Shown here: piece by piece, positions 1-60,949 of the stretch
How the letters are laid out: every line of letters starts with the position of its first letter
Numbering within the stretch: position 1 is the first letter of the stretch
Assembly: GCA_017459805.1 (NCBI GenBank)
Contig: JAFUCE010000014.1
Location: forward strand, 1-60,949
Origin: Eggerthellaceae bacterium
GTDB taxonomy: Bacteria; Actinomycetota; Coriobacteriia; Coriobacteriales; Eggerthellaceae
Reading direction: 5' to 3'
DNA: 60,949 nt
The notes under the pieces: generated by a model
The model's input: the letters and a program-made list of their open reading frames with translations, nothing else
Database searches by the model: none
What the model was told of the DNA's origin: nothing
Program-made: the position numbers and the translations under genes

Positions 1-1028
1 AATTCACGAACATTTGAACTTGAATTTTGAGCTATATACATCTGAACGGCATCGCTTAAAGGAATAAGAAGTTCCCCTTTTTCTTGTAACATGCTTATAT
101 AGTTACGAATGATTCCTAATTTTGTTTCCACCTCTGGTGGTTGAATATCTTGAAGCCCTCCTGAACTAAAACGCGAAATAATTCGCTCGTTTAGGTCAAT
201 ATTTTTAGGTGCGCGATCGGCAGCAAACACCACTTGTTTACCGCGGGCGGTCATCGAATTAAGCTTCTGAAACACTAAATCAATAGTGCCCGGCCGCCCT
301 TCAAGATATTGGACATCGTCAATCAAAATCATGTCGGCGTTGTCATACGGTTTATTAAAAGAATGAAAATCACCCGACCGGGAAGCTTCGGTGTAGTCGT
401 TTACTAACTCATTGGTGTCGGTGTATATGGTGTTGTAATGAGGATAGTTTTGTGTGACATAGTTTTGAATTGCACGCAGAAGGTGAGTTTTGCCTAAACC
501 ACTTTTCCCATAGAGAAAAAGAGGATTAAGGAGTGATTGACCAGGGTTTTCTGCAACCGACAGGGCCATTGAATAAGCAATCTTGTTTGATGAGCCAACT
601 ACAAAATTATCAAAACTGTATTCAGAGATAAGCCCCGCCTGTGTGTTTAGTGTTTGAGGGCTTTGATAGGTATTTTGAGATGTTGTTTCTTCTTGAATGT
701 GAGTTTCTTCGGGCTGCATTTCTGCAGGTGTATGGGGGGCTTGTGTAATAGTGGGTATGTAAGGGCTGCTTGAATCAACCTCGATAGCAACATTAAAGGG
801 TACCTGATATTGTTCCTCAAGGGCTTGTTTTATAAGGTGGATATAGTTTGTTTCAACCCACTTCTTTATGAATTCCGTGCTTGCGGTAAGCATGAGAAAA
901 CCTTCAGAAAAGGCCTGAGGAACAAGACGCGAAAAGAAAGCATTGACCTGGTCGGCGTCCACATTGTTGTAGTTGCGAACGCTTTCCCAAACACTGTTCC
1001 ACATGGTTTCATAATCTGTTTGAGGCAT
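1..1028 (-). CDS. dnaA: Chromosomal replication initiator DnaA (3' end outside window)
   Basis: DnaA binds DnaA boxes at oriC and melts the origin in an ATP-dependent way. The first 342 residues are readable on the minus strand. The ATG follows an AAGGAATTG ribosome site. An N-terminal domain (about 1-90) leads into a Gln/Pro-rich linker. The AAA+ domain follows, with Walker A GKSGLGKT at about residues 174-181 and a Walker B-like ILIDDVQYLEG. The C-terminal DNA-binding domain lies beyond base 1. The gene is missed by simple ORF calling because it runs off the window. It diverges from rpmH across the presumed origin, the usual bacterial arrangement, but an ATPase-HTH gene sits between dnaA and the origin. 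The Walker A differs slightly from the common GGVGLGKT. Identification is secure. Confidence 0.97.
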   Translation of the reverse strand, partial: MPQTDYETMWNSVWESVRNYNNVDADQVNAFFSRLVPQAFSEGFLMLTASTEFIKKWVETNYIHLIKQALEEQYQVPFNVAIEVDSSSPYIPTITQAPHTPAEMQPEETHIQEETTSQNTYQSPQTLNTQAGLISEYSFDNFVVGSSNKIAYSMALSVAENPGQSLLNPLFLYGKSGLGKTHLLRAIQNYVTQNYPHYNTIYTDTNELVNDYTEASRSGDFHSFNKPYDNADMILIDDVQYLEGRPGTIDLVFQKLNSMTARGKQVVFAADRAPKNIDLNERIISRFSSGGLQDIQPPEVETKLGIIRNYISMLQEKGELLIPLSDAVQMYIAQNSSSNVRE

Positions 1029-1112
1029 AGCTCAATTCCTTTTTGCAAGCAAAGTAAATACCTTAGTAGTGTAACAAGATATCACTTTCTCGCGTTTGGT
1101 TTTGTAGTGAAA

Positions 1113-1892
1113 TTATTGCTCCTGGGCTAATTGGTTTGCGACCGCCGAACCATAGTCAGTAAGAATGCGCTTGGATCGGTAGTTTGTTTTTTCAATCAGG
1201 GCATTTTCTTCAAGCTTGGTAAGAATGACGTGAGCGCTTGATGGAGCCATATTAAGCAGGTCAGCAAGCTCCTTATTTCCGAGCGCTCCTTCACTCGAGA
1301 ATAATTGCAAGGCATGTTGTTCGCGAGGTGAAAGCGGCGGGACTGCTACCCGCGTGGGTGTGAGCGGTTTTGTGTTGAGGGAAATGGTAACTACGGCACC
1401 TGTTCCCATGTTGTCTTCAATAGTGATGTGCCCTTGTGAATAGTCAAGATAGTCTTTGACCAGGGGAAGTCCTGACCCAACACCGTCGATATAAGCCTTC
1501 ATTTCCTTGGTGGCACTCGTGAAGCCAGGAAGAAGAGCGCTTTCCTTTTGTGTAATGCCCGGGCCCTGGTCGGAAAAGCGAATCGTATTTCCGCCGTCAT
1601 AAATGGAAACGACCATTTCACTAAAGTGTGCGTGGATGAAGTTTTCCGAAACCTGGCGGATTGCGGTATAGGGAATGTTGCCCCCTAAACTCATGCGTTG
1701 TTCGTTTACTACGGTAGCAAGTTTTTCAATAAATTCCTTGGTTGGCGCAGGATCGATGACAATTATGCGCGGTGCCATTTTCATGTCGTCGTAGACTGCA
1801 ACCCGGGCTCCTTGTTTAACAAAAGAGAAGTCGAAAGATTCATCAGAATCAGACGAGAAAAAAGTTTGGTCCTGTTGTTCCTGATAAACCAA
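1113..1892 (-). CDS. GHKL ATPase domain plus winged-helix protein next to dnaA
   Basis: A 259-residue protein. The N-terminal half looks like a histidine-kinase-type ATPase (HATPase_c): an N-box-like segment SENFIHAH, a G1-type DQGPGI at about residues 105-115 and a G2-type GVGSGLPLVKDY. No phospho-acceptor His domain or membrane segment is visible, so it resembles anti-sigma serine kinases (RsbW/SpoIIAB type) more than a sensor kinase. The C-terminal 75 residues (LSPREQHALQLF onward) look like a winged helix-turn-helix. The start is TTG, chosen because an AAAGGAG site lies 6 nt upstream; the nearby ATG is out of frame. It is followed by dnaA in the same direction and probably shares its transcript. 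Its location suggests a role in origin or initiation control, but this is inference. Partners and targets are unknown. Confidence 0.75.
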   Translation of the reverse strand: MVYQEQQDQTFFSSDSDESFDFSFVKQGARVAVYDDMKMAPRIIVIDPAPTKEFIEKLATVVNEQRMSLGGNIPYTAIRQVSENFIHAHFSEMVVSIYDGGNTIRFSDQGPGITQKESALLPGFTSATKEMKAYIDGVGSGLPLVKDYLDYSQGHITIEDNMGTGAVVTISLNTKPLTPTRVAVPPLSPREQHALQLFSSEGALGNKELADLLNMAPSSAHVILTKLEENALIEKTNYRSKRILTDYGSAVANQLAQEQ

Positions 1893-2401
1893 CCATTACT
1901 CCTTTAATGGAATGATTCATTCAAATTCAATTAAATTCATGGTGTAATTAGAGCGTAATTGTGGTAAGCACGTATAATAGCGCAAAGTATTCAAAGGTGT
2001 CTAGAAAGATTTATGATTTTTCAAAAACGATTTATCAGGTCTTTTAGAAAGCAATTCAGAGTTTTCCCCAAATTGTTCAGAAAATGTTAATAACGCTGAA
2101 TCGTGATACGGCATTTCTTCAGAATTAAGGGGAGAATTGCGGAAAACCCAAGCTTTCAACGCTTTATTTGCCCTCATTTTTTGGACGAAAACCATTATTT
2201 GTGCTCTTTTGTTTTTATGTGTTTTGAACTGCAAAAACGCATTAATCTGCGCGACGCTTTTTATTAACTAAAACAGATATAATAAAAGGAAAACCCCAGG
2301 TCAAGAGCTTGTAACGAGAGTAATGCTTTTCCTTGGATTATCGGACAAGAAACGAATGAAAATGACGCGGCTCACGTGGGAAAACGCAAAATATGGCGCA
2401 G

Positions 2402-2410
2402 TTTTCCACA
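2402..2410 (+). promoter_or_regulatory. DnaA box-like site TTTTCCACA
   Basis: One mismatch from the consensus TTATCCACA, inside the candidate origin. Confidence 0.55.
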
Positions 2411-2467
2411 ACGGCACCTGCGGTTTTATCGAGTTTTCAACATTATTCACCGAAAAGGAAGGCCCAA

Positions 2468-2476
2468 TGTGGAAAA
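2468..2476 (-). promoter_or_regulatory. DnaA box-like site TTTTCCACA (reverse)
   Basis: Reads TGTGGAAAA on the plus strand. Same one-mismatch variant as the site 66 bases upstream, in inverted orientation. Confidence 0.55.
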
Positions 2477-2540
2477 AGGGGTCCAGCCATACGCCGATTG
2501 TTGAAGGCTTTTGGAGTTTGTTGGCGTCTTGAAAAAATGC

Positions 2541-2569
2541 TTGACTTCCCTGTTCGGCATTCATACAAT
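2541..2569 (+). promoter_or_regulatory. Promoter of rpmH-rnpA
   Basis: TTGACT and TACAAT separated by 17 bases, 42 bases before the rpmH start. A near-consensus housekeeping sigma promoter. Confidence 0.75.
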
Positions 2570-2610
2570 TTGGAAGTTACTCTTCAAAGATAGGCAAAGG
2601 AGAAACACCG

Positions 2611-2745
2611 ATGAAGCGTACATATCAACCAAATACGCGCCATCGCGCTAAAGTACATGGCTTCCGCGCGCGTATGTCCACCAAGGGTGGTCGCGCCGTA
2701 CTCGCCGCACGTCGTGCCAAGGGCCGCAAGCGCGTGGCTGTGTAG
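2611..2745 (+). CDS. rpmH: 50S ribosomal protein L34
   Basis: A 44-residue, very basic protein beginning [18 protein letters not shown] and ending in the typical [11 protein letters not shown] tail. It is a structural protein of the large ribosomal subunit. The ATG follows CAAAGGAG. It is too short for a length-filtered ORF list. It is first in a plus-strand block, and rnpA follows 10 bases after its stop, the near-universal rpmH-rnpA pair. Identification is secure. Confidence 0.98.
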
Positions 2746-2755
2746 AAGAGCTTTC

Positions 2756-3094
2756 GTGTTGGAAACCATAAAGTCCAGCACAGAAATCTCGCAGGTCTTT
2801 GCGCAAGGCAAGCGCTTAAGTGGGTCACACATTACGCTGCTTGTGCAAAGAACTGCCCCGGAGCACGACCCACGTGGTCGTGTTGCTTTTATAGCGGGTA
2901 AAAAGAACGGAAATGCGGTGTGGCGCAGCAGGGCCAAGCGGCGGATGCGTGAAATAGCACGCGACGCGGGCGGCCCATGGGCAGGTTTCGATGTGGTATT
3001 TGTCGCAAAGCGCTCCACACCCGAGCAGATGTATAGTAAAGTTCTGCAACAGACCAAAAACCTTCTACAAGATTACCTGAAGGAATGTAAATAA
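2756..3094 (+). CDS. rnpA: Ribonuclease P protein component
   Basis: The protein subunit of RNase P, which helps the RNA subunit cut 5' leaders from pre-tRNA. The likely product is 112 residues from GTG at 2756 (reading METIKSSTEISQVF...), matching the usual 110-120. A longer in-frame ATG at 2657 would overlap rpmH by 89 bases and gives a sequence unlike the family, so I reject it; TTG at 2759 is also possible. The conserved RNPA-like segment (AVWRSRAKRRMREIAR) sits near residue 62. yidD follows after 4 bases. No rnpB RNA gene was found in the window. Confidence 0.93.
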   Translation: MLETIKSSTEISQVFAQGKRLSGSHITLLVQRTAPEHDPRGRVAFIAGKKNGNAVWRSRAKRRMREIARDAGGPWAGFDVVFVAKRSTPEQMYSKVLQQTKNLLQDYLKECK

Positions 3095-3098
3095 TAGA

Positions 3099-3341
3099 AT
3101 GCAACGTGTATGGCACATACTTAAGAAAATACCTGTTCAGGTGGCAGTTTTTCTTATTCGTTGCTACCAGGTTGTTCTTTCGCCGCACTTTCCTTCCACG
3201 TGCCGCTTCGAACCTACGTGTTCATGCTATGGGGTTGAAGCCTTCCAAAAGCACGGTTTTGTAAAAGGTTTTTATCTTACCTTGAGGCGTATTTTGCGTT
3301 GTCGTCCTGGCGGTGACCACGGTTATGATCCGGTGCCCTAG
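3099..3341 (+). CDS. yidD: Membrane protein insertion efficiency factor YidD
   Basis: An 80-residue YidD family protein. It has the typical layout: an N-terminal amphipathic or membrane segment (VAVFLIRCYQVVLSPHFP), a cysteine-containing CRFEPTCSCYGVEAF core, and the C-terminal RILRCRPGGDHGYDPVP motif. It is thought to assist YidC/Sec-dependent membrane insertion. It lies between rnpA and yidC, the standard order, in the same transcription unit. Confidence 0.95.
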   Translation: MQRVWHILKKIPVQVAVFLIRCYQVVLSPHFPSTCRFEPTCSCYGVEAFQKHGFVKGFYLTLRRILRCRPGGDHGYDPVP

Positions 3342-3375
3342 GACTGTATAGAAAGTTAGAGACTGGTAACAAATT

Positions 3376-4164
3376 ATGTGGGATGCATTTAAAGATTTTA
3401 TTTTCTGGGGCATACAGGCGGTGTACGGCTTTGTGGGCGACTGGGGCATGGCCATCATTTTGGTGACCATCCTCTTCCGCGTTTTGCTTATTCCTTTGAT
3501 GCGTGGGCAAATTAAGTCCTCGTACCAAATGCAGAAAATGCAGCCTGTTATTCAGGAAATACAAGAGAAGTACAAAGACGACCCCATGCGGCTGCAGGAA
3601 GAAACGCAGAAGCTCTATGCCGAAGCAAAGTTTAACCCGATAGCTGGCTGCCTGCCTATCCTGTTGCAGATGCCTATTTTTATGGCTCTGTTCCAGGTGC
3701 TGCGCGAAATGCCTTCCTATATGGAGAAGTTCAACCTTTCTTCAAGTAGCTATGAGTTCTACAACCTTATTTCAAACCTTACCCTTTCGCCTGCGGACGC
3801 GTTTTCCCAAGGCGTGGGGACTTTTATCCCCTATTTAATCCTTCTCATAATCTTTGCGGGCGCGACTTTCCTGCCCATGATTATTCAGCAGCTTAATGCA
3901 CCCAATAGCCAGCAACGCCGTCAGACGCTTATGATTTCAGCCTTTATGTCGGTGTTTATGCTGTTTATTGGCTGGTCTTCACCGGGCGGCGTGCTCCTGT
4001 TCTGGGGCGTTTCTTCGCTGATTGGTGTTGCTCAGCAGCAGTTGACGACGCGTGCGCTTAAGCGTGCCGATGAAAAGAAGGCCGCCGAAATTGTTGAAAC
4101 CGAGCCTGTTAAAGTAGACGTTACCCGCAAAACCAAGAAGAAGCGTCCTACGAAAAACCGCTAG
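3376..4164 (+). CDS. yidC: Membrane protein insertase YidC/Oxa1
   Basis: A 262-residue Oxa1/YidC family insertase that places membrane proteins into the lipid bilayer. The short Gram-positive form lacks the large periplasmic domain of proteobacterial YidC. Hydrophobic segments are visible around residues 10-40, 88-110, 150-175, 190-205 and 210-230. The conserved basic residue of the first segment (TILFRVLLIPLMRGQIKSS) and the coiled KMQPVIQEIQEKYKDD loop are present. It ends in a Lys-rich tail (RKTKKKRPTKNR) that may contact ribosomes, which is family knowledge. It starts with ATG 34 bases after yidD. Confidence 0.96.
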   Translation: MWDAFKDFIFWGIQAVYGFVGDWGMAIILVTILFRVLLIPLMRGQIKSSYQMQKMQPVIQEIQEKYKDDPMRLQEETQKLYAEAKFNPIAGCLPILLQMPIFMALFQVLREMPSYMEKFNLSSSSYEFYNLISNLTLSPADAFSQGVGTFIPYLILLIIFAGATFLPMIIQQLNAPNSQQRRQTLMISAFMSVFMLFIGWSSPGGVLLFWGVSSLIGVAQQQLTTRALKRADEKKAAEIVETEPVKVDVTRKTKKKRPTKNR

Positions 4165-4245
4165 GTTTAGACGGGCCAAACGATTTGTTTTCCGCAGCCA
4201 GGAGGCTGTTGGTATATAACGCACAACGCGATAAAGGAGTTTCTC

Positions 4246-5016
4246 ATGGTAGATGAATTGATGAACGGCGCAGAAAACCAGGCTGAAGCTGCTGCTGAAG
4301 AAGCTGCCGAGGCGGTAGAAGCGGTCGAAGCTGTAGATGACGCAGAAGGCGTTGAAGAAAGCAGCGGTGCAGATTTTACTGACGTGGACGATGGCGATGT
4401 GGATGCAGAAGAGGTTGAAAACGGCGAGGATGATGACGAGGCCGAGGATATTGACGATGACGTCGATGATGAAGATGCCGATGACGAAGACGACGATGCT
4501 GACGAAGACGAAGACGCTGGAGAAAGCGACGAAGAAGATAACGAGCTGACCGAAGAAGAACTTGACCAGATCGCCGACACTTCTATCGCAGCCCTTGAGG
4601 ATATTCTTAAGTACTTCAACCTTGGTGAAGTCACTATCGACGAATATGAAGGTGACGAAGGCGAGCTCATCCTCGATATTACCGGCAACGATCTCGCTGT
4701 CCTTATTGGACGCCACGGTAAGACCCTCGATGCCCTGCAGTTTATCATTTCGTCAATCACCGCGCGGACGATGGGCTTCCGCTACCCCGTTGTTGTGGAT
4801 GTTGAAGGCTACAAAGGCCGTCAACGTCAAAAGCTTGAAAATCTTGCATTCTCGAGCGCCAAACGCGCGCTTTCGCAAGGCCGCAGCATCAAGATGCGCC
4901 CCATGACGCCTTACGAGCGCCGCATCGTGCATATTGCCCTGCGTGAGTTCGACGGAGTTACGACGGCGTCTGAAGGCGAAGGAAGCAGCCGCCACGTCGT
5001 TGTTATTCCTGAGTAA
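4246..5016 (+). CDS. jag: Jag/KhpB RNA-binding protein with acidic N-terminus
   Basis: A 256-residue RNA-binding protein. About 120 N-terminal residues are almost pure Glu/Asp/Ala, clearly disordered. A KH-type domain follows with GRHGKTLDALQF near residue 150, then a C-terminal R3H domain (MTPYERRIVHIALREF). Jag/KhpB works with KhpA and affects cell elongation in Gram-positive bacteria, from family knowledge. The usual Jag_N domain is replaced here by the acidic stretch. The ATG follows AAAGGAG. It lies downstream of yidC, the conserved order, and ends just before a parS site and a terminator. Confidence 0.92.
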   Translation: MVDELMNGAENQAEAAAEEAAEAVEAVEAVDDAEGVEESSGADFTDVDDGDVDAEEVENGEDDDEAEDIDDDVDDEDADDEDDDADEDEDAGESDEEDNELTEEELDQIADTSIAALEDILKYFNLGEVTIDEYEGDEGELILDITGNDLAVLIGRHGKTLDALQFIISSITARTMGFRYPVVVDVEGYKGRQRQKLENLAFSSAKRALSQGRSIKMRPMTPYERRIVHIALREFDGVTTASEGEGSSRHVVVIPE

Positions 5017-5032
5017 GTTTATCAAATAAAGA

Positions 5033-5048
5033 TGTTTCACGTGAAACA
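5033..5048. promoter_or_regulatory. parS: parS site 1 (ParB binding)
   Basis: A perfect 16-base palindrome TGTTTCACGTGAAACA, the canonical parS. It lies 16 bases after jag, and its right half overlaps the start of the terminator stem. Confidence 0.96.
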
Positions 5049-5073
5049 CTGCTTCGGCAGTGTTTCTTTTTTT
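5043..5073 (+). terminator. Rho-independent terminator after jag
   Basis: A 10-base-pair stem (GAAACACTGC/GCAGTGTTTC) closed by a TTCG tetraloop and followed by seven T. The left stem arm uses the last six bases of parS site 1. Confidence 0.9.
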
Positions 5074-5093
5074 GCTGTGTTAAAGTAGCACCT

Positions 5094-5756
5094 ATGATTA
5101 CTGACGAACAACAAAGCCTTCTTGAACAATACCTCCGTGAAGTACTTCAGAAAAACGAGGAGCTTAACCTAACGACCATTACGAGCTTCGAGGCGGCTCG
5201 CATGCTGCACCTGGAAGACTCCTTGCTCGCCCTTCCGGAAGTTCTAGCAGCTCCTGAGGGTGTGCTGGTGGATTTGGGCTCAGGGGGCGGCTTCCCTGGT
5301 GTGCCTTTAGCGGTGGCCACTAGGCGCGAAACGACCCTGGTTGATTCACGTAAAAAGAAGATGGATGCCATCGCCGCTATTCTTGAAGCATGTGGCATCA
5401 ATGGGGTACAAACATGCGCCATGCGCGTTGAAGAATTGGCCCTTGACCAGCCAGAACAGTATGCCGTGGCAACTGCGCGAGCCCTTTCGACTTTGCCGGT
5501 TCTTCTTGAATTGGCTGCTCCCCTTCTCCTGAGAGGTGGGAAACTTATTGCCTACAAAGGGCCTGAATGCGCAGACGAAATTGATGCTGCAGCACAGTTG
5601 GAAAGCAAGCTCGGGATGCGGCAGACAAGCATCCGCCGTGCCTGCTTAAGCGATGGAGCAACAGAGCGTACCATTGTTGTGTATGAGAAATACGCGAGTC
5701 CACAGGTAAAGCTTCCTCGCCGTCCTGGCGTGGCTCAGAAGCGCCCTTATGCATAA
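5094..5756 (+). CDS. rsmG: 16S rRNA (guanine-N7)-methyltransferase RsmG
   Basis: A 220-residue GidB/RsmG methyltransferase that modifies G527 of 16S rRNA using SAM. The family start (LNLTTITSFEAARMLHLEDSL) and the SAM-binding motif VDLGSGGGFPGVPLAV near residue 60 are clear. So is the ATARALSTLPVLLELAAPLL segment near residue 125. It lies between jag and parA, as in most actinobacteria, with parS sites on both sides. The ATG is used. Confidence 0.95.
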   Translation: MITDEQQSLLEQYLREVLQKNEELNLTTITSFEAARMLHLEDSLLALPEVLAAPEGVLVDLGSGGGFPGVPLAVATRRETTLVDSRKKKMDAIAAILEACGINGVQTCAMRVEELALDQPEQYAVATARALSTLPVLLELAAPLLLRGGKLIAYKGPECADEIDAAAQLESKLGMRQTSIRRACLSDGATERTIVVYEKYASPQVKLPRRPGVAQKRPYA

Positions 5757-5772
5757 TGTTTCACGTGAAACA
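5757..5772. promoter_or_regulatory. parS: parS site 2
   Basis: Perfect TGTTTCACGTGAAACA starting at the base after the rsmG stop codon. Confidence 0.96.
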
Positions 5773-5802
5773 TTTGCAGGAACTAAGAAAAAAGCTTAAA
5801 AG

Positions 5803-5818
5803 TGTTTCACGTGAAACA
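5803..5818. promoter_or_regulatory. parS: parS site 3
   Basis: Third perfect TGTTTCACGTGAAACA, 46 bases after site 2 and 42 bases before parA. Binding here could also affect parAB transcription (inference). Confidence 0.96.
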
Positions 5819-5860
5819 AAGCAAGGCTATACTTTCACCTAATAAGAGAAAGGAGCTTGC

Positions 5861-7054
5861 GTGGGACTTTTCGACGGCTTTAAACGCAAACGAAACGAAG
5901 AACGCCAGGAACTCGTCAATCGGGCTCCACAAGAAAACGAGCAGGCAAACAAGGATCTGGTCCAGGACGCTGCTGCGGTTGAGGCAGAGGCGCAGGCGCC
6001 AAGTACGGACAGTGGGGAAGCACCTAAGGATACAGCAGCACCTGAGCCCGCCAGCTCTATAACAGACGCGGCAAGCGCGCCCACGGCTCCTATAGCGACA
6101 GACACCGCAACAGAGGCCTTTGGTGAATCGGGCGACGGTGCGGGCGAGGCAAGCACCAGCGAAGACACTGCGAGCAAAGTAGAAAACGAAGCGGACGACA
6201 GTGCGGATGAAGCAGCTACCCCGCTTCCTGAACCGAAGCGCACCCCAATAAAACCCTTAAGCGAAAAAGCACCCGTTACGCACGCCATCGGAGAAACCAA
6301 GATTCTTGCTATCATCAATCAAAAGGGTGGTGTGGGCAAGTCGACGACCGCTATTAACTTGGCAGCAGCACTTGGAACGCTTAACAAAGCCGTTCTCGTG
6401 GTTGATCTAGACCCCCAGGGTAATACCACGAGTGGTCTCGGGGTGGACAAAGGGCAAATAGAACACGATATTTACGACGTGCTCCTAAACGAACTTCCTG
6501 TTGAAGAAGCTATCGTCCCCGACGTATGCGAAGGACTCGACCTTGTACCGGCCACAATTAACCTTGCCGGTGCTGAAGTGGAGCTTGTAAATGAAATGGC
6601 CCGCGAAAACCGCCTTAAAGCGGCTTTAGGGGCTCTGCGTGGGAAATATGACTACATATTTATTGATTGTCCACCTGCACTTGGGCTTCTTACCGTTAAT
6701 GCTTTGGTAGCGTCCGACAAGCTTCTTATTCCTATACAGTGCGAATTCTATGCTTTGGAGGGCGTGACAAAACTCCTTGATTCAATGAAACGTGTCAAAA
6801 ATGCCCTTAATCCTTCGTTAGAGACCTTTGGCGTGCTGCTTACTATGTACGACGGCCGCACCCAGCTTTCAAAACAGGTGGCCGATGAAGTGCGCAATTT
6901 CTTCGGCTCAAGCGTATTTACGACCATTATCCCGCGTACAGTACGCCTTTCCGAAGCACCGAGTTTCGGCCAACCCATTACCGAATATGACCCTAAGGGC
7001 AAGGGTGCGATTGCCTATACAGAACTTGCAAAGGAAGTGATCCAGCGTGGCTAA
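5861..7054 (+). CDS. parA: Chromosome partitioning ATPase ParA (Soj) with long N-terminal extension
   Basis: A 397-residue ParA/MinD-type ATPase that moves ParB-parS complexes during origin segregation. The ATPase domain starts only at about residue 146 (ETKILAIINQ). The deviant Walker A KGGVGKST is at residues 155-162, the DLDPQGN motif follows, and IDCPPALGLL is near residue 270. The first 145 residues are an extension: a basic amphipathic start (GLFDGFKRKRNEER), then an Ala/Glu/Asp/Thr-rich disordered stretch. Ordinary Soj proteins are about 255-300 residues. The GTG start follows AAAGGAG. It overlaps parB by 8 bases, so the two are cotranscribed. Confidence 0.95.
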   Translation: MGLFDGFKRKRNEERQELVNRAPQENEQANKDLVQDAAAVEAEAQAPSTDSGEAPKDTAAPEPASSITDAASAPTAPIATDTATEAFGESGDGAGEASTSEDTASKVENEADDSADEAATPLPEPKRTPIKPLSEKAPVTHAIGETKILAIINQKGGVGKSTTAINLAAALGTLNKAVLVVDLDPQGNTTSGLGVDKGQIEHDIYDVLLNELPVEEAIVPDVCEGLDLVPATINLAGAEVELVNEMARENRLKAALGALRGKYDYIFIDCPPALGLLTVNALVASDKLLIPIQCEFYALEGVTKLLDSMKRVKNALNPSLETFGVLLTMYDGRTQLSKQVADEVRNFFGSSVFTTIIPRTVRLSEAPSFGQPITEYDPKGKGAIAYTELAKEVIQRG

Positions 7055-8087
7055 AAATGCAAAAAAGACCGGTTTGGGCAGGGGATTGAGTTCGCTCATG
7101 GGCGAAAGCGTCAGCGAAATTGCCTCAAATAATAGTGACGAAAAAGCAACAAGCCAAACCGAAGAAAATAGTGTTTTACCTGCGGAAACGCCCGATACAA
7201 GCGCAGACCTTATAGAAGCAAACGACGATGCACCCAAGCCGGAAGTGTACATTGAAGAAGACGACCACGTAGAAATCCGTGGGGTAGTGGAGCGCGCCGC
7301 GAAAGCAGCAGACGAAGTGCCGCTTACATCCGTGGTGCCCAACCCCGACCAGCCCCGCACCTTCTTTAAAGCAGAAGAAATCGAAGAATTGGCCGCATCA
7401 ATCGAAAAAGACGGCCTTTTGCAGCCTATTGTAGTGCGCAAGATTGGCGATGTGTACCAGATTATCGCTGGTGAGCGCCGTTGGCGGGCATGCCGGAGCC
7501 TTGGTATGCAGAATGTGCCCGTGCGTATCGTCGATGCAAATGACGACAAAGCAATCGAATTAGCACTCATAGAAAACGTACAGCGCACCGATCTTAACCC
7601 CATCGAAGAAGCCTATGGTTACAAGCGCCTCATGGAGCGCCGTGGCATGACTCAGTCCGACGTAGCGAGTGCTGTTTCAAAGGGTCGTTCGACCATCGCA
7701 AATGCCTTGCGCCTGCTGGAACTCCCCGAAGATGCCCAGCAGCTGCTCTATGAAGAAAAGATAAGTGCAGGTCATGCGCGCGCCATCCTCTCTATCCCTT
7801 CAGCGGAAGGCCGTGCTAAGCTCACCGACAAGCTGAAGAAAGACCACCTCAGTGTTCGCGAAACCGAAAACCTTGGTCGGCTTTTCTCTGGGGCTGCTAA
7901 GGCCAGGGGCGAAAGCACTCCGCGCGAGCCCCTGCCTTCTTCCTTTAAAAAGGTTGCTCAAAACCTCAAGGAAAAGCTCAAGACGCCCGTGCGTATTAAA
8001 AGTGCTGGTGGCAAGCATAAAATCGAAATTGAATTCAAAGACGAAGCTGAACTTAAGCGTCTCTTTAAGGAGTTAGCAGGCGAATAG
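7047..8087 (+). CDS. parB: Chromosome partitioning protein ParB
   Basis: A 346-residue ParB/Spo0J family CTP-dependent DNA clamp that loads at parS. It begins with GLGRGLSSLMGES, the N-terminal ParA-stimulating motif. A linker of about 75 acidic residues follows. The ParB/Srx domain starts near residue 90 (VPNPDQPR) and includes GERRWRA and the ALIENVQRTDLNPIEEA motif. The helix-turn-helix (MTQSDVASAVSKGRSTIANALRLL, split here across residues about 195-220) recognises parS. A C-terminal dimerisation domain ends the protein. The GTG start lies inside the end of parA. Confidence 0.95.
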   Translation: MAKNAKKTGLGRGLSSLMGESVSEIASNNSDEKATSQTEENSVLPAETPDTSADLIEANDDAPKPEVYIEEDDHVEIRGVVERAAKAADEVPLTSVVPNPDQPRTFFKAEEIEELAASIEKDGLLQPIVVRKIGDVYQIIAGERRWRACRSLGMQNVPVRIVDANDDKAIELALIENVQRTDLNPIEEAYGYKRLMERRGMTQSDVASAVSKGRSTIANALRLLELPEDAQQLLYEEKISAGHARAILSIPSAEGRAKLTDKLKKDHLSVRETENLGRLFSGAAKARGESTPREPLPSSFKKVAQNLKEKLKTPVRIKSAGGKHKIEIEFKDEAELKRLFKELAGE

Positions 8088-8240
8088 CAGGGCAGGAACC
8101 GCGGGAAAAGTGTCGCAAGGCCAGAACCGCAAGCCAAGAGCTGCGTTGCTTCAGCCAGCGGGGGAGTAATAGCCAACGAGCGAACAGCAGCTTGTGGGGA
8201 GCAAACTCGGAGCCGCCCACCACCACAGCACCAGTAACCC

Positions 8241-8340
8241 CGTGTTATTCACGGCTGTTTTTCAGCTGCCCACAGGAATGCGTCTCGCTCGTCAGTATCT
8301 TCTACGTGTTATTCACGGCTGTTCTTCAGCTGTCCACAGG
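8241..8340. repeat. Duplicated 3' end of rlmN (two 36-base copies)
   Basis: Two 36-base copies at 8241-8276 and 8305-8340 differ at two positions and are 64 bases apart. The second copy is the end of rlmN; the first, beyond the gene, encodes the same last nine residues and stop (CGQLKNSRE) with only silent changes. This resembles the att duplication left by integration into a gene 3' end. The rest of the 8088-8308 intergenic stretch shows nothing recognisable. Confidence 0.8.
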
Positions 8341-9355
8341 CACCCGCAATGTCAGCGCCGCGGGACGTACGGATGCTCGTTTCAACCCCAGCAGCTGCAA
8401 GTGCCTGCTCCCATTCATGCATCCGCGCCTTTGTTGCGGGCTTGTAGCTGCTTCCCTCAACAGCATTTATGGGCAGCAGGTTCACATGGGCCTTAAGCCC
8501 CGCACAATAAGCTATAAGGGCCGCCTGCGCATCCGCACCATCGTTAACAGAATCAATAAGCAGGTATTCAAAGCTTACGCGTCGCCCCGTTTGTGCCTGA
8601 TACCCAAGCAGTGCATTCTTGAGCGCTTTCAGGGGCGCCGAAGCGCAGCCCGGCATCAGTTCGTTTCGTACATTCTGCTGGGCGCTATGCAGCGAAACGG
8701 CCAGCCTAAATTGCTCGTCCTCCGTGCTAAAACGCTCGATTCCTTTTGTAATGCCGCAGGTAGAAAGCGTCATATGGCGCGCCCCAATGCCTGGGCCCTT
8801 TGGGTGGTTAAGAATGCGCAAGGCCGAAAGAACCGCGTCGTAATTAAGAAAGGGCTCACCTTGGCCCATAATCACCACGTTGCTTGCCCGCATGTCGAAG
8901 TCCCGCGCGACGCACAAGACCTGCCACGCCATCTCGCCCGGAGTTAAATTGCGTGTAAAGCCTTCTTGGCCCGTCGCGCAAAAACGGCACGCCATCGCGC
9001 AGCCCACTTGCGACGACACGCACACACTCAGGCGGCCCACTCCCTCGGCGGCGTCTTGCGTATCGTTTGGAATACCCACGGTTTCAACCAGGGCGCCGTC
9101 GGCAAGTTGCATAATGTATTTATGCGTTCCATCTGCGGAAATGCGCTTGTCGACAAGCTCGGGTACCTGCAACGGCGCCACCCGTGCCAGTTCTTCACGC
9201 AAAACAGCGGGCAGGTTGGTCATCTGGTCATAGGATACAGCCCCATGCCCATAAAGCCATTCAAACAGCTGCATCGCCCGAAAGCGCGGTTGTCCAAGCC
9301 CCGCAACAAGTTCTTCAAGGCCCTGAATGTTGTATGTATCAATTCCCGCACTCAT
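8309..9355 (-). CDS. rlmN: Dual-specificity 23S rRNA A2503 / tRNA A37 methyltransferase RlmN
   Basis: A 348-residue radical SAM enzyme that adds a C2 methyl group to A2503 of 23S rRNA (and tRNA adenosine 37). The iron-sulfur CxxxCxxC is CAMACRFC (Cys119, 123, 126). The second catalytic cysteine is Cys340 in GACGQL near the C-terminus. VIMGQGEPFLNYD corresponds to the SAM-binding GEPL motif. The length is normal. It is encoded on the minus strand and converges with parB. The last 32 coding bases are duplicated downstream. A Cfr-type resistance enzyme is less likely given the fit to RlmN. Confidence 0.95.
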   Translation of the reverse strand: MSAGIDTYNIQGLEELVAGLGQPRFRAMQLFEWLYGHGAVSYDQMTNLPAVLREELARVAPLQVPELVDKRISADGTHKYIMQLADGALVETVGIPNDTQDAAEGVGRLSVCVSSQVGCAMACRFCATGQEGFTRNLTPGEMAWQVLCVARDFDMRASNVVIMGQGEPFLNYDAVLSALRILNHPKGPGIGARHMTLSTCGITKGIERFSTEDEQFRLAVSLHSAQQNVRNELMPGCASAPLKALKNALLGYQAQTGRRVSFEYLLIDSVNDGADAQAALIAYCAGLKAHVNLLPINAVEGSSYKPATKARMHEWEQALAAAGVETSIRTSRGADIAGACGQLKNSRE

Positions 9356-9495
9356 TTCTGCTCAATCATAGTACTACACAAGAACCGCTCCCTCGGCCAG
9401 CCGAAGAAATGCACACTGGCATCGAAGCAGCGCGCTTACAGCGAACCAAATAATGCATCATGAAAAGCAATCGCGCCCAGAGACCACGCCTGCTT

Positions 9496-9504
9496 TGATA
9501 TACT
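9496..9504 (+). promoter_or_regulatory. Extended -10 promoter of ddl
   Basis: TGATATACT, an extended -10 box, 46 bases before the chosen ddl start. No good -35 is visible. Confidence 0.5.
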
Positions 9505-9549
9505 CATGACATACGCTTGAACTATCTCGCGCGCATCAAAGGGGGCCCC

Positions 9550-10497
9550 ATGGCATTGCTCAAAAAGGATATTCCAAACATCCACGTTGCGCTTATTGCA
9601 GGCGGCACCAGTGGTGAACGCGATATATCCATCGCCTCGGGCGATGGCGCCGAAGCAGCTTTGCGCGAAGCCGGTTTTCAGGTCACGCGTCTCGATTCAG
9701 CCAACAAAGACGACCTTGTCACACTCATAAATTCAAGCTTTGACGTGGCCTTTTTGTGCTTGCACGGCAAGGGTGGGGAAGACGGCAGCATACAAGGTCT
9801 TCTTGAAATTGCGGGCATTCCCTACACAGGCCCTGGCGTGTGGTCGAGCGCCACTGCTATCGACAAAACGAAGTCGAAGCTCTTCTACGAACGAGCCAAC
9901 ATTCCCACGCCCGCCTCTATTACGGTGTCTGCGGCTTACAACCCGGAAGACCTAACATCGTTTGCGCAGCAGGCGGGTTTCCCTTTGGTTGTTAAGCCTG
10001 CAACGGAAGGGAGCGCCCTCGGTGTAGAAATTGTTCAGGCAGAAGCAGATCTTCCTGCCGCCATCGAACGTGGCCTCGAAATCGACACCGAAGTTCTTAT
10101 CGAACAATACATTGCAGGCACCGAAATCACGGTTGCCGTACTTGGCAATGCCGAACCCTTCGCGCTACCCGTTATCCAGATTGTGCCGCGCAACAGTTTC
10201 TACGACTTCGACGCGAAGTACGCCCCGGGCGGTTCGCAGCATATTTGTCCTGCACCCTTGTCCGACGAAGTAACCGCACGTGCCCAAGAACTGGGCATCG
10301 CGGCGCATAAAGCCCTCGAGTGCCGTTGCATGTCGCGCACCGACATGATAGTCGACGAGGAGGGCTTGCCCTGGGTGCTGGAAACGAACACAATTCCAGG
10401 CATGACTCAAACCTCGCTTTTGCCCGACGCCGCCGCTGCGGCAGGCATCAGCTTCCCGGAACTGTGTGTCAAACTTATCGAATTTGCCTTGGAATAA
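9550..10497 (+). CDS. ddl: D-alanine--D-alanine ligase
   Basis: A 315-residue ATP-grasp ligase that joins two D-Ala for peptidoglycan precursor synthesis. Family motifs are VALIAGGTSGERDIS at the N-terminus, LHGKGGEDGSIQGLLE near residue 70, VKPATEGSALGVEIV near 150, and the metal/D-Ala binding ETNTIPGMTQTSLLP near 285. ATG at 9550 is preferred because AAAGGGGG precedes it; an in-frame TTG at 9517 adds 11 residues without a ribosome site. alr at the far end of the window supplies its substrate. The gene stands alone here. Confidence 0.93.
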   Translation: MALLKKDIPNIHVALIAGGTSGERDISIASGDGAEAALREAGFQVTRLDSANKDDLVTLINSSFDVAFLCLHGKGGEDGSIQGLLEIAGIPYTGPGVWSSATAIDKTKSKLFYERANIPTPASITVSAAYNPEDLTSFAQQAGFPLVVKPATEGSALGVEIVQAEADLPAAIERGLEIDTEVLIEQYIAGTEITVAVLGNAEPFALPVIQIVPRNSFYDFDAKYAPGGSQHICPAPLSDEVTARAQELGIAAHKALECRCMSRTDMIVDEEGLPWVLETNTIPGMTQTSLLPDAAAAAGISFPELCVKLIEFALE

Positions 10498-10509
10498 ACG
10501 GCGTGCGCC

Positions 10510-11148
10510 TTATAAACCAAGCAGAACTTTCAGCAGGTAAAGCGCCAAAACCACCAGCAGCCCAATAAAGGCCCAGCCCGCCACCATGCAACCCGGGTTG
10601 CGTTTGCGCGCCTGCTCAACCATCTTGTCGTTTAAGGAAAGTTGGTCTTTGATCAGCACGCCTTCGCGCTCGTTTGGCTTCGCATGTCGCCCCTTGGGCA
10701 GCCACGTACCACCCGACTCCACAATCTGGTCGACCGACGACCCGCTCAAGTTCACTTCGGGCCGCACCCCTTCGCCCAACAGGCGAGCGATTTCGGCGCT
10801 GAACATGTCAAAGGCTGCAGCCTGCGCAGGCCCATAGGCAAGCACGACTACTTCGCCCCAGAAGGACGCGTCGTCGCCCGGCGCTCGATACACCGAAGCC
10901 AACAGCACGCGCACCGTCCAGTCCTTGGCGCGGTTCAGCTGCACCACACCCGCTGTTTCCGCGTCCAGTTCGCCCACGGAACCACCAAAGCGGTTGTCCA
11001 CAAATACATGCGTTTTCCCCTCGCGCGTTTCAACGCGCAGCACCAGTTCGTCGCCCACCAGCGTGTCGGCGCCCATAAGCGTGCTCGCCTGGGCTTTTTC
11101 ACGCGCCACAAAGCGCCCATAGGTGCCAAAATAGGGGGTTAGCGCCAT
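10510..11148 (-). CDS. Uncharacterised C-terminally membrane-anchored protein
   Basis: I do not recognise this family. From the ATG at 11148 (excellent AAGGAG ribosome site) it is 212 residues. A soluble N-terminal part of about 150 residues includes ADTLVGDELVLRVETREG and FVDNRFGGSVGELD, possibly a beta-rich fold. The single hydrophobic segment at the C-terminus (MVAGWAFIGLLVVLALYLLKVLLGL, near residues 188-212) suggests a tail anchor facing the cytoplasm. Two further upstream in-frame ATGs (11199, 11253) exist, but the upper one would overlap dinG. It converges with ddl and diverges from dinG, so it is probably monocistronic. Confidence 0.65.
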   Translation of the reverse strand: MALTPYFGTYGRFVAREKAQASTLMGADTLVGDELVLRVETREGKTHVFVDNRFGGSVGELDAETAGVVQLNRAKDWTVRVLLASVYRAPGDDASFWGEVVVLAYGPAQAAAFDMFSAEIARLLGEGVRPEVNLSGSSVDQIVESGGTWLPKGRHAKPNEREGVLIKDQLSLNDKMVEQARKRNPGCMVAGWAFIGLLVVLALYLLKVLLGL

Positions 11149-11231
11149 GTTTTCTCCTTGTGTGCCCACATCTTTATCGGCCTGAATAAGCGTATCCATG
11201 ATAGTCTGAAAAGGGAAAAACAGACAACAAC

Positions 11232-14200
11232 ATGGCTCATTCGCTCGAAACATACATTTACGTTACCGCCCCGCAGCGTGTGAAAGAACGCTATCTGGCG
11301 CTGGCTGACTATGCCAAAACGGCAGACTTTGGTGCCCTCGACGCCGACGTGGTGGTTATAGACACCGAAACAACGGGCGTTTCTTTCAACAACGACGAAC
11401 TCACCCAAATTGCCGCCGCGCGCCTGGTTAAGGGCGAAATCAAAGAGTGGTTCGTCACCTTTGTCAACCCTGTCAAACCCATTCCGGAAGAAATTGCCCA
11501 CCTTACCAACATCACTGACGCCGACGTCGCAGACGCGCCCATGCCTCAGGAAGCGCTGGCGCAGCTGAGTGAATTCGTGGGTGAAAGCGACCTCGTGGCT
11601 CATAATGCAGCCTTTGACAAGGCCTTTTGCACCAAGCATCCCGAAGGTGTCTCGCTGGCTAACAACGCCTGGATTGACTCGCTCGACCTGGCGCGCATCA
11701 GTCTGCCGCGCCTGCGCTCACACCGCCTTATCGACCTCGTTCATGCCTTCGACGCGCCCATTTCAACGCATCGCGCAGACGCCGACGTGGAAGCCTTGTG
11801 CACCATCTATCGCATCCTGCTTTCCGCCATAGCACACATGCCCGAAGAGCTGGTGGCAGAAATCGCCAATCTCGCACCTGTCGAAGAATGGCCAACGGTG
11901 AAGGTGTTCCAGCACTTCGCAAACCCGCTGGCGTCGGGCTTTTCGCTGCGAAGCTTGCGCCAAAACCTTGTTGCCGAATTGCCTTCCAATGACAAAGTAG
12001 ACGCGGCAGAAATTCTTGGCCAGCCCGATGGCGCGCTGGAGTTCCCCACTGCGGACGAAATCGAAGCCGCCTTCACTGCCGAAGGTGCGGCGGGTGCAAT
12101 GTATGAAGACTTCGAGGCGCGCTTCGAACAAGTTGAAATGGCCAGGCAAATCGCAGCTGCCTTTGCAGACGCCGAAAACCTGGTTGTGGAAGCGGGCACA
12201 GGTGTTGGCAAGTCGCTTGCCTACCTGGTGCCATCCGCGCTCACGGCCAAGCACAATAAGATCACCATAGGCGTCGCAACAAAGACAAACGCCCTCCTTG
12301 ACCAGCTCGTTTCCAAGGAATTACCCTTGCTCGCCAGTGCCCTAGGCGGCCTTGAATACGCCAGCCTCAAGGGCTTTTCGCACTACCCCTGCCTGCGCCG
12401 CATCGAGCATGCCATCCAAGGTGGTGCGCGCATGGTAAACGTCCAAGGCAAGGATGTGTCGCAAGCGCCCAGCATGGCGGCGCTCCTGTCCTTTATTGAG
12501 CAGAGCGACTTCGACGACATCGATGCGCTCAAGATTGACTACCGGGCCCTTCCGCGCTACGTCATCACGACTTCAAGCAACGACTGTCTGCGCCGGCGCT
12601 GTCCTTTTTATGGGACAAAATGTTTCGTGCACGGTGCTCGCCAGCGCGCGGAAGCGGCCGACATTGTCGTCACCAATCAGTCGCTCCTTTTCTGCGACGT
12701 AGCGGCCGAAGGTGGCCTGCTGCCGCCCATCCGTTACTGGGTTGTAGACGAAGCCCACAACGCCGAAGACGAAGCCCGTCGCGCCTTTAGTGTTTCGCTC
12801 GACGCGGCCGAAATCACCGCCCTTGCCACACGCGCAAGCTCGGTCGAACCCGCGCGCAATATGTTCACCCGCGCCCAACGCCAACTAGTGGGCAAGGTGG
12901 AAGCCAAGGAAGCCGAAGCGCGCACCCTTTTGGGCGATGCTGCCTATGAAGAAGAAGCTCAGCTCGGCCATTCTGTGGGCGACACGCTTGCCCTTGGTTT
13001 GTGTACGAAAGCTACCAAACACGGCACCGAGTTTGCCCAGGCAGCAGACGAGTTTTGCAAGCACATCCACGACCTGTTGTTCTTCGAAGAACAGGGCCCA
13101 GGTTCCCGCAACTACGACCGCGTTGACCTCTGGATTAACGACGACGTCCGCAGCAGCTATTCCTTTGGCAACCTTGCCTCACTGGCACGCCTCATGTGCG
13201 ATGCGGCCGGGCGTCTTATCAAGGTCAGCCAGGAACTGGTTGCCTTTATGGAAAACGTGCCTGGTGTGGCGGCCGTCCAGCGCGAAATCGCCTCAAGCGT
13301 CCTAGCGCTTAAGGACATCCTGGGCGCCTGCGAACTCATCTTGTTCAACGGCCCTCCCACGCACGCCTATGCTGCCCACCTTGTTCGCAAGGGCCAGGGC
13401 ATAGAATCGCTCGAAGCCATCCTGCTTTCCGTGGCAGACACCCTCAACGAAACCCTGTTCGCCAACACTTACAGCGTCATCTTTACATCCGCAACCATCA
13501 CGGTGGCAAACGCCTTTGACGCCTTCACGGACGCGCTTGGCCTCGGCCAAAGCGAATTTGCGCCCGTGCGCACCTGCCAGCTGGATTCCAGTTACGACTT
13601 CAATAAAAACATGACCATCTATGTGGTCAACGACCTGCCCGAACCTAACGCATCGTCCTACCTGCCCGCGCTCGAACAGCTGCTGTGCGGCGTCCATCGC
13701 GCCCAGGGCGGGTCGGTGCTGACACTGTTCACGAACCGCCGCGAAATGGAAAAAGCCTACGATACGGTTCGCGCGGCCTTAAGTTCCGAAGACTTGCGCA
13801 TCATTTGCCAAAAATGGGGCGTGTCCACCAAGGGCCTGCGCGACGAATTCCTGGCCGACGAAAGCCTATCTCTTTTTGCCCTCAAAAGTTTCTGGGAAGG
13901 TTTCGACGCGCCAGGTGCCACGCTTAAAACCGTGGTCATCCCCAAACTTCCCTTCGCTAAGCCCAGCGACCCGCTGTCCTGCGAACGCGCAAAAAACGAC
14001 GACCGTGCATGGGCCCACTACGTCCTGCCCGCCGCCGTTCTGGAAACCAAACAAGCCGCCGGTCGCCTCATCCGCAGCTCGACCGATACGGGCTCGCTGG
14101 TGCTTGCCGACGTGCGCCTGGTCAGCAAAAACTATGGTTCAACCTTCCTCAATTCGCTGCCCAGCAACAACATCCATATCCTGTCGAGCGCAGAAATTGT

Positions 14201-14312
14201 TGAAGCCCTCGCACGGTCAAACGCGCACATAGAAGCGAGCACGGACGCCCCCATGGACGCCTCCATAGACGCCCACACCAACGCCCATACGGAAGGGGAC
14301 AGCCATGCCTAA
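11232..14312 (+). CDS. dinG: DnaQ-type exonuclease fused to DinG helicase
   Basis: A 1026-residue protein. Residues about 35-205 are a DEDDh 3'-5' exonuclease: VVIDTETTGVSF, VAHNAAFDKAF and a C-terminal HRADADVEA. The rest is a DinG/XPD-type superfamily 2 helicase with Walker A EAGTGVGKS near residue 325. Four Fe-S cluster cysteines are candidates around residues 385-475 (YPCLRR, DCLRRRCPFYGTKC). The VVDEAHN box is near 505, the late motif SFWEGFDAPG near 890, and QAAGRLIRS near 940. The fused layout is usual for Gram-positive DinG. The likely role is resolving DNA or D-loop structures in repair. Its end overlaps the next gene by 8 bases. Confidence 0.93.
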   Translation: MAHSLETYIYVTAPQRVKERYLALADYAKTADFGALDADVVVIDTETTGVSFNNDELTQIAAARLVKGEIKEWFVTFVNPVKPIPEEIAHLTNITDADVADAPMPQEALAQLSEFVGESDLVAHNAAFDKAFCTKHPEGVSLANNAWIDSLDLARISLPRLRSHRLIDLVHAFDAPISTHRADADVEALCTIYRILLSAIAHMPEELVAEIANLAPVEEWPTVKVFQHFANPLASGFSLRSLRQNLVAELPSNDKVDAAEILGQPDGALEFPTADEIEAAFTAEGAAGAMYEDFEARFEQVEMARQIAAAFADAENLVVEAGTGVGKSLAYLVPSALTAKHNKITIGVATKTNALLDQLVSKELPLLASALGGLEYASLKGFSHYPCLRRIEHAIQGGARMVNVQGKDVSQAPSMAALLSFIEQSDFDDIDALKIDYRALPRYVITTSSNDCLRRRCPFYGTKCFVHGARQRAEAADIVVTNQSLLFCDVAAEGGLLPPIRYWVVDEAHNAEDEARRAFSVSLDAAEITALATRASSVEPARNMFTRAQRQLVGKVEAKEAEARTLLGDAAYEEEAQLGHSVGDTLALGLCTKATKHGTEFAQAADEFCKHIHDLLFFEEQGPGSRNYDRVDLWINDDVRSSYSFGNLASLARLMCDAAGRLIKVSQELVAFMENVPGVAAVQREIASSVLALKDILGACELILFNGPPTHAYAAHLVRKGQGIESLEAILLSVADTLNETLFANTYSVIFTSATITVANAFDAFTDALGLGQSEFAPVRTCQLDSSYDFNKNMTIYVVNDLPEPNASSYLPALEQLLCGVHRAQGGSVLTLFTNRREMEKAYDTVRAALSSEDLRIICQKWGVSTKGLRDEFLADESLSLFALKSFWEGFDAPGATLKTVVIPKLPFAKPSDPLSCERAKNDDRAWAHYVLPAAVLETKQAAGRLIRSSTDTGSLVLADVRLVSKNYGSTFLNSLPSNNIHILSSAEIVEALARSNAHIEASTDAPMDASIDAHTNAHTEGDSHA

Positions 14313-15528
14313 GGTTCCTTCCAAACGCGGATCCATGCACATAAAGAAAAAAACTCAGGGAACGTCCAACGAAATATCCTTTTCCGTTCTTGACGCCATA
14401 AACGAAGAAACCCCCAATACCGAATCGAATTCGCCGCGAACCGTTTCGGGCTTAGGCAAAATTTCGGTCTTCACGCTGCCGAACAAACAGGGTAACGACA
14501 GTGTTGCATCCGCCTCCGGTTTCGGCATGTCACGTGCTACCCGCAGCAAGTCCAAGCGGGCGGTCGGCGGAACGGCAAGCTTAGGCCCCGCGTCAGAAGT
14601 CATGGTGCGCAAACAGCGCCGTCGGGTGTCAAAGCTTCTTAATATCGCGGCCGTTTTAGCGCTGCTTGGCATACTTGTTTTTGCGGGCGGGCGGTTCTTT
14701 AATAGCTTTATGGAACGCCAAACGCAAAATCAAAGCGCCATCAACGAAGCTATTTCCTTCCTCGAACAAACCGATGAAGCCTTCGTCGCGCTCGACCAAG
14801 CCATCGCGGCACCAGCGCAAAGCGACGAAGCAAGCTACAACAAAATCCTCGAAGACTTGAATGCCGCCGCGTCCCTGCTCGACCGCGCAGCCAATAGTGC
14901 TGAAACGGTGGTCAACGCCCGCGAAAGCGACACCATGGTCGAAGTGGCCAGCGAGGTGAAGACGTCGGCTCTCGCGCGCAAAGATTTAATCGAAAAAGGT
15001 CGCACGGTGCTCATCCAGGGCGCTGCTGCAAAAACAGCAACTGAACTGGTAGAACAAGCGTGGGAAACAACCCTTCAATCCGATGCTTACGTGCGCGATG
15101 CAACGGTGCTGGCCGAAGACAGTTCGCGCGCAAATATTGAAGCCGCAAACGGACTTACTACTAAAGCACTCGATGGGTTCCAGGAAGCCCTTGTGCTCGT
15201 GCGCCAGGCACAAAGCGCTTACCCTCGTGCGGACCTTTCGAGTTTAGAAGACTATCTTGAAACCCGCTCTGCCGCTCAGCAAAATGCGCTTGTCAGCAAT
15301 GCGTCCCTGCTCGAAGGCGACCGCGCCGCTGCCGAAGCAAACAGCGCCGCCTTCAACGAAAACGAAGAAGCGGCCGCCAAAATTGCTGCAAGCATGCCAG
15401 AAAACCCCGCGCAGCCCATCATCGACCGCTATGCTGAGGTCGGGGGAGCAAGCGACGCCGCCTATCAGGACATCCGCGCGCGCGTGGCCCGTGCCGACGC
15501 TGCCGTCCGCGAGTATCGCAAGCTCTAG
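14305..15528 (+). CDS. Uncharacterised single-pass membrane protein
   Basis: I do not recognise a family. The 407-residue protein has a basic, Ser/Thr-rich cytoplasmic part (1-108). One transmembrane helix (VSKLLNIAAVLALLGILVF, about residues 109-127) follows, and then an outside part of about 270 residues. That part is Ala/Glu/Gln-rich and looks like long helices or a coiled coil (repeated DEAFVALDQAIA, AAEANSAAFNENEEAAAK). It overlaps the end of dinG by 8 bases in a different frame, so it is translationally coupled to it. A role in envelope structure is only a guess. Confidence 0.7.
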   Translation: MPKVPSKRGSMHIKKKTQGTSNEISFSVLDAINEETPNTESNSPRTVSGLGKISVFTLPNKQGNDSVASASGFGMSRATRSKSKRAVGGTASLGPASEVMVRKQRRRVSKLLNIAAVLALLGILVFAGGRFFNSFMERQTQNQSAINEAISFLEQTDEAFVALDQAIAAPAQSDEASYNKILEDLNAAASLLDRAANSAETVVNARESDTMVEVASEVKTSALARKDLIEKGRTVLIQGAAAKTATELVEQAWETTLQSDAYVRDATVLAEDSSRANIEAANGLTTKALDGFQEALVLVRQAQSAYPRADLSSLEDYLETRSAAQQNALVSNASLLEGDRAAAEANSAAFNENEEAAAKIAASMPENPAQPIIDRYAEVGGASDAAYQDIRARVARADAAVREYRKL

Positions 15529-15701
15529 ACAGCCCGCATAGCGCACCTGCTTCAATCGCCAGCGTGCAAAAAGCGTGAAGCATTGGGGAATTTGCTGTTC
15601 AAACCCATTTTGCGCCAAGCAAATGTCGTATACTGCATGCTGAGAAAATCTGTGCTTTGGCACACCTAAACAAACGTGAAAAGCTTTAGAAAGGCTCACT
15701 C

Positions 15702-18700
15702 ATGGCTCACATAATGGAAGACATTGCATATCTGTCGCAAGAAATTGGCCCCCGACCTGCGGGAACCGAAGAAGAACAACAGGCGGCGCTCTACATTGCC
15801 GACGAAATCCAAAAGCGCACCGGCTTTACGGCGAATATTGAAGACTTCAACACCGCCACCCAGCCAGGGCTTATTGAAGCCATTTGCTTTGGTGCCGCCG
15901 CCATCTTTTCGCTGCTGGCCATCATTGCGAACATCTTTGTCATTCCCGCATTTTTCATTTCGCTCGCCGCAGCCATTCTTTATGTACTCGAACTGCTCGA
16001 CCGCCCCGTGCTTTCCCGCTTCTTTGAACGCGGCGTAAGCCAAAATGTGGTCAGCCGCTACACCCCAGGCGCGGGTCCGGCGGAGCGCGGGCGCAAGGTG
16101 GTGCTCGTTGCCCATTACGACAGCAGCAAAGTCCAGGCCGAACTCAACGGTGGCCTGTTCAAGTCATACCCCACGCTGCTCAAAGCTTCGGCTGTGGGCC
16201 TTGTTGCCTTGCCCGTCATCTGGCTCATTCGCACGTTGTTCCTGCTGCACGCCACTGGTGGCGCCGTCATTTTCTTCAACGTGCTTGCTTTCGTCGCGCT
16301 AATTTTGGCACTCATCCCCGTGGTCGTTTTCATCATGCATAAAACAGCCACCTATAACGAAGCAGCCAACAACAATGCAGCTGGCGTTGCGACCATGATG
16401 GAAGTCGCGCGCATTATTGCCGACGGTTCGCTTTCCGAAGAAGAAATTGCCGCGATGGCCGACGCTGTAATCCAAGGCGCCCAGCGTGCCTTCGAAGAAG
16501 GTGTTGTTCCCGAAGGTGCCACGCTTGAATACGACGAAGGTCTTGACCTGTCCGACGAAGAACGCCTGGCGTCCGCCAAGTCTGCGATTGCCGCCATTAC
16601 GGGCCGCCCCGTGCGCAGCTACGAAGTCGAAAAGATTGACTTCACCCCCATGGCTGACCGCGATGACATCGAACTTTACAACGAAGACATGGACTACGGC
16701 GAATACGCTTATTCCGAAGACGACGAACTGACCACGCGCCTGCCTGAAGTGGATGCTGACCAGGCACAAGACGCACAGGCAGCGCCGCTTGAAGACGCCG
16801 GTATGGCTGCTGCTGAAGGTCAAGCCGTCAAGGAAACAGATGAAAAGGCAGCGCCGCTCGAAAGCGTGTTCCTGCCCCTGATGCCCGTTGAAGGTGCTCT
16901 TGAAGCTGCCGCAGCGGAAGAAGTTGCAGCTGCCGAAGCCGCTGAGGTTGTTACGGAAATTGCTGCCGAAGCTGCCATCGAAGAAGCCGCTGAAGAAGCC
17001 GTCGTCGAAGAAGCCGCACAAGCTGCACCCTACACGCCGTGCTTTACCCCCGTGGCTACACCCGCGCCTGAACTCGCTCCGACCAACGAACCAGCCTGGT
17101 TCACGGCGGGTCGCGCCAAGGCAGCCAAAAAGCCTGAAGCCGACGCCACACCCGTGCGCCGTTCGCGCTACGCCGACGCCCTCGACGCCGCTTTAGCCGC
17201 CAGCAACAGCCACATGAACGAGGCCGCACGCATGCTTGATGAAGGCACTATCGAGCGCATCAGCAAAATGCAGCGCGACATCGAAGCGGGCGCATCCGCC
17301 AAGGCCTTTAGCGCCGAACCTTTGCAAAACTTGCTTTCTGACGAAGCCAAGGCTGAAGCGGAAGAAGCTGAAGAGGCGCAGGCAGAAGCATTTGATGCCA
17401 CCTTTGAAGACAGCCTTGAAACGACTGCTGCTGAAGCAACAAGCGAGGAGGCCGCCGAAGCAAGCGAAGAAGCCGTTGAAGCATCAGAAGCAAGCGAAGC
17501 CCCTGAGGCAGACGAAACCTCCGAAACCCCAGCAAGCCCTGCTGAAACAACTACCGCAACAGTCGATCTCAACGCACCCGCCGAAGAAATCGAAGCTGCT
17601 GAAGAAGCTGCCGCGCCCGACCATACCATCGCCATGGCGCCCATCGACATCAGCAAACTTGAAACCGAACCCGCGCCCAAGACCGACGCCCCCACGGGCG
17701 AATCACACGACTTTAGCAAGATCGAAGCACCGCAGCGCCGCTATCGCAGCATAAGCCTGCCCGCCTTCGAACAGCTGGAAGAAGAAGACAACGACGCGCC
17801 ATCGCGCTACAACTCGCTCGACTCCGAACGCATTCCGCGCATCACGGCCGATACGAGCGCAGAACCCGTTTCGCTCATCCAAGACTTCAACGAATCGCCC
17901 CAGGCCACGCCTTCAACCCAGCCTGAAGAAACCATGACGGCTGAAGAGAAGCGCGCGGCCCTACGCAATGCTATTCCTTCGCTTTCGGGCGAATTTGCTC
18001 CCGTGGTCATTGACGAAGCGAAGCCCGCTGACGAAGAAAACGCAGAAGTGTCCAAGACGGGTTCCTTCGCAACGGCCAGCGCCAGCAACGAAGTGCCCTT
18101 CGCCCCCGTTGGCGACGAACTGGTGGCCAGCCTTGAGCCCGAAGAGCGCTACGTCGAAGACGCGGACGACTCCAGCTTCGACGAAACCACCACGGAAACG
18201 GGCGCCTATGCGGGCCCGGGCTATGTGGAAATGCCCGAGTCGCGTCTGAGCCGCTTCTTTAATCGCTTCCGCAAGAAGGAAAAGGTTGAAGAAACCTCCA
18301 CGAGCGAATGGCTTGACGTGGACGAAAACTTTGATGCGCGCACGGTTGGTGCTGAGCGCGGTTCGTGGGAAAGCTTCCGCACTGATGCCGACGATGCAGC
18401 AGACACCGCAAAAGAAGCTGCAGACACCACAGACGCGCCAAGCACAGCTGAAACTACCAGCCGCACAAAGGAGGCAGCTGAAGCTCCCGAAACGTCCGAC
18501 CGCGCGACCACTCGCGACCGCTTCGCCCGCATGCAATCTGCCAGCGCCGCCTCCGCCTTTGCGCCCGCCGCAGCCCCAGCCGTCGACGACGAATACGCAA
18601 GCGACTTCGACGACGAAAACGACGAAGAAGCCCCCGCCCAGGGAAGGCTGTTCGGCGAATACGAATATGTTGACGTGGACGAAGAAGACTCGCGCAGCTG

Positions 18701-19373
18701 GAACGGCGGTGCCTTCTCGCAACTGCGTGCCCGCCTTGCAAAGGAAGAAGCCGTCGAAGAAGAAGCGGCTGAGCTGGCTGAAGAAGCCGGAGCCGACCTC
18801 GACCTCGCGACCATTGAAGTCGAAGACGCCGAAGTCCAAGCACGCGAAACAACTGCCGTGCCCCTGGTCGATACCACCGAAGAGGCACGCATCGCCGACG
18901 AAACCAGCATGGTCTACCACTTCCGCAACCCCGACATCAACACCGAAGTGTGGTTCGTGGCCCTTGGCGGCGAATATGCGGGCAATAGCGGCATGAAGGC
19001 CTTCCTCGCTCAACATTCGGCCGACTTGCGCGGTGCCGTAATCATCAACCTCGAAGCCACGGGTGCAGGCGAGTTCAGCTTCATCGCCGAAGAAGGGCGC
19101 ATCATGACGCAGCGCCCATCGTCACGCATGAAGCGCATCCTGCAGAAGGCAAGCGAAATCACCGGCCTGGCCACACCAAGCGCCAGCATTACGTGGCGTG
19201 AAAGTGCGGCGTCTTTCGCCATGAAGCGCGGTCTGCAGGCCATGACTCTGGCTGGCATGGAAGGCGGCAAACCGGCACTTATGGGCCAGGGCGACGACGT
19301 TCTTGAAAACGTCGATGAAGCTTCTGTAGCCGAAAAAGCCCAGTTCATCGTCGAACTTATTAAGAATATCTAG
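15702..19373 (+). CDS. Giant membrane protein with split, degenerate M28 peptidase domain
   Basis: A 1223-residue protein. The N-terminus (IGPRPAGTEEEQQAALYIADEI) and later pieces match M28 zinc aminopeptidases: AHYDS (His138, Asp140), NNNAAGVA (223-230), and near residue 1091 GGEYAGNSG followed by INLEATG. Four hydrophobic segments are present (about 58-78, 80-98, 163-183, 187-212). Residues about 240-1080 are an enormous Ala/Glu/Asp-rich, probably disordered insert that breaks the peptidase fold. Several metal ligands look lost: the bridging Asp is Asn224, the late Asp is Glu, and no SDH-type histidine is seen at the end. It may therefore be inactive. ATG with an AAGGCTCACTC ribosome region is used. 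No operon partner is obvious. Confidence 0.8.
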   Translation: MAHIMEDIAYLSQEIGPRPAGTEEEQQAALYIADEIQKRTGFTANIEDFNTATQPGLIEAICFGAAAIFSLLAIIANIFVIPAFFISLAAAILYVLELLDRPVLSRFFERGVSQNVVSRYTPGAGPAERGRKVVLVAHYDSSKVQAELNGGLFKSYPTLLKASAVGLVALPVIWLIRTLFLLHATGGAVIFFNVLAFVALILALIPVVVFIMHKTATYNEAANNNAAGVATMMEVARIIADGSLSEEEIAAMADAVIQGAQRAFEEGVVPEGATLEYDEGLDLSDEERLASAKSAIAAITGRPVRSYEVEKIDFTPMADRDDIELYNEDMDYGEYAYSEDDELTTRLPEVDADQAQDAQAAPLEDAGMAAAEGQAVKETDEKAAPLESVFLPLMPVEGALEAAAAEEVAAAEAAEVVTEIAAEAAIEEAAEEAVVEEAAQAAPYTPCFTPVATPAPELAPTNEPAWFTAGRAKAAKKPEADATPVRRSRYADALDAALAASNSHMNEAARMLDEGTIERISKMQRDIEAGASAKAFSAEPLQNLLSDEAKAEAEEAEEAQAEAFDATFEDSLETTAAEATSEEAAEASEEAVEASEASEAPEADETSETPASPAETTTATVDLNAPAEEIEAAEEAAAPDHTIAMAPIDISKLETEPAPKTDAPTGESHDFSKIEAPQRRYRSISLPAFEQLEEEDNDAPSRYNSLDSERIPRITADTSAEPVSLIQDFNESPQATPSTQPEETMTAEEKRAALRNAIPSLSGEFAPVVIDEAKPADEENAEVSKTGSFATASASNEVPFAPVGDELVASLEPEERYVEDADDSSFDETTTETGAYAGPGYVEMPESRLSRFFNRFRKKEKVEETSTSEWLDVDENFDARTVGAERGSWESFRTDADDAADTAKEAADTTDAPSTAETTSRTKEAAEAPETSDRATTRDRFARMQSASAASAFAPAAAPAVDDEYASDFDDENDEEAPAQGRLFGEYEYVDVDEEDSRSWNGGAFSQLRARLAKEEAVEEEAAELAEEAGADLDLATIEVEDAEVQARETTAVPLVDTTEEARIADETSMVYHFRNPDINTEVWFVALGGEYAGNSGMKAFLAQHSADLRGAVIINLEATGAGEFSFIAEEGRIMTQRPSSRMKRILQKASEITGLATPSASITWRESAASFAMKRGLQAMTLAGMEGGKPALMGQGDDVLENVDEASVAEKAQFIVELIKNI

Positions 19374-19405
19374 CGCGCACAGCAGCCAAATGTGCAACAA
19401 ACGAG

Positions 19406-19436
19406 AAAGCCCGCATGCCATCCGCGTGCGGGCTTT
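19406..19436 (+). terminator. Hairpin after the M28-like gene
   Basis: A 10-base-pair stem AAAGCCCGCA/TGCGGGCTTT, 32 bases past the stop. The T-run afterwards is weak, so terminator function is likely but not certain. Confidence 0.65.
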
Positions 19437-19460
19437 GTTCACGGCATTTTCATTTTATAG

Positions 19461-19488
19461 TTGCCAGATTTACGTGTGTATGTATAAT
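19461..19488 (+). promoter_or_regulatory. Promoter of the zinc-ribbon gene
   Basis: TTGCCA and TATAAT with a 16-base spacer, 94 bases before the ATG. Confidence 0.6.
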
Positions 19489-19581
19489 TTGGCAAGTTAA
19501 ACGAGGTACTTTGTTGTGCCTCCAAAATGTAGGACGTAGGGCGTGTGTGCTCTGCAAAAACGAAGAGAATAGAGGTTACTC

Positions 19582-19731
19582 ATGGCGGTAGAAGCATATT
19601 GCGTAAAGTGCAAGGCTAAGAAGATCATGAAGGATCCAGTGGAAAGCACCACGAAGAATGGCAAGCCCATCACCAAGGGCAAGTGCCCCGACTGCGGCAC
19701 GACCATCTGCCGTATTGGCGCTGCCAAGTAA
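19582..19731 (+). CDS. Small zinc-ribbon protein (DUF5679-like)
   Basis: A 49-residue protein, MAVEAYCVKCKAKKI..., with two Cys pairs (CVKC at 7-10 and CPDC near 35-38) plus a late Cys, a classic zinc ribbon. It resembles the small DUF5679 proteins of actinobacteria, whose function is unknown. It has its own promoter and a strong terminator, so it is monocistronic and probably well expressed. An AGAGG ribosome site precedes the ATG. Confidence 0.85.
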   Translation: MAVEAYCVKCKAKKIMKDPVESTTKNGKPITKGKCPDCGTTICRIGAAK

Positions 19732-19768
19732 ATATCGCTGCATAGGTAAAAGTAAAAACAGCAAAACT

Positions 19769-19794
19769 GAACCCGCCCACGCGGGTTCTTTTTT
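19769..19794 (+). terminator. Terminator of the zinc-ribbon gene
   Basis: Stem GAACCCGC/GCGGGTTC with a CCAC loop, followed by six T. Confidence 0.92.
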
Positions 19795-19863
19795 ACGCTC
19801 GGAGCTTCGCTCATGTGCCCCGTGCGTTGCGTATGTGGGCGACCTGTGAAGCCGAATGCCCGA

Positions 19864-19872
19864 TGATATAAT
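19864..19872 (+). promoter_or_regulatory. Extended -10 promoter of tRNA-Gly
   Basis: TGATATAAT, a full extended -10 box ending 9 bases before the mature tRNA 5' end. Confidence 0.6.
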
Positions 19873-19881
19873 TCTTTCCGT

Positions 19882-19956
19882 GCGGGTGTCGCCAAGTGGT
19901 AAGGCAATGGCTTCCCAAGCCATTATTCGCGGGTTCGAGTCCCGTCACCCGCTCCA
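19882..19956 (+). tRNA. tRNA-Gly (anticodon CCC)
   Basis: A complete cloverleaf: acceptor GCGGGTG/CACCCGC, D arm GCCAAGTGGTAAGGC, anticodon stem ATGGC/GCCAT with loop TTCCCAA (anticodon CCC), T arm with GGTTCGAGTCC, and encoded CCA. It reads GGG codons. Its last 21 bases are copied 170 bases downstream. Confidence 0.97.
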
Positions 19957-20106
19957 ATAGCTTTTCTGCGAAGGCAGAAAAGCTGTAGGAATCGGATCGG
20001 GACTCCCCATAGGGACTCGAACCGATGAGGTGGAAACTGCCCAGTGGGCAGTTTCGCACGGAGCGCGTAGCGCGGAGTGATTGAGTGCGAGCGAATGCGA
20101 GCACGG

Positions 20107-20127
20107 GAGTCCCGTCACCCGCTCCAA
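20107..20127 (+). repeat. Duplicated 3' end of tRNA-Gly
   Basis: Exactly 21 bases identical to 19937-19957, the tRNA T-arm-to-CCA end, but with no tRNA body before it. The 149 bases between the copies hold several hairpins (stem AGCTTTTCTGC/GCAGAAAAGCT at about 19960; ACTGCCC/GGGCAGT near 20037). They also hold a segment near 20013-20025 that reads as a T-arm on the minus strand. Looks like an attL/attR remnant. Confidence 0.8.
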
Positions 20128-20139
20128 ACCATATATAAT

Positions 20140-20229
20140 CGGTGCAAAGTTAACCGACGTGAAGTTAATCGGCACGAAGTTAACGAGCACGAAATTAATA
20201 GGCACGAAGTAAAACGGAACGAAGTTTAA
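20140..20229 (+). repeat. Six tandem 15-base repeats before the LCP gene
   Basis: Six contiguous 15-base units of consensus CGGCACGAAGTTAAY fill exactly 90 bases. They start directly after a TATAAT (20134-20139), and the last unit runs into the AAAGGAAG ribosome site of the next gene. They would lie in its 5' leader or act as operators. Confidence 0.85.
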
Positions 20230-20240
20230 AGGAAGCCCAC

Positions 20241-21500
20241 ATGCCAGAGCGCGACAGCGCACATACAAAAGGAAAACACGTTTCTCAGCCGCTCGTGGCT
20301 GAATACGACAGCGTTAATGACATCGACGAACCCGTTTCCGCGGGTGCATGGCGCCCGGTGGTTTCCGCATCGGCTGCGGCAGGCGGCACGCGCTTCGACG
20401 ACTACTCCCGCGAAAAATCAAACTACAGTGCCCCTAAGAAGAAGTCGGGCCTTACGGCAACCAAGGTCCTGGCTGCCCTGCTGACGGTCTTTTTGGTGGG
20501 CGTGTTGGGCTACGCCGGTTTTCAGTTCTTCAAAAGCAGCTACAAGGAGTCGGTAAACGAACAGCTCCGCCCGGAAAACATTGAAGACGCCCAGGCGGCA
20601 AAGCAGGTGCTCACGCCCACGACCTCGCGCGACCCCTTCTACATGATGATCATCGGCACGGACTCGCGCAACGACGAAATGGGCGAACGCTCCGACACCA
20701 ATATCGTTGCCCGCATCGACCCCCAGCGCGGCATCATTTCTATGATTTCCATCCCGCGCGATACTGCCATCATGCTTGAAGGCTACGGCACGCAAAAGTT
20801 CAACGCGGCCTTCGCCTACGGCGGTATCCCTGGTGCTATACGGGCGGCGGAAGGCCTGCTCGGCGTTCAGATTTCGCACTATGCCCTTGTTGACTTCGAC
20901 GGCATGAAAGCCCTCGTGGACGCCCTTGGCGGCGTTACGGTGGACGTGCCCGTGCGCATTGACGACCCCGACGCGGGCCCAGTCGTTGTTGAAGCGGGCG
21001 AACAGCATCTCGACGGCGAACATGCCCTCGTCTTCGCGCGCTCGCGTGCCTACACCACGGGCGACTTCCAGCGCACGACCAATCAGCGCCTGCTCATTAG
21101 CGCCATGCTCAATCAGGCCATGAACATCAGCACAACGGACCTGCCGCGCATCATTGAAAGTGCCGCGCAGTGCCTCACCACCGACATGACGGTCAACATG
21201 ATTCAGGACTACGCACTCTACTTTATGGACCACGAAAACATTACGGTGTATTCGACCATGGTGCCGTCCTCCACCGCTATGAATGAGGGCTCGTCCTACG
21301 TGGTGTGCGACACGGCGGCGCTCCTGCAGGTCATGCAGGCCATCGACTCCGGCGAAGACCCGTCGCCTTACGTGGCTGACTACACGGTCTCAACGAGCCA
21401 AGAAGCCGCAGAAGCAGGCATGCCCGACGCCATCGGCGTTGACAGCCGCCTTACTGAAGGCGACGGCACGGGCGATGCAAACGCAGGCTACGGCTACTGA
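20241..21500 (+). CDS. LytR-CpsA-Psr family protein
   Basis: A 419-residue LCP phosphotransferase. These enzymes attach teichoic acid- or polysaccharide-type polymers to peptidoglycan. Layout: cytoplasmic N-terminus (1-75), one transmembrane helix (ATKVLAALLTVFLVGVLGYAGF, about 77-98), then the LCP domain. LCP motifs are IIGTDSRNDEMGERSDTNIVARID near residue 138, SIPRDTAI near 172, and HALVFARSRAYTTGDFQRTTNQ near 260 with the conserved Arg/Asp set. The ATG follows AAAGGAAG. Its leader carries tandem 15-base repeats. menE-menC begins 6 bases after its stop, suggesting cotranscription. Confidence 0.93.
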   Translation: MPERDSAHTKGKHVSQPLVAEYDSVNDIDEPVSAGAWRPVVSASAAAGGTRFDDYSREKSNYSAPKKKSGLTATKVLAALLTVFLVGVLGYAGFQFFKSSYKESVNEQLRPENIEDAQAAKQVLTPTTSRDPFYMMIIGTDSRNDEMGERSDTNIVARIDPQRGIISMISIPRDTAIMLEGYGTQKFNAAFAYGGIPGAIRAAEGLLGVQISHYALVDFDGMKALVDALGGVTVDVPVRIDDPDAGPVVVEAGEQHLDGEHALVFARSRAYTTGDFQRTTNQRLLISAMLNQAMNISTTDLPRIIESAAQCLTTDMTVNMIQDYALYFMDHENITVYSTMVPSSTAMNEGSSYVVCDTAALLQVMQAIDSGEDPSPYVADYTVSTSQEAAEAGMPDAIGVDSRLTEGDGTGDANAGYGY

Positions 21501-21506
21501 TACTAA

Positions 21507-24200
21507 ATGCCCGTACCTTCCGAAAACAACTTTGCAGCAGTCCTTGAAAGCCGCGCGGCCGAACCGCAGGATTTCGTCTGCTTTCTTGACACCGCCACCG
21601 ACACGCGCGTGACCTACTTCGAACTGCGCCTGCGCAGCGTCTGGCTTGCGCGCGAAATGGAAGCCCAGGGCGTGGTGCGTGGCGGCGTGTGTGCCGTCGA
21701 CATGGGCAATTGCCCCGCGCTGCTCTACACCATGTGTGCGGCGGCATATGGTGGCTTTTCCCTCGTGCTGCTGAACAAGCGCCTGGTAGAAGCCGAAAAG
21801 AAGCGCCGCATCGCCGAGGTCAAACGAGCAACGCGGGCAGAATATCTGCCCATCCTTGACGAAGCGTCGGCCAATGCGCTCGTTGCAGAAGCAGACGCGG
21901 CTGGCCCCAACGCACGCGGCCTGCTTGCCCAGTGGGCGCGGCGTGGTGTTGCCTCCTTCGACGAAAATGCCAATGCTCTCTATATGCTTAAAGCCGCTTC
22001 GGTCGACCGGCAAAAGGTAGTCCCACTCACCTGGGCGCATCTTATGAGCGCGGCACGGGCTTGCAATACGGCACTTGCCACGCCCAACGAAGGCATCTGG
22101 CAGCTGGTCTTGCCCGCCTACCATGTGGACGGCATCCAGACCTTTTTCCGTTCGGTTCTTAACCACAATGCCATGCTGCTCTACCGCAGCTTCGATGCCG
22201 CGCGCGTGCTGTCCGACTCGCTTACCTTTAGCGCCACGCACATCGCGCTGGGCGACAAAATGCTTCAGGACCTGCTTGACCTCAACGAAAATGCGGCACC
22301 TACGCCGTCGGGGAAAAGCCCGCTTGAAACCTACGAATGTATTCTGGTTGACGCCACGCAACCCAATAAGCAAACGCTCATTCGCGCGCTTGGCCAGCAT
22401 GTGCCCGTGTTCATGGCCTATGGGCACACCGAAACCGCGTCCTATATTGCCGCAGGTCGGCTGGCGGATTCGGAACATATGACGGTCGAACTGTTCGACG
22501 GCTACACCACAACCATCACCAATCCCGACTCCCTCGGCCTTGGCCAAATTGCCGTTTCGGGCCCCAGCATCATAAGTGGCTACCTTAACGCGCGCGCCGC
22601 TTTCACAGCCGACAACTTCCTGCTTACGAACAACCGCGGGCGCAGTGAGGGCAGCACCCTTGAGCTGGCGGAAGCAAGTATGAGCACCTTTACCTCGGGC
22701 GGCGAAGACGTCTACCCCGCAGAAATCCGCGATAAAATTCTTGGCTTCGAAGGCGTAACCGACGCCTACGTCTTTGGTGCGTCGGATGCGGTGTGGGGGC
22801 GCAGGCCTATTGCCTTTGTGGAAGCCACCGAAGCGGTTTCGCGCCCGGGCTTTAACCGCTTCTATGCGGCCGACGACATGCGCAACCGTCTTTCCACGCG
22901 CCTGTCCGACTTTAATATGCCTGATCAGTTCATCTTTTTGGACGAATTCCCGCGCACGAGCGTTGGTAAGGTGGGTACAGGAACGCTTGAGCGCCTGTGG
23001 GAAGCCCGCCTTCAGGTGGCGCGTGTCGAAATATGGCAGCTGCACATTCCTCTGTCTAACCCCATTCGTACGGCCAACGCCCGTCTGCGCAACCGCGAAA
23101 GCACCGTGGTACGCATCACCGACTTTGCGGGGCGCACAGGTGTGGGGGAGTGCACATCCTTGGCAGCTGACGCCTTTGGGCCAGAAACCCTCGCCCAGGA
23201 CCTGCCGCTCCTTTCCGACGCGCTTGCGCCGCTTCTGGTGGGTCGTGTGCTTCTTCACCCCGGTGAAGCCACGGAATTGTTCGAAAACGCCCCAGGCGCC
23301 ACAGAAGCCCCATTTGCTCGTGCGGCGCTCGAAATGGCGCTGTGGGACCTCTATGGCAAGGTTCGCTCGCGTTCCCTCCGTCAACTCATTGGAGGCCGAG
23401 AAAATGTCTCAGAAACCGGCTCATTGCGCGAAATTCCCGCGGGTTGTGCGCCGGGTGGCGTGGTGGTAAGCCTGGGAACGGTGCCAGAAATGCTTTCAAG
23501 CGTGCAGGAAGCGGTGAATGCGGGCTATATGCGCGTCAAGCTGAAGGTCAAGCCTGGCACCGACATTGACATCGTTCGTGCGGTGCGCAACGAATTCCCC
23601 GACCTTATGATTATGCTTGACGCCAACCAAAGCTACCGCGACGACCAGCTGGATATCTTAAAACAGCTCGATGAACTGGGCGTAGAGTGTATTGAAGAAC
23701 CGCTCGATCCGGCCTTTGTGCCAACGGTAGGCCCGACTGATCTGTTCGACCGCCTGGCGCGCCTGCAGACACAGCTGCGCATGCGCGTGTGTTTGGATGA
23801 AAGCTGGCAAACGGACGAACAGTTGCAAGCTGCGCTCGAAAAACACCCCGAATTGCGCTGCGTATCGCTCAAGATTGGCAAGTTTGGTGGCATTGCTGCC
23901 GCGCTCGACTTTTACAATTGGGCGCGGGAACGTGGTATTGAAGCCTGGCCAGGCGGGATGTACGACACGGGTATTTCGAAGCGTGCTCATGCGGCGTTTG
24001 CCCTGCTCCCGGGCGTAAATTTGCCAGGCGACATAAGCGATAGTACCCGCTATTTCACGGTTGATATAAGCAATCCACCCTTCACCCTTGCTGACGGCGT
24101 CTTGCTGGTAAACGAAGCAGCGCATCCTTATGGCATTGGCTGCGAGCTCAACGAGACCATTCTTGCCAATGTCACCGAAAACTATTGGGTCTGCGAATAA
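21507..24200 (+). CDS. MenE-MenC fusion (o-succinylbenzoate-CoA ligase + o-succinylbenzoate synthase)
   Basis: A single 897-residue protein joining two menaquinone-pathway enzymes. Residues about 1-505 are an acyl-CoA ligase (ANL) domain: AYGHTETAS, SGGEDVYPAEI and the late PRTSVGKV lysine motif. Residues about 510-897 are an enolase-superfamily OSB synthase with KLK (Lys678/680), LDANQSY (Asp705), IEEP (Glu730/731), CLDES (Asp764), SLKIGKFGG (Lys789) and GGMYDTGISKRAH. In the ligase half the ATP-binding loop (normally SGTTGxPKG) reads KAASVDRQKV near residue 165, and the ribose-binding TGD is TNN, so that half may be weak or inactive. It follows the LCP gene by 6 bases. Alternative substrates are possible for either half. 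Confidence 0.87.
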   Translation: MPVPSENNFAAVLESRAAEPQDFVCFLDTATDTRVTYFELRLRSVWLAREMEAQGVVRGGVCAVDMGNCPALLYTMCAAAYGGFSLVLLNKRLVEAEKKRRIAEVKRATRAEYLPILDEASANALVAEADAAGPNARGLLAQWARRGVASFDENANALYMLKAASVDRQKVVPLTWAHLMSAARACNTALATPNEGIWQLVLPAYHVDGIQTFFRSVLNHNAMLLYRSFDAARVLSDSLTFSATHIALGDKMLQDLLDLNENAAPTPSGKSPLETYECILVDATQPNKQTLIRALGQHVPVFMAYGHTETASYIAAGRLADSEHMTVELFDGYTTTITNPDSLGLGQIAVSGPSIISGYLNARAAFTADNFLLTNNRGRSEGSTLELAEASMSTFTSGGEDVYPAEIRDKILGFEGVTDAYVFGASDAVWGRRPIAFVEATEAVSRPGFNRFYAADDMRNRLSTRLSDFNMPDQFIFLDEFPRTSVGKVGTGTLERLWEARLQVARVEIWQLHIPLSNPIRTANARLRNRESTVVRITDFAGRTGVGECTSLAADAFGPETLAQDLPLLSDALAPLLVGRVLLHPGEATELFENAPGATEAPFARAALEMALWDLYGKVRSRSLRQLIGGRENVSETGSLREIPAGCAPGGVVVSLGTVPEMLSSVQEAVNAGYMRVKLKVKPGTDIDIVRAVRNEFPDLMIMLDANQSYRDDQLDILKQLDELGVECIEEPLDPAFVPTVGPTDLFDRLARLQTQLRMRVCLDESWQTDEQLQAALEKHPELRCVSLKIGKFGGIAAALDFYNWARERGIEAWPGGMYDTGISKRAHAAFALLPGVNLPGDISDSTRYFTVDISNPPFTLADGVLLVNEAAHPYGIGCELNETILANVTENYWVCE

Positions 24201-24461
24201 GCCCACCCCAAAAACTGTCGGCTTTGCGAATATAACCCTATAATTTCAAACCCCTCTTTTAGCAACACGCTTCCGCGCTCTCTTTTTCATGGTTTTGGGA
24301 CCAAAACGAGGCTTCATTTTTGATAAATCGTGACCCAAAACTCGCCAAGTTTTTGTCTAACTTAGGCTACTTTTTTTGCACCAGCTTGAGGGCTATAACT
24401 TGTAGCATGGTGCCTAAAATGCCCAAAATGTACTGCAGGCAAAAAATAGGGTATAAACCTA

Positions 24462-24482
24462 ATTATCTGTACAGTAGATAAT
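24462..24482. promoter_or_regulatory. Inverted repeat, possible operator
   Basis: ATTATCT and AGATAAT separated by 7 bases (GTACAGT). Regulator unknown. Confidence 0.4.
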
Positions 24483-24818
24483 GTTAAGGGTGCTCTCACC
24501 TGGGCAAACGTTCAACTGATGTCCATTTTCGCTCTTCCCGCACCCAGATTGTCCTTACGTAACTAAAAGTATGCAGAAATCGACAAAAAGTCCCCCCGAA
24601 ATCTAAAAAATGAATCCTAAAAGTAACCTCTTAAGCAAAAAGATTAAAATCGCCCGAATTGTGGAAAAAAAATGCCCAAAAACGTTGTCTATAAGTCATA
24701 GCATCACCCCTTTTACCAGGCTTTATGTATTTTCTGTGAAGTCAATGTCTATTTAAGAAGGGGATTTACTATACAATATTTCCCGCTTTATACGTGCCGA
24801 CCTGGGAAAACGCTTTAA

Positions 24819-24848
24819 TTGATACAAAGTCTACTGATGTGATATAGT
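24819..24848 (+). promoter_or_regulatory. Promoter of the surface protein gene
   Basis: TTGATA, an 18-base spacer and an extended -10 TGATATAGT. Gives a leader of about 140 bases. Confidence 0.6.
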
Positions 24849-24995
24849 TTGCACAACTAAATATACGTATCAGCACATCTGCTTCGTGACGCATTCCCCA
24901 CGTACGGGGATATGGCATAGGTATGGTTTTGCTCTGAAAAGGACGGTCGTAAGAAGCGACCAGGGCAAACGGATAGCAAAGGACGGTGCAGAGGG

Positions 24996-27900
24996 TTGAG
25001 CGTTAATCCGAAAACACTAGTCGAAAAGTTCATACGGGACAGCAAGGGCCGCAGCCGCTTGGCAGCGGTTACTGGCGTTCTAGCAGTCTTTACGGTTCTT
25101 ATTACCGTAGGCGTGCTCACGTTCCCGGCCATCAGTATTTCGGGCAGCGAAGAAGCGCTGCGCGAACAAGGCATCGACATCACAACTGGCCAGCAGCAAC
25201 AAGAAGCGGAGGTAGTCGCCCCACCGGCAGACGAAGCCCCCATGGTTGTCTACGACGAAGCATCGCAGGCCGCCGACGCCGAGTCGTCCGAAAATGTGGC
25301 CGAGGCAATCACCGAAGAAACAACTGTCGGTGATGTTGTTGTTTCTGACGAAGCTAATCTTGCAGCAGACGCTCCTGTTGAAGGTGAAGCTATTGAATCC
25401 ACAGACGCTCCTGTGGAAGGCGAAGAAACAACAGAAGAAGTTGTTGAAGAAGGAACCGAAGCTGAAGAAGAGCTGGTGTACTCGCAAGCTGCCGCTGATG
25501 CACTTGCCGCCGCCGACCTTTCTTCCAGCCGCCTTATTATTGGTACCTCTAACGCGGACGCTCTCGCGGAAGAAACCAATGTTGTTGCAAACTTTGACAA
25601 TATCTATCTACTTCAGTTTGCTAGTGCGGAGGAAGCTGCCAAGGGTTTCCTAAAATATTTCGACATTGCCGACTACGTAACGCCCGACGTGGCGGTTGAA
25701 ATTGCCGAAGGTGAAGACAACTCCGATCCTGAAGAAGAAGTCATCACCACCGACAACGTTTATACCGAAGAAGAAAATCCCTTCGCAGAACTCGAAACAG
25801 CCCTCGTTGAAGAAACCACTGTCGAAGCCGACGCTGCCGCTGCTTCCAACGAAGTGGCGCTTATCGCTCTTATCGACACCGGTGCGAGCATCGACACCAA
25901 TGTTGTTGAAGCTGTTTCCATGCTCGGTGAAGAAACCTCTGACGAGAATGGTCATGGTCAACGCATGGTTGACTTTATCGTCGAAGAAAACGAAGAAGCT
26001 CAGATTCTTTCTATCAAGGCACTTGCCTCTAATGGTAAAGGCGACGTGTCTGCGGTAATTGCTGCTATTAACTACGCTATGGAACGCGGTGCTAGCATCA
26101 TCAACCTTTCAATGAGTGCATATGCTTCCGAAGAAAATGCTGCTCTGGCCGAAGCCGTGAAGCGCGCCGAAGAAGCTGGCATCGTGGTAGTTGGCGCCGC
26201 TGGCAATAACGGCTTTAACGCTAAGTTCTACATTCCTGGCAACATCGCTGAAGCCACCATTGTGGGCGCTTCTGATGAGCAGGGTGTACGTATCAAGCAG
26301 TCCAACTTCGGTGAGACTGTCGACTACAACTTCTGGGCAGGCTCCACGTCTGAAGCTGCAGCCCGCATGTCCGGTTTCATCTCTGCCAACGGCGAAGAAG
26401 GCGTCGCAGCTGTCCTCAACCAGGGCCGCATCTTTACGACCGACTACGTAGCCTCTCCGGCTGAAGAGCCCGCTGTTGAAGAAGGGACAACCGACGAAGA
26501 GCCTGACGAAGGCGAAGAAACTCCCGATGAGGCCAATCAGGATACCGAAATTACCGCCCAAGAAGCAAATGATGTTGTAGCGGACAGAAGTACTCTATCC
26601 ACTATTTTGCCCGAAGAAGATGGCAAGGATTACGGGCCGCTTGATAACCAAAGCAACGCCAATGCTACACAGCTTAATTGGCAAAAAGGGAGAAAGATTT
26701 GGGAGAATGATAAGCGTTACGTAGCAACCTGGGATGCTTTAAATGAAGTTATTACCAACGAAAAAGCCGACGTAATTTATTTGGATACACGTGCATTCTT
26801 AAGTGCACAGGACGCGGAACAGGCAAAATCTATTGCTGCTTATTATACTATCCCAGTTGATAGAGACATTACTATTATAGCTGGCAACATCACTGAAATT
26901 TACCATGATGCTCAGCCAAAAACTGAGATGACCAGCTACTTTAAGGTAAAAGACGGGGCAACACTTACACTGGATGGCGTTACGCTTACTGGTAAACAGG
27001 CATATACAGCACATGCTAAAATAAGCAATAACGTGGGACGCGTTGCTCTTGAGGCAAACACCACTGGCCAGTGGGCTGGTTACTACGAAGTCAAACTGTA
27101 TGACAGTAATGGTAATGTTCATTGGTTAGACAAGCTAAGCAAAAACGATGCCAAGATTATCAATGGCCTGAAAAGCGTAATTGCTGTTGCTCCTGGCACG
27201 CTGAGTGATCCGCCTGTTGCTGGCGAACCTTTTGCTATCCGTGAAAAAGAACCACAGGCTAACGGGAATTACCGATTCCTTATTGTCGACAATAACATGC
27301 TTCTGCTTCGGGAAGTAAGTCCCGACAATGTTTTGAGTATTGCCGGCAGTACAACTACAACCACTGACCCTGAAACTGGGGAAAGCGGAACACTGTTTGT
27401 CCAGAACTACGACACGCGGTTCCTTTGGAACATAGCCGAAACTCCTGCTTCGTTCCTTTACAACACAAACAGTAGCTCGACCCAAGGTTTTGCCATTATC
27501 CATGATGGTTACTATCACAAGGCTGATTGGAAGAATACCCCGCCTCAGCTCAAGTCCTCGAAAAATGGGTACCGAGTTGAAGCCACTGACGTATCTTATG
27601 AAGTTTCTTCGACCACACATGGTTACTTCGTAGATATTGAAGAGGGCGGCACGCTTACACTCACAAATGGATCAAAGATCGAATATGCCAAAGGCGGCAA
27701 CTCAGCCATTAAGTCAGATGGTGGCAACATTAATATTTATGATGGCGTAGAGATTAGCAATAACAAGAGCTCTGACAGTGCTTACAAGACTGAGCATCAT
27801 TGGGCAGGTGGTAACTCCACGTATGCTAGTGACGCTCGAAAGAATGATGCTGCTAGTGCAGGTGCCATCAATATGGTTGGCGGCGAGCTGAATATTGTTT

Positions 27901-30900
27901 GCAGTGATCCAAGCAAGGGCATAAAGATTCACGATAATCGTGGAGGTGCGACCAATACGGCTGGTGCCATTCGCATTAGTGGTACTCAGGCGCAGGTATT
28001 GGGCAATGTTGCAATCTATGATAATCGCGCACGCAAGAACGATAAATTCAATGCAGCGGCCGACATGGCTGAGATGCAGACTTGGCTTGGTGCAGACGGG
28101 TCAGTGGACAGAACGAAGGTTCAAGCTGCAAGGCGGGACATGCATCTAAATGGTGTTGGTACTGGGTCTTATATTGTTAACCTTAGCATGTACCAGGGCA
28201 AAGACCCCGTTACTGACGCTAAAATGGAAATATTGGTCACCGCCTGGGAATCCGCTGGGGCGATTTTGGCCGAAGATGGCGCAACGCTGACTATCGGTTC
28301 CAAAACGGAAAAGGACAATACGCCGCAGATTTATGGAAATACGGGCGAAGCTGGCGCAATTCGTATTACAGGAAGCAACACTGTTGTTGACCAGTATTAC
28401 GCAACGATTGGCGGTAAGCCGGAAAATCCCAATTATGGCACCAACGGCGGCGCTGTTCATGTGTCCGAAGGTACGTACAATATGCATACGGGAGAAATGT
28501 CCTGGAACGGTGCATGGGGCAAGGGTGGCGCTGTAGCTGTCTCGCTTGATGGAACGTTTAATCTTGGGGATGCTGATGGGTATGGTAATGATCTTGATGC
28601 CCCCGAAATTGCTCATAATCTAGCAACTTTTAATGGCGGTGGCGTCTACATTGAGTCAAACAAGGTAAACCTGTATTACGGCGATATTAATGACAACCTT
28701 GCTGGCATGTATGGTGGCGGCGTCTATGTGACAGGCGATTCTCTCTCGACCACCTATAATTTGCGCTTCCCAGATCCTGTAGATGAAGATATTGCAAATG
28801 CATATGTTTACGAAAATGACGCATATAGAAAGATTAATAACAGAAGTGAACCGTACGGCGAATTTGGCGATGGTGGCGGCATGTGGTCCTGCCCGTGGGG
28901 GTCTTACCTCTACAAGGAGGATCGCCTAGCGATATTTGCCAATAGTGCAGAGAGAAACGGTGACGACTTTACTAAGCAGGGATCTTCCAATCCTGGTCAG
29001 GGTATGGGCGCCGCATTCGAACCCGTTCCTGGTCACGTTTGGAGATACGATCACGCAGGCACCGCTCGCCATGGTGAGGTCTTGTATCCCGAATATGTGT
29101 TCCCCACCAATGAATACATGAATCTTAAGAGCGACTTGACTAAGCAACAAGTAAATATCCCAACTGCCAAGCAGGCCGTGCTCATACATGGCAATAAGGC
29201 TTCTGATGGCGCTGGTATTGGTAGTAACGGCATCATTACATTCGAGGATCTGCCTGAGTACTATAAGGTCATTAGCGCCAAGCTCAAGCTGGATAAGAAA
29301 TGGAATGACACTAGCGCCAACCATGACGGCAGGAAAGTGAAACTCGAAGTCCGCATTCTTGATGCTGATGGCAATCCGGTAAAAGTGTTCGACAATAATG
29401 GAACACAAAAGGAAAGGGATCCTTACACAGTAACGCTTGATGGTAGTGATTCCGACGAAAAGTACGCCGACGAAACTGCTACAGGCAAGATTACGTGGAA
29501 CAAGTGGCACGCAACTATTGACTTGCCTACCTACACGTTCTCTATCAAGAATCTCTTGAGGCAGGCTTTGGTAGATAGTGGCTTATCTACGGACGAAGCT
29601 AATGCTGTGCTTGAAAACACAAGCGATCTTTCACAGATAGATCAGCTGCAAGAGCAGCTTGGTAGCACTAACGCGGATCCAAAGAGATATGCCTATGTCA
29701 TTGACTATCTTAAGGCAAAGGTCGAAGGTGGTACGGCGCCAAATGCTAGTGTGAGCGATGAATTTGCCGCCACGGTTGCCTTTGATGGTTGGCAGATTGA
29801 GATTAAAGAAACAATCCTGAAGAGCGACGGTACTATAGAGGAAAACCCGCCGTATAGCCTTGACTTCGGTAAGCTGTACTTCTCGAAGAAGAACCCAGAT
29901 GCTCTCTATAGCTCAAAATACGTAGACACAGGCCGCAACTTCATCGTATACACCGATGAATACGAGCTTTCGACTGAGCTTACAAACTGGAATACTGAGA
30001 TTAAGGTCAATAAGGTCGATCAGGATGACAATCCTCTGCCTGGCGCTACGTTCGCCATATACAAAGTTGACGATGACAACACGGAGACTTTGGTCGAGCA
30101 GAAGACAATGGGAGAAGAGGAAACCAGCCTTGTCTTTAAGGGGCTGTCAGCTGGTACCTACAAGGTGCGCGAAATTAGTGCGCCCGACGGTTACAACAAA
30201 CACGTTGGCGACTACATCATCACTATAGACAAGAATGGTGCTACGGGCAGGGCAGAATATGTCGCCGTAGATTCAACAACGGGCCAATTGGCTGTTGGCG
30301 GTAATCTGCTTTATGTCGACAAACTACCTGCAAATGAAGCAGCGCTGAATGCTCTTTCGGATAAATATGCGGTAAATAATCTTACTACTACGACCTTTGG
30401 TAGCCACTATCCGCTTATTGTTGGTCTCTACGAAAACGGCACGACGCAAACAGGTCTTGCAACATCGACTGACTATGTGGTAAGCGCTACCGATACCACG
30501 AACTACCCTGGTATTATCCACTTCCTGAAGGATAGGAAGCATGTCGGATCGCCCGACCACAATCATGCATCGATTATCTATGGGTATGCGGATAGTGCAT
30601 TTACTCTAGCGAATCTTAAGAATCAAGGTCCCGATACAATAAATCAGTTTACTTGGAATAAAGTAACTACCGATAATGGTTTCGAGTTGTTTGCTTCGAA
30701 GACAGGTAAATACCTCATTATTGACAATGAAGGCAACCCTGTATTGACACAAAATCTTGCTACTGCTGCTGCAGCTGCAAAGGCTACTTCTGATGCTGCA
30801 TTCAGCACCGACGCCGAAGGCATGCTCAATATTAAGGTTGGCAATACCAAGGAAGAAGGCTGGGCCAGCGTTGACAAGGTCGATGAAAGCGGCAATTCAC

Positions 30901-33545
30901 TCTCAGGCGCCGAATTACACATTATCGATGCCGATACAAGGGAAGTTATCGAGGTTGAAATAAATGGTCAAAAGGTAACTTCTTGGGAATCTACTGGACA
31001 ACCTATTGCCGTTAAACTCCCCGCTGGTAACTACAAGCTGGTTGAAGTAACGCCGCCTAGTGGCTATACCCTTGCGGCACCTTGTGAGTTTACGGTTACC
31101 AAACAGAATAACTCTACTTCAAATGCTGTGGTTGTCCGAATGGAAGACAAGCTGCAACCTGCTGGCGAAATCTCTGTTCTGAAGGTTGATGAGAATAAGG
31201 TGCCGCTTGCTGGTGCAAAACTGGCTATCGTTAAGAAATCTGATCCGAACAATTATGTTAAGCAGTGGACATCTTCTGCGAGCCCAATGGTATTTAGTAC
31301 GGATGACTTCGAAGAAGGTGTGGAATATCAAGTTATCGAAATAGAGCCGCCATTTGGTTATGAGCGGAACGAAAATGTAGCCTATCCTACGTTTACGGTG
31401 AGGAAAAACCATTCTTCCCAGGCCGCCAATGGGTCATTGTCGCACCCTGGTGTGTCGGTAACGCACTCGACTGTAAAGGGTTCTTATATCCAGCTGAGCA
31501 AGAGCGGAAAGACCAACATAGGTTATTGCGTAAGCATGCACAACCACTATCTAACTACTACTTCTTCAACAGACGCAGTGTTATTAGACGATGCAACATC
31601 TGAATTCTTTAACTCCAACACTACCGTCTCGAATAAGCCCGGCGGAAGGGTAAACGTTAACGAAAACATGTTGAAAGCCATTAAGCATGCTCTTTATATT
31701 GGCTATCCTAACGACAGTGCTAATTTGCTGGGAAAGAATCTAATCTCCGAAAAGGATTTCTATAAGGTTACCCAAGCAGTAATCTGGCACTATACCACTA
31801 ATGGTGGGTTCGATAGCCTTAGCGCATCTTACGATAATACCTGGAATACAAACTGGTCTGGTTGGTACCAGGGCATTTTTGAAGTTCGTAGCACCAACGC
31901 TAACTCATGGTATCAGCGCATTATTCGATATATCGATGCCTTGGTTGCTGGTAATACCAACGCGACACTCGATGGTGTAAATGCCTCAGGTTTTGGTGCG
32001 CCAGATAGCTTTAAGGTAAATCTGTTTAAGTTTGGGTCAGATCAGCCCGTTGTTGAAACCTATCCTACCGAGCAGGTTATTCCGCCGCTTCAGCTTGAAA
32101 ACAAACTGCGCAAGGGCAAGATAACTATTACGAAGCAGTGGGCAAACGAAGACGGCTCTAGTGTTTCTATACCGGTTGATAGTGTCGATGTTCAACTTAC
32201 TCGTTCTGTTGACGGCGTGCCGGACGATAATTTCTCGCAGGTAATCACTATTACTAAGGCTAACAATTGGGTGGCAACGCAAGACGGTCTTGACCTCGTT
32301 GACCCGAAGACAACGAAGCCGTATCAGTACAGTATCTCTGAGAATACAAATGTTGCTGGTTTTAGCGCAACTGTAACTGGGCCTACGACTGTTGAGACAA
32401 GTAAGGTTACGTACAATGTGGCCACTACTTCTTCTTCTGCAACATGGAATGCAACTACATACTTGTCCAATAACGATACCTTTGTATTCACGCGCTCTGG
32501 GGACAGTAAAGTACTTACTGTGGACGGAAACAGCGTTAAGTGGGTAAATCTTTCTGGCTCATCTGCAGCAAACGCACCTGCAGAAGCGCAGTGGAAGGCA
32601 ATTCTGGCTAATAGTAACAACTCCAGCTATTATCTCCAGAATGTCAAAACTGGAAAATATCTTAAGCTCGGAAACCGCGTAGGCAACAATGGGCAAAGCT
32701 ACTGGTCGTATTACTACGACTGCACAGCAACGACCTCTAATGCCGAGCGTTTCAGGCTTGTTAACTACAGTAGTTCTTATTACAGTGATTCTTATGCATT
32801 GCAGGGTGTGACAGCAACTAGTAATAGCAATGGCTATGGCATCGAGATTTCTACTGTTGATGGTCAGCTTAGCTACTACAACACTGCATACGTAAAGCCT
32901 TACAAGAAGAATGTAACGAGCGATACTTCAACAAACCAGCAAGACTTATACACTGAATTTGAGGCTACGGTTTTCAACGCGGGTATTAAGCATGACTTTG
33001 AGTTGCTCAAGATTGATTCAAGCAAGTTAAACAGTTTGCCCAACAGCATAGACAGTCTCGACAGCATTAAAGACATCGACGGTCTTGATGGAGCAGTCTT
33101 CACCTTGAAGAATAACAACGAGGGCGACAACAAAGATGCCTACTTGACGAAGGATAACACGTGGAAGAATACAACTAATAAAGACGCTGAAGTGCGCTTT
33201 ACAACGGAAGATGGAAAGGTTTCCTTTGGCGGACTGCTAGCCGGCTCGTACATTCTTGAAGAGGTTCAGGTACCCGAGCATTATGTACAGGCAGATGGGC
33301 TTCTATGGAATGTTACGGTCAAGAATGATGGAACAATTGAAGTTGAGACACATGCCAATGCTGTCAAAGACAAGTTTGTGGTGTTCGGAAATGCTGCAGC
33401 AATCGTTATAGGTAACGATATCCAGACATATGTCCTGCCTGCAACGGGCGGCATTGGAACCACGGTATTTGTTATTGGTGGCGCACTTCTCATGCTGCTT
33501 GCGGCTGCGTTGTTTGTCCGTCGTGGTGCGAAAAAGGAAGCGTAG
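24996..33545 (+). CDS. Giant sortase-anchored adhesin: subtilase + beta-helix + SpaA repeats + thioester domain
   Basis: A 2849-residue cell-wall protein. A TTG start leads into a signal/anchor helix (about 22-48), then an acidic linker. A subtilisin-like S8 domain follows (about 285-480) with Asp294 (LIDTG), His320 (NGHG), Asn404 (AAGNNG) and Ser452 (TSEAAARMSG). Next come a beta-helix-like region (about 650-1260), SpaA/CnaB domains (about 1668-1750, 1955-2045, 2057-2150), a thioester domain with Cys2178 (GYCVS) and Gln2260 (TQAVIW), another CnaB (about 2373-2470), a possible beta-trefoil (about 2480-2640) and a last SpaA domain. The end is LPATG (2814-2818), a hydrophobic stretch and RRGAKKEA, the sorting signal. 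It heads the pilus locus and is probably the tip adhesin. Its first 1.6 kb resembles host codon use; the rest is more AT-rich. Confidence 0.9.
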   Translation: MSVNPKTLVEKFIRDSKGRSRLAAVTGVLAVFTVLITVGVLTFPAISISGSEEALREQGIDITTGQQQQEAEVVAPPADEAPMVVYDEASQAADAESSENVAEAITEETTVGDVVVSDEANLAADAPVEGEAIESTDAPVEGEETTEEVVEEGTEAEEELVYSQAAADALAAADLSSSRLIIGTSNADALAEETNVVANFDNIYLLQFASAEEAAKGFLKYFDIADYVTPDVAVEIAEGEDNSDPEEEVITTDNVYTEEENPFAELETALVEETTVEADAAAASNEVALIALIDTGASIDTNVVEAVSMLGEETSDENGHGQRMVDFIVEENEEAQILSIKALASNGKGDVSAVIAAINYAMERGASIINLSMSAYASEENAALAEAVKRAEEAGIVVVGAAGNNGFNAKFYIPGNIAEATIVGASDEQGVRIKQSNFGETVDYNFWAGSTSEAAARMSGFISANGEEGVAAVLNQGRIFTTDYVASPAEEPAVEEGTTDEEPDEGEETPDEANQDTEITAQEANDVVADRSTLSTILPEEDGKDYGPLDNQSNANATQLNWQKGRKIWENDKRYVATWDALNEVITNEKADVIYLDTRAFLSAQDAEQAKSIAAYYTIPVDRDITIIAGNITEIYHDAQPKTEMTSYFKVKDGATLTLDGVTLTGKQAYTAHAKISNNVGRVALEANTTGQWAGYYEVKLYDSNGNVHWLDKLSKNDAKIINGLKSVIAVAPGTLSDPPVAGEPFAIREKEPQANGNYRFLIVDNNMLLLREVSPDNVLSIAGSTTTTTDPETGESGTLFVQNYDTRFLWNIAETPASFLYNTNSSSTQGFAIIHDGYYHKADWKNTPPQLKSSKNGYRVEATDVSYEVSSTTHGYFVDIEEGGTLTLTNGSKIEYAKGGNSAIKSDGGNINIYDGVEISNNKSSDSAYKTEHHWAGGNSTYASDARKNDAASAGAINMVGGELNIVCSDPSKGIKIHDNRGGATNTAGAIRISGTQAQVLGNVAIYDNRARKNDKFNAAADMAEMQTWLGADGSVDRTKVQAARRDMHLNGVGTGSYIVNLSMYQGKDPVTDAKMEILVTAWESAGAILAEDGATLTIGSKTEKDNTPQIYGNTGEAGAIRITGSNTVVDQYYATIGGKPENPNYGTNGGAVHVSEGTYNMHTGEMSWNGAWGKGGAVAVSLDGTFNLGDADGYGNDLDAPEIAHNLATFNGGGVYIESNKVNLYYGDINDNLAGMYGGGVYVTGDSLSTTYNLRFPDPVDEDIANAYVYENDAYRKINNRSEPYGEFGDGGGMWSCPWGSYLYKEDRLAIFANSAERNGDDFTKQGSSNPGQGMGAAFEPVPGHVWRYDHAGTARHGEVLYPEYVFPTNEYMNLKSDLTKQQVNIPTAKQAVLIHGNKASDGAGIGSNGIITFEDLPEYYKVISAKLKLDKKWNDTSANHDGRKVKLEVRILDADGNPVKVFDNNGTQKERDPYTVTLDGSDSDEKYADETATGKITWNKWHATIDLPTYTFSIKNLLRQALVDSGLSTDEANAVLENTSDLSQIDQLQEQLGSTNADPKRYAYVIDYLKAKVEGGTAPNASVSDEFAATVAFDGWQIEIKETILKSDGTIEENPPYSLDFGKLYFSKKNPDALYSSKYVDTGRNFIVYTDEYELSTELTNWNTEIKVNKVDQDDNPLPGATFAIYKVDDDNTETLVEQKTMGEEETSLVFKGLSAGTYKVREISAPDGYNKHVGDYIITIDKNGATGRAEYVAVDSTTGQLAVGGNLLYVDKLPANEAALNALSDKYAVNNLTTTTFGSHYPLIVGLYENGTTQTGLATSTDYVVSATDTTNYPGIIHFLKDRKHVGSPDHNHASIIYGYADSAFTLANLKNQGPDTINQFTWNKVTTDNGFELFASKTGKYLIIDNEGNPVLTQNLATAAAAAKATSDAAFSTDAEGMLNIKVGNTKEEGWASVDKVDESGNSLSGAELHIIDADTREVIEVEINGQKVTSWESTGQPIAVKLPAGNYKLVEVTPPSGYTLAAPCEFTVTKQNNSTSNAVVVRMEDKLQPAGEISVLKVDENKVPLAGAKLAIVKKSDPNNYVKQWTSSASPMVFSTDDFEEGVEYQVIEIEPPFGYERNENVAYPTFTVRKNHSSQAANGSLSHPGVSVTHSTVKGSYIQLSKSGKTNIGYCVSMHNHYLTTTSSTDAVLLDDATSEFFNSNTTVSNKPGGRVNVNENMLKAIKHALYIGYPNDSANLLGKNLISEKDFYKVTQAVIWHYTTNGGFDSLSASYDNTWNTNWSGWYQGIFEVRSTNANSWYQRIIRYIDALVAGNTNATLDGVNASGFGAPDSFKVNLFKFGSDQPVVETYPTEQVIPPLQLENKLRKGKITITKQWANEDGSSVSIPVDSVDVQLTRSVDGVPDDNFSQVITITKANNWVATQDGLDLVDPKTTKPYQYSISENTNVAGFSATVTGPTTVETSKVTYNVATTSSSATWNATTYLSNNDTFVFTRSGDSKVLTVDGNSVKWVNLSGSSAANAPAEAQWKAILANSNNSSYYLQNVKTGKYLKLGNRVGNNGQSYWSYYYDCTATTSNAERFRLVNYSSSYYSDSYALQGVTATSNSNGYGIEISTVDGQLSYYNTAYVKPYKKNVTSDTSTNQQDLYTEFEATVFNAGIKHDFELLKIDSSKLNSLPNSIDSLDSIKDIDGLDGAVFTLKNNNEGDNKDAYLTKDNTWKNTTNKDAEVRFTTEDGKVSFGGLLAGSYILEEVQVPEHYVQADGLLWNVTVKNDGTIEVETHANAVKDKFVVFGNAAAIVIGNDIQTYVLPATGGIGTTVFVIGGALLMLLAAALFVRRGAKKEA

Positions 33546-33850
33546 GAACTAAGTTAGTTAAGCCGTGTGGCTGCTTCAAAAAAAGGGGTAGCCACACGGA
33601 AATAAAAAGGTATGAAAAGAAACTTATTGGCGAACACAAATTGTTACTTATAGGAGTAAAAAACTTTAGGAAAAAGGAAAAAAGTATACCAAAGTGGTGG
33701 ACTTACTAGATTAAATACTGTAAACTAGGTTCAACACAAAGGTTTTTGCAGGTGAAGTCGGAAAAATAAAAGCTAAGCAGGAAACTGGGAATTAGGAAAA
33801 GAAGGGTCAGAACAATTAGCATTTTTGGTAAAAAGAACGCGAAGCAAAAT
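33546..33850. other. Intergenic region between adhesin and signal peptidase genes
   Basis: About 300 bases. A strong 10-base-pair hairpin CCGTGTGGCT/AGCCACACGG lies at 33563-33599 without a T-run, more like a processing or partial attenuation element than a classical terminator. The rest is purine-rich with no gene seen, apart from the possible N-terminal extension of the next gene from 33815. Confidence 0.6.
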
Positions 33851-34471
33851 GTGCTAGCAAGCAAGCCGGCTTATGCTGGTGCAGGCGCTGCTGGCAGCAT
33901 CGCTGTAGGCTCGCCTTCTGCCAATGCTTTGCGCGACGAACTTTCCCGCGTAACCACGCTAGACAATCGCCGCCGCGCCATCATGAGCGCCATTGGTGTG
34001 CTGGCCGTTGTTTCTGCCATTGCTATCATCGCATCGACCTTCTTCATTTCCGTTTTGCAGGTGCGCGGTAATTCCATGGAACCCACCATGACAGACGGCG
34101 AATTGGTTATTGCTACTCACTCCAACAACTTCAAGCAAGGCGAAATTTCTGCCTTCTATTACAACAACAAAATCCTGCTGAAGCGCGTTGTTGCTTTCCC
34201 GGGCGACTGGGTAGACATTACGCGCGATGGCGTAGTTTTCGTTAATGGCGAGATGCTCCAGGAAGACTACCTGGATCAGCACGCACTTGGTAAGACGGAC
34301 ATCGAATTCCCTTACCAGGTCCCGGAAAACCGTTACTTCGTACTGGGCGACAACCGCGGTGTGTCAATCGATTCCCGCTCGAACGCCATCGGTACGGTTT
34401 CGGAAGAACAGTTAATTGGCAATGCGGTCTTCAGGGTATGGCCGCTATCGAGCTTCGGCCCGATCCACTAG
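33851..34471 (+). CDS. Type I signal peptidase of the pilus locus
   Basis: A 206-residue S26 signal peptidase with one N-terminal membrane helix (AIMSAIGVLAVVSAIAIIASTFFISV, about 43-68). The catalytic Ser75 is in RGNSMEPTM, Lys111 in ILLKRVVAFPGD, and the box GDNRGVSIDSR is present. Dedicated signal peptidases (SipA/LepB-like) are common in sortase-pilus loci and process or help assemble pilins. The GTG start has no clear ribosome site. The frame stays open upstream: an ATT at 33815 with GAAGGG 8 bases before it would give ISIFGKKNAKQN at the N-terminus, so the true start may be there. It lies between the adhesin and the backbone pilin. Confidence 0.9.
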   Translation: MLASKPAYAGAGAAGSIAVGSPSANALRDELSRVTTLDNRRRAIMSAIGVLAVVSAIAIIASTFFISVLQVRGNSMEPTMTDGELVIATHSNNFKQGEISAFYYNNKILLKRVVAFPGDWVDITRDGVVFVNGEMLQEDYLDQHALGKTDIEFPYQVPENRYFVLGDNRGVSIDSRSNAIGTVSEEQLIGNAVFRVWPLSSFGPIH

Positions 34472-34487
34472 AAAGAAGGAGGTCGCT

Positions 34488-34532
34488 ATGCCAGGGGATT
34501 CAATACGGATCAGAGGTTGGCCAGGGGGCTAG
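34488..34532 (+). CDS. Possible 14-residue leader peptide
   Basis: A very good ribosome site (AAGGAGG, 7 bases upstream) precedes an ATG encoding MPGDSIRIRGWPGG and a stop. It lies between the signal peptidase and pilin genes and could be a leader peptide or a decayed gene start. A second open frame covers the same stretch up to the pilin start. No family recognised. Confidence 0.3.
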   Translation: MPGDSIRIRGWPGG

Positions 34533-34679
34533 TACCACCCCAGGTCAGGTTCCTGCGCCAAGCCTGATCAAATATAAAAACTACAGGGATGAAGAAAAGC
34601 GTGCAGGGGTTTTTCAACATCAAGTAAGTAAATTGGAAGATAGAAAAAAGAAAGAAAATTTGGAAGGAGAATGAGGAAA

Positions 34680-36299
34680 ATGACAAGTGTAAAGAAGGTC
34701 AAGGTTGCACTGCTTGCTCTGGTAGCAGCTCTTGTAATCGCGATCCCGACAAGCGCGTTTGCTAATGGTACTATTGAGATTACCTCTCAAACCACTGGCG
34801 ACGAATACTACGCATATCAGGTATTTAAGGGTGACTATGACGCTACAGCTGCTGTTCTGTCCAATGTTGAATGGGGCAATGGTGTTGACGGCGCCGCTAT
34901 CCTCGCAGACACGAACCTGCCCGCCTCGCTTAAGGGTGCAACTAGTGCCAAAGAACTTGCTGAGAAACTGAGCAAGCTCTCCGATGATGCAGATGATTTG
35001 AAAGCATTTGCCGATGTTGTTGCTGCGCATCTTACAGATACAAAGTCTGCTAAGTTTGAAGCTGACTCAACAGGTCTTGTATATAAGTCAGGATCTCTTG
35101 CGGATGGTTATTACCTCGTTGAGCAGGGTAAAGCTGGTAAGTACGGCGATCAGGACGGTGCCAAGACTCGTTTCATCGCTAAGCTTGTTGGTGGCGACGC
35201 CAAGGCTACTGCCAAAGCTTCTGTTCCAGAGGTAGAAAAGGGTGTTATCGAAGACTCTAAGGTGCCTACCGAAGAAGAAGCTGCAGCTGCGTTTGCAAAG
35301 GCACTGAAAAATTACCAGAAGGCTGCCGACTACGACATCGCCCAGGGTATCCCTTATTACATCAGCGGTACTCTGCCGAGCACTTACAATGATTACAAAG
35401 ACTACTACTACAAGTTTACTGACCACATGAGTGATGGTCTTGATTATGTTGCTGGTTCTGCCAAGATTTATATTTACAATGGCGAAGCTCAGGGCACCCA
35501 GATTCAAGAGGCGGACGATGTTGTTATTAATTGGACCAAGCCGAATCTGACCGTTACTATTGACGACCTTAAGCAGTATGTTCCTTCATACAATGCTAAT
35601 ATCAAGATTGTCGTTCTTTATCAAGCAAAGCTGAACGCTAATTGCGTTATCGGTGGTGCTGGTAACCCCAACGATGTTATGCTGACCTACTCAAACAATC
35701 CGAACTCTGAGAGTGGCGGCACTCCAGAAACAGGTGATACGCCTAAGAAGTATGCTGTTGTGTTTACCTATGGTCTGGACGACACTAAGGTTGACGGTGC
35801 TGACGAAGTTACTCCTCTTGAACTTGCCAAGTTTGTGCTTCGTTGCGACTCTGGTGAATTTGAGGGTAAGTATGCTCAGATTGAGGGCGGTAAGCTGACC
35901 GGTTGGGGTACTACGGGTACTCAGATGGTTTCTGATGCTGATGGTAAATTTGGCGTAAAGGGTCTCGATGCAGGCACCTATACCCTTATCGAGGAACAGC
36001 CTCCTGCTGGATATAACAAGCGCGCTGATTACACATTCACTATTTCGGCAACGCTTCCTGCAGACTCCACGGTTGTTGCTGACACTGGCAATGCTGTAAG
36101 TAACCTCAAGACCGAAAAGACCGCTGGCAATGCCCAGACTGGTTTGATCGAAGAAAAGATTACCAATGAAAAGGGTACGTCCCTGCCAAGCACTGGTGGT
36201 ATTGGTACGACCATCTTTACCATCGTTGGCATTGCTCTGATCGTTGCTGCTGCTGCAATCATGGTGGTTCGCCGCCGCAACGCTGCTGCGATTCAGTAG
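34680..36299 (+). CDS. Backbone pilin (isopeptide-forming fimbrial subunit, LPSTG)
   Basis: A 539-residue major pilin candidate. It has a signal peptide (VKVALLALVAALVIAIPTSAFA) and an N-terminal domain ending in KASVPEVEKGVIED, the region that carries the pilin lysine in related fimbrillins. Next is a D2-type isopeptide domain (DYDIAQGIPYYISGTLPSTY) and a C-terminal SpaA-like domain with the E-box TLIEEQPPAGYN. The sorting signal is LPSTG (about 502-506), a hydrophobic helix and RRRNAAAIQ. ATG at 34680 is preferred: AAGGAG is 10 bases before it but only 1 base before the ATG at 34671. The downstream class C sortase would polymerise it. Confidence 0.92.
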   Translation: MTSVKKVKVALLALVAALVIAIPTSAFANGTIEITSQTTGDEYYAYQVFKGDYDATAAVLSNVEWGNGVDGAAILADTNLPASLKGATSAKELAEKLSKLSDDADDLKAFADVVAAHLTDTKSAKFEADSTGLVYKSGSLADGYYLVEQGKAGKYGDQDGAKTRFIAKLVGGDAKATAKASVPEVEKGVIEDSKVPTEEEAAAAFAKALKNYQKAADYDIAQGIPYYISGTLPSTYNDYKDYYYKFTDHMSDGLDYVAGSAKIYIYNGEAQGTQIQEADDVVINWTKPNLTVTIDDLKQYVPSYNANIKIVVLYQAKLNANCVIGGAGNPNDVMLTYSNNPNSESGGTPETGDTPKKYAVVFTYGLDDTKVDGADEVTPLELAKFVLRCDSGEFEGKYAQIEGGKLTGWGTTGTQMVSDADGKFGVKGLDAGTYTLIEEQPPAGYNKRADYTFTISATLPADSTVVADTGNAVSNLKTEKTAGNAQTGLIEEKITNEKGTSLPSTGGIGTTIFTIVGIALIVAAAAIMVVRRRNAAAIQ

Positions 36300-36375
36300 T
36301 GCAGACTGTTAACCCAAACGGGCGTTGGAATCCTGTAGGCCAGCGCCCATAACGGGTGAAGGTTAAATGAAACTG

Positions 36376-36407
36376 CTCGGCCAATCGGGCAGTCCCGATT
36401 GGCCGAG
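36376..36407 (+). other. Perfect hairpin between pilin and sortase genes
   Basis: A 14-base-pair perfect stem (CTCGGCCAATCGGG and its complement) with a 4-base CAGT loop and no T-run. It could lower sortase expression relative to pilin or stabilise the pilin mRNA end. It overlaps the longest possible sortase frame, which argues for the later start. Confidence 0.75.
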
Positions 36408-36420
36408 TGAGGTTGGCACC

Positions 36421-37299
36421 TTGAAGAGAATTATAGGAAATATATTGACAGCCCTTATTTTTTTAACAGGGCTTGCAGTGCTTTTGTACCCTACAATAAG
36501 CGACTATTGGAATTCGCGTCTACAGGGTCGTGCAATATCGAATTATGAGCGTTCCTTATCCGAAATGTCCGATGAGGATTTATCGGCTATTTCGGATAAG
36601 GCTGTCGCCTATAATGAGGCACTTGCGTCAATGGGAAATATGAGTTGGCGTTTATCTTCAGAGGACTTGGCTGAATATAACTCTCTTCTCAATATTAATA
36701 ATGATGGTCTAATGGGTCATATCGAGATTGAAAAACTTGGTGTTGACCTGCCCTTATACCATACAGTTGACGAAACGGTTCTTCAAATAGGCGTTGGTCA
36801 TATTCCAGGTTCGTCGTTGCCTATTGGTGGCGAAAGTACCCATTCGGTGCTTTCAGGACACCGTGGGTTACCGACGAGCAAACTGTTCACGGAGCTGGAC
36901 AAAATGCAGGAAGGCGATTTGTTTTCCATTTATGTTTTGGACCAGCAGTTGGTGTACGAAGTGGATCAAATCCGCGTTGTGCTCCCCAACGAAGTGAGCG
37001 AATTGAAAATTGAAGAAGGGAAAGATTTGTGCACGCTTGTTACGTGCACGCCCTATGCCATTAACACCCATCGGTTGTTAGTGCGTGGGCACCGAATCGA
37101 CTACGACACAGGCATTTACGTTATGGCAGACGCCACGCAGATGGACCGCGTGTTAGTTTCTTCGGTAATCGCAACCCCTCTTCTTATGGCATTGTTAGCT
37201 TACGTCTTGGTCCGAACATCGCAGCGCAGGGCACGTCGAAAAATGGGTGAGATAACACCCGAAATGGTGAAGGAAGCAATTAGGGAAGGCAAAGTATGA
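36421..37299 (+). CDS. Class C (pilus) sortase
   Basis: A transpeptidase that polymerises pilins by joining LPxTG threonine to a pilin lysine. From TTG at 36421 it is 292 residues: membrane helix (LTALIFLTGLAVLLYPTI), a helical region, then the sortase barrel. Catalytic residues are His147 (SGHRG), Cys209 (TLVTCTPY) and Arg222 (LLVRGHR). A C-terminal membrane helix follows (LVSSVIATPLLMALLAYVLV), as in class C enzymes. No clear DPW/DPF lid motif was seen. An ATG at 36367 would add 18 residues encoded by a perfect hairpin; GAGGT lies 8 bases before the TTG. It overlaps the next gene by 4 bases. Confidence 0.9.
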   Translation: MKRIIGNILTALIFLTGLAVLLYPTISDYWNSRLQGRAISNYERSLSEMSDEDLSAISDKAVAYNEALASMGNMSWRLSSEDLAEYNSLLNINNDGLMGHIEIEKLGVDLPLYHTVDETVLQIGVGHIPGSSLPIGGESTHSVLSGHRGLPTSKLFTELDKMQEGDLFSIYVLDQQLVYEVDQIRVVLPNEVSELKIEEGKDLCTLVTCTPYAINTHRLLVRGHRIDYDTGIYVMADATQMDRVLVSSVIATPLLMALLAYVLVRTSQRRARRKMGEITPEMVKEAIREGKV

Positions 37300-38615
37300 C
37301 AGGTTTAGCAACAACATACACCAAGCGTGGCACATCTATCGTGATGGCGCTCTTGCTTGCGGCGTTTGCGCTGGTTGCTGCGTATGCCGTAGCCGTGCCA
37401 AGTGCGTGGGCTGCAACGGGCTCTATTAAGGTGCAGTACCAAGCGTCCGACACAAGTGCGGGCATTGCAAACATGCAGGTGAACGCCTATAAGGTGGCCG
37501 ATGTCGTTGGAGACGAATATGTGCTGACCGACGAAATGAAGGCGCAACAGCCTTCAGGTTGGACCAATGGAAAAGCATCGGTTAATTCCGACACGGCATG
37601 GGTTTCCGCGCAAGCCGAAACCTTGGAAAACATTATCCGTACCAGCTGGCATGAACCCGAAGGTTTTGCCATTACGGATACGGCAGGTGCTGCAACCATT
37701 TCCAACCTGGAAAGTGGCTTGTACCTCATCTTTGCCTTGGGCGATCCAAACGCTGACGTTGTCCATCGCTTCCTTCCTTCTTTGGTTAACGTAAGTGGCG
37801 AAGGTGAAGACTTGGGTGTTTTCGAGGTCGACCCCAAGGAACCGGTCGTATTAGACCTTACCACGGAAGTGCAAGTTGTTAAGCACTGGGTGGGCGACAC
37901 CAAGTCAAACGCACGCCCCGTGTCCATTAAGGTCCAGCTTGCATGCGACGGCAAACCCTACGGCGACGTGGTTGAACTTTCGGACGCAAACGCCTGGAAG
38001 TACGTCTGGCGCAACCTCGATGCAAACACTCCGCACATTTGGAGCGTCAAAGAAGTAGAAGTTCCTTCCAACTATACCTTCAGCATTACCGAAGACAAGG
38101 AAACGGGTATCTTCACCGTTACCAATACCCTTAAGAAGACCGAAATCATCATTTCGAAGCAGGAAGTGGGCGGCGGCCCTGAACTGCCGGGTGCTACCCT
38201 CATTGTTAAGGATGAAAACGGCAACGTTATTGAAGAGTGGATTTCTGGGACTGAACCCCACAAGATTACGCTTGAACCGGGCGTTTACACCCTGACTGAA
38301 ATCACCGCTCCCGAAGGCTTCGAAATTGCTGAAACGATCACCTTCCGCGTAAACGCAGACGGCACGACCGAAGTTCTGCAGGATGGCCAGTGGGTTGACT
38401 GCAACAACCATGTAACCATGTTTGATGCACGCACCCCTGAAGTTCCGCCCGAGAATCCGCCAACGAATACGCCTGGCACACCGACTACTACTACGGTAAC
38501 GGGCAAGCTCCCGCAGACGGGGCAGCTTTGGTGGCCCGTTCCCGCACTGCTGTGTGCTGGTCTGGTTTCTGTGGGTGCAGGACGCATTGTTGCCACCCGC
38601 AGCGCAAGGAAGTAA
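37296..38615 (+). CDS. Accessory pilin with CnaB domain and LPQTG
   Basis: A 439-residue wall protein. After a signal peptide (SIVMALLLAAFALVAAYAVAVPSAWA) comes an N-terminal fimbrillin-like domain (about 33-185). Two CnaB/SpaA-like modules follow (VVKHWVGDTKSNARPVSIKVQL and IISKQEVGGGPELPGATLIV, the latter with YTLTEITAPEGFE). A Pro/Thr-rich stalk leads to the sorting signal KLPQTG, hydrophobic stretch and RSARK. It likely serves as a minor or basal pilin. The ATG overlaps the sortase stop (ATGA), so they are translationally coupled. Confidence 0.9.
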   Translation: MTGLATTYTKRGTSIVMALLLAAFALVAAYAVAVPSAWAATGSIKVQYQASDTSAGIANMQVNAYKVADVVGDEYVLTDEMKAQQPSGWTNGKASVNSDTAWVSAQAETLENIIRTSWHEPEGFAITDTAGAATISNLESGLYLIFALGDPNADVVHRFLPSLVNVSGEGEDLGVFEVDPKEPVVLDLTTEVQVVKHWVGDTKSNARPVSIKVQLACDGKPYGDVVELSDANAWKYVWRNLDANTPHIWSVKEVEVPSNYTFSITEDKETGIFTVTNTLKKTEIIISKQEVGGGPELPGATLIVKDENGNVIEEWISGTEPHKITLEPGVYTLTEITAPEGFEIAETITFRVNADGTTEVLQDGQWVDCNNHVTMFDARTPEVPPENPPTNTPGTPTTTTVTGKLPQTGQLWWPVPALLCAGLVSVGAGRIVATRSARK

Positions 38616-38630
38616 CGTGCCAGAAGCGCT

Positions 38631-38665
38631 GCTTTGAAGCAGGACTCTAGGGCCGGCTTCAAAGC
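38631..38665 (+). other. Hairpin downstream of accessory pilin
   Basis: Stem GCTTTGAAGC/GCTTCAAAGC, 15 bases apart, without a T-run. Confidence 0.5.
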
Positions 38666-38713
38666 TGCTTCGTAAAATTACATACCCTGTACGCTACATT
38701 GTTAGCAGGACGG

Positions 38714-38742
38714 TGCCCGGAAACCCCGGGCATCATCCTTTT
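38714..38742 (+). terminator. Probable terminator of the pilus operon
   Basis: Stem TGCCCGG/CCGGGCA with a 5-base loop, followed by TCATCCTTTT. Confidence 0.65.
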
Positions 38743-38856
38743 AACGAAGCGTATCTTTAATGAACTGGTATAACTGCTTCATGGGTAGGTGTTAAAATAG
38801 AGCAAAAGTTTACGTATAAGTTAAGCAAAACACGACAAACACAAGGCGGGATTCGC

Positions 38857-39549
38857 GTGGCAAAAGCTGAAAAAACTGGCGGAAGCAAAGTGGGTCGCAC
38901 GATTGGCAACCTGCTTACTGCCTTTGGTATCGTTTGCATTCTGGCGGCCCTTACTTTAACGGGTTACAACTGGAACCAGTCGCGGGCGGCGGGTGAAGAA
39001 TCGGCCCATGCGCTCGACATCATGTCGGTGCAGCTTCCTGGTTATGAAAAAGAAGGTGTGACGGGCGACGTACTCGACACGGAAATGCCTGTTGTCCAAA
39101 TTGATGGCCGCTCCTATGTTGGCCGCATCGACATTCCGCGCTTGGACATTTCGCTTCCTGTTTTGGCTGAATGGTCCGAAGAAGGGGCCGACATTGCGCC
39201 GTGCCGCTACAAGGGTTCGGTGTATAACGACACGCTTATTATTGCCGGGCATAATTTCGCGAGCCATTTTGGAAACCTGTACCAGCTGGCCGACGGCGAC
39301 AACGTGACCTTCGTCGACGTGAATGGCGCGGCGTACCACTACATCGTTTTGACGGCCGAAACCATCGACGGCTATGACCTGCGTGGTATGGAAGAAGGCG
39401 AATGGGACCTGACCTTGTTCACCTGCAACTTTAGCGGTGTTGAACGAACGACCGTCCGTTGCGCGCGGGTGCATCAGTCGAGCGTTAACAGCAGCGGCGG
39501 TGGGGTTTCAAACGTTGCGTCTTCCGCGGCCACGTCGAGTGCGGCTTAA
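38857..39549 (+). CDS. Second sortase (not class C)
   Basis: A 230-residue sortase with a single N-terminal membrane helix (IGNLLTAFGIVCILAALTLTGY, about 16-38) and no C-terminal one, unlike the class C enzyme upstream. Candidate catalytic residues are His132 (IAGHNF), Cys190 (LTLFTCNFSG) and Arg197 or Arg201. It could attach the finished pilus or LPxTG proteins to the cell wall. It ends with a Ser/Ala-rich tail. The GTG start follows AAGGCGGG. A terminator and a separate promoter-like region (TGTTAAAAT near 38792) separate it from the pilin operon. Confidence 0.88.
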   Translation: MAKAEKTGGSKVGRTIGNLLTAFGIVCILAALTLTGYNWNQSRAAGEESAHALDIMSVQLPGYEKEGVTGDVLDTEMPVVQIDGRSYVGRIDIPRLDISLPVLAEWSEEGADIAPCRYKGSVYNDTLIIAGHNFASHFGNLYQLADGDNVTFVDVNGAAYHYIVLTAETIDGYDLRGMEEGEWDLTLFTCNFSGVERTTVRCARVHQSSVNSSGGGVSNVASSAATSSAA

Positions 39550-39862
39550 GCACTGCTCTGTCGCAAAAACTGCAACTTCTAGCCACCCGTATTGCCCTTA
39601 AGAATCATTGTTCCTAGGCTTTGTTTTGCCCTCAAAGTGCTACCCCCAGGCACTGTTTCGTCCTCAGCGCCAATCAATTTAGCCGTCGCATTATCTCGAG
39701 CGTTGTTATGCCTGGTGATAGCGTTATCGATTGTGGGCTAACGTTGCAAAGTAACCGCAACACTTTTTGATAAAACACATCTTTCGAGGTAGGCGCAACG
39801 CTTTTTAATAAAGTTGGCCTGCTGGAGTCACGCAACACTCCAGCAGGCTTTCTTTTTTAAGC
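39550..39862. other. Intergenic stretch between second sortase and IS element
   Basis: No gene seen. It contains a terminator and two sequences that resemble the ends of the neighbouring IS30 element (39741-39761 and 39776-39799). A GGCGCAACGCTT at 39792 pairs with AAGCGTTGCGCC at 39859, enclosing the terminator hairpin. Confidence 0.7.
39817..39857 (+). terminator. Strong terminator
   Basis: Stem GCCTGCTGGAGT/ACTCCAGCAGGC with an 8-base loop, then TTTCTTTTTT. Confidence 0.9.
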
Positions 39863-41473
39863 GTTGCGCCCAGTTTGAAAGTATGCTTACGCCAGCCTTT
39901 CACAAAAGGCTTTCACACTAAGTGCAACGACTATGTTTTAAGTGATTAAGCTCTCTTTTCTACTCGTTTTAGCGGTTCCTTTCCGCGTTTTGCTCTTTCT
40001 CTATCAAGAATGAAAGGCTTAAGTACTATTTGGTCTCGTCCAAGCTGTTCTATACCGAGCGCTTCTAAGAATTCTTGGCCCTGTTTGCCATATGCTGCAC
40101 AAAACAATTGAATGGGGGACAGCCCACAAAGGGCGTCTCTAGGCGTTGAGTTGACATGGCTCATCACAACACTTAAGTCCCATGTATCTAGATCATCAAA
40201 GACAAATACTCCCTTTCGCAGTATTTGGCGCACTTCGGAGTGATTCTTTTCACACCCTGCCTTTTGCTGTGATGCGCGCACATCACAGTAGTAAAGGTGT
40301 GGATTTGTTTGAGGACGGGCTTTTTCGCCAAGTGCTCTGCCTATTTCGCTCTCATCAGCAAATTCTTCTCCGTTATCAGTTAAAACACAGCGAAAGAGAT
40401 CTTCAATTATTTTTTTACTTGCAAGCTTTTTGAGTGCTTTTAGCACTCGTGTTACCTCTGTAGGTGTTTTTTCGCTTAGCAACAAGACAAGTTGCAGGTG
40501 AGAAGAGCGGCTATAAAGGGTAAGGAGTGCTTGTGTGTCAGCTCTTCTGCCTATAAGCGTATCCATTTCTGTCGCACTATCTTTTATAGCCCTTGCGAGT
40601 TTGCAAAAAGCACTATATGAGCGCCAACGCGAATGAGTCGATGACTTCAAACTGTGATGTTTTCGCTGTTTAAAGCCCACCTTGCGCTCAAGTTCTAGGT
40701 TGGAGAGATTTCCATACCCTGCTTCTATCCAGCGATAGATTGTTGAGCGATGCACGCCAAGTGTGTCTTGGTAGAGTACAGAAATCTCATAAGGGGATAG
40801 CCCTCTTGAGAGTCCTTCTTTGATTTGCGCAAGAGCGCTTTGTGCTCGTTGCTGGTCCATATCGATTCCGCTTCGACACTCACTTTTCCGAGCTGAAGAG
40901 AGCTTGTCTGCTATTTTGGCATCATAGATATATCTGTTGGCCCGATTGCGGCCATACCTGCGCTTGTGGCACACATTGCACACCCAAGGACTTCTCGTTA
41001 AGATATCACAGGTATTTTGCAGGCGATATTCTGGACATACGCTTTTGCAGTCAACCTTGTCGCACTCAGCACATCTAGCTCCTGGATAAAAACAGCTAGT
41101 CCCACAAATCTGTGAGCGCATACACCAGTTTGCCTGCCTGCAATCTCCCTTTTTAGCTTTATATGCCTGACGTGTTTTGTTCTGCTTGATTTCACGAGCA
41201 ATAGTAGAGGTGCTCCTTTCAAGGGTGCGTGCAATTTCTCGAATGGAATCACCCCTATCAAGACCATTTTCAATTTCTATTCTTTCTTTTAATGTCAGTT
41301 GCTTGTAATCTTTTGCCATGATCCTTCCTTTCTCTTTGGTTGATGGATTTGGCGATTACTAACCATGGAGGTGGAAGGATCTTTTTGCAAGTGCGTCAAG
41401 TGTTCAGGCAAAGCATGCCTTCACACTTGCCGGGGCGCTTGCGCGCCCAGCCTACTTGCAAACTTAACGCAAC
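39863..41473 (-). mobile_element. IS30-family insertion sequence A
   Basis: About 1611 bases. The left end (39863, GTTGCGCCCAGTTTGAAAG) and the right end (ending 41473, reverse complement GTTGCGTTAAGTTTGCAAG) match at about 20 of 25 positions. A single transposase gene fills it on the minus strand. Target duplication is not clear. End positions are by eye. Confidence 0.75.
39946..41319 (-). CDS. IS30-family transposase (element A)
   Basis: A 457-residue DDE transposase, apparently intact. The N-terminal helix-turn-helix (LTLKERIEIENGLDRGDSI...ARTLERSTSTIAREI) is typical of IS30. A Cys-rich middle section (about 60-120) may bind zinc. Catalytic candidates are Asp in TEMDTLIG, Asp in VLTDNGEEF, and Glu in GCEKNHSEVRQILRKG. 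The ATG follows AAAGGAAGG. It shares the Cys-rich section and the EKNH motif with the second transposase nearby but is clearly a different element. Confidence 0.92.
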   Translation of the reverse strand: MAKDYKQLTLKERIEIENGLDRGDSIREIARTLERSTSTIAREIKQNKTRQAYKAKKGDCRQANWCMRSQICGTSCFYPGARCAECDKVDCKSVCPEYRLQNTCDILTRSPWVCNVCHKRRYGRNRANRYIYDAKIADKLSSARKSECRSGIDMDQQRAQSALAQIKEGLSRGLSPYEISVLYQDTLGVHRSTIYRWIEAGYGNLSNLELERKVGFKQRKHHSLKSSTHSRWRSYSAFCKLARAIKDSATEMDTLIGRRADTQALLTLYSRSSHLQLVLLLSEKTPTEVTRVLKALKKLASKKIIEDLFRCVLTDNGEEFADESEIGRALGEKARPQTNPHLYYCDVRASQQKAGCEKNHSEVRQILRKGVFVFDDLDTWDLSVVMSHVNSTPRDALCGLSPIQLFCAAYGKQGQEFLEALGIEQLGRDQIVLKPFILDRERAKRGKEPLKRVEKRA

Positions 41474-41474
41474 A

Positions 41475-41498
41475 GTTGCGCTTAGTTCGAAAGTTTGC
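41475..41498 (+). repeat. Extra IS30-A end-like sequence abutting the right end
   Basis: GTTGCGCTTAGTTCGAAAG... matches the left end of element A at 20 of 24 positions in direct orientation and begins one base after its right end. This makes an end-to-end GCAAC-A-GTTGC junction like those of IS30 dimers. Confidence 0.65.
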
Positions 41499-41561
41499 AG
41501 TTGTTGTTGCGATAGAGATGGAAAGTTAGGAAAGGGTGGTGCTCTTTGATTGAATTTGTAA

Positions 41562-43143
41562 TCTGGACATCTGTCCAAGTTAGCCTTGCAATTATATTGG
41601 GCGCAAGCCCCGCCGTTTGTGAGGGCCTATTGGCCTGAGCAAGCGGCGTTTCTCTTTTTCGCATCCTTTGCTATGTTTCCATTTCCTTCCCCTGGCCCAG
41701 AAAGGAGGTGGTTGCTATGCCACAGGAGAAGGGAAAACAGCTCACGTTCGATGACCGATGCGAAATCGAAGAGATGCTGAAGTCGAGCGAGTCGTTCAGG
41801 GAGATTGCCCGCAAGCTGAACGTCTCGCCTACGACCGTTTCCAATGAGGTGAAGCTTAATAGGACGTTCTTCAGATCCAGGGAGCTTCCTACCGCAGCCC
41901 AGTCACGCTGCGGCCATTACAAAGAGTGCAGAATCGTCATGCTATGCTACAAGTGCAGCTCCGATGCGGCTTCCTGCAAGCGCTGCCAAAGGAAGCGCTG
42001 CTACGATCTATGCGAGAAGTTCGATCCGCTCGTTTGCCCAGAGCGCGAGGTTGCTCCGTTTGTGTGTACCAGCTGTAGAAAACGGGGCTACTGCAGCAAG
42101 CAGAAGGCGCGCTACACCGCGTCCAAAGCCCAGACCAAGCACGACGAGAGGCTCCGCGCCGCCCATGCAGGGGTCGCCTGTAATCCGAGCGAGCTGCGCA
42201 TGATGGTCGACAAGGTCAAAAAACTCTTGTCCCAGGGGCAGAGCCTGGAGGCCATATGGGCTGTGCACGGCGACGAATTCCCTGTGTGTGTGCGAACCTT
42301 CTACAACTACATGGAGCAGGGGGTGATGGGCCTTGCCAACATAGAACTGCCGAAAAAGGTCAAATACGCCCCTCGAAAGAAGCGACCTGAAGGCGCGCCT
42401 AGGATGGATCTGGCGGGCCGCACCTACGCAGACTGGTTGGCCCTTCCCGAGACGCTACGGATGCTTACGGTGCAGATTGACTGCGTGGAGGGGTTGCGGC
42501 GCAATTCAAAGTGCATACTGTCGCTTCACTTCGTACGCCTGTTCTTCCAACTCTACATACTGCTGCCTGGCAAGACCCAGGCACACGTGAAGGCCGCGCT
42601 CGATGCCGTGGATGCCTACTGCGAAGGATCATTTGCCGATACCTTTCCGGTGCTGCTGGGTGACCGCGGAAGCGAGTTTCTTGACTTCTTGAAAATCGAG
42701 ACGGGCTTAGACGGAGCCCGCCGCACGTCCATGTTCTACTGCGACCCGGTAAAACCTGGCCAGAAAGGCGCATGTGAGAAGAACCATGTGGAGCTGCGCA
42801 AGATACTGCCCAAGGGAACTGACTTCGACGCGCTGACCCAGTGGGACGTCTCTATTGTCTGCAGCCACGTGAATTCGTACGTACGGGCAGGTCAAGGGGT
42901 GGCGCCGATTGCGCTGGCCTCGCTTGTCCTGCCCGCCAGCCTGCTCGAGAGCCTCGGCGTCGCCACCGTCCCACCAGACGAAGTGGTGATGAGACCAAGT
43001 CTTCTCGGGCTGTAAGAATAAAGATTCTACCAAATGGGCCGGGGAAGGGCGACATAGACAAACCGAAGAAGCGTCCAGGTTGCTCTTGCAAAAACTTGCT
43101 GGGGGCTTGCGTTAGCATGCCTTGAGTTGGGCGGGTGTCCAGA
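41562..43143 (+). mobile_element. IS30-family insertion sequence B (ends approximate)
   Basis: Left end TCTGGACATCTGTCCAAG at 41562 and right end at 43126-43143 (reverse complement TCTGGACACCCGCCCAAC) match at 14 of 18 positions. Other TGTCCA-containing candidates at 43249-43259 and 43269 leave the right boundary uncertain. Opposite orientation to element A. Confidence 0.55.
41717..43015 (+). CDS. IS30-family transposase (element B)
   Basis: A 432-residue transposase, apparently intact. The N-terminal helix-turn-helix is LTFDDRCEIEEMLKSSESF...ARKLNVSPTTVSNEV. Many Cys pairs (about 60-135) suggest zinc binding. DDE candidates are Asp in QIDCVEG, Asp in LLGDRGSEF (IS30 usually has DNG), and Glu in ACEKNHVELRKILPKG. 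ATG at 41717 is chosen because AAAGGAGG lies 9 bases upstream; the in-frame GTG at 41708 touches that site. Codon use is more GC-rich than in element A, pointing to a different source. Confidence 0.92.
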   Translation: MPQEKGKQLTFDDRCEIEEMLKSSESFREIARKLNVSPTTVSNEVKLNRTFFRSRELPTAAQSRCGHYKECRIVMLCYKCSSDAASCKRCQRKRCYDLCEKFDPLVCPEREVAPFVCTSCRKRGYCSKQKARYTASKAQTKHDERLRAAHAGVACNPSELRMMVDKVKKLLSQGQSLEAIWAVHGDEFPVCVRTFYNYMEQGVMGLANIELPKKVKYAPRKKRPEGAPRMDLAGRTYADWLALPETLRMLTVQIDCVEGLRRNSKCILSLHFVRLFFQLYILLPGKTQAHVKAALDAVDAYCEGSFADTFPVLLGDRGSEFLDFLKIETGLDGARRTSMFYCDPVKPGQKGACEKNHVELRKILPKGTDFDALTQWDVSIVCSHVNSYVRAGQGVAPIALASLVLPASLLESLGVATVPPDEVVMRPSLLGL

Positions 43144-43342
43144 CAGGTCCTGCAAAACGGTTGGAAACAAACCCTTAAATCGACGAATTGAAAGAAAGCT
43201 GGACAGCTGAAAGTGAACAGTCACACGGAAAACTGGAAAACGAACCGACTGTCCAGCTTGCTGCTGCAGTGTCCAAACTGCGATTGCAATCAAGCTCCAT
43301 AACCGCAGTATTGTCCGTTAGCTGAAAGATTACTCCCGCTAC
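43144..43342. other. Intergenic flank of IS B
   Basis: No gene. An 11-base inverted repeat AAGCTGGACAG/CTGTCCAGCTT (43196-43206 and 43249-43259) resembles the IS B ends. Confidence 0.45.
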
Positions 43343-43371
43343 TTGACAGGCAAACTTGAGAGCGATAAAGT
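43343..43371 (+). promoter_or_regulatory. Promoter of the T-box/trpB transcript
   Basis: TTGACA, 17-base spacer, TAAAGT. Transcription would start near 43378, just before the T-box leader. Confidence 0.7.
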
Positions 43372-43377
43372 ACCCAG

Positions 43378-43661
43378 CCATAAACCTGTGAGAGGGAAGT
43401 GCCTCATACAGCGCACCTACAGAGAGCCGGGATGGTGGAAGCCGGTGGAAATGCGAGTTTGAGGATGGGCCCTTGAGGGCTGGGGCAAAATCGTTTTGGC
43501 GTAAAGCCACGCGAGAGTAGTTTCGGACGTAAGCTGGCGTGAACAGCAGAAGTGTGATGGCACTTCATGAGTGGGTGTGAAAGCACCAAGCAGCGGTGGC
43601 ACCGCAGGAGTTTATTCAAGCTCTTGTCCCTGCAGAAAGGAGACGAGGGCTTTTTCTTTTG
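43378..43661 (+). ncRNA. T-box riboswitch, tryptophan specific
   Basis: A transcription-attenuating T-box leader. The AGAGAGCCGG...GGTGGAAGCCGG stem I element lies at about 43421-43445. A UGG specifier codon (43466-43468) sits in the GGA-UGG-GCCC context. The T-box core AAGCAGCGGTGGCACCGC is at about 43588-43605, and its UGGC pairs with GCCA, the 3' end expected for tRNA-Trp with discriminator G. The terminator stem (43619-43651) ends in TTTTTCTTTT. Uncharged tRNA-Trp would allow read-through into trpB. Confidence 0.88.
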
Positions 43662-43772
43662 TCCAGTCTCCTTGAAACCAACAAGTGCGGCCTGCGTTTG
43701 TTGGGAAGGACAAGGCGCCTGCCATCACGGGCGCAAACGAGCCGCAAGAAGCGGTAGAAAAGGAGGCCAAAG

Positions 43773-45206
43773 ATGGCAAGGACAGCACAAGAGATGTTGG
43801 AAAACCGAGGCGCTATGAGCGCGGCGGGCAACGACCCGTACAAGATCTATCTCGCAGAAGACGAGATACCAACGCACTACTACAATGTGCGTGCCGACAT
43901 GAAGACGGACCATCGTCCTATCATGAACCCGGGTACAGGAAAGCCCGCTACCTTGGAAGATCTGGAACCCGTTTTCTGCACGGAACTCGCCAAGCAGGAA
44001 CTCAACGATACCGATGCTTTTATCGAAATTCCCGAAGAGATTCGCGAGTTCTATAAGATGTATCGCCCGAGCCCCTTGGTTCGCGCAACCTTCCTGGAAA
44101 AACTGCTCGATACGCCAGCGAAGATTTACTACAAGTTCGAAGGTGGCAACACGAGCGGTTCGCACAAGCTCAACAGCGCCATAGCGCAGGCCTACTATGC
44201 CAAGAAAGAAGGCTTAAAAGGCGTTACCACCGAAACAGGGGCAGGGCAGTGGGGTACGGCCCTTTCCATGGCCTGCAGCTTCTTCGACCTGGACTGCAAG
44301 GTGTACATGGTGCGCTGTTCCTACGATCAAAAGCCCTTCCGTCGCGCGGTTATTGAAACCTATGGCGCGTCTATTATTCCTTCGCCTTCCGACACAACTG
44401 AAGTAGGACGCAAGATTCTTGAGCAGTTTGAAGACCATTCGGGCAGCTTAGGAACCGCCATTTCGGAAGCGGTGGAAGTGGCCGTTACGACCGACGGCTA
44501 TAAGTATGTGCTCGGCAGCGTGCTTAACCAGGTGCTGATGCACCAAAGCATCATTGGCCTGGAAGCAAAGGCTGCCATGGAAAAGATTGGTGTCTATCCT
44601 GATCTTGTTATTGGTTGTGCAGGTGGCGGTTCTAACTTGGGCGGTTTGATGGCGCCCTTTATGCGCGACAAGCTCCTTGGCAACAAAGCGCCGTACTTTA
44701 TTGCGGTTGAGCCTGCCAGCTGCCCTTCGATGACGCGCGGCAAGTTCGCCTATGACTTCTGCGACAGCGGTCAGATTACGCCGCTTGCAAAGATGTATAC
44801 GCTGGGCAATGGCTTCATGCCGAGCCCCAACCATGCAGGGGGCCTGCGCTACCATGGCATGAGCCCCATTCTTTCGCAGCTCTATCATGATGGCTTCCTG
44901 GACGAAGCGCGTGCGGTGGAACAGACGAGCGTTTTTGAAGCCGCCGTTGAATTTGCCCGCGTGGAAGGCACCTTGCCGGCACCTGAAAGCGCCCATGCGA
45001 TTCGCGTGGCCATAGACGAAGCGCTTAAGTGCAAGGAAACGGGTGAAGAAAAGGTTATTCTGTTCGGTCTTACGGGTACGGGTTACTTCGATATGTACGC
45101 CTACGATGCCTACTTGAATGGCACGATGAGCGACTATATTCCCACCGACGAAGACCTCGAGCGTGGTTTTGCAACCATTCCCGATTTTGGTTTCGACGCT
45201 GAATAG
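43773..45206 (+). CDS. trpB: Stand-alone TrpB-like tryptophan synthase beta chain (TrpB2 type)
   Basis: A 477-residue PLP enzyme that makes tryptophan from indole and serine. The long N-terminus and insertions match the TrpB2 subfamily rather than the roughly 400-residue TrpB1. Seen motifs: PSPLVRATFLEK, the PLP lysine in SGSHKLN (Lys132), ETGAGQWG near residue 155, the phosphate-binding GCAGGGSNLGG near 282, and GLTGTGYFD near 430. No trpA, trpC or trpE is nearby, so it may salvage indole. The ATG follows AAAGGAGG. Control by the tryptophan T-box directly upstream supports the assignment. Confidence 0.93.
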   Translation: MARTAQEMLENRGAMSAAGNDPYKIYLAEDEIPTHYYNVRADMKTDHRPIMNPGTGKPATLEDLEPVFCTELAKQELNDTDAFIEIPEEIREFYKMYRPSPLVRATFLEKLLDTPAKIYYKFEGGNTSGSHKLNSAIAQAYYAKKEGLKGVTTETGAGQWGTALSMACSFFDLDCKVYMVRCSYDQKPFRRAVIETYGASIIPSPSDTTEVGRKILEQFEDHSGSLGTAISEAVEVAVTTDGYKYVLGSVLNQVLMHQSIIGLEAKAAMEKIGVYPDLVIGCAGGGSNLGGLMAPFMRDKLLGNKAPYFIAVEPASCPSMTRGKFAYDFCDSGQITPLAKMYTLGNGFMPSPNHAGGLRYHGMSPILSQLYHDGFLDEARAVEQTSVFEAAVEFARVEGTLPAPESAHAIRVAIDEALKCKETGEEKVILFGLTGTGYFDMYAYDAYLNGTMSDYIPTDEDLERGFATIPDFGFDAE

Positions 45207-45226
45207 TTTTTGTTTATGCAATATGG

Positions 45227-45259
45227 AAGGGGTGCTCGCATATGTTGGCACCCCTTTTT
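45227..45259 (+). terminator. Terminator after trpB
   Basis: Stem AAGGGGTGC/GCACCCCTT with a 12-base loop and a T-run. Confidence 0.85.
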
Positions 45260-45354
45260 GTGCTCACATATCATTTGGGGACGGAGTGAAAAAGAACACT
45301 TAGCACGCGCAACGCGCTACAATAATGCGCTATATAGAACCGAAGGAGGGCACC

Positions 45355-46569
45355 ATGCCTGAATACAAGAAGTCGACCAAGCTGGATAATGTGCTCTATG
45401 ACGTGCGCGGTCCTGTACTCGATGAAGCTATGCGCATGGAAGAAGCAGGCACCAATGTGCTTAAGCTCAATATTGACAACCCCGCCCCCTTTGGTTTTCG
45501 CACGCCCGATGAAGTGGTCTATGACATGGCGCGCCAGTTGGCCGACTGCGAAGGCTATTCTAATTCCAAGGGCCTCTATTCTGCCCGTAAAGCCATCATG
45601 CAGTACTACCAGCTGAAAGGCTTTGAAGGGGTAGAAATCGAAGATATATACACGGGCAATGGTGCAAGCGAACTTATTAATATTTGCATGAGCGCGCTTT
45701 TAAACGATGGCGACGAGATTCTTATTCCCGCACCCGACTATCCACTGTGGACGGCCTGTGCAACGCTAGCAGGTGGCAAACCCGTTCACTACATTTGTGA
45801 TGAACAGGCCGACTGGAACCCCGACATCGACGACATTCGCTCAAAGGTGACCGATCGCACGAAAGCCATCGTTATCATCAACCCCAATAACCCCACGGGC
45901 GCACTTTATGACAAGGATATACTTCAGCAGATTGTCGACATTGCACGTGAACACGAGCTCATCATTTTCTCGGATGAAATCTACGATCGCTTGGTCATGG
46001 ACGACCTTGAGCATATTTCAATTGCAACCATGGCGCCGGATTTGTTTTGCGTAACTTTTAGTGGTCTTTCGAAGTCGCACATGATTGCGGGTTACCGCAT
46101 TGGGTGGATGGTGCTCTCGGGTAACAAGAAAGCTGCCAAGGACTATATTGAAGGCATCAACATGCTCACCAATATGCGCCTGTGCTCCAACGTGCCAGCG
46201 CAGTCCATCGTGCAAACCGCCCTGTGGGGCCACCAGAGCGTAAAGACTTACGTAAGCCCCGGTGGTCGCGTGCTCGAGCAGCGCAATTTCATCTACGAAG
46301 CGCTCAACAACATCGACGGCATTTCAACGGTAAAGCCCAAAGCTGCCTTTTATGCCTTCCCTAAAATCGACGTTAAGAAGTTCAATATCACCGACGACGA
46401 AAAGTTTGCGCTCGACCTGCTAAAGGAAAAGAAGCTGCTCATTGTTCATGGGCGCGGCTTCAACTGGCCAGAGTCCGACCATTTCCGCGTGGTGTTCTTG
46501 CCGAACCTTGAACAGCTCGCCGATGCAACGGAGCGCCTCGCAGACTTCCTGAGCACCTACAAGCAATAG
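45355..46569 (+). CDS. alaA: AlaA-like PLP-dependent aminotransferase
   Basis: A 404-residue class I/II aminotransferase, closest by eye to glutamate-pyruvate transaminase AlaA. Seen: INPNNPTGALYDKD near residue 180, IFSDEIYDRLVMDDLEHISIA near 205, the PLP lysine in FSGLSKSHMIAGYRIGWM (Lys near 240), and the C-terminal FRVVFLPN. ATG at 45355 is chosen because GAAGGAGGG lies 5 bases upstream; an in-frame ATG at 45325 has no site. A TACAAT box near 45319 may be its -10. It converges with the lipoprotein gene through a shared hairpin. Aspartate or other substrates are possible. Confidence 0.88.
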   Translation: MPEYKKSTKLDNVLYDVRGPVLDEAMRMEEAGTNVLKLNIDNPAPFGFRTPDEVVYDMARQLADCEGYSNSKGLYSARKAIMQYYQLKGFEGVEIEDIYTGNGASELINICMSALLNDGDEILIPAPDYPLWTACATLAGGKPVHYICDEQADWNPDIDDIRSKVTDRTKAIVIINPNNPTGALYDKDILQQIVDIAREHELIIFSDEIYDRLVMDDLEHISIATMAPDLFCVTFSGLSKSHMIAGYRIGWMVLSGNKKAAKDYIEGINMLTNMRLCSNVPAQSIVQTALWGHQSVKTYVSPGGRVLEQRNFIYEALNNIDGISTVKPKAAFYAFPKIDVKKFNITDDEKFALDLLKEKKLLIVHGRGFNWPESDHFRVVFLPNLEQLADATERLADFLSTYKQ

Positions 46570-46597
46570 GTGTATCTTTCAGTCCGTATTGCTTTAA

Positions 46598-46639
46598 GAA
46601 ACACATAAGGGATAGAGGTGTCTATCCCTTATGTGTTTC
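46598..46639. terminator. Bidirectional hairpin between convergent genes
   Basis: A 19-base-pair perfect stem with a GGTG loop. It lies between the stop codons of two convergent genes. Confidence 0.75.
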
Positions 46640-46643
46640 ATTC

Positions 46644-48197
46644 CTATGATGAAGCCGAGGTGTTGTTAGGCATCTGCGAGCTGTTCATGCCTTCGGGCGG
46701 GGTGGGAGGCATTTGCCCATCCTGCGGCATCTGTCCATCCTGCGGCATTTGACCGCCCATGGGACCACCGCCCATGCCGCCCCTGCCACCACCCATCATG
46801 GCGTCATAGAGTTCAGTAACCTGCTGACCGTTTACGGATACTTCTCCGCCGCTTATTTCGCCGCCCCAGGCATAGTCGAAGGGGCTCTGTGCGTTTATGT
46901 TAAGAGTTCCACCCTTAATATAGAGGTAGCCGTTGGAATCGAGCGCGTCGGTGTCGCCCTGAGCCATGTTGATATTGATGGTGCCACCCGTAATTTCAAG
47001 TGTGGGGGTGTAGACCGAAGACTTGATGGAAGCGTTAATGCCGTCGTCGCTTGCTTCGATATCAATAGTGCCGCCGTTGATCTGGATGTAGGTTCCCTCA
47101 ATGCATTCTGCGCCATTGATTGTGAACGTGCCGCCGTCGATCCATACAAAGGCATAGCCCTGGATGCCATTATCGGTGGTCGTAATATCGAACTGACCAT
47201 CTTTGATATATATGTAACCAAATTCATTATCGTCGCTGTTTTCAGCTTTGATTCCGTCTTCGGCTGCGATGGTGAAGTTACCATTGGCAATGCGTACCGA
47301 ATCGTTCGCTTTCAAGGCGCTACCATTAGCGGCATTAAGCGTGTAGGTACCACCCGTTACCTTCAAGTCGTCTTTGCTGACGATGGCGTGGTTGCTGGAG
47401 TTGATGGTAAGACTCCCCGAACCGTTTAAACACAAATCATCCTTGCTAAAGATAACGCCGTCGGTGTCTGTGTCCCCATCAGCTACAAATTCGCCTGCGA
47501 CTGAAAGAGTGTTGTCGCCCTGAAGCGTTACAAATACTTTGTCGGCAGACTTTACGTAAATTGCGGGGAAGTTTTCGTTGCTTATGGTCACGCCGTTTAG
47601 TACGAGCTGTACTTTGGCCGTGTCAGGCGCATCAATTATGATGGTAGCTTCGCTCGCACTTCCTTCAATCACATATACGCCCTCTTCACTAATCGTGATG
47701 TCCTTGCCGCTGACTAGGGAATAGGTTGTTGCAGCACTTGTATCGGCTGTTTGTTCAAGGTCGCGCTCAGTAAAGGCCTCGTCAACATTGAGCGTGGCAC
47801 TTATGGCAATGCCGCTGTCTGTTGCGGTATAGCCTTTGTCGGTCGTTTCACCAGGCATGGTATCCATAGCGTTCATAGCACCCTTGTTGCCTTGCTGCAT
47901 GTTTTGCGGCCCGCCTGAAGGGCGGGAACTGCTTGCAGGCATGCTCGAGGCCTGGCCTTCAGCTGCCTGGCTTGAATCACTTGCGGGCTCAGACGGAAGG
48001 CTCGAACTTGCATTTGTCTCCGTTGTAGCACTTGATGTACTTTGCTCGAGCGCTGCGCTTGTGCTTTGCTCAACTGCTGTGCTTGTGTCAGCGCTTGTGT
48101 CGCCGCTCGTGTTTGATGCGGCACCAGCGCCACAGCCTGCTAGAGCAACGACAAGCGCAGCTGACACGATAAGTGAACTTATATACATGTGTTTCAT
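46644..48197 (-). CDS. Beta-helix carbohydrate-binding-type lipoprotein
   Basis: A 517-residue surface lipoprotein. The signal peptide ends in a lipobox (LVVALAGCG). A Ser/Thr-rich linker (25-105) is followed by a repetitive domain of beta-helix rungs (GGTFTINGAECIEGTYIQINGGTIDIEASDDGI, written here from several adjacent rungs at about residues 350-390). It resembles the Cthe_2159/DUF4353 family, which binds acidic polysaccharide. The C-terminus is Gly/Met/Pro/Gln-rich with two copies of QMPQDG. ATG at 48197 follows AAAGGTGAG; the GTG at 48206 lies within that site. It is encoded opposite to its neighbours. Confidence 0.85.
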   Translation of the reverse strand: MKHMYISSLIVSAALVVALAGCGAGAASNTSGDTSADTSTAVEQSTSAALEQSTSSATTETNASSSLPSEPASDSSQAAEGQASSMPASSSRPSGGPQNMQQGNKGAMNAMDTMPGETTDKGYTATDSGIAISATLNVDEAFTERDLEQTADTSAATTYSLVSGKDITISEEGVYVIEGSASEATIIIDAPDTAKVQLVLNGVTISNENFPAIYVKSADKVFVTLQGDNTLSVAGEFVADGDTDTDGVIFSKDDLCLNGSGSLTINSSNHAIVSKDDLKVTGGTYTLNAANGSALKANDSVRIANGNFTIAAEDGIKAENSDDNEFGYIYIKDGQFDITTTDNGIQGYAFVWIDGGTFTINGAECIEGTYIQINGGTIDIEASDDGINASIKSSVYTPTLEITGGTININMAQGDTDALDSNGYLYIKGGTLNINAQSPFDYAWGGEISGGEVSVNGQQVTELYDAMMGGGRGGMGGGPMGGQMPQDGQMPQDGQMPPTPPEGMNSSQMPNNTSASS

Positions 48198-48395
48198 TTG
48201 TCTCACCTTTTCTTACTTGCATGCTTATACATTGTTGTCGACGCGGAAAATAATAGGCAACAATCCTTAAATCCAACTGAATATATCCTGAAGTTAGGCT
48301 TAAAAAGCTCAGATGCCTTTCAAAACCCCCCTTTTATGTGGTATTTCTCGTTTTATTCTTTTGCATACGAAGACCGAAAAAAGAGGCATATAAGT

Positions 48396-48424
48396 TTGCA
48401 GCGGGCATGATTATTGCATACAAT
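48396..48424 (+). promoter_or_regulatory. Promoter of the diguanylate cyclase pair
   Basis: TTGCAG, 17-base spacer, TACAAT, 46 bases before the first cyclase start. Confidence 0.6.
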
Positions 48425-48470
48425 ATCCTGATAACGTAAGAGCCGAAACAAGACGTAGGTGTAGCGAAAC

Positions 48471-49616
48471 GTGCAAGTTCCCAACTGGGTGCCCATCATA
48501 TTTTACGCTGTGATAATCATGCTGTTTATCGGCATTTACTCGCGGTATCGTATTGAAAACGATACCGAGCAGAAGCCATTTTCAAACATGGTTTTTCTTA
48601 CTGCTGCTGTCCTCGTCAATGATTTTATTTCCCGTCTGTATATCGTCGATGGTTTCCCACACTGGCTCGTTGTTATTACGACCCACCTTAATTTCGGACT
48701 ATTAGCCCTTGTTGGCTTTGCCTGGTATCGCCTGGTGCGAAGCGTGCTTTCTCCTGAAGAGCGTACGAGCGCTCGTAGCCTCGACTTTCTCATTTACGCT
48801 TTCGTGGGTATTGCACTCCTTGTTGTGATAACAAATCCGTTTACGGGCCTTGTTTTCACCTTTGACAGCGCTGGCGACTATCATCGAGGACCCAGTTTCT
48901 TCGTTCCTGCGGGTGCAACGTATTTGTGCATTATCATCTCGGAAGTGTTTGTATCCCTACGTGTCCGCTCCCTGGGTCGTGACGTTTTTGCTGCCCTGTT
49001 GATGTTCCCGGTCCCACCCCTTCTTGGCGGAATTGTGGCCATGTTTTCCTATGGTATTCCTTGGATGCCGTTGGGCGTTTCCTTTTCCATGGTTATCTTG
49101 TTTACCACGCTTCATACGACAAGCTTGGGTCGCGACTTCCTTACGGGGCTTTCAAACAGGCGTCGCTTCGACGAATTGTTTGAAGAACGTATTTCCTGGG
49201 CTAAGAATGGCCGTCCGCTTATTGCCCTTTTGGTTGACCTTGACGATTTCAAAGTCATTAACGACACCCTCGGTCACAATATAGGCGACATTGCCCTTGC
49301 CGAAACGGCGCGCATTTTACGTGCAAGTGTGAGGGCCGACGACGTTGTTGCGCGTATTGGCGGCGATGAATTCATGATTCTTCTCGACAAGGCCGACGAA
49401 GAAATTGCGCAGGAAGTTATCAATCGCATAAAAGAAGAAGTAAGCGCATACAATGCTCAGAATACGCGTTTCGAGTTGCAGCTCAGTGTTGGTTATGCGC
49501 TCTATGACGAAAAGCGTTTTGCCACCCCTGAAGAATACCTCAACCATGTCGATGAATTGATGTATGCCAACAAACAGCAGCGCAAAGCTGCTAGGCGTTT
49601 GGCAGCGGTAGGCTAG
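48471..49616 (+). CDS. Membrane diguanylate cyclase 1
   Basis: A 381-residue enzyme making cyclic-di-GMP from two GTP. About six membrane helices occupy residues 1-215, including a conserved DYHRGPSFFVPA loop. A GGDEF domain starts at about 222 (GRDFLTGLSNRRRFDEL). The active site is intact (RIGGDEFMILL), with an inhibitory I-site RADD five residues before it. The GTG start follows GTAGGTG. It is paralogous to the next gene along its whole length, a tandem duplication. Confidence 0.92.
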   Translation: MQVPNWVPIIFYAVIIMLFIGIYSRYRIENDTEQKPFSNMVFLTAAVLVNDFISRLYIVDGFPHWLVVITTHLNFGLLALVGFAWYRLVRSVLSPEERTSARSLDFLIYAFVGIALLVVITNPFTGLVFTFDSAGDYHRGPSFFVPAGATYLCIIISEVFVSLRVRSLGRDVFAALLMFPVPPLLGGIVAMFSYGIPWMPLGVSFSMVILFTTLHTTSLGRDFLTGLSNRRRFDELFEERISWAKNGRPLIALLVDLDDFKVINDTLGHNIGDIALAETARILRASVRADDVVARIGGDEFMILLDKADEEIAQEVINRIKEEVSAYNAQNTRFELQLSVGYALYDEKRFATPEEYLNHVDELMYANKQQRKAARRLAAVG

Positions 49617-49634
49617 GGAGGGGGTGCGTCTATT

Positions 49635-50819
49635 ATGGATATGCCAGTTTGGATGCCTGTAGCCATCTACGCCATCCTTTTGCTCTTGTATCTACTTTTT
49701 TATTCTTGGTATCACATGGATGACAGTGTTGGCCGACGCCCCTTCGTTATGCTTCTATTCTTGACAATCGCTATTTTGGCGAGTGATTTTTACGGGCGTT
49801 TTGAAGGAACCCCCGGAATTCCTCTGCCAACCATTGTTGGATCCACCGTTATCAACTTCGTGTTATTGCCTGCTGTTGGTGTTGAGTGGCATCAGTTTAT
49901 TCGCAACCTTCTTCCCGCTAATGAGCGCGCAAGAATGCGCTATGTAACAATGCTTTCTAATTTTGCAGCGGGCATCGGCATTGTTGTGTCCATGCTCAGC
50001 CCCATAACGAGCTGGGTGTTTTATTACGATGCGTCAGGCATATATCATCGCGGAGATTTATTCCTTGTTCCCGCAATGACAACGCTCTTCATTTTCCTTG
50101 TTACCGATATTTACCTCTTTACTCAGGTGAAATCGCTTGAGCGCTATTCACTTCGTATGTTGGGTGCCTACCCTATTCCCGTCATTATTGGTGGACTTCT
50201 TACCTTTGTTGTTTCTGATGTTGCCTGGGTACCATTAGGCTTTTCAATTGCCACCCTTGCGTTGTTTGCCCATATTCAGAATACCGGTATGGGGCGCGAC
50301 TATTTGACGGGTTTGGCTAACCGCAAGAAACTTGAAATGCTTATGAACGAAAGAATCGAGCGCAGCGCTTCAGGGTATAAGTTTGCGGGCATTATGATGG
50401 ATATCGACAAGTTCAAGTTCATTAACGACACGCTCGGGCATACCTCGGGCGACCTTGCTTTGGCCGATGCTGGTCATTTGCTTCAATCGTGTGTTCGAAG
50501 CGGTGACGTTGTTGCTCGTTTCGGCGGCGACGAGTTCTTTATTTTGCTCGACATTGAAGAGGGCGACGAATTGCGCGAAGTTGTTGAACGCATAAACGAA
50601 GAAGAAAAAACCTTTACGCGTGAAGGTAGGGACTACGAATTGCGCTTCAGCAAGGGTTATGACGTTTTCGATCCTCAAAAGTTCCATTCTGTACAAGATT
50701 TTTTGGCACACCTTGATGAGCTTATGTATAAAGAAAAGGAATTGCACCATAAGGAGGCAGAGGCTCAAGCAGCAAACAACAAAGACTTTGTTGAAGAACG
50801 GAGGCTTTGGGATGTATAA
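49635..50819 (+). CDS. Membrane diguanylate cyclase 2
   Basis: A 394-residue paralogue of the preceding gene: same membrane layout (about six helices, IYHRGDLFLVPA loop) and GGDEF domain (GRDYLTGLANRKKLEM). It has an intact RFGGDEFFILL active site and an RSGD I-site. It starts with ATG 18 bases after the first cyclase, so both are in one operon. The C-terminal tail of about 30 residues is Glu/Lys-rich. The membrane part presumably senses a signal, which is not identifiable from sequence. Confidence 0.92.
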   Translation: MDMPVWMPVAIYAILLLLYLLFYSWYHMDDSVGRRPFVMLLFLTIAILASDFYGRFEGTPGIPLPTIVGSTVINFVLLPAVGVEWHQFIRNLLPANERARMRYVTMLSNFAAGIGIVVSMLSPITSWVFYYDASGIYHRGDLFLVPAMTTLFIFLVTDIYLFTQVKSLERYSLRMLGAYPIPVIIGGLLTFVVSDVAWVPLGFSIATLALFAHIQNTGMGRDYLTGLANRKKLEMLMNERIERSASGYKFAGIMMDIDKFKFINDTLGHTSGDLALADAGHLLQSCVRSGDVVARFGGDEFFILLDIEEGDELREVVERINEEEKTFTREGRDYELRFSKGYDVFDPQKFHSVQDFLAHLDELMYKEKELHHKEAEAQAANNKDFVEERRLWDV

Positions 50820-50871
50820 TATAGAAATAATAATGCAAGAATACAGAAGCACTATACAAATGCTATCTACA

Positions 50872-50880
50872 TGGTATACT
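50872..50880 (+). promoter_or_regulatory. Extended -10 promoter of the EAL gene
   Basis: TGGTATACT, extended -10, 114 bases before the start. Confidence 0.5.
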
Positions 50881-50993
50881 GTGTCCACCACAAAGTTTTA
50901 CATATCAGCTAACGTTAATCCCATACATGCAAACGTACTGGCGGGTTCTTCCGGAGAAACGCTTGTGCGTTTGTTTTTGTTGGAGGCCGTAAT

Positions 50994-53849
50994 TTGAGCA
51001 AAAGTGAACATACTGTTATGGGAAGCAATTCGCTTGATGCCATGCTGAAAAGCGGCAAGCCCTATAGCGTTATCTACCTTGGCATTAGCGGCTTTGACGA
51101 AGCCCTCGCTACGCTTGGCGAAGAAAGCATGGATGACGTTTGCGACGTGCTTGCGCGCCGTATCCGCCGCAGTGTTCGCGGTAGTGACGAAGCCGTTTTG
51201 GCAGACCGCGGGCAATACCTTATTGTGATTCGTGGTATTTACGACGCTGACGCTTACCAAAGCCTCCAAGAGCGTATTCGCTCGACTATCGAAAATGACA
51301 TCGTCATAAATGGCAAGAAAGCAACGCTTAAGATCAATTTTGGTTTTGGCGCCTACCCAGACGATGGTGCTTCCTTTGATGACGTGGTCGAATACGCCAG
51401 GCAGGTTATGTTGCGCGCTGAACATTCACGGGAGCGTTTTGCTGTACTGGAATCCGAAGAAACTAGCAAGCTGACCCAAGGCATAGACACGGGCCTGCCA
51501 GTTCTTGATATTCACGCCGATTCCTTGACGGGGCTACCAGATGCTCAATACTTCCGTCAGAAGGCATCAGCCTTGGTAGCAGAAGCTGAAGGGCAGATTG
51601 ACGGGATGTCCATTGTCTTCTGCGACATTGAAAAGTTTAAGGAATATAACCTCAAGCATGGCTATGCGTCGGGTGACGATTTATTGAAGTATTTGGCGGA
51701 CCTGCTCGTCCAGGCCTTCCCGAATGACCTTGTTGCTCGCATTAATTCTGACCGCTTTGGTATTTTGACTAGGGAAAACAGTATTACTGAAAAGCTGGAT
51801 GCAATACACGACAAGGTGCGCCGTTTCAAGATGAGTTCTGCCACTGAACTTAAGGCGGGCATCTGTGCTATTGCCGACGCTAATGGTAGTGCCACCATGG
51901 CTCAGGACTATGCGCGCCTTGCCTGCGACAGCATTAAAGGGCGCTACGACATTTTCTGGCGCCGCTTTGACGACGTGCTTGCCAGCGAAGTGCGTCGCCG
52001 TCAGCACATTGTGGACAATCTTGACATGGCCATTGAACAGGGTTGGATCAAGGTGTACTACCAACCCATCATTCGCGCGCTCACGGGCGATATTTGTGCT
52101 CTTGAGGCGCTCTGTCGTTGGAACGACCCCGAATTTGGAACGCTTCCCCCCAGCGAATTTATCGACGTGCTGGAAGACGCCCACCTTATTCATAAGCTAG
52201 ACCTGTGTATGGTGAAGCAGGTCTGCATGGAAGGCCGCGCTATTATGGATTCGGGCAGCAGATGCGTGCGCCGTTCCGTTAACCTTTCACGCCTTGACTA
52301 TCAGCTGTGCGACATCTTCGCCGCGGTGGATGAAATCGTTACCGAAACGGGTTTCCCCAAGGACAAGATTAATATTGAATTCACCGAAAGCGCCTTTACG
52401 CAGGACGCTGAATACTTCGTTACGGTTATCGAAAAATTCCGCGACGCAGGTTATGGCCTGTGGATGGATGACTTCGGGAGTGGTTATAGCTCACTTAACT
52501 TGCTGAAGGACTACAGCTTCGACATGCTCAAGATTGACGTCGAGTTCTTGCGTGGTCTTGAAAATAGTTCACGCACCCGCGACATTGTGGCGTCGGTGGT
52601 CGACATGGCTAAGAAGCTCGGCATTCAGACCCTGGCCGAAGGCGTGGAAACCCAAGAGCAATATCAATTCTTGCGCTCCATTGGCTGCGAAATGGTGCAG
52701 GGCTATCTTTTTGCTAAACCCATGCCCATGGCAGACCTCGATGCTCTAGTTAACGATGGCACGCTTGGTGTTGAAAGCGATAAGACCTGTAGTTACTTTG
52801 ACCACATCGGTCAAATCAATATGCTTTCGGCAACTCCCTTTGATTTTGCCGACCGCCGTGATTCTTCATCAGCATTTACTTCTATCATTCCGCTGGGCAT
52901 TGTGGAACAGAACGGCGAATTAACGGTTGCTATCGCTAATGACGCCTTTATCGATTTTTTTGACAAGAGCAGCATTGCTAAGGTCGAAAACGGAACCATC
53001 ATCTTTACGCCTCAGGGCGCGCGTTTGGCGCATGAACTGCAATTGCTTGCGCAGCGGGCCAAGGAAACGGGCGAGGAAGTCTATATTGACTTTAGCGACT
53101 TTGACCAGGCATTTTCTTTGCGTGCTCTTCACATCGCTGAAACGGATGGTCGCGATGCCTTCCTGGTTTCGATTGACCATTACAGCGAACATATCGCTGA
53201 AGAACGTAGCCGTATTTCGCGCGTTGCAAAAGCTGAAAGTACCGACCGTATGGTATACCTGCCCGTTGCCCACGAATCGACTTGGCAGGCGAGCAATGAA
53301 TGCGACTTGGAACATACGGCAGTTCTGGTCATAGACGTCAATGGTGGATCCGAAGGCGTGGCGCCTGGCCTGGAGGAAATGGCCAACAACAGCGTTGCCA
53401 TTGTTAAGGCAGCCCGTGCGGCAGGCATACCTGTTATCTTCAATCACGACAGTCATATCAAGGGTCTTGACCGCGAACTCGAGCTGTGGGGCGACCATGG
53501 CATCCGTGGTGAAGAAAGCAGCAAGCCGCTCGACGATTTCGATATTTGCGACACGGACATCTTTATACCCAAGCGCCGCTACAACGGTTTCTTCGAAACC
53601 GACCTTGAACTCACTTTACGCGAGCTGGATATAAACACCCTTATCGTGGTTGGCATGGACACCAATATTTGTGTGCTGCAAACGCTGGCAGGTGCGTACT
53701 TCTATGGCTACAAGACCATCGTGCCAGCCGATGCAACAGCAACCTTCTTGGTGGGTACTCAAGAAGGCGGCCTGGAGTACTTCGCTCGCTGTTACGACAC
53801 GCGTATTGTGACCACGAACGATATTGTGAACCTTTTTGAAAACAAATAG
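50994..53849 (+). CDS. EAL phosphodiesterase with degenerate GGDEF domains fused to an isochorismatase-like hydrolase
   Basis: A 951-residue cytoplasmic multidomain protein. Residues about 1-165 are a GGDEF-like fold without the motif (ADRGQYL). About 175-335 is a second degenerate GGDEF (INSDRFGIL). About 345-590 is an EAL domain with apparently intact motifs: EAL at Glu371, IEFTESAF, MDDFGSGYSSLNLL, LKIDVEFL, TLAEGVET. It should hydrolyse c-di-GMP. About 600-755 resembles a PAS-type sensor. About 770-951 is an isochorismatase/nicotinamidase-like domain with a candidate triad Asp781 (VIDVNGG), Lys860 (PKRRYNGF) and Cys893 (MDTNICVL). The TTG start has TGGAGG 7 bases upstream. It follows the cyclase pair, so synthesis and breakdown are neighbours. 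The substrate of the C-terminal domain is unknown. Confidence 0.9.
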   Translation: MSKSEHTVMGSNSLDAMLKSGKPYSVIYLGISGFDEALATLGEESMDDVCDVLARRIRRSVRGSDEAVLADRGQYLIVIRGIYDADAYQSLQERIRSTIENDIVINGKKATLKINFGFGAYPDDGASFDDVVEYARQVMLRAEHSRERFAVLESEETSKLTQGIDTGLPVLDIHADSLTGLPDAQYFRQKASALVAEAEGQIDGMSIVFCDIEKFKEYNLKHGYASGDDLLKYLADLLVQAFPNDLVARINSDRFGILTRENSITEKLDAIHDKVRRFKMSSATELKAGICAIADANGSATMAQDYARLACDSIKGRYDIFWRRFDDVLASEVRRRQHIVDNLDMAIEQGWIKVYYQPIIRALTGDICALEALCRWNDPEFGTLPPSEFIDVLEDAHLIHKLDLCMVKQVCMEGRAIMDSGSRCVRRSVNLSRLDYQLCDIFAAVDEIVTETGFPKDKINIEFTESAFTQDAEYFVTVIEKFRDAGYGLWMDDFGSGYSSLNLLKDYSFDMLKIDVEFLRGLENSSRTRDIVASVVDMAKKLGIQTLAEGVETQEQYQFLRSIGCEMVQGYLFAKPMPMADLDALVNDGTLGVESDKTCSYFDHIGQINMLSATPFDFADRRDSSSAFTSIIPLGIVEQNGELTVAIANDAFIDFFDKSSIAKVENGTIIFTPQGARLAHELQLLAQRAKETGEEVYIDFSDFDQAFSLRALHIAETDGRDAFLVSIDHYSEHIAEERSRISRVAKAESTDRMVYLPVAHESTWQASNECDLEHTAVLVIDVNGGSEGVAPGLEEMANNSVAIVKAARAAGIPVIFNHDSHIKGLDRELELWGDHGIRGEESSKPLDDFDICDTDIFIPKRRYNGFFETDLELTLRELDINTLIVVGMDTNICVLQTLAGAYFYGYKTIVPADATATFLVGTQEGGLEYFARCYDTRIVTTNDIVNLFENK

Positions 53850-53915
53850 TTTGACCGTAGCTAGTCGCACGTCTACAATGTGTGAGCACATTAAGCCGCT
53901 CGCTTTTGTTCTGCT

Positions 53916-53991
53916 GGGTCGTTAGCTCAGTTGGTAGAGCAGGGGACTTTTAATCCCAAGGTCGCGGGTTCGATTCCCTCACGACCCACCA
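53916..53991 (+). tRNA. tRNA-Lys (anticodon TTT)
   Basis: Acceptor GGGTCGT/ACGACCC, D arm GCTCAGTTGGTAGAGC, anticodon loop CTTTTAA (TTT), T arm GGGTTCGATTCC, encoded CCA. The full 76-base cloverleaf is clear. Confidence 0.97.
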
Positions 53992-54092
53992 GAACAAAGG
54001 CGATCGCATTTTTTCCTACGTCCCACAAGAACAAAAGCGAGGGCACGTCCGCCTTCCAGTTCCGTTTCGCGTTTTAGTCTGAAAGGAATGTC

Positions 54093-54656
54093 GTGTCCTA
54101 CTCACTCAGCAAACCCGTGTTTTTCATTGGCTTTATGGCTGCTGGCAAATCGACGGTCGCGCTCGAGCTTTCGATTGATGATGTTCTTCCCTTGATAGAT
54201 CTTGATAGCGAAGCAGAAGACTATCTAGGGAAGTCTATTGACGAGGTTTTTGCCCAAGATGGCGAAGAAGAGTTTCGCAGGGTAGAATCGCAGCTGCTTG
54301 CTCGTGCGATAGAGCGCATGAACGAAAAAGGGCCTGCGCTGGTGTCATGTGGCGGGGGAATAATTGAAAGCCCGGAAAACTATGCGCTTCTAAAACGTAG
54401 GGGAGCAGTGGTCTATCTTGACGTGACCTTTGACGAAGCACTCCGAAGAATTGAAGCCGCATCTGAAAGCGCTGAAGCCAAAGGCGCCGCCCGTCCGCTG
54501 TTGACAAATACGAACTCGGCACGCGAACTCTACGAAAAGCGCCAAGATCTCTATATGACAGCGGCCGACATTATCATCTTTACAACGGGTGTGGCAGCTG
54601 CTGACGTCGTTAATAATATTCGTGAAGAACTTGTGGCAGCGGGCATACTCTTTTAA
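54093..54656 (+). CDS. aroK: Shikimate kinase
   Basis: A 187-residue enzyme phosphorylating shikimate in aromatic amino acid and chorismate synthesis. Walker A is GFMAAGKST at about residues 13-21, the substrate-binding LIDLDSEAEDYLG is near 35, and the VSCGGGIIE loop is near 85. The lid arginine region (AARPLL) is near 135. The GTG start follows GAAAGGAATG. It lies between tRNA-Lys and infA. Chorismate feeds menaquinone, linking it loosely to the menE-menC fusion. Confidence 0.92.
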   Translation: MSYSLSKPVFFIGFMAAGKSTVALELSIDDVLPLIDLDSEAEDYLGKSIDEVFAQDGEEEFRRVESQLLARAIERMNEKGPALVSCGGGIIESPENYALLKRRGAVVYLDVTFDEALRRIEAASESAEAKGAARPLLTNTNSARELYEKRQDLYMTAADIIIFTTGVAAADVVNNIREELVAAGILF

Positions 54657-54664
54657 TGCTCTGT

Positions 54665-54694
54665 TTGCATACTCATCTGCATTTTTGCTAACAT
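54665..54694 (+). promoter_or_regulatory. Possible promoter of the alpha operon
   Basis: TTGCAT, 18-base spacer, TAACAT, 43 bases before infA. Confidence 0.45.
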
Positions 54695-54737
54695 ATTCGG
54701 TCGCTGTGTAAAAGCAAAAACCACTGAAGGAGTGCTT

Positions 54738-54956
54738 TTGAGCAAGGAAGATGTCATCGAACTTGAGGGTACCGTTCTCGAGGCCCTCCCGAACGCAATG
54801 TTTAGGGTTGAACTGGAGAATGGGCACAAGATATTGGCACATATCTCGGGCAAAATGCGTATGCACTACATCAAAATTTTGCCCGGCGACAAGGTGACCG
54901 TGGAACTTTCCGTCTACGACTTGGAGCGCGGTCGCATTACCTACCGGTACAAATAG
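54738..54956 (+). CDS. infA: Translation initiation factor IF-1
   Basis: A 72-residue OB-fold protein reading [24 protein letters not shown] and ending RGRITYRYK, standard IF-1. It blocks the ribosomal A site during initiation. TTG at 54738 is chosen: AAGGAG lies 5 bases upstream and the resulting N-terminus matches the family; an in-frame GTG at 54732 lies in that ribosome site. It is first gene of the alpha operon. Confidence 0.96.
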
Positions 54957-55147
54957 TGCCGGTTTTTGCAGGTTTTAGGGCCTGCAAACGTGCGGATTTT
55001 GTGAAGAAACCGCAGAACAAAAGGCGGGCTGCGGCCTTAAAAAGCAGTCAGCGCATAAGCCGAAATGCGCGTGTAAGGAAGAAAGAAATCACCTGCGGCT
55101 GGGTGTGGCTATATAAAAACACATACACAAACCGAAAGGAAAAACTT

Positions 55148-55261
55148 ATGAAGGTACGTCCTTCGGTCAAAAAGATGTGCGACAAATGCAAGATCATTAG
55201 GCGTCATGGCAAGGTTTTTGTTATTTGCGAAAACCCGCGCCATAAGCAGCGCCAGGGTTAA
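55148..55261 (+). CDS. rpmJ: 50S ribosomal protein L36
   Basis: A 37-residue protein, [19 protein letters not shown]...[11 protein letters not shown], with the zinc-binding Cys/His set of the C+ form of L36 (C-x2-C, later C and H). The ATG follows GAAAGGAAA. A longer frame beginning at 54956 exists but its extra N-terminus is not family-like. The 191 bases between infA and rpmJ show no gene. Confidence 0.96.
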
Positions 55262-55278
55262 GAAGGGAGATTGGATTT

Positions 55279-55647
55279 ATGCCTCGTCTAGTTGGCGTCG
55301 ACCTCCCGCGTGACAAGCGCATCGAAGTTGGCCTTACTTACATTTATGGCATTGGCCTGACCACTGCCAAGAAAATCATTGCAGAAACCGGTGTCGATCC
55401 TGACGTTCGCGTTAAGGACATCAGTGAAGACGATCTGGCAAAGCTGCGTGACTACATCAATGAAAACCTTACCGTAGAAGGCGACCTCCACCGCGAAGTC
55501 AGCCAGAACGTGAAGCGCCTCATGGAAATTGGTTGCTATCGCGGTCTGCGTCATCGCCGTGGTCTTCCCACCCGCGGTCAGCGCACCCACACTAACGCTC
55601 GTACGCGTAAAGGGCCGCGCAAGCAAATCGGCGGCAAGAAGAAGTAG
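55279..55647 (+). CDS. rpsM: 30S ribosomal protein S13
   Basis: 122 residues, [26 protein letters not shown]..., with the C-terminal [22 protein letters not shown]13 sits in the head of the small subunit and touches the large subunit and P-site tRNA. It starts 17 bases after rpmJ in the alpha operon. Confidence 0.98.
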
Positions 55648-55656
55648 GGGGCGCGC

Positions 55657-56052
55657 ATGGCTAAGAAAAACGTACGTTCACGCATCAAGCGTTCTGAACG
55701 CAAAAACATTGTGGTAGGTGCGGCTCACATCAAGTCCACCTTCAATAACACCATCATTTCGATCACCGATCCTGCGGGCAACGTGATCTCTTGGCAGTCT
55801 GCTGGTACCGTTGGGTTTAAGGGCTCCCGTAAGTCCACCCCCTTTGCTGCTCAGATGGCCGCTGAAGCTGCAGCTAAGATCGCTATGGAACATGGCCTGA
55901 AGAAGGTTTCCGTGTTCGTAAAAGGTCCTGGCTCTGGCCGTGAAACCGCTATCCGTTCCCTGCAAGCTGCAGGTCTGGAAGTGGCTTCTATTCAAGATTG
56001 CACGCCCATTCCGCACAACGGTTGCCGTCAGCGCAAGCGTCGTCGCGTCTAG
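55657..56052 (+). CDS. rpsK: 30S ribosomal protein S11
   Basis: 131 residues with the conserved [33 protein letters not shown] and [13 protein letters not shown] segments. Part of the platform of the small subunit. ATG; 9 bases after rpsM. Confidence 0.98.
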
Positions 56053-56070
56053 TAAGGAGGATTGAGAGAA

Positions 56071-56673
56071 ATGGCAATTAACAGAACTCCGGTTCTGAAG
56101 CGTTGCAGGCAGCTGGGCATTAACCCGGTGGACCTTGGCTACACGTCAAAAGCCAAGACTGAATCCATCCGCCAGCCCCGTCGCCGCCGCAAGGAAAGCG
56201 AATACGGAATGCAGCTTCGTGAAAAGCAGAAGGCCAAGTTTATCTATGGTGTTCTGGAGAAGCAGTTCCGTGGTTATTTTAAGCGTGCCAAGAGCATGCC
56301 TGGTATTACCGGTGAAAACCTGATGGCGATTCTGGAATCCCGTCTGGACAACATCGTGTTCCGTCTGGGCTTTGCCAGCACGCGCAAGGAAGCACGCCAG
56401 ACCGTTACCCACGGTCACATTACCGTAAATGGTAAGCGCGTTGACATTCCTTCATATCGGGTACGCCCTGGCGACTTGGTTGCTGTGGCACCCAAGGCAA
56501 AGGATTTGCTTGTTATCAAGAGCGCATTGGTTTCCAACGAGCGCGTTCAGGTTCCCGCTTGGCTTGAAGTGGACATTGAAAAGCTGCAAGGCTCGGTACT
56601 GTCCCTTCCCACCCGCGACCAGATCGATCTGGATATCAACGAACAGCTCATCGTAGAACTGTACTCGAAGTAG
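56071..56673 (+). CDS. rpsD: 30S ribosomal protein S4
   Basis: 200 residues. The central S4 RNA-binding domain LESRLDNIVFRLGFASTRKEARQ is near residue 90, with HITVNGKRVDIPSY after it. The N-terminus has only one cysteine, so it is the zinc-free form. ATG at 56071 has AAGGAGG 10 bases upstream; the in-frame TTG at 56062 is only 1 base from that site. S4 starts 30S assembly and may repress the alpha operon. Confidence 0.98.
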   Translation: MAINRTPVLKRCRQLGINPVDLGYTSKAKTESIRQPRRRRKESEYGMQLREKQKAKFIYGVLEKQFRGYFKRAKSMPGITGENLMAILESRLDNIVFRLGFASTRKEARQTVTHGHITVNGKRVDIPSYRVRPGDLVAVAPKAKDLLVIKSALVSNERVQVPAWLEVDIEKLQGSVLSLPTRDQIDLDINEQLIVELYSK

Positions 56674-56725
56674 ATTCGATTTTGTAAGTTACCTGTACGC
56701 GGTATTTTAAGGAGGCTAATATCCT

Positions 56726-57676
56726 ATGACAGAGTTCATGAGGCCTACTATTACAACAGAAGAAGTAAACGAAACGGTTTCGCGCTTTATTGTTGAACCG
56801 CTGGAACGTGGTTATGGCTTGACACTTGGTAACAGCATGCGTCGCGTGCTGCTGGGTTCGTTGGACGGTGCAAAGGCTACCGCTATTCAGATTGATGGCG
56901 TGCAGCATGAATTCACCACTGCCGAAGGTGTCATCGAAGACATTACCGACATCGTACTAAACATCCAGGGTCTGGTTTTTTCAGCGCTCAATGACGAAAT
57001 TGTTGAAGCAACCGCCCATGTGTCAGCAGAAGGCCCCTGCACCGTAACGGGCGCAGACCTTCAGGTTCCAACCGAGTTTACGCTTATCAACCCCGACCAT
57101 GTTATTGCTACGGTTGCCGACGGCGGCCAGCTTGACATGAGCATTCGCATTGGCGTTGGTCGTGGCTATGTAAGCGCCGACCAAAACAAGCGCACGGAAG
57201 ATCCCATTGGCGTCATTCATGTGGACAGCCTGTTTTCGCCGGTACGTCGCTGCACCATGCACGTGGAAGACACTCGTGTTGGCCAGCGTACCGACTACGA
57301 CAAGCTCATCCTGGAAGTTGAAACCGACGGCGCCATCACGCCGACGGAAGCAGCATGCCGTGCGGCAAACATTGTGTCGCAGTACATGGGTGCGTTCCTG
57401 AGCTTGAACGAAACCGAAGAAGACGAAGAAGCAGAAGTTGTTTCAATCTTTGCCCCCGAGGGTCAGGAAACCAATGCCGACCTTGACAAGCAGATTGAAG
57501 ACCTGGACCTGTCTGTGCGTTCCTACAACTGCTTGAAGCGCGCGGGCATCCATTCGGTACGTCAGCTGGTTGAATTCAGCGAAAATGACCTGCTGAATAT
57601 CCGCAACTTCGGCGCGAAGTCCATCGAGGAAGTGAAGGACAAGCTCATTTCCATGGAACTGAATCTGAAGCAATAA
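56726..57676 (+). CDS. rpoA: DNA-directed RNA polymerase subunit alpha
   Basis: 316 residues. The N-terminal dimerisation/assembly domain has RFIVEPLERGYGLTLGNSMRRVLLGSL. An acidic linker (about 232-255) leads to the C-terminal domain (LDLSVRSYNCLKRAGIHSVRQL) that contacts promoter UP elements and activators. The ATG has AAGGAGG 10 bases upstream. It sits between rpsD and rplQ as usual. Confidence 0.98.
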   Translation: MTEFMRPTITTEEVNETVSRFIVEPLERGYGLTLGNSMRRVLLGSLDGAKATAIQIDGVQHEFTTAEGVIEDITDIVLNIQGLVFSALNDEIVEATAHVSAEGPCTVTGADLQVPTEFTLINPDHVIATVADGGQLDMSIRIGVGRGYVSADQNKRTEDPIGVIHVDSLFSPVRRCTMHVEDTRVGQRTDYDKLILEVETDGAITPTEAACRAANIVSQYMGAFLSLNETEEDEEAEVVSIFAPEGQETNADLDKQIEDLDLSVRSYNCLKRAGIHSVRQLVEFSENDLLNIRNFGAKSIEEVKDKLISMELNLKQ

Positions 57677-57694
57677 AAGAGAAGGTATATAACA

Positions 57695-58423
57695 ATGAGA
57701 CACTACAAGAAAGGGCGCAAACTCGGTACCGATGCCAGCCATACTAAGGCCATGAAGAAGAGCCTGTGTGTGGCCCTGTTTACCAACGACCGCATCAAGA
57801 CCGTTGAAGCGCGCGCCAAAGAAATTCGCCCCGAGGTGGACCGCATTATCACCTGGGCAAAGCGTGGCGACCTGCATTCTCGCCGCCTGGCTATTGCCGC
57901 CCTGGGCGACCAGGAACTTGTTCGCGAAGTGTTTGAAAAGGTCGAGCAAGGCCAGTTTAAAGATCGCGAAGGTGGTTATACCCGCATTATGAAGCTGGGC
58001 AACCGCAAAGGCGACAATGCCCCCATGGTTATCATGGAGTTGGTGACGGAGCCCGTTGCTAAGAAGGCCAAGAAGAAGGCAGACAAGCCCGCCAAGGAAG
58101 AAAAGGCTGCCAAGGCTGCTCCTGCCGAAGAAGTAGCAGAAGAAACCGCTGAAGAAACTGTTGAGGCTGCTGAAGAATCCGTGGAAGCAACTGCTGAGGA
58201 AGCTGCGGAAGCCGCAGAAGCAACAGCTGAAGAAACTGCGGAAGAAGCTACGGAAGCTGTGGAAGAAGCGGCTGAAGAATCTGCAGAAGCCGAAGCCAAA
58301 GCTGCTGACGCGGAAGCTGCTGAAGAAACCGCAGAAGAGCCTGCCGCTGAAGAAGCTGCATCTGAAGAGGCTGCCGAAGAGGTTGCTGAAGAAGCAGCAG
58401 AGGCTGAAGAAAAGTCTGAATAG
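57695..58423 (+). CDS. rplQ: 50S ribosomal protein L17 with acidic C-terminal tail
   Basis: 242 residues. The first ~118 are a standard L17 (MRHYKKGRKLGTDASHTKAM... through NRKGDNAPMVIMELV). The remaining ~120 residues are a Lys-rich stretch followed by a Glu/Ala/Thr-repeat tail (units like AEETAEE). Other actinobacterial L17 proteins also carry shorter tails. It is the last gene of the alpha operon, followed by a strong terminator. Confidence 0.96.
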   Translation: MRHYKKGRKLGTDASHTKAMKKSLCVALFTNDRIKTVEARAKEIRPEVDRIITWAKRGDLHSRRLAIAALGDQELVREVFEKVEQGQFKDREGGYTRIMKLGNRKGDNAPMVIMELVTEPVAKKAKKKADKPAKEEKAAKAAPAEEVAEETAEETVEAAEESVEATAEEAAEAAEATAEETAEEATEAVEEAAEESAEAEAKAADAEAAEETAEEPAAEEAASEEAAEEVAEEAAEAEEKSE

Positions 58424-58449
58424 CGACACATCTTCGCATGATTTGAGAG

Positions 58450-58478
58450 CGGGGGTTGGGATTCCAGCCCCCGTTTTT
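58450..58478 (+). terminator. Terminator of the alpha ribosomal operon
   Basis: Stem CGGGGGTTGG/CCAGCCCCCG with a GATT loop and five T. Confidence 0.9.
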
Positions 58479-58531
58479 AATGAGCTGGTAGTGTATGACA
58501 CAGAGAGTTGAGAACGAACAGTAATAGACCT

Positions 58532-59374
58532 ATGCCTGTCAATATTGCAACATATAACCCAAAGCAAACGCCTATTCATAGCGTCGATGCGCGTGTCAAA
58601 ATTATTTTGGTACTCATGTTTTCTATCGTGCTGTTTTGCGTCCATTCGTGGTGGGCGATAGGCCTGCTTGCATGCATTGCCCTGCTGTGTGCTTTCTTGG
58701 CCCGCCTTGAAGTGGGCGCAACGCTTCGGTCCATGCTTCCCGTGGTTCTTATTCTTGCGGTAACGCTTATCGCTAATTCGTTCGTGCTCGATGTGCGCAG
58801 CTACGACCCCACCAATCTTCCGAGTTATGTTTCAACAGGTGTATTTGCCCAGCTTCCGGCCATACCTCTTATTGGCGCCTTTGGTTTTGTACCTGCAGGC
58901 TTCATTCGCGGATGTTTTTTTGTCCTGCGTATCGTGCTGCTGTTAGTGGCGTCACTCGTGTTAACGACAACAACCACGTCAAACGAACTCACTTCGGCGC
59001 TCAGGAGTTTCATGCGACCACTCGAACGCTTGGGTTTCCCCACCCATGATGTCGCAACAGTTGTTTCTATTGCTCTGCGTTTTATTCCCGTAAGTATCGA
59101 TGAGTTCCATCGTATTCGCGAAGCGCAAACAGCGCGTGGTGCCTCATTTGATACGGGGGGAATAATTGGGCGCTTGCGGGCCTGGACAACAGTGCTTATA
59201 CCTCTTTTGGTGGGACTTTATAGGCGCGCCGATAACCTTGCACTGGCCATGGATGCGCGCTGTTATGGCGCTGGCCCTGCAAGCCAGTTGGTGGTTTCAC
59301 GCCTGGGGGTAGGACATATTATTCTTCTTGTCGTTGGTATCTTCGGCCTTGCGACGATAGCCTTTTTCGGCTAA
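58532..59374 (+). CDS. ecfT: ECF transporter transmembrane component EcfT
   Basis: 280 residues, five to six membrane helices. The two EcfT signature motifs that couple to the ATPases are AQTARGASF near residue 200 and AMDARCYG near 240. ECF transporters import vitamins and metals with separate S components. The ATG at 58532 gives a family-like start (NPKQTPIHSVDARVKI); TTG at 58508 is possible. The usual partner genes ecfA1/ecfA2 are not adjacent here, so ATPases must be encoded elsewhere. It lies just after the rplQ terminator. Confidence 0.88.
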   Translation: MPVNIATYNPKQTPIHSVDARVKIILVLMFSIVLFCVHSWWAIGLLACIALLCAFLARLEVGATLRSMLPVVLILAVTLIANSFVLDVRSYDPTNLPSYVSTGVFAQLPAIPLIGAFGFVPAGFIRGCFFVLRIVLLLVASLVLTTTTTSNELTSALRSFMRPLERLGFPTHDVATVVSIALRFIPVSIDEFHRIREAQTARGASFDTGGIIGRLRAWTTVLIPLLVGLYRRADNLALAMDARCYGAGPASQLVVSRLGVGHIILLVVGIFGLATIAFFG

Positions 59375-59463
59375 ACAAAGCTCTGAACTGGTAATTAATA
59401 CAAAAAGTTAATTATGCGCTTTAGCCAAATGAAGCGTATTTTAAACATTTTTCATACGATAAA

Positions 59464-59483
59464 GCCTATACTGGGTATAAGGC
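59464..59483. promoter_or_regulatory. Imperfect palindrome overlapping a -10-like box
   Basis: GCCTATAC-TGG-GTATAAGGC, an inverted repeat with one bulged base that includes TATACT. Possible autoregulatory operator of the Xre gene 40 bases downstream. Confidence 0.45.
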
Positions 59484-59522
59484 ATAGGGCAAGAATTAAG
59501 CGAAGTAAGAGGTGTGTTCATA

Positions 59523-59756
59523 ATGGATATCTTGGCAGTATTTGGTGACAACGTACGTCACTATCGCAATAAAAAGCATCTTTCACAGGAAGTTTTTGCG
59601 AAGAAGTGCGGGCTGCACCGTACCTATATCAGCGCGGTTGAGCGCCATAAGCGCAGCATTTCACTGAACAATATTCAAAAGATTGCTGATGCCCTTGAGG
59701 TCGATACCTACAAGCTTTTCGTGGAGCCCGGAAAGGCAACTTCACGTTTCCACTAA
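59523..59756 (+). CDS. Small Xre-family regulator (controller-protein-like)
   Basis: A 77-residue single-domain helix-turn-helix protein: NVRHYRNKKHLSQEVFAKKCGLHRTYISAVERHKRSISLNNIQKIADALEVD. The GLHRTYIS...ER pattern is like restriction-modification controller proteins and small phage-type repressors. No restriction or methylase gene is adjacent. The ATG has AGAGG 10 bases upstream; GTG at 59514 is an alternative. It is followed by a terminator, so it is monocistronic. Confidence 0.88.
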   Translation: MDILAVFGDNVRHYRNKKHLSQEVFAKKCGLHRTYISAVERHKRSISLNNIQKIADALEVDTYKLFVEPGKATSRFH

Positions 59757-59782
59757 ACCCAAGGTGCTTCATTAATTACATC

Positions 59783-59809
59783 TGACCCGCCTTGTGCGGG
59801 TCATTTTTT
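59783..59809 (+). terminator. Terminator after the Xre gene
   Basis: Stem TGACCCGC/GCGGGTCA with a CTTGT loop and six T. Confidence 0.92.
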
Positions 59810-59844
59810 GTATACTTTCCCTGTACGGAAAGATTGGTGTTGCC

Positions 59845-60949
59845 ATGATTGAAGAAGAGCCCCTCAACGGTTTTACTGGTTTTGCGCGCAAGAATCATGC
59901 GCAATTTCAGTATTCGCGCGATATGGAAGTTGCACAAGCAGGGGCAGAGATTGCCTTTGACGAAAGTTTGCTTGCTTCTATTGCTCAAACGGATCGGCGT
60001 TGGGCATGGGTGGAAGTTAACTTAGAAGCCATTACGCACAATGTTTTAGAAGCGCGGCGTCGTTTGCAGCCTGGGGTGCAGCTTATGGCCGTGGTAAAGG
60101 CCGACGGCTACGGGCATGGCGCTGTTGAATGCGCGCAAACAGCATTGCAAGCAGGGGCAGATCAGCTTGGTGTGGCAACCGTTGACGAGGCCATACGGCT
60201 GCGCGAAGCGGGTTTGAGCGCACCCATTTTGTTGCTGTCGGAACCACCCGCAAGCGCTATCCCCTTACTGCTTGCGCATCATATTACGCCTTCGGTGTAT
60301 ACAATAGAGTTTACCCTTGCCTACGCAGAAGAGGCTGACCGCCATAACATGAAAGCGCCCTTCCATCTGGCGCTCAACACGGGCATGAACCGCATTGGTG
60401 TGCGTGCCGAAGAAGCGCTCGACTTCGTGCGCCAGATTAGTTTTCACCGTGCCCTGGTTCAGCTTGGCACCTTTACGCATTTTGCAACTGCCGACAGTTC
60501 GGACGCGATTGATTTCAACAGCCAGGTGCGCCGTTTCATAAACGCTATCAGCTCCCTGCGCAATGCAGGCGTGGACACCGGTATGGTGCACGCTGCAAAT
60601 TCCGCGGCGCTCTTCCGCTTTTCCGACGTACATTTCGACATGGTGCGCTTGGGCATTTCGATGTATGGCTATCATGCCTGCGAACAAACGCGTGGTGCGG
60701 TGGACCTGTGGCCAGCCATGGAAGTAAAGGCGCGTATTACCGATGTTAAAACGGTTCCCATGAGCGAAGGGGTCAGTTACGGCTTGCATTATCGCAGCCC
60801 AGGAAGTGTGAAAATTTGCACCGTTCCTCTTGGCTATGCCGACGGTCTTTCGCGCGCGCTTTCGGGAAAGTGGGACTTTATCCTGGGCGGGCAATTTGTT
60901 CGACAGGTGGGCACCATTTGCATGGACCAATGCATGTTTGAAGTGGATA
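59845..60949 (+). CDS. alr: Alanine racemase (3' end outside window)
   Basis: The first 368 residues are present. It is a PLP enzyme converting L-Ala to D-Ala for peptidoglycan, supplying ddl. About 50 N-terminal residues precede the usual start (WAWVEVNLEAITHNV). The PLP lysine is in VVKADGYGHGA near residue 82. LNTGMNRIG, HAANSAA, the VRLGISMYGY stretch and the late GTICMDQCMFEVD follow. The reading frame is open to the last base. A TATACT box (59811-59816) is a likely -10. The N-terminal extension could mean a later true start. Confidence 0.93.
   Translation, partial: MIEEEPLNGFTGFARKNHAQFQYSRDMEVAQAGAEIAFDESLLASIAQTDRRWAWVEVNLEAITHNVLEARRRLQPGVQLMAVVKADGYGHGAVECAQTALQAGADQLGVATVDEAIRLREAGLSAPILLLSEPPASAIPLLLAHHITPSVYTIEFTLAYAEEADRHNMKAPFHLALNTGMNRIGVRAEEALDFVRQISFHRALVQLGTFTHFATADSSDAIDFNSQVRRFINAISSLRNAGVDTGMVHAANSAALFRFSDVHFDMVRLGISMYGYHACEQTRGAVDLWPAMEVKARITDVKTVPMSEGVSYGLHYRSPGSVKICTVPLGYADGLSRALSGKWDFILGGQFVRQVGTICMDQCMFEVD

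Follow-up and report, generated by a model that had tools for sequence, protein, structure and literature searches.

A sortase-anchored pilus-locus adhesin of Eggerthellaceae with both a subtilisin-like protease domain and a thioester domain

Introduction

What does a subtilisin-like protease do on a pilus-locus adhesin that also carries a thioester domain (TED)? The surveys of TED proteins that were consulted describe adhesive stalks without enzymes; here, a protease domain lies on the same polypeptide. The window (the whole stretch of Eggerthellaceae DNA analyzed, 60,949 nucleotides) had received a sequence-only reading, which proposed a subtilisin (S8) triad near the N-terminus of the adhesin and a Cys–Gln thioester pair near its C-terminus.

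Results

Anatomy of the adhesin and its locus

The adhesin frame (2849 residues) is open throughout and begins at a TTG codon that is kept in two relatives, G001 and G004. Its elements follow the order hydrophobic segment, acidic stretch, putative prodomain, S8 domain, repetitive region, three SpaA domains, TED, Cna_B domain, ricin-lectin-like stretch, SpaA domain, and LPATG signal (Table 1). The acidic low-complexity stretch reaches to residue ~165 and contains 30% Asp + Glu and 1% Lys + Arg. Both the SpaA/CnaB repeats and the sortase anchoring anticipated for this protein were located, as four SpaA domains with one Cna_B domain and as a sorting signal matched by PF00746. In contrast, the anticipated beta-helix was not confirmed, as residues 540-1440 have no Pfam or PDB match and a helix is suggested by their repetitive sequence alone. 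Taken by itself, this domain anatomy is considered highly probable.

The adhesin gene heads a sortase-pilus locus. The adhesin is followed by signal peptidase, backbone, class C sortase, minor pilin, and sortase, an order that is identical in three species of one Eggerthellaceae genus, represented by the window and by G001 and G004 (assemblies RUG11413 and Red_deer_4_mag_2), and the architecture of the adhesin is likewise common to all three. The assembly names of these relatives suggest a rumen setting. Two HTH_38-domain proteins, possibly transposase-related, adjoin the locus at 39946-41319 (-) and 41708-43015 (+), and a fusion of an AMP-binding enzyme with an enolase-superfamily domain, possibly MenE-MenC, is found at 21507-24200.

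Table 1. Features of the adhesin and the pilus locus, in window coordinates
Feature	Position	Strand	Basis
Giant sortase-anchored pilus-locus adhesin	24996..33545	+	architecture shared with G001 and G004
N-terminal hydrophobic segment (signal peptide or signal anchor), residues ~20-46	25053..25133	+	sequence
Putative inhibitor-I9-like prodomain, residues ~174-238	25515..25709	+	inferred; predicted beta-alpha-beta-beta-alpha order
Compact subtilisin (S8) domain, residues ~288-484: D294, H320, N404, S452	25857..26447	+	profile matches, triad, predicted fold
Repetitive region, residues ~570-1480, possibly beta-helix	26703..29435	+	sequence appearance
SpaA domain 1, residues ~1668-1753	29997..30254	+	domain profile search
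SpaA domain 2, residues 1957-2041	30864..31118	+	domain profile search
SpaA domain 3, residues 2057-2140	31164..31415	+	domain profile search
Thioester domain (TED), residues ~2150-2360	31443..32075	+	PF08341, TQXA_dom, PDB profile search
C2178, in YCVS (2177-2180)	31527-31529	+	motif
Q2260 of TQAVIW motif	31773-31775	+	motif
Q2350, proposed bond-forming Gln	32043-32045	+	motif resemblance, structural alignment
Cna_B domain, residues 2376-2462	32121..32381	+	domain profile search
Ricin-B-lectin-like stretch, below cut-off	32586..32783	+	PF14200 E 0.0008, 20.5 bits vs cut-off 25.6
SpaA domain 4, residues 2695-2785	33078..33350	+	domain profile search
LPATG cell-wall sorting signal, LPATG at 2814	33435..33542	+	PF00746 E 3e-5
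Signal peptidase I, Ser (GNSMEPTM) and Lys (LLKRVV) motifs kept	33851..34471	+	domain match, motifs
Backbone pilin, isopeptide D2, LPSTG	34671..36299	+	domain match
Class C (pilin-polymerising) sortase	36367..37299	+	NF033745 E 1.4e-80
Minor pilin, Cna_B and SpaA, LPQTG	37296..38615	+	domain match
Second sortase	38857..39549	+	PF04203

A compact subtilisin domain

The identity of the S8 domain is strongly backed by sequence and by predicted structure. When the segment was scanned alone, PF00082 matched with an E value of 4.8e-13 (49.5 bits against a curated cut-off of 21.8), and comparison with subtilisin BPN' gave 1.5e-13; the full-length Pfam scan of the adhesin did not report S8. The best NCBIfam S8 matches are QhpE, mycosin, and PatA, all far under the family cut-offs. 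The Asp, His, and Ser of the triad occur in order together with the oxyanion Asn, at exactly the residues assigned to them by the sequence-only reading, and residues 161-487, modeled with AlphaFold (mean pLDDT 79), recover the subtilisin fold, with a Z score of ~25.8 over about 190 residues at 2.0 Å (VIA/Foldseek; matches cover model residues ~122-321). PCSK9 chains are among these fold matches, as are most subtilases. In subtilisin BPN', the Asp-His, His-Asn, and Asn-Ser spacings are 32, 91, and 66 residues. The corresponding spacings here (26, 84, and 48 residues) are shorter, and the domain is therefore described as a compact subtilase. The putative prodomain that precedes it gives no Pfam match to I9 in the adhesin; this region is conserved in the genus and recognizable in the proteins of G272, a genome described below.

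An internal thioester domain and its probable glutamine

The TED is well supported by sequence and modestly by structure. PF08341 matches the adhesin with an E value of 1.3e-9 (38.8 bits against a cut-off of 22), NCBIfam TQXA_dom scores over its cut-off, and a PDB profile search with the TED returned Cpa 4c0z (E 2.3e-16) and 2xi9 (E 2.6e-15). The [YFL]C-hydrophobic-hydrophilic motif is present as YCVS. The model of the domain is poor (pLDDT 54.8), and its top eleven matches are all TED entries, with Z scores of 6.4-8.1 versus 3.8 for the next. The domain had been placed near the C-terminus; it is present, but is internal, ~490 residues before the end, whereas TEDs are "almost always" N-terminal (PMC4450167).

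Cys2178 and Gln2260 are located where the sequence-only reading put them, but in pairing the two it misassigned the partner. In the TEDs studied, the Gln of the TQxxPhiW motif is not essential and the bond-forming Gln sits in a separate, weak PhiQzetaPhiPhi motif (PMC4450167, PMC6194298); published mutagenesis of the TQ motif rules out Gln2260 (PMC4450167). Gln2350 is the best candidate and is likely to be the partner of Cys2178. The segment around it, FKVNLFKFGSDQPVVET, is similar to FKLNMFSCNNGKYQNLIGT in L042 and to KYQSLIGT in Cpa, and the same site reads KQCLLGV in G001 and FQYLIGV in G004. In the DQPVV of the adhesin, the residue preceding the Gln is Asp, versus a hydrophobic residue in the weak motif. 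The VIA alignment, drawn from the poor model, ends at Gln2350, where model residue 219 faces SfbI residue 259 and CpTIE residue 265, each two residues short of the known bond-forming Gln261 and Gln267 (PMC4450167). The Cys-to-Gln distance of 172 residues (C2178-Q2350) is longer than the 152 of SfbI and the 129 of CpTIE, as counted from the residue numbers in PMC4450167. Because the TED model is weak, Gln2350 is treated as a candidate rather than a proven partner.

Rarity of the pairing

Each domain is already known, and what is new, in the genomes searched, is the pairing of S8 and TED on one adhesin. Of the 52 TED matches examined across 47 related genomes, those of G000 (the window's own genome), G001, and G004 alone share a frame with S8. 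This set comprises 47 PF08341 matches in 42 relatives plus five further genomes of the phylum, which were then scanned with PF00082; the S8 scan left out the g182 genomes (TED frames of ~490-570 aa) and some other genomes of the phylum. The search covers Actinomycetota genomes, with Bacillota, home of most studied TED adhesins, outside its scope. A scan of genome contigs returned the two relatives and a distant archaeal subtilase, a scan of plasmids returned ordinary S8 peptidases, and a scan of viral contigs returned no match. Among open papers, none was found that joins a thioester domain, a subtilisin, and a sortase. The proposed coexistence of both domains on one sortase-anchored protein of a pilus locus holds and recurs in three species, and the combination was not found outside the genus among the 47 TED-bearing Actinomycetota genomes. 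The window's own genome also encodes an ordinary TED protein (L041:3003-5030, G000:C26), with an N-terminal TED and T-Q ester-bond domains and without S8.

Conservation along the protein

Between the window and G001, identity is ~70-87% over residues 1-500, save for the acidic stretch, and ~25-35% further on. Among the three species, the signal/S8 region is 73-89% identical and the S8 domain alone 76-81%; the TEDs are 28-35% identical, with the Cys, the TQ motif, and the Gln of the third motif all kept. This contrast indicates a constant protease cassette and a variable adhesive part. For the S8 domain, dN and dS are 0.129 and 1.02 (window-G001), 0.180 and 1.80 (window-G004), and 0.113 and 0.72 (G001-G004), where dS values above 1 are rough; the resulting dN/dS of about 0.1-0.16 indicates purifying selection. 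The triad and oxyanion Asn are intact in all four genus members, among them an incomplete protein from G005 with the same N-terminal cassette. A protease under purifying selection beside a diverging adhesive part raises the question of whether the tip digests something or matures only itself.

The 5' leader of the adhesin gene, together with the first codons (24868-25031), is unusually conserved in the three species (~60 nt identical), and the leader has a predicted RNA fold with z -2.1; an Rfam search of it returned no known RNA, and it is possibly a regulatory leader. A 28-nt element from the leader (24862-24889, around CAGCACATCTGC) recurs once elsewhere in G000 (C156:10383-10410) and in G001 (C7:59151-59178), with a shorter match in G004.

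The subtilisin cassette on other giant proteins

Related S8 domains occur outside the genus in proteins of 986-6421 aa, and in an incomplete one of 914 aa, from two families of the order; several end in sortase-type C-termini. A 100/99 branch separates these and the genus domains from other S8 domains. The clade is partly preselected, since membership depended on the score against a profile to which some of the members had contributed. Of 13 further cassette domains aligned across the Ser site, 12 retain the triad and oxyanion Asn. No TED was found in the giant S8 proteins of G272, G293, G320, G414, G415, G040, G081, and G097, which have other stalk domains and, in several cases, a similar leader. 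G272 encodes four such giants (L104-L107, 3286-6421 aa) that share the cassette at their N-termini, and G097 encodes a 3194-aa sortase-type protein with two S8 domains (L037:1600-11181), the second apparently without a prodomain. In several of L108-L111 (G415, G293, G414, G320), an LPXTG-like motif with a hydrophobic and a basic stretch lies N-terminal to S8. On this sequence comparison, the S8 module is a portable cassette, carried by giant surface proteins that are unrelated in their other parts. Its occurrence without a TED argues for a function independent of the TED and weakens readings that need both domains as a pair.

Two cassettes depart from this pattern. In G076 (L039:3-2744), an S8-like domain aligns along its whole length and has His replaced by Gln, Asn by Asp, and Ser by Ala; it is followed by a sub-threshold TED_2 match (E 0.0016). 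By its sequence, this protein is probably a pseudo-protease, possibly beside a thioester domain, and the missing catalytic residues argue against a general need for catalysis. The G099 cassette is degenerate or truncated. The S8-topped giants appear to make up a family within Coriobacteriia, of which no earlier description turned up, and they are easily overlooked, since the full-length Pfam scan of the adhesin itself missed S8.

Discussion

Proposed mechanism and alternatives

We propose a Cpa-like pilus-tip adhesin whose self-maturing subtilisin is kept as a tip protease. The S8 cassette comprises the signal segment, the acidic stretch, the putative prodomain, and the compact S8 domain; because the adhesin is anchored C-terminally, this cassette should be its outermost part. 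After export, the prodomain would assist folding of S8, which would free itself from the leader by self-cleavage and remain active at the pilus tip. Further in, Cys2178 with Gln2350 would form a covalent bond to an amine on a target, and the sortases would join the adhesin to the pilus through LPATG. This full mechanism is put at about even odds, with the missing I9 match, the degenerate G076 and G099 cassettes, the apparent lack of a prodomain before the second S8 domain of G097, the poor TED model, the imperfect Gln motif, and the internal position of the TED all counting against it.

Two alternatives, each judged unlikely, differ on what the protease is for. The first follows PCSK9, a eukaryotic subtilase that cuts itself and then acts as a binding domain: S8 would cut itself once or never and persist at the tip as a folded domain for binding or capping, with adhesion as the sole job. 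The whole-length alignment of the G076 relative is consistent with such a role, as is the presence of PCSK9 among the fold matches, which it shares with most subtilases; the catalytic residues, retained throughout the genus and in nearly all other cassettes, and the purifying selection on S8 argue against it. In the second, the protease would be a processing device only, cutting the adhesin loose from a membrane anchor at its N-terminus or trimming other pilus proteins, and would not act on outside targets. A cassette much better conserved than the adhesive part, and placed on unrelated giants (four in G272), is what a shared maturation device would look like, but a degenerate copy exists, a signal peptidase with catalytic motifs is already encoded in the locus, and the cleavage site is only putative.

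Less probable than either is a cut-and-capture tip, in which the outermost subtilisin would process proteins at the contact site and the TED would attach the pilus to the target once it is cut; alternatively, the protease would activate the thioester in the manner of C3. Cooperation as the reason for the pairing, with S8 cutting or exposing the target for the TED or activating the thioester as in complement, is more doubtful still. The two domains are kept together in three species despite TED divergence, and complement thioesters, which require proteolytic activation, offer a precedent (PMC6194298). Against it, the cassette is found without a TED in other giants, ~1700 residues separate S8 from the TED, and, by mass data, bacterial TEDs produced in isolation as recombinant domains contain the thioester from the start (PMC4450167). 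An assembly chimera or pseudogene is extremely improbable: the window comes from a 176-contig draft genome, but the same fusion and locus recur in RUG11413 and Red_deer_4_mag_2, assemblies named independently of each other, the frame is open throughout, and dN/dS of S8 is well below 1.

Comparison with known systems

The cell-envelope subtilases C5a peptidase, SpyCEP, and lactocepin are sortase-anchored with S8 on the N-terminal side, as in the adhesin. To our knowledge, they have a larger S8 domain with Fn3 or other domains, carry no TED, and lie outside pilus loci. QhpE, mycosin, and PatA are compact subtilases like the adhesin S8, but belong to other contexts. The thioester-isopeptide-ester (TIE) proteins SfbI, CpTIE, and BaTIE share a TED, tandem Ig-like domains, and LPXTG with the adhesin, and no protease domain is mentioned in TIE architectures in PMC4450167 or PMC6194298.

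The likeness is to the Cpa/FCT locus of Streptococcus pyogenes, in which a TED tip adhesin with isopeptide-type domains lies beside a signal-peptidase-like gene, a backbone, a pilus sortase, and a minor pilin. The streptococcal operon has the order cpa-sipA-fctA-srtC-fctB, which the order of the Eggerthellaceae locus parallels. In contrast to Cpa, the Eggerthellaceae adhesin is far larger and has an N-terminal S8 cassette and a single internal TED. The roles of the group A Streptococcus pilus components have been described, and SrtC is a class B sortase (PMC7900414), whereas the sortase here is of class C. Finally, the signal peptidase of this locus keeps the Ser and Lys motifs, in contrast to SipA, which has lost its catalytic motifs.
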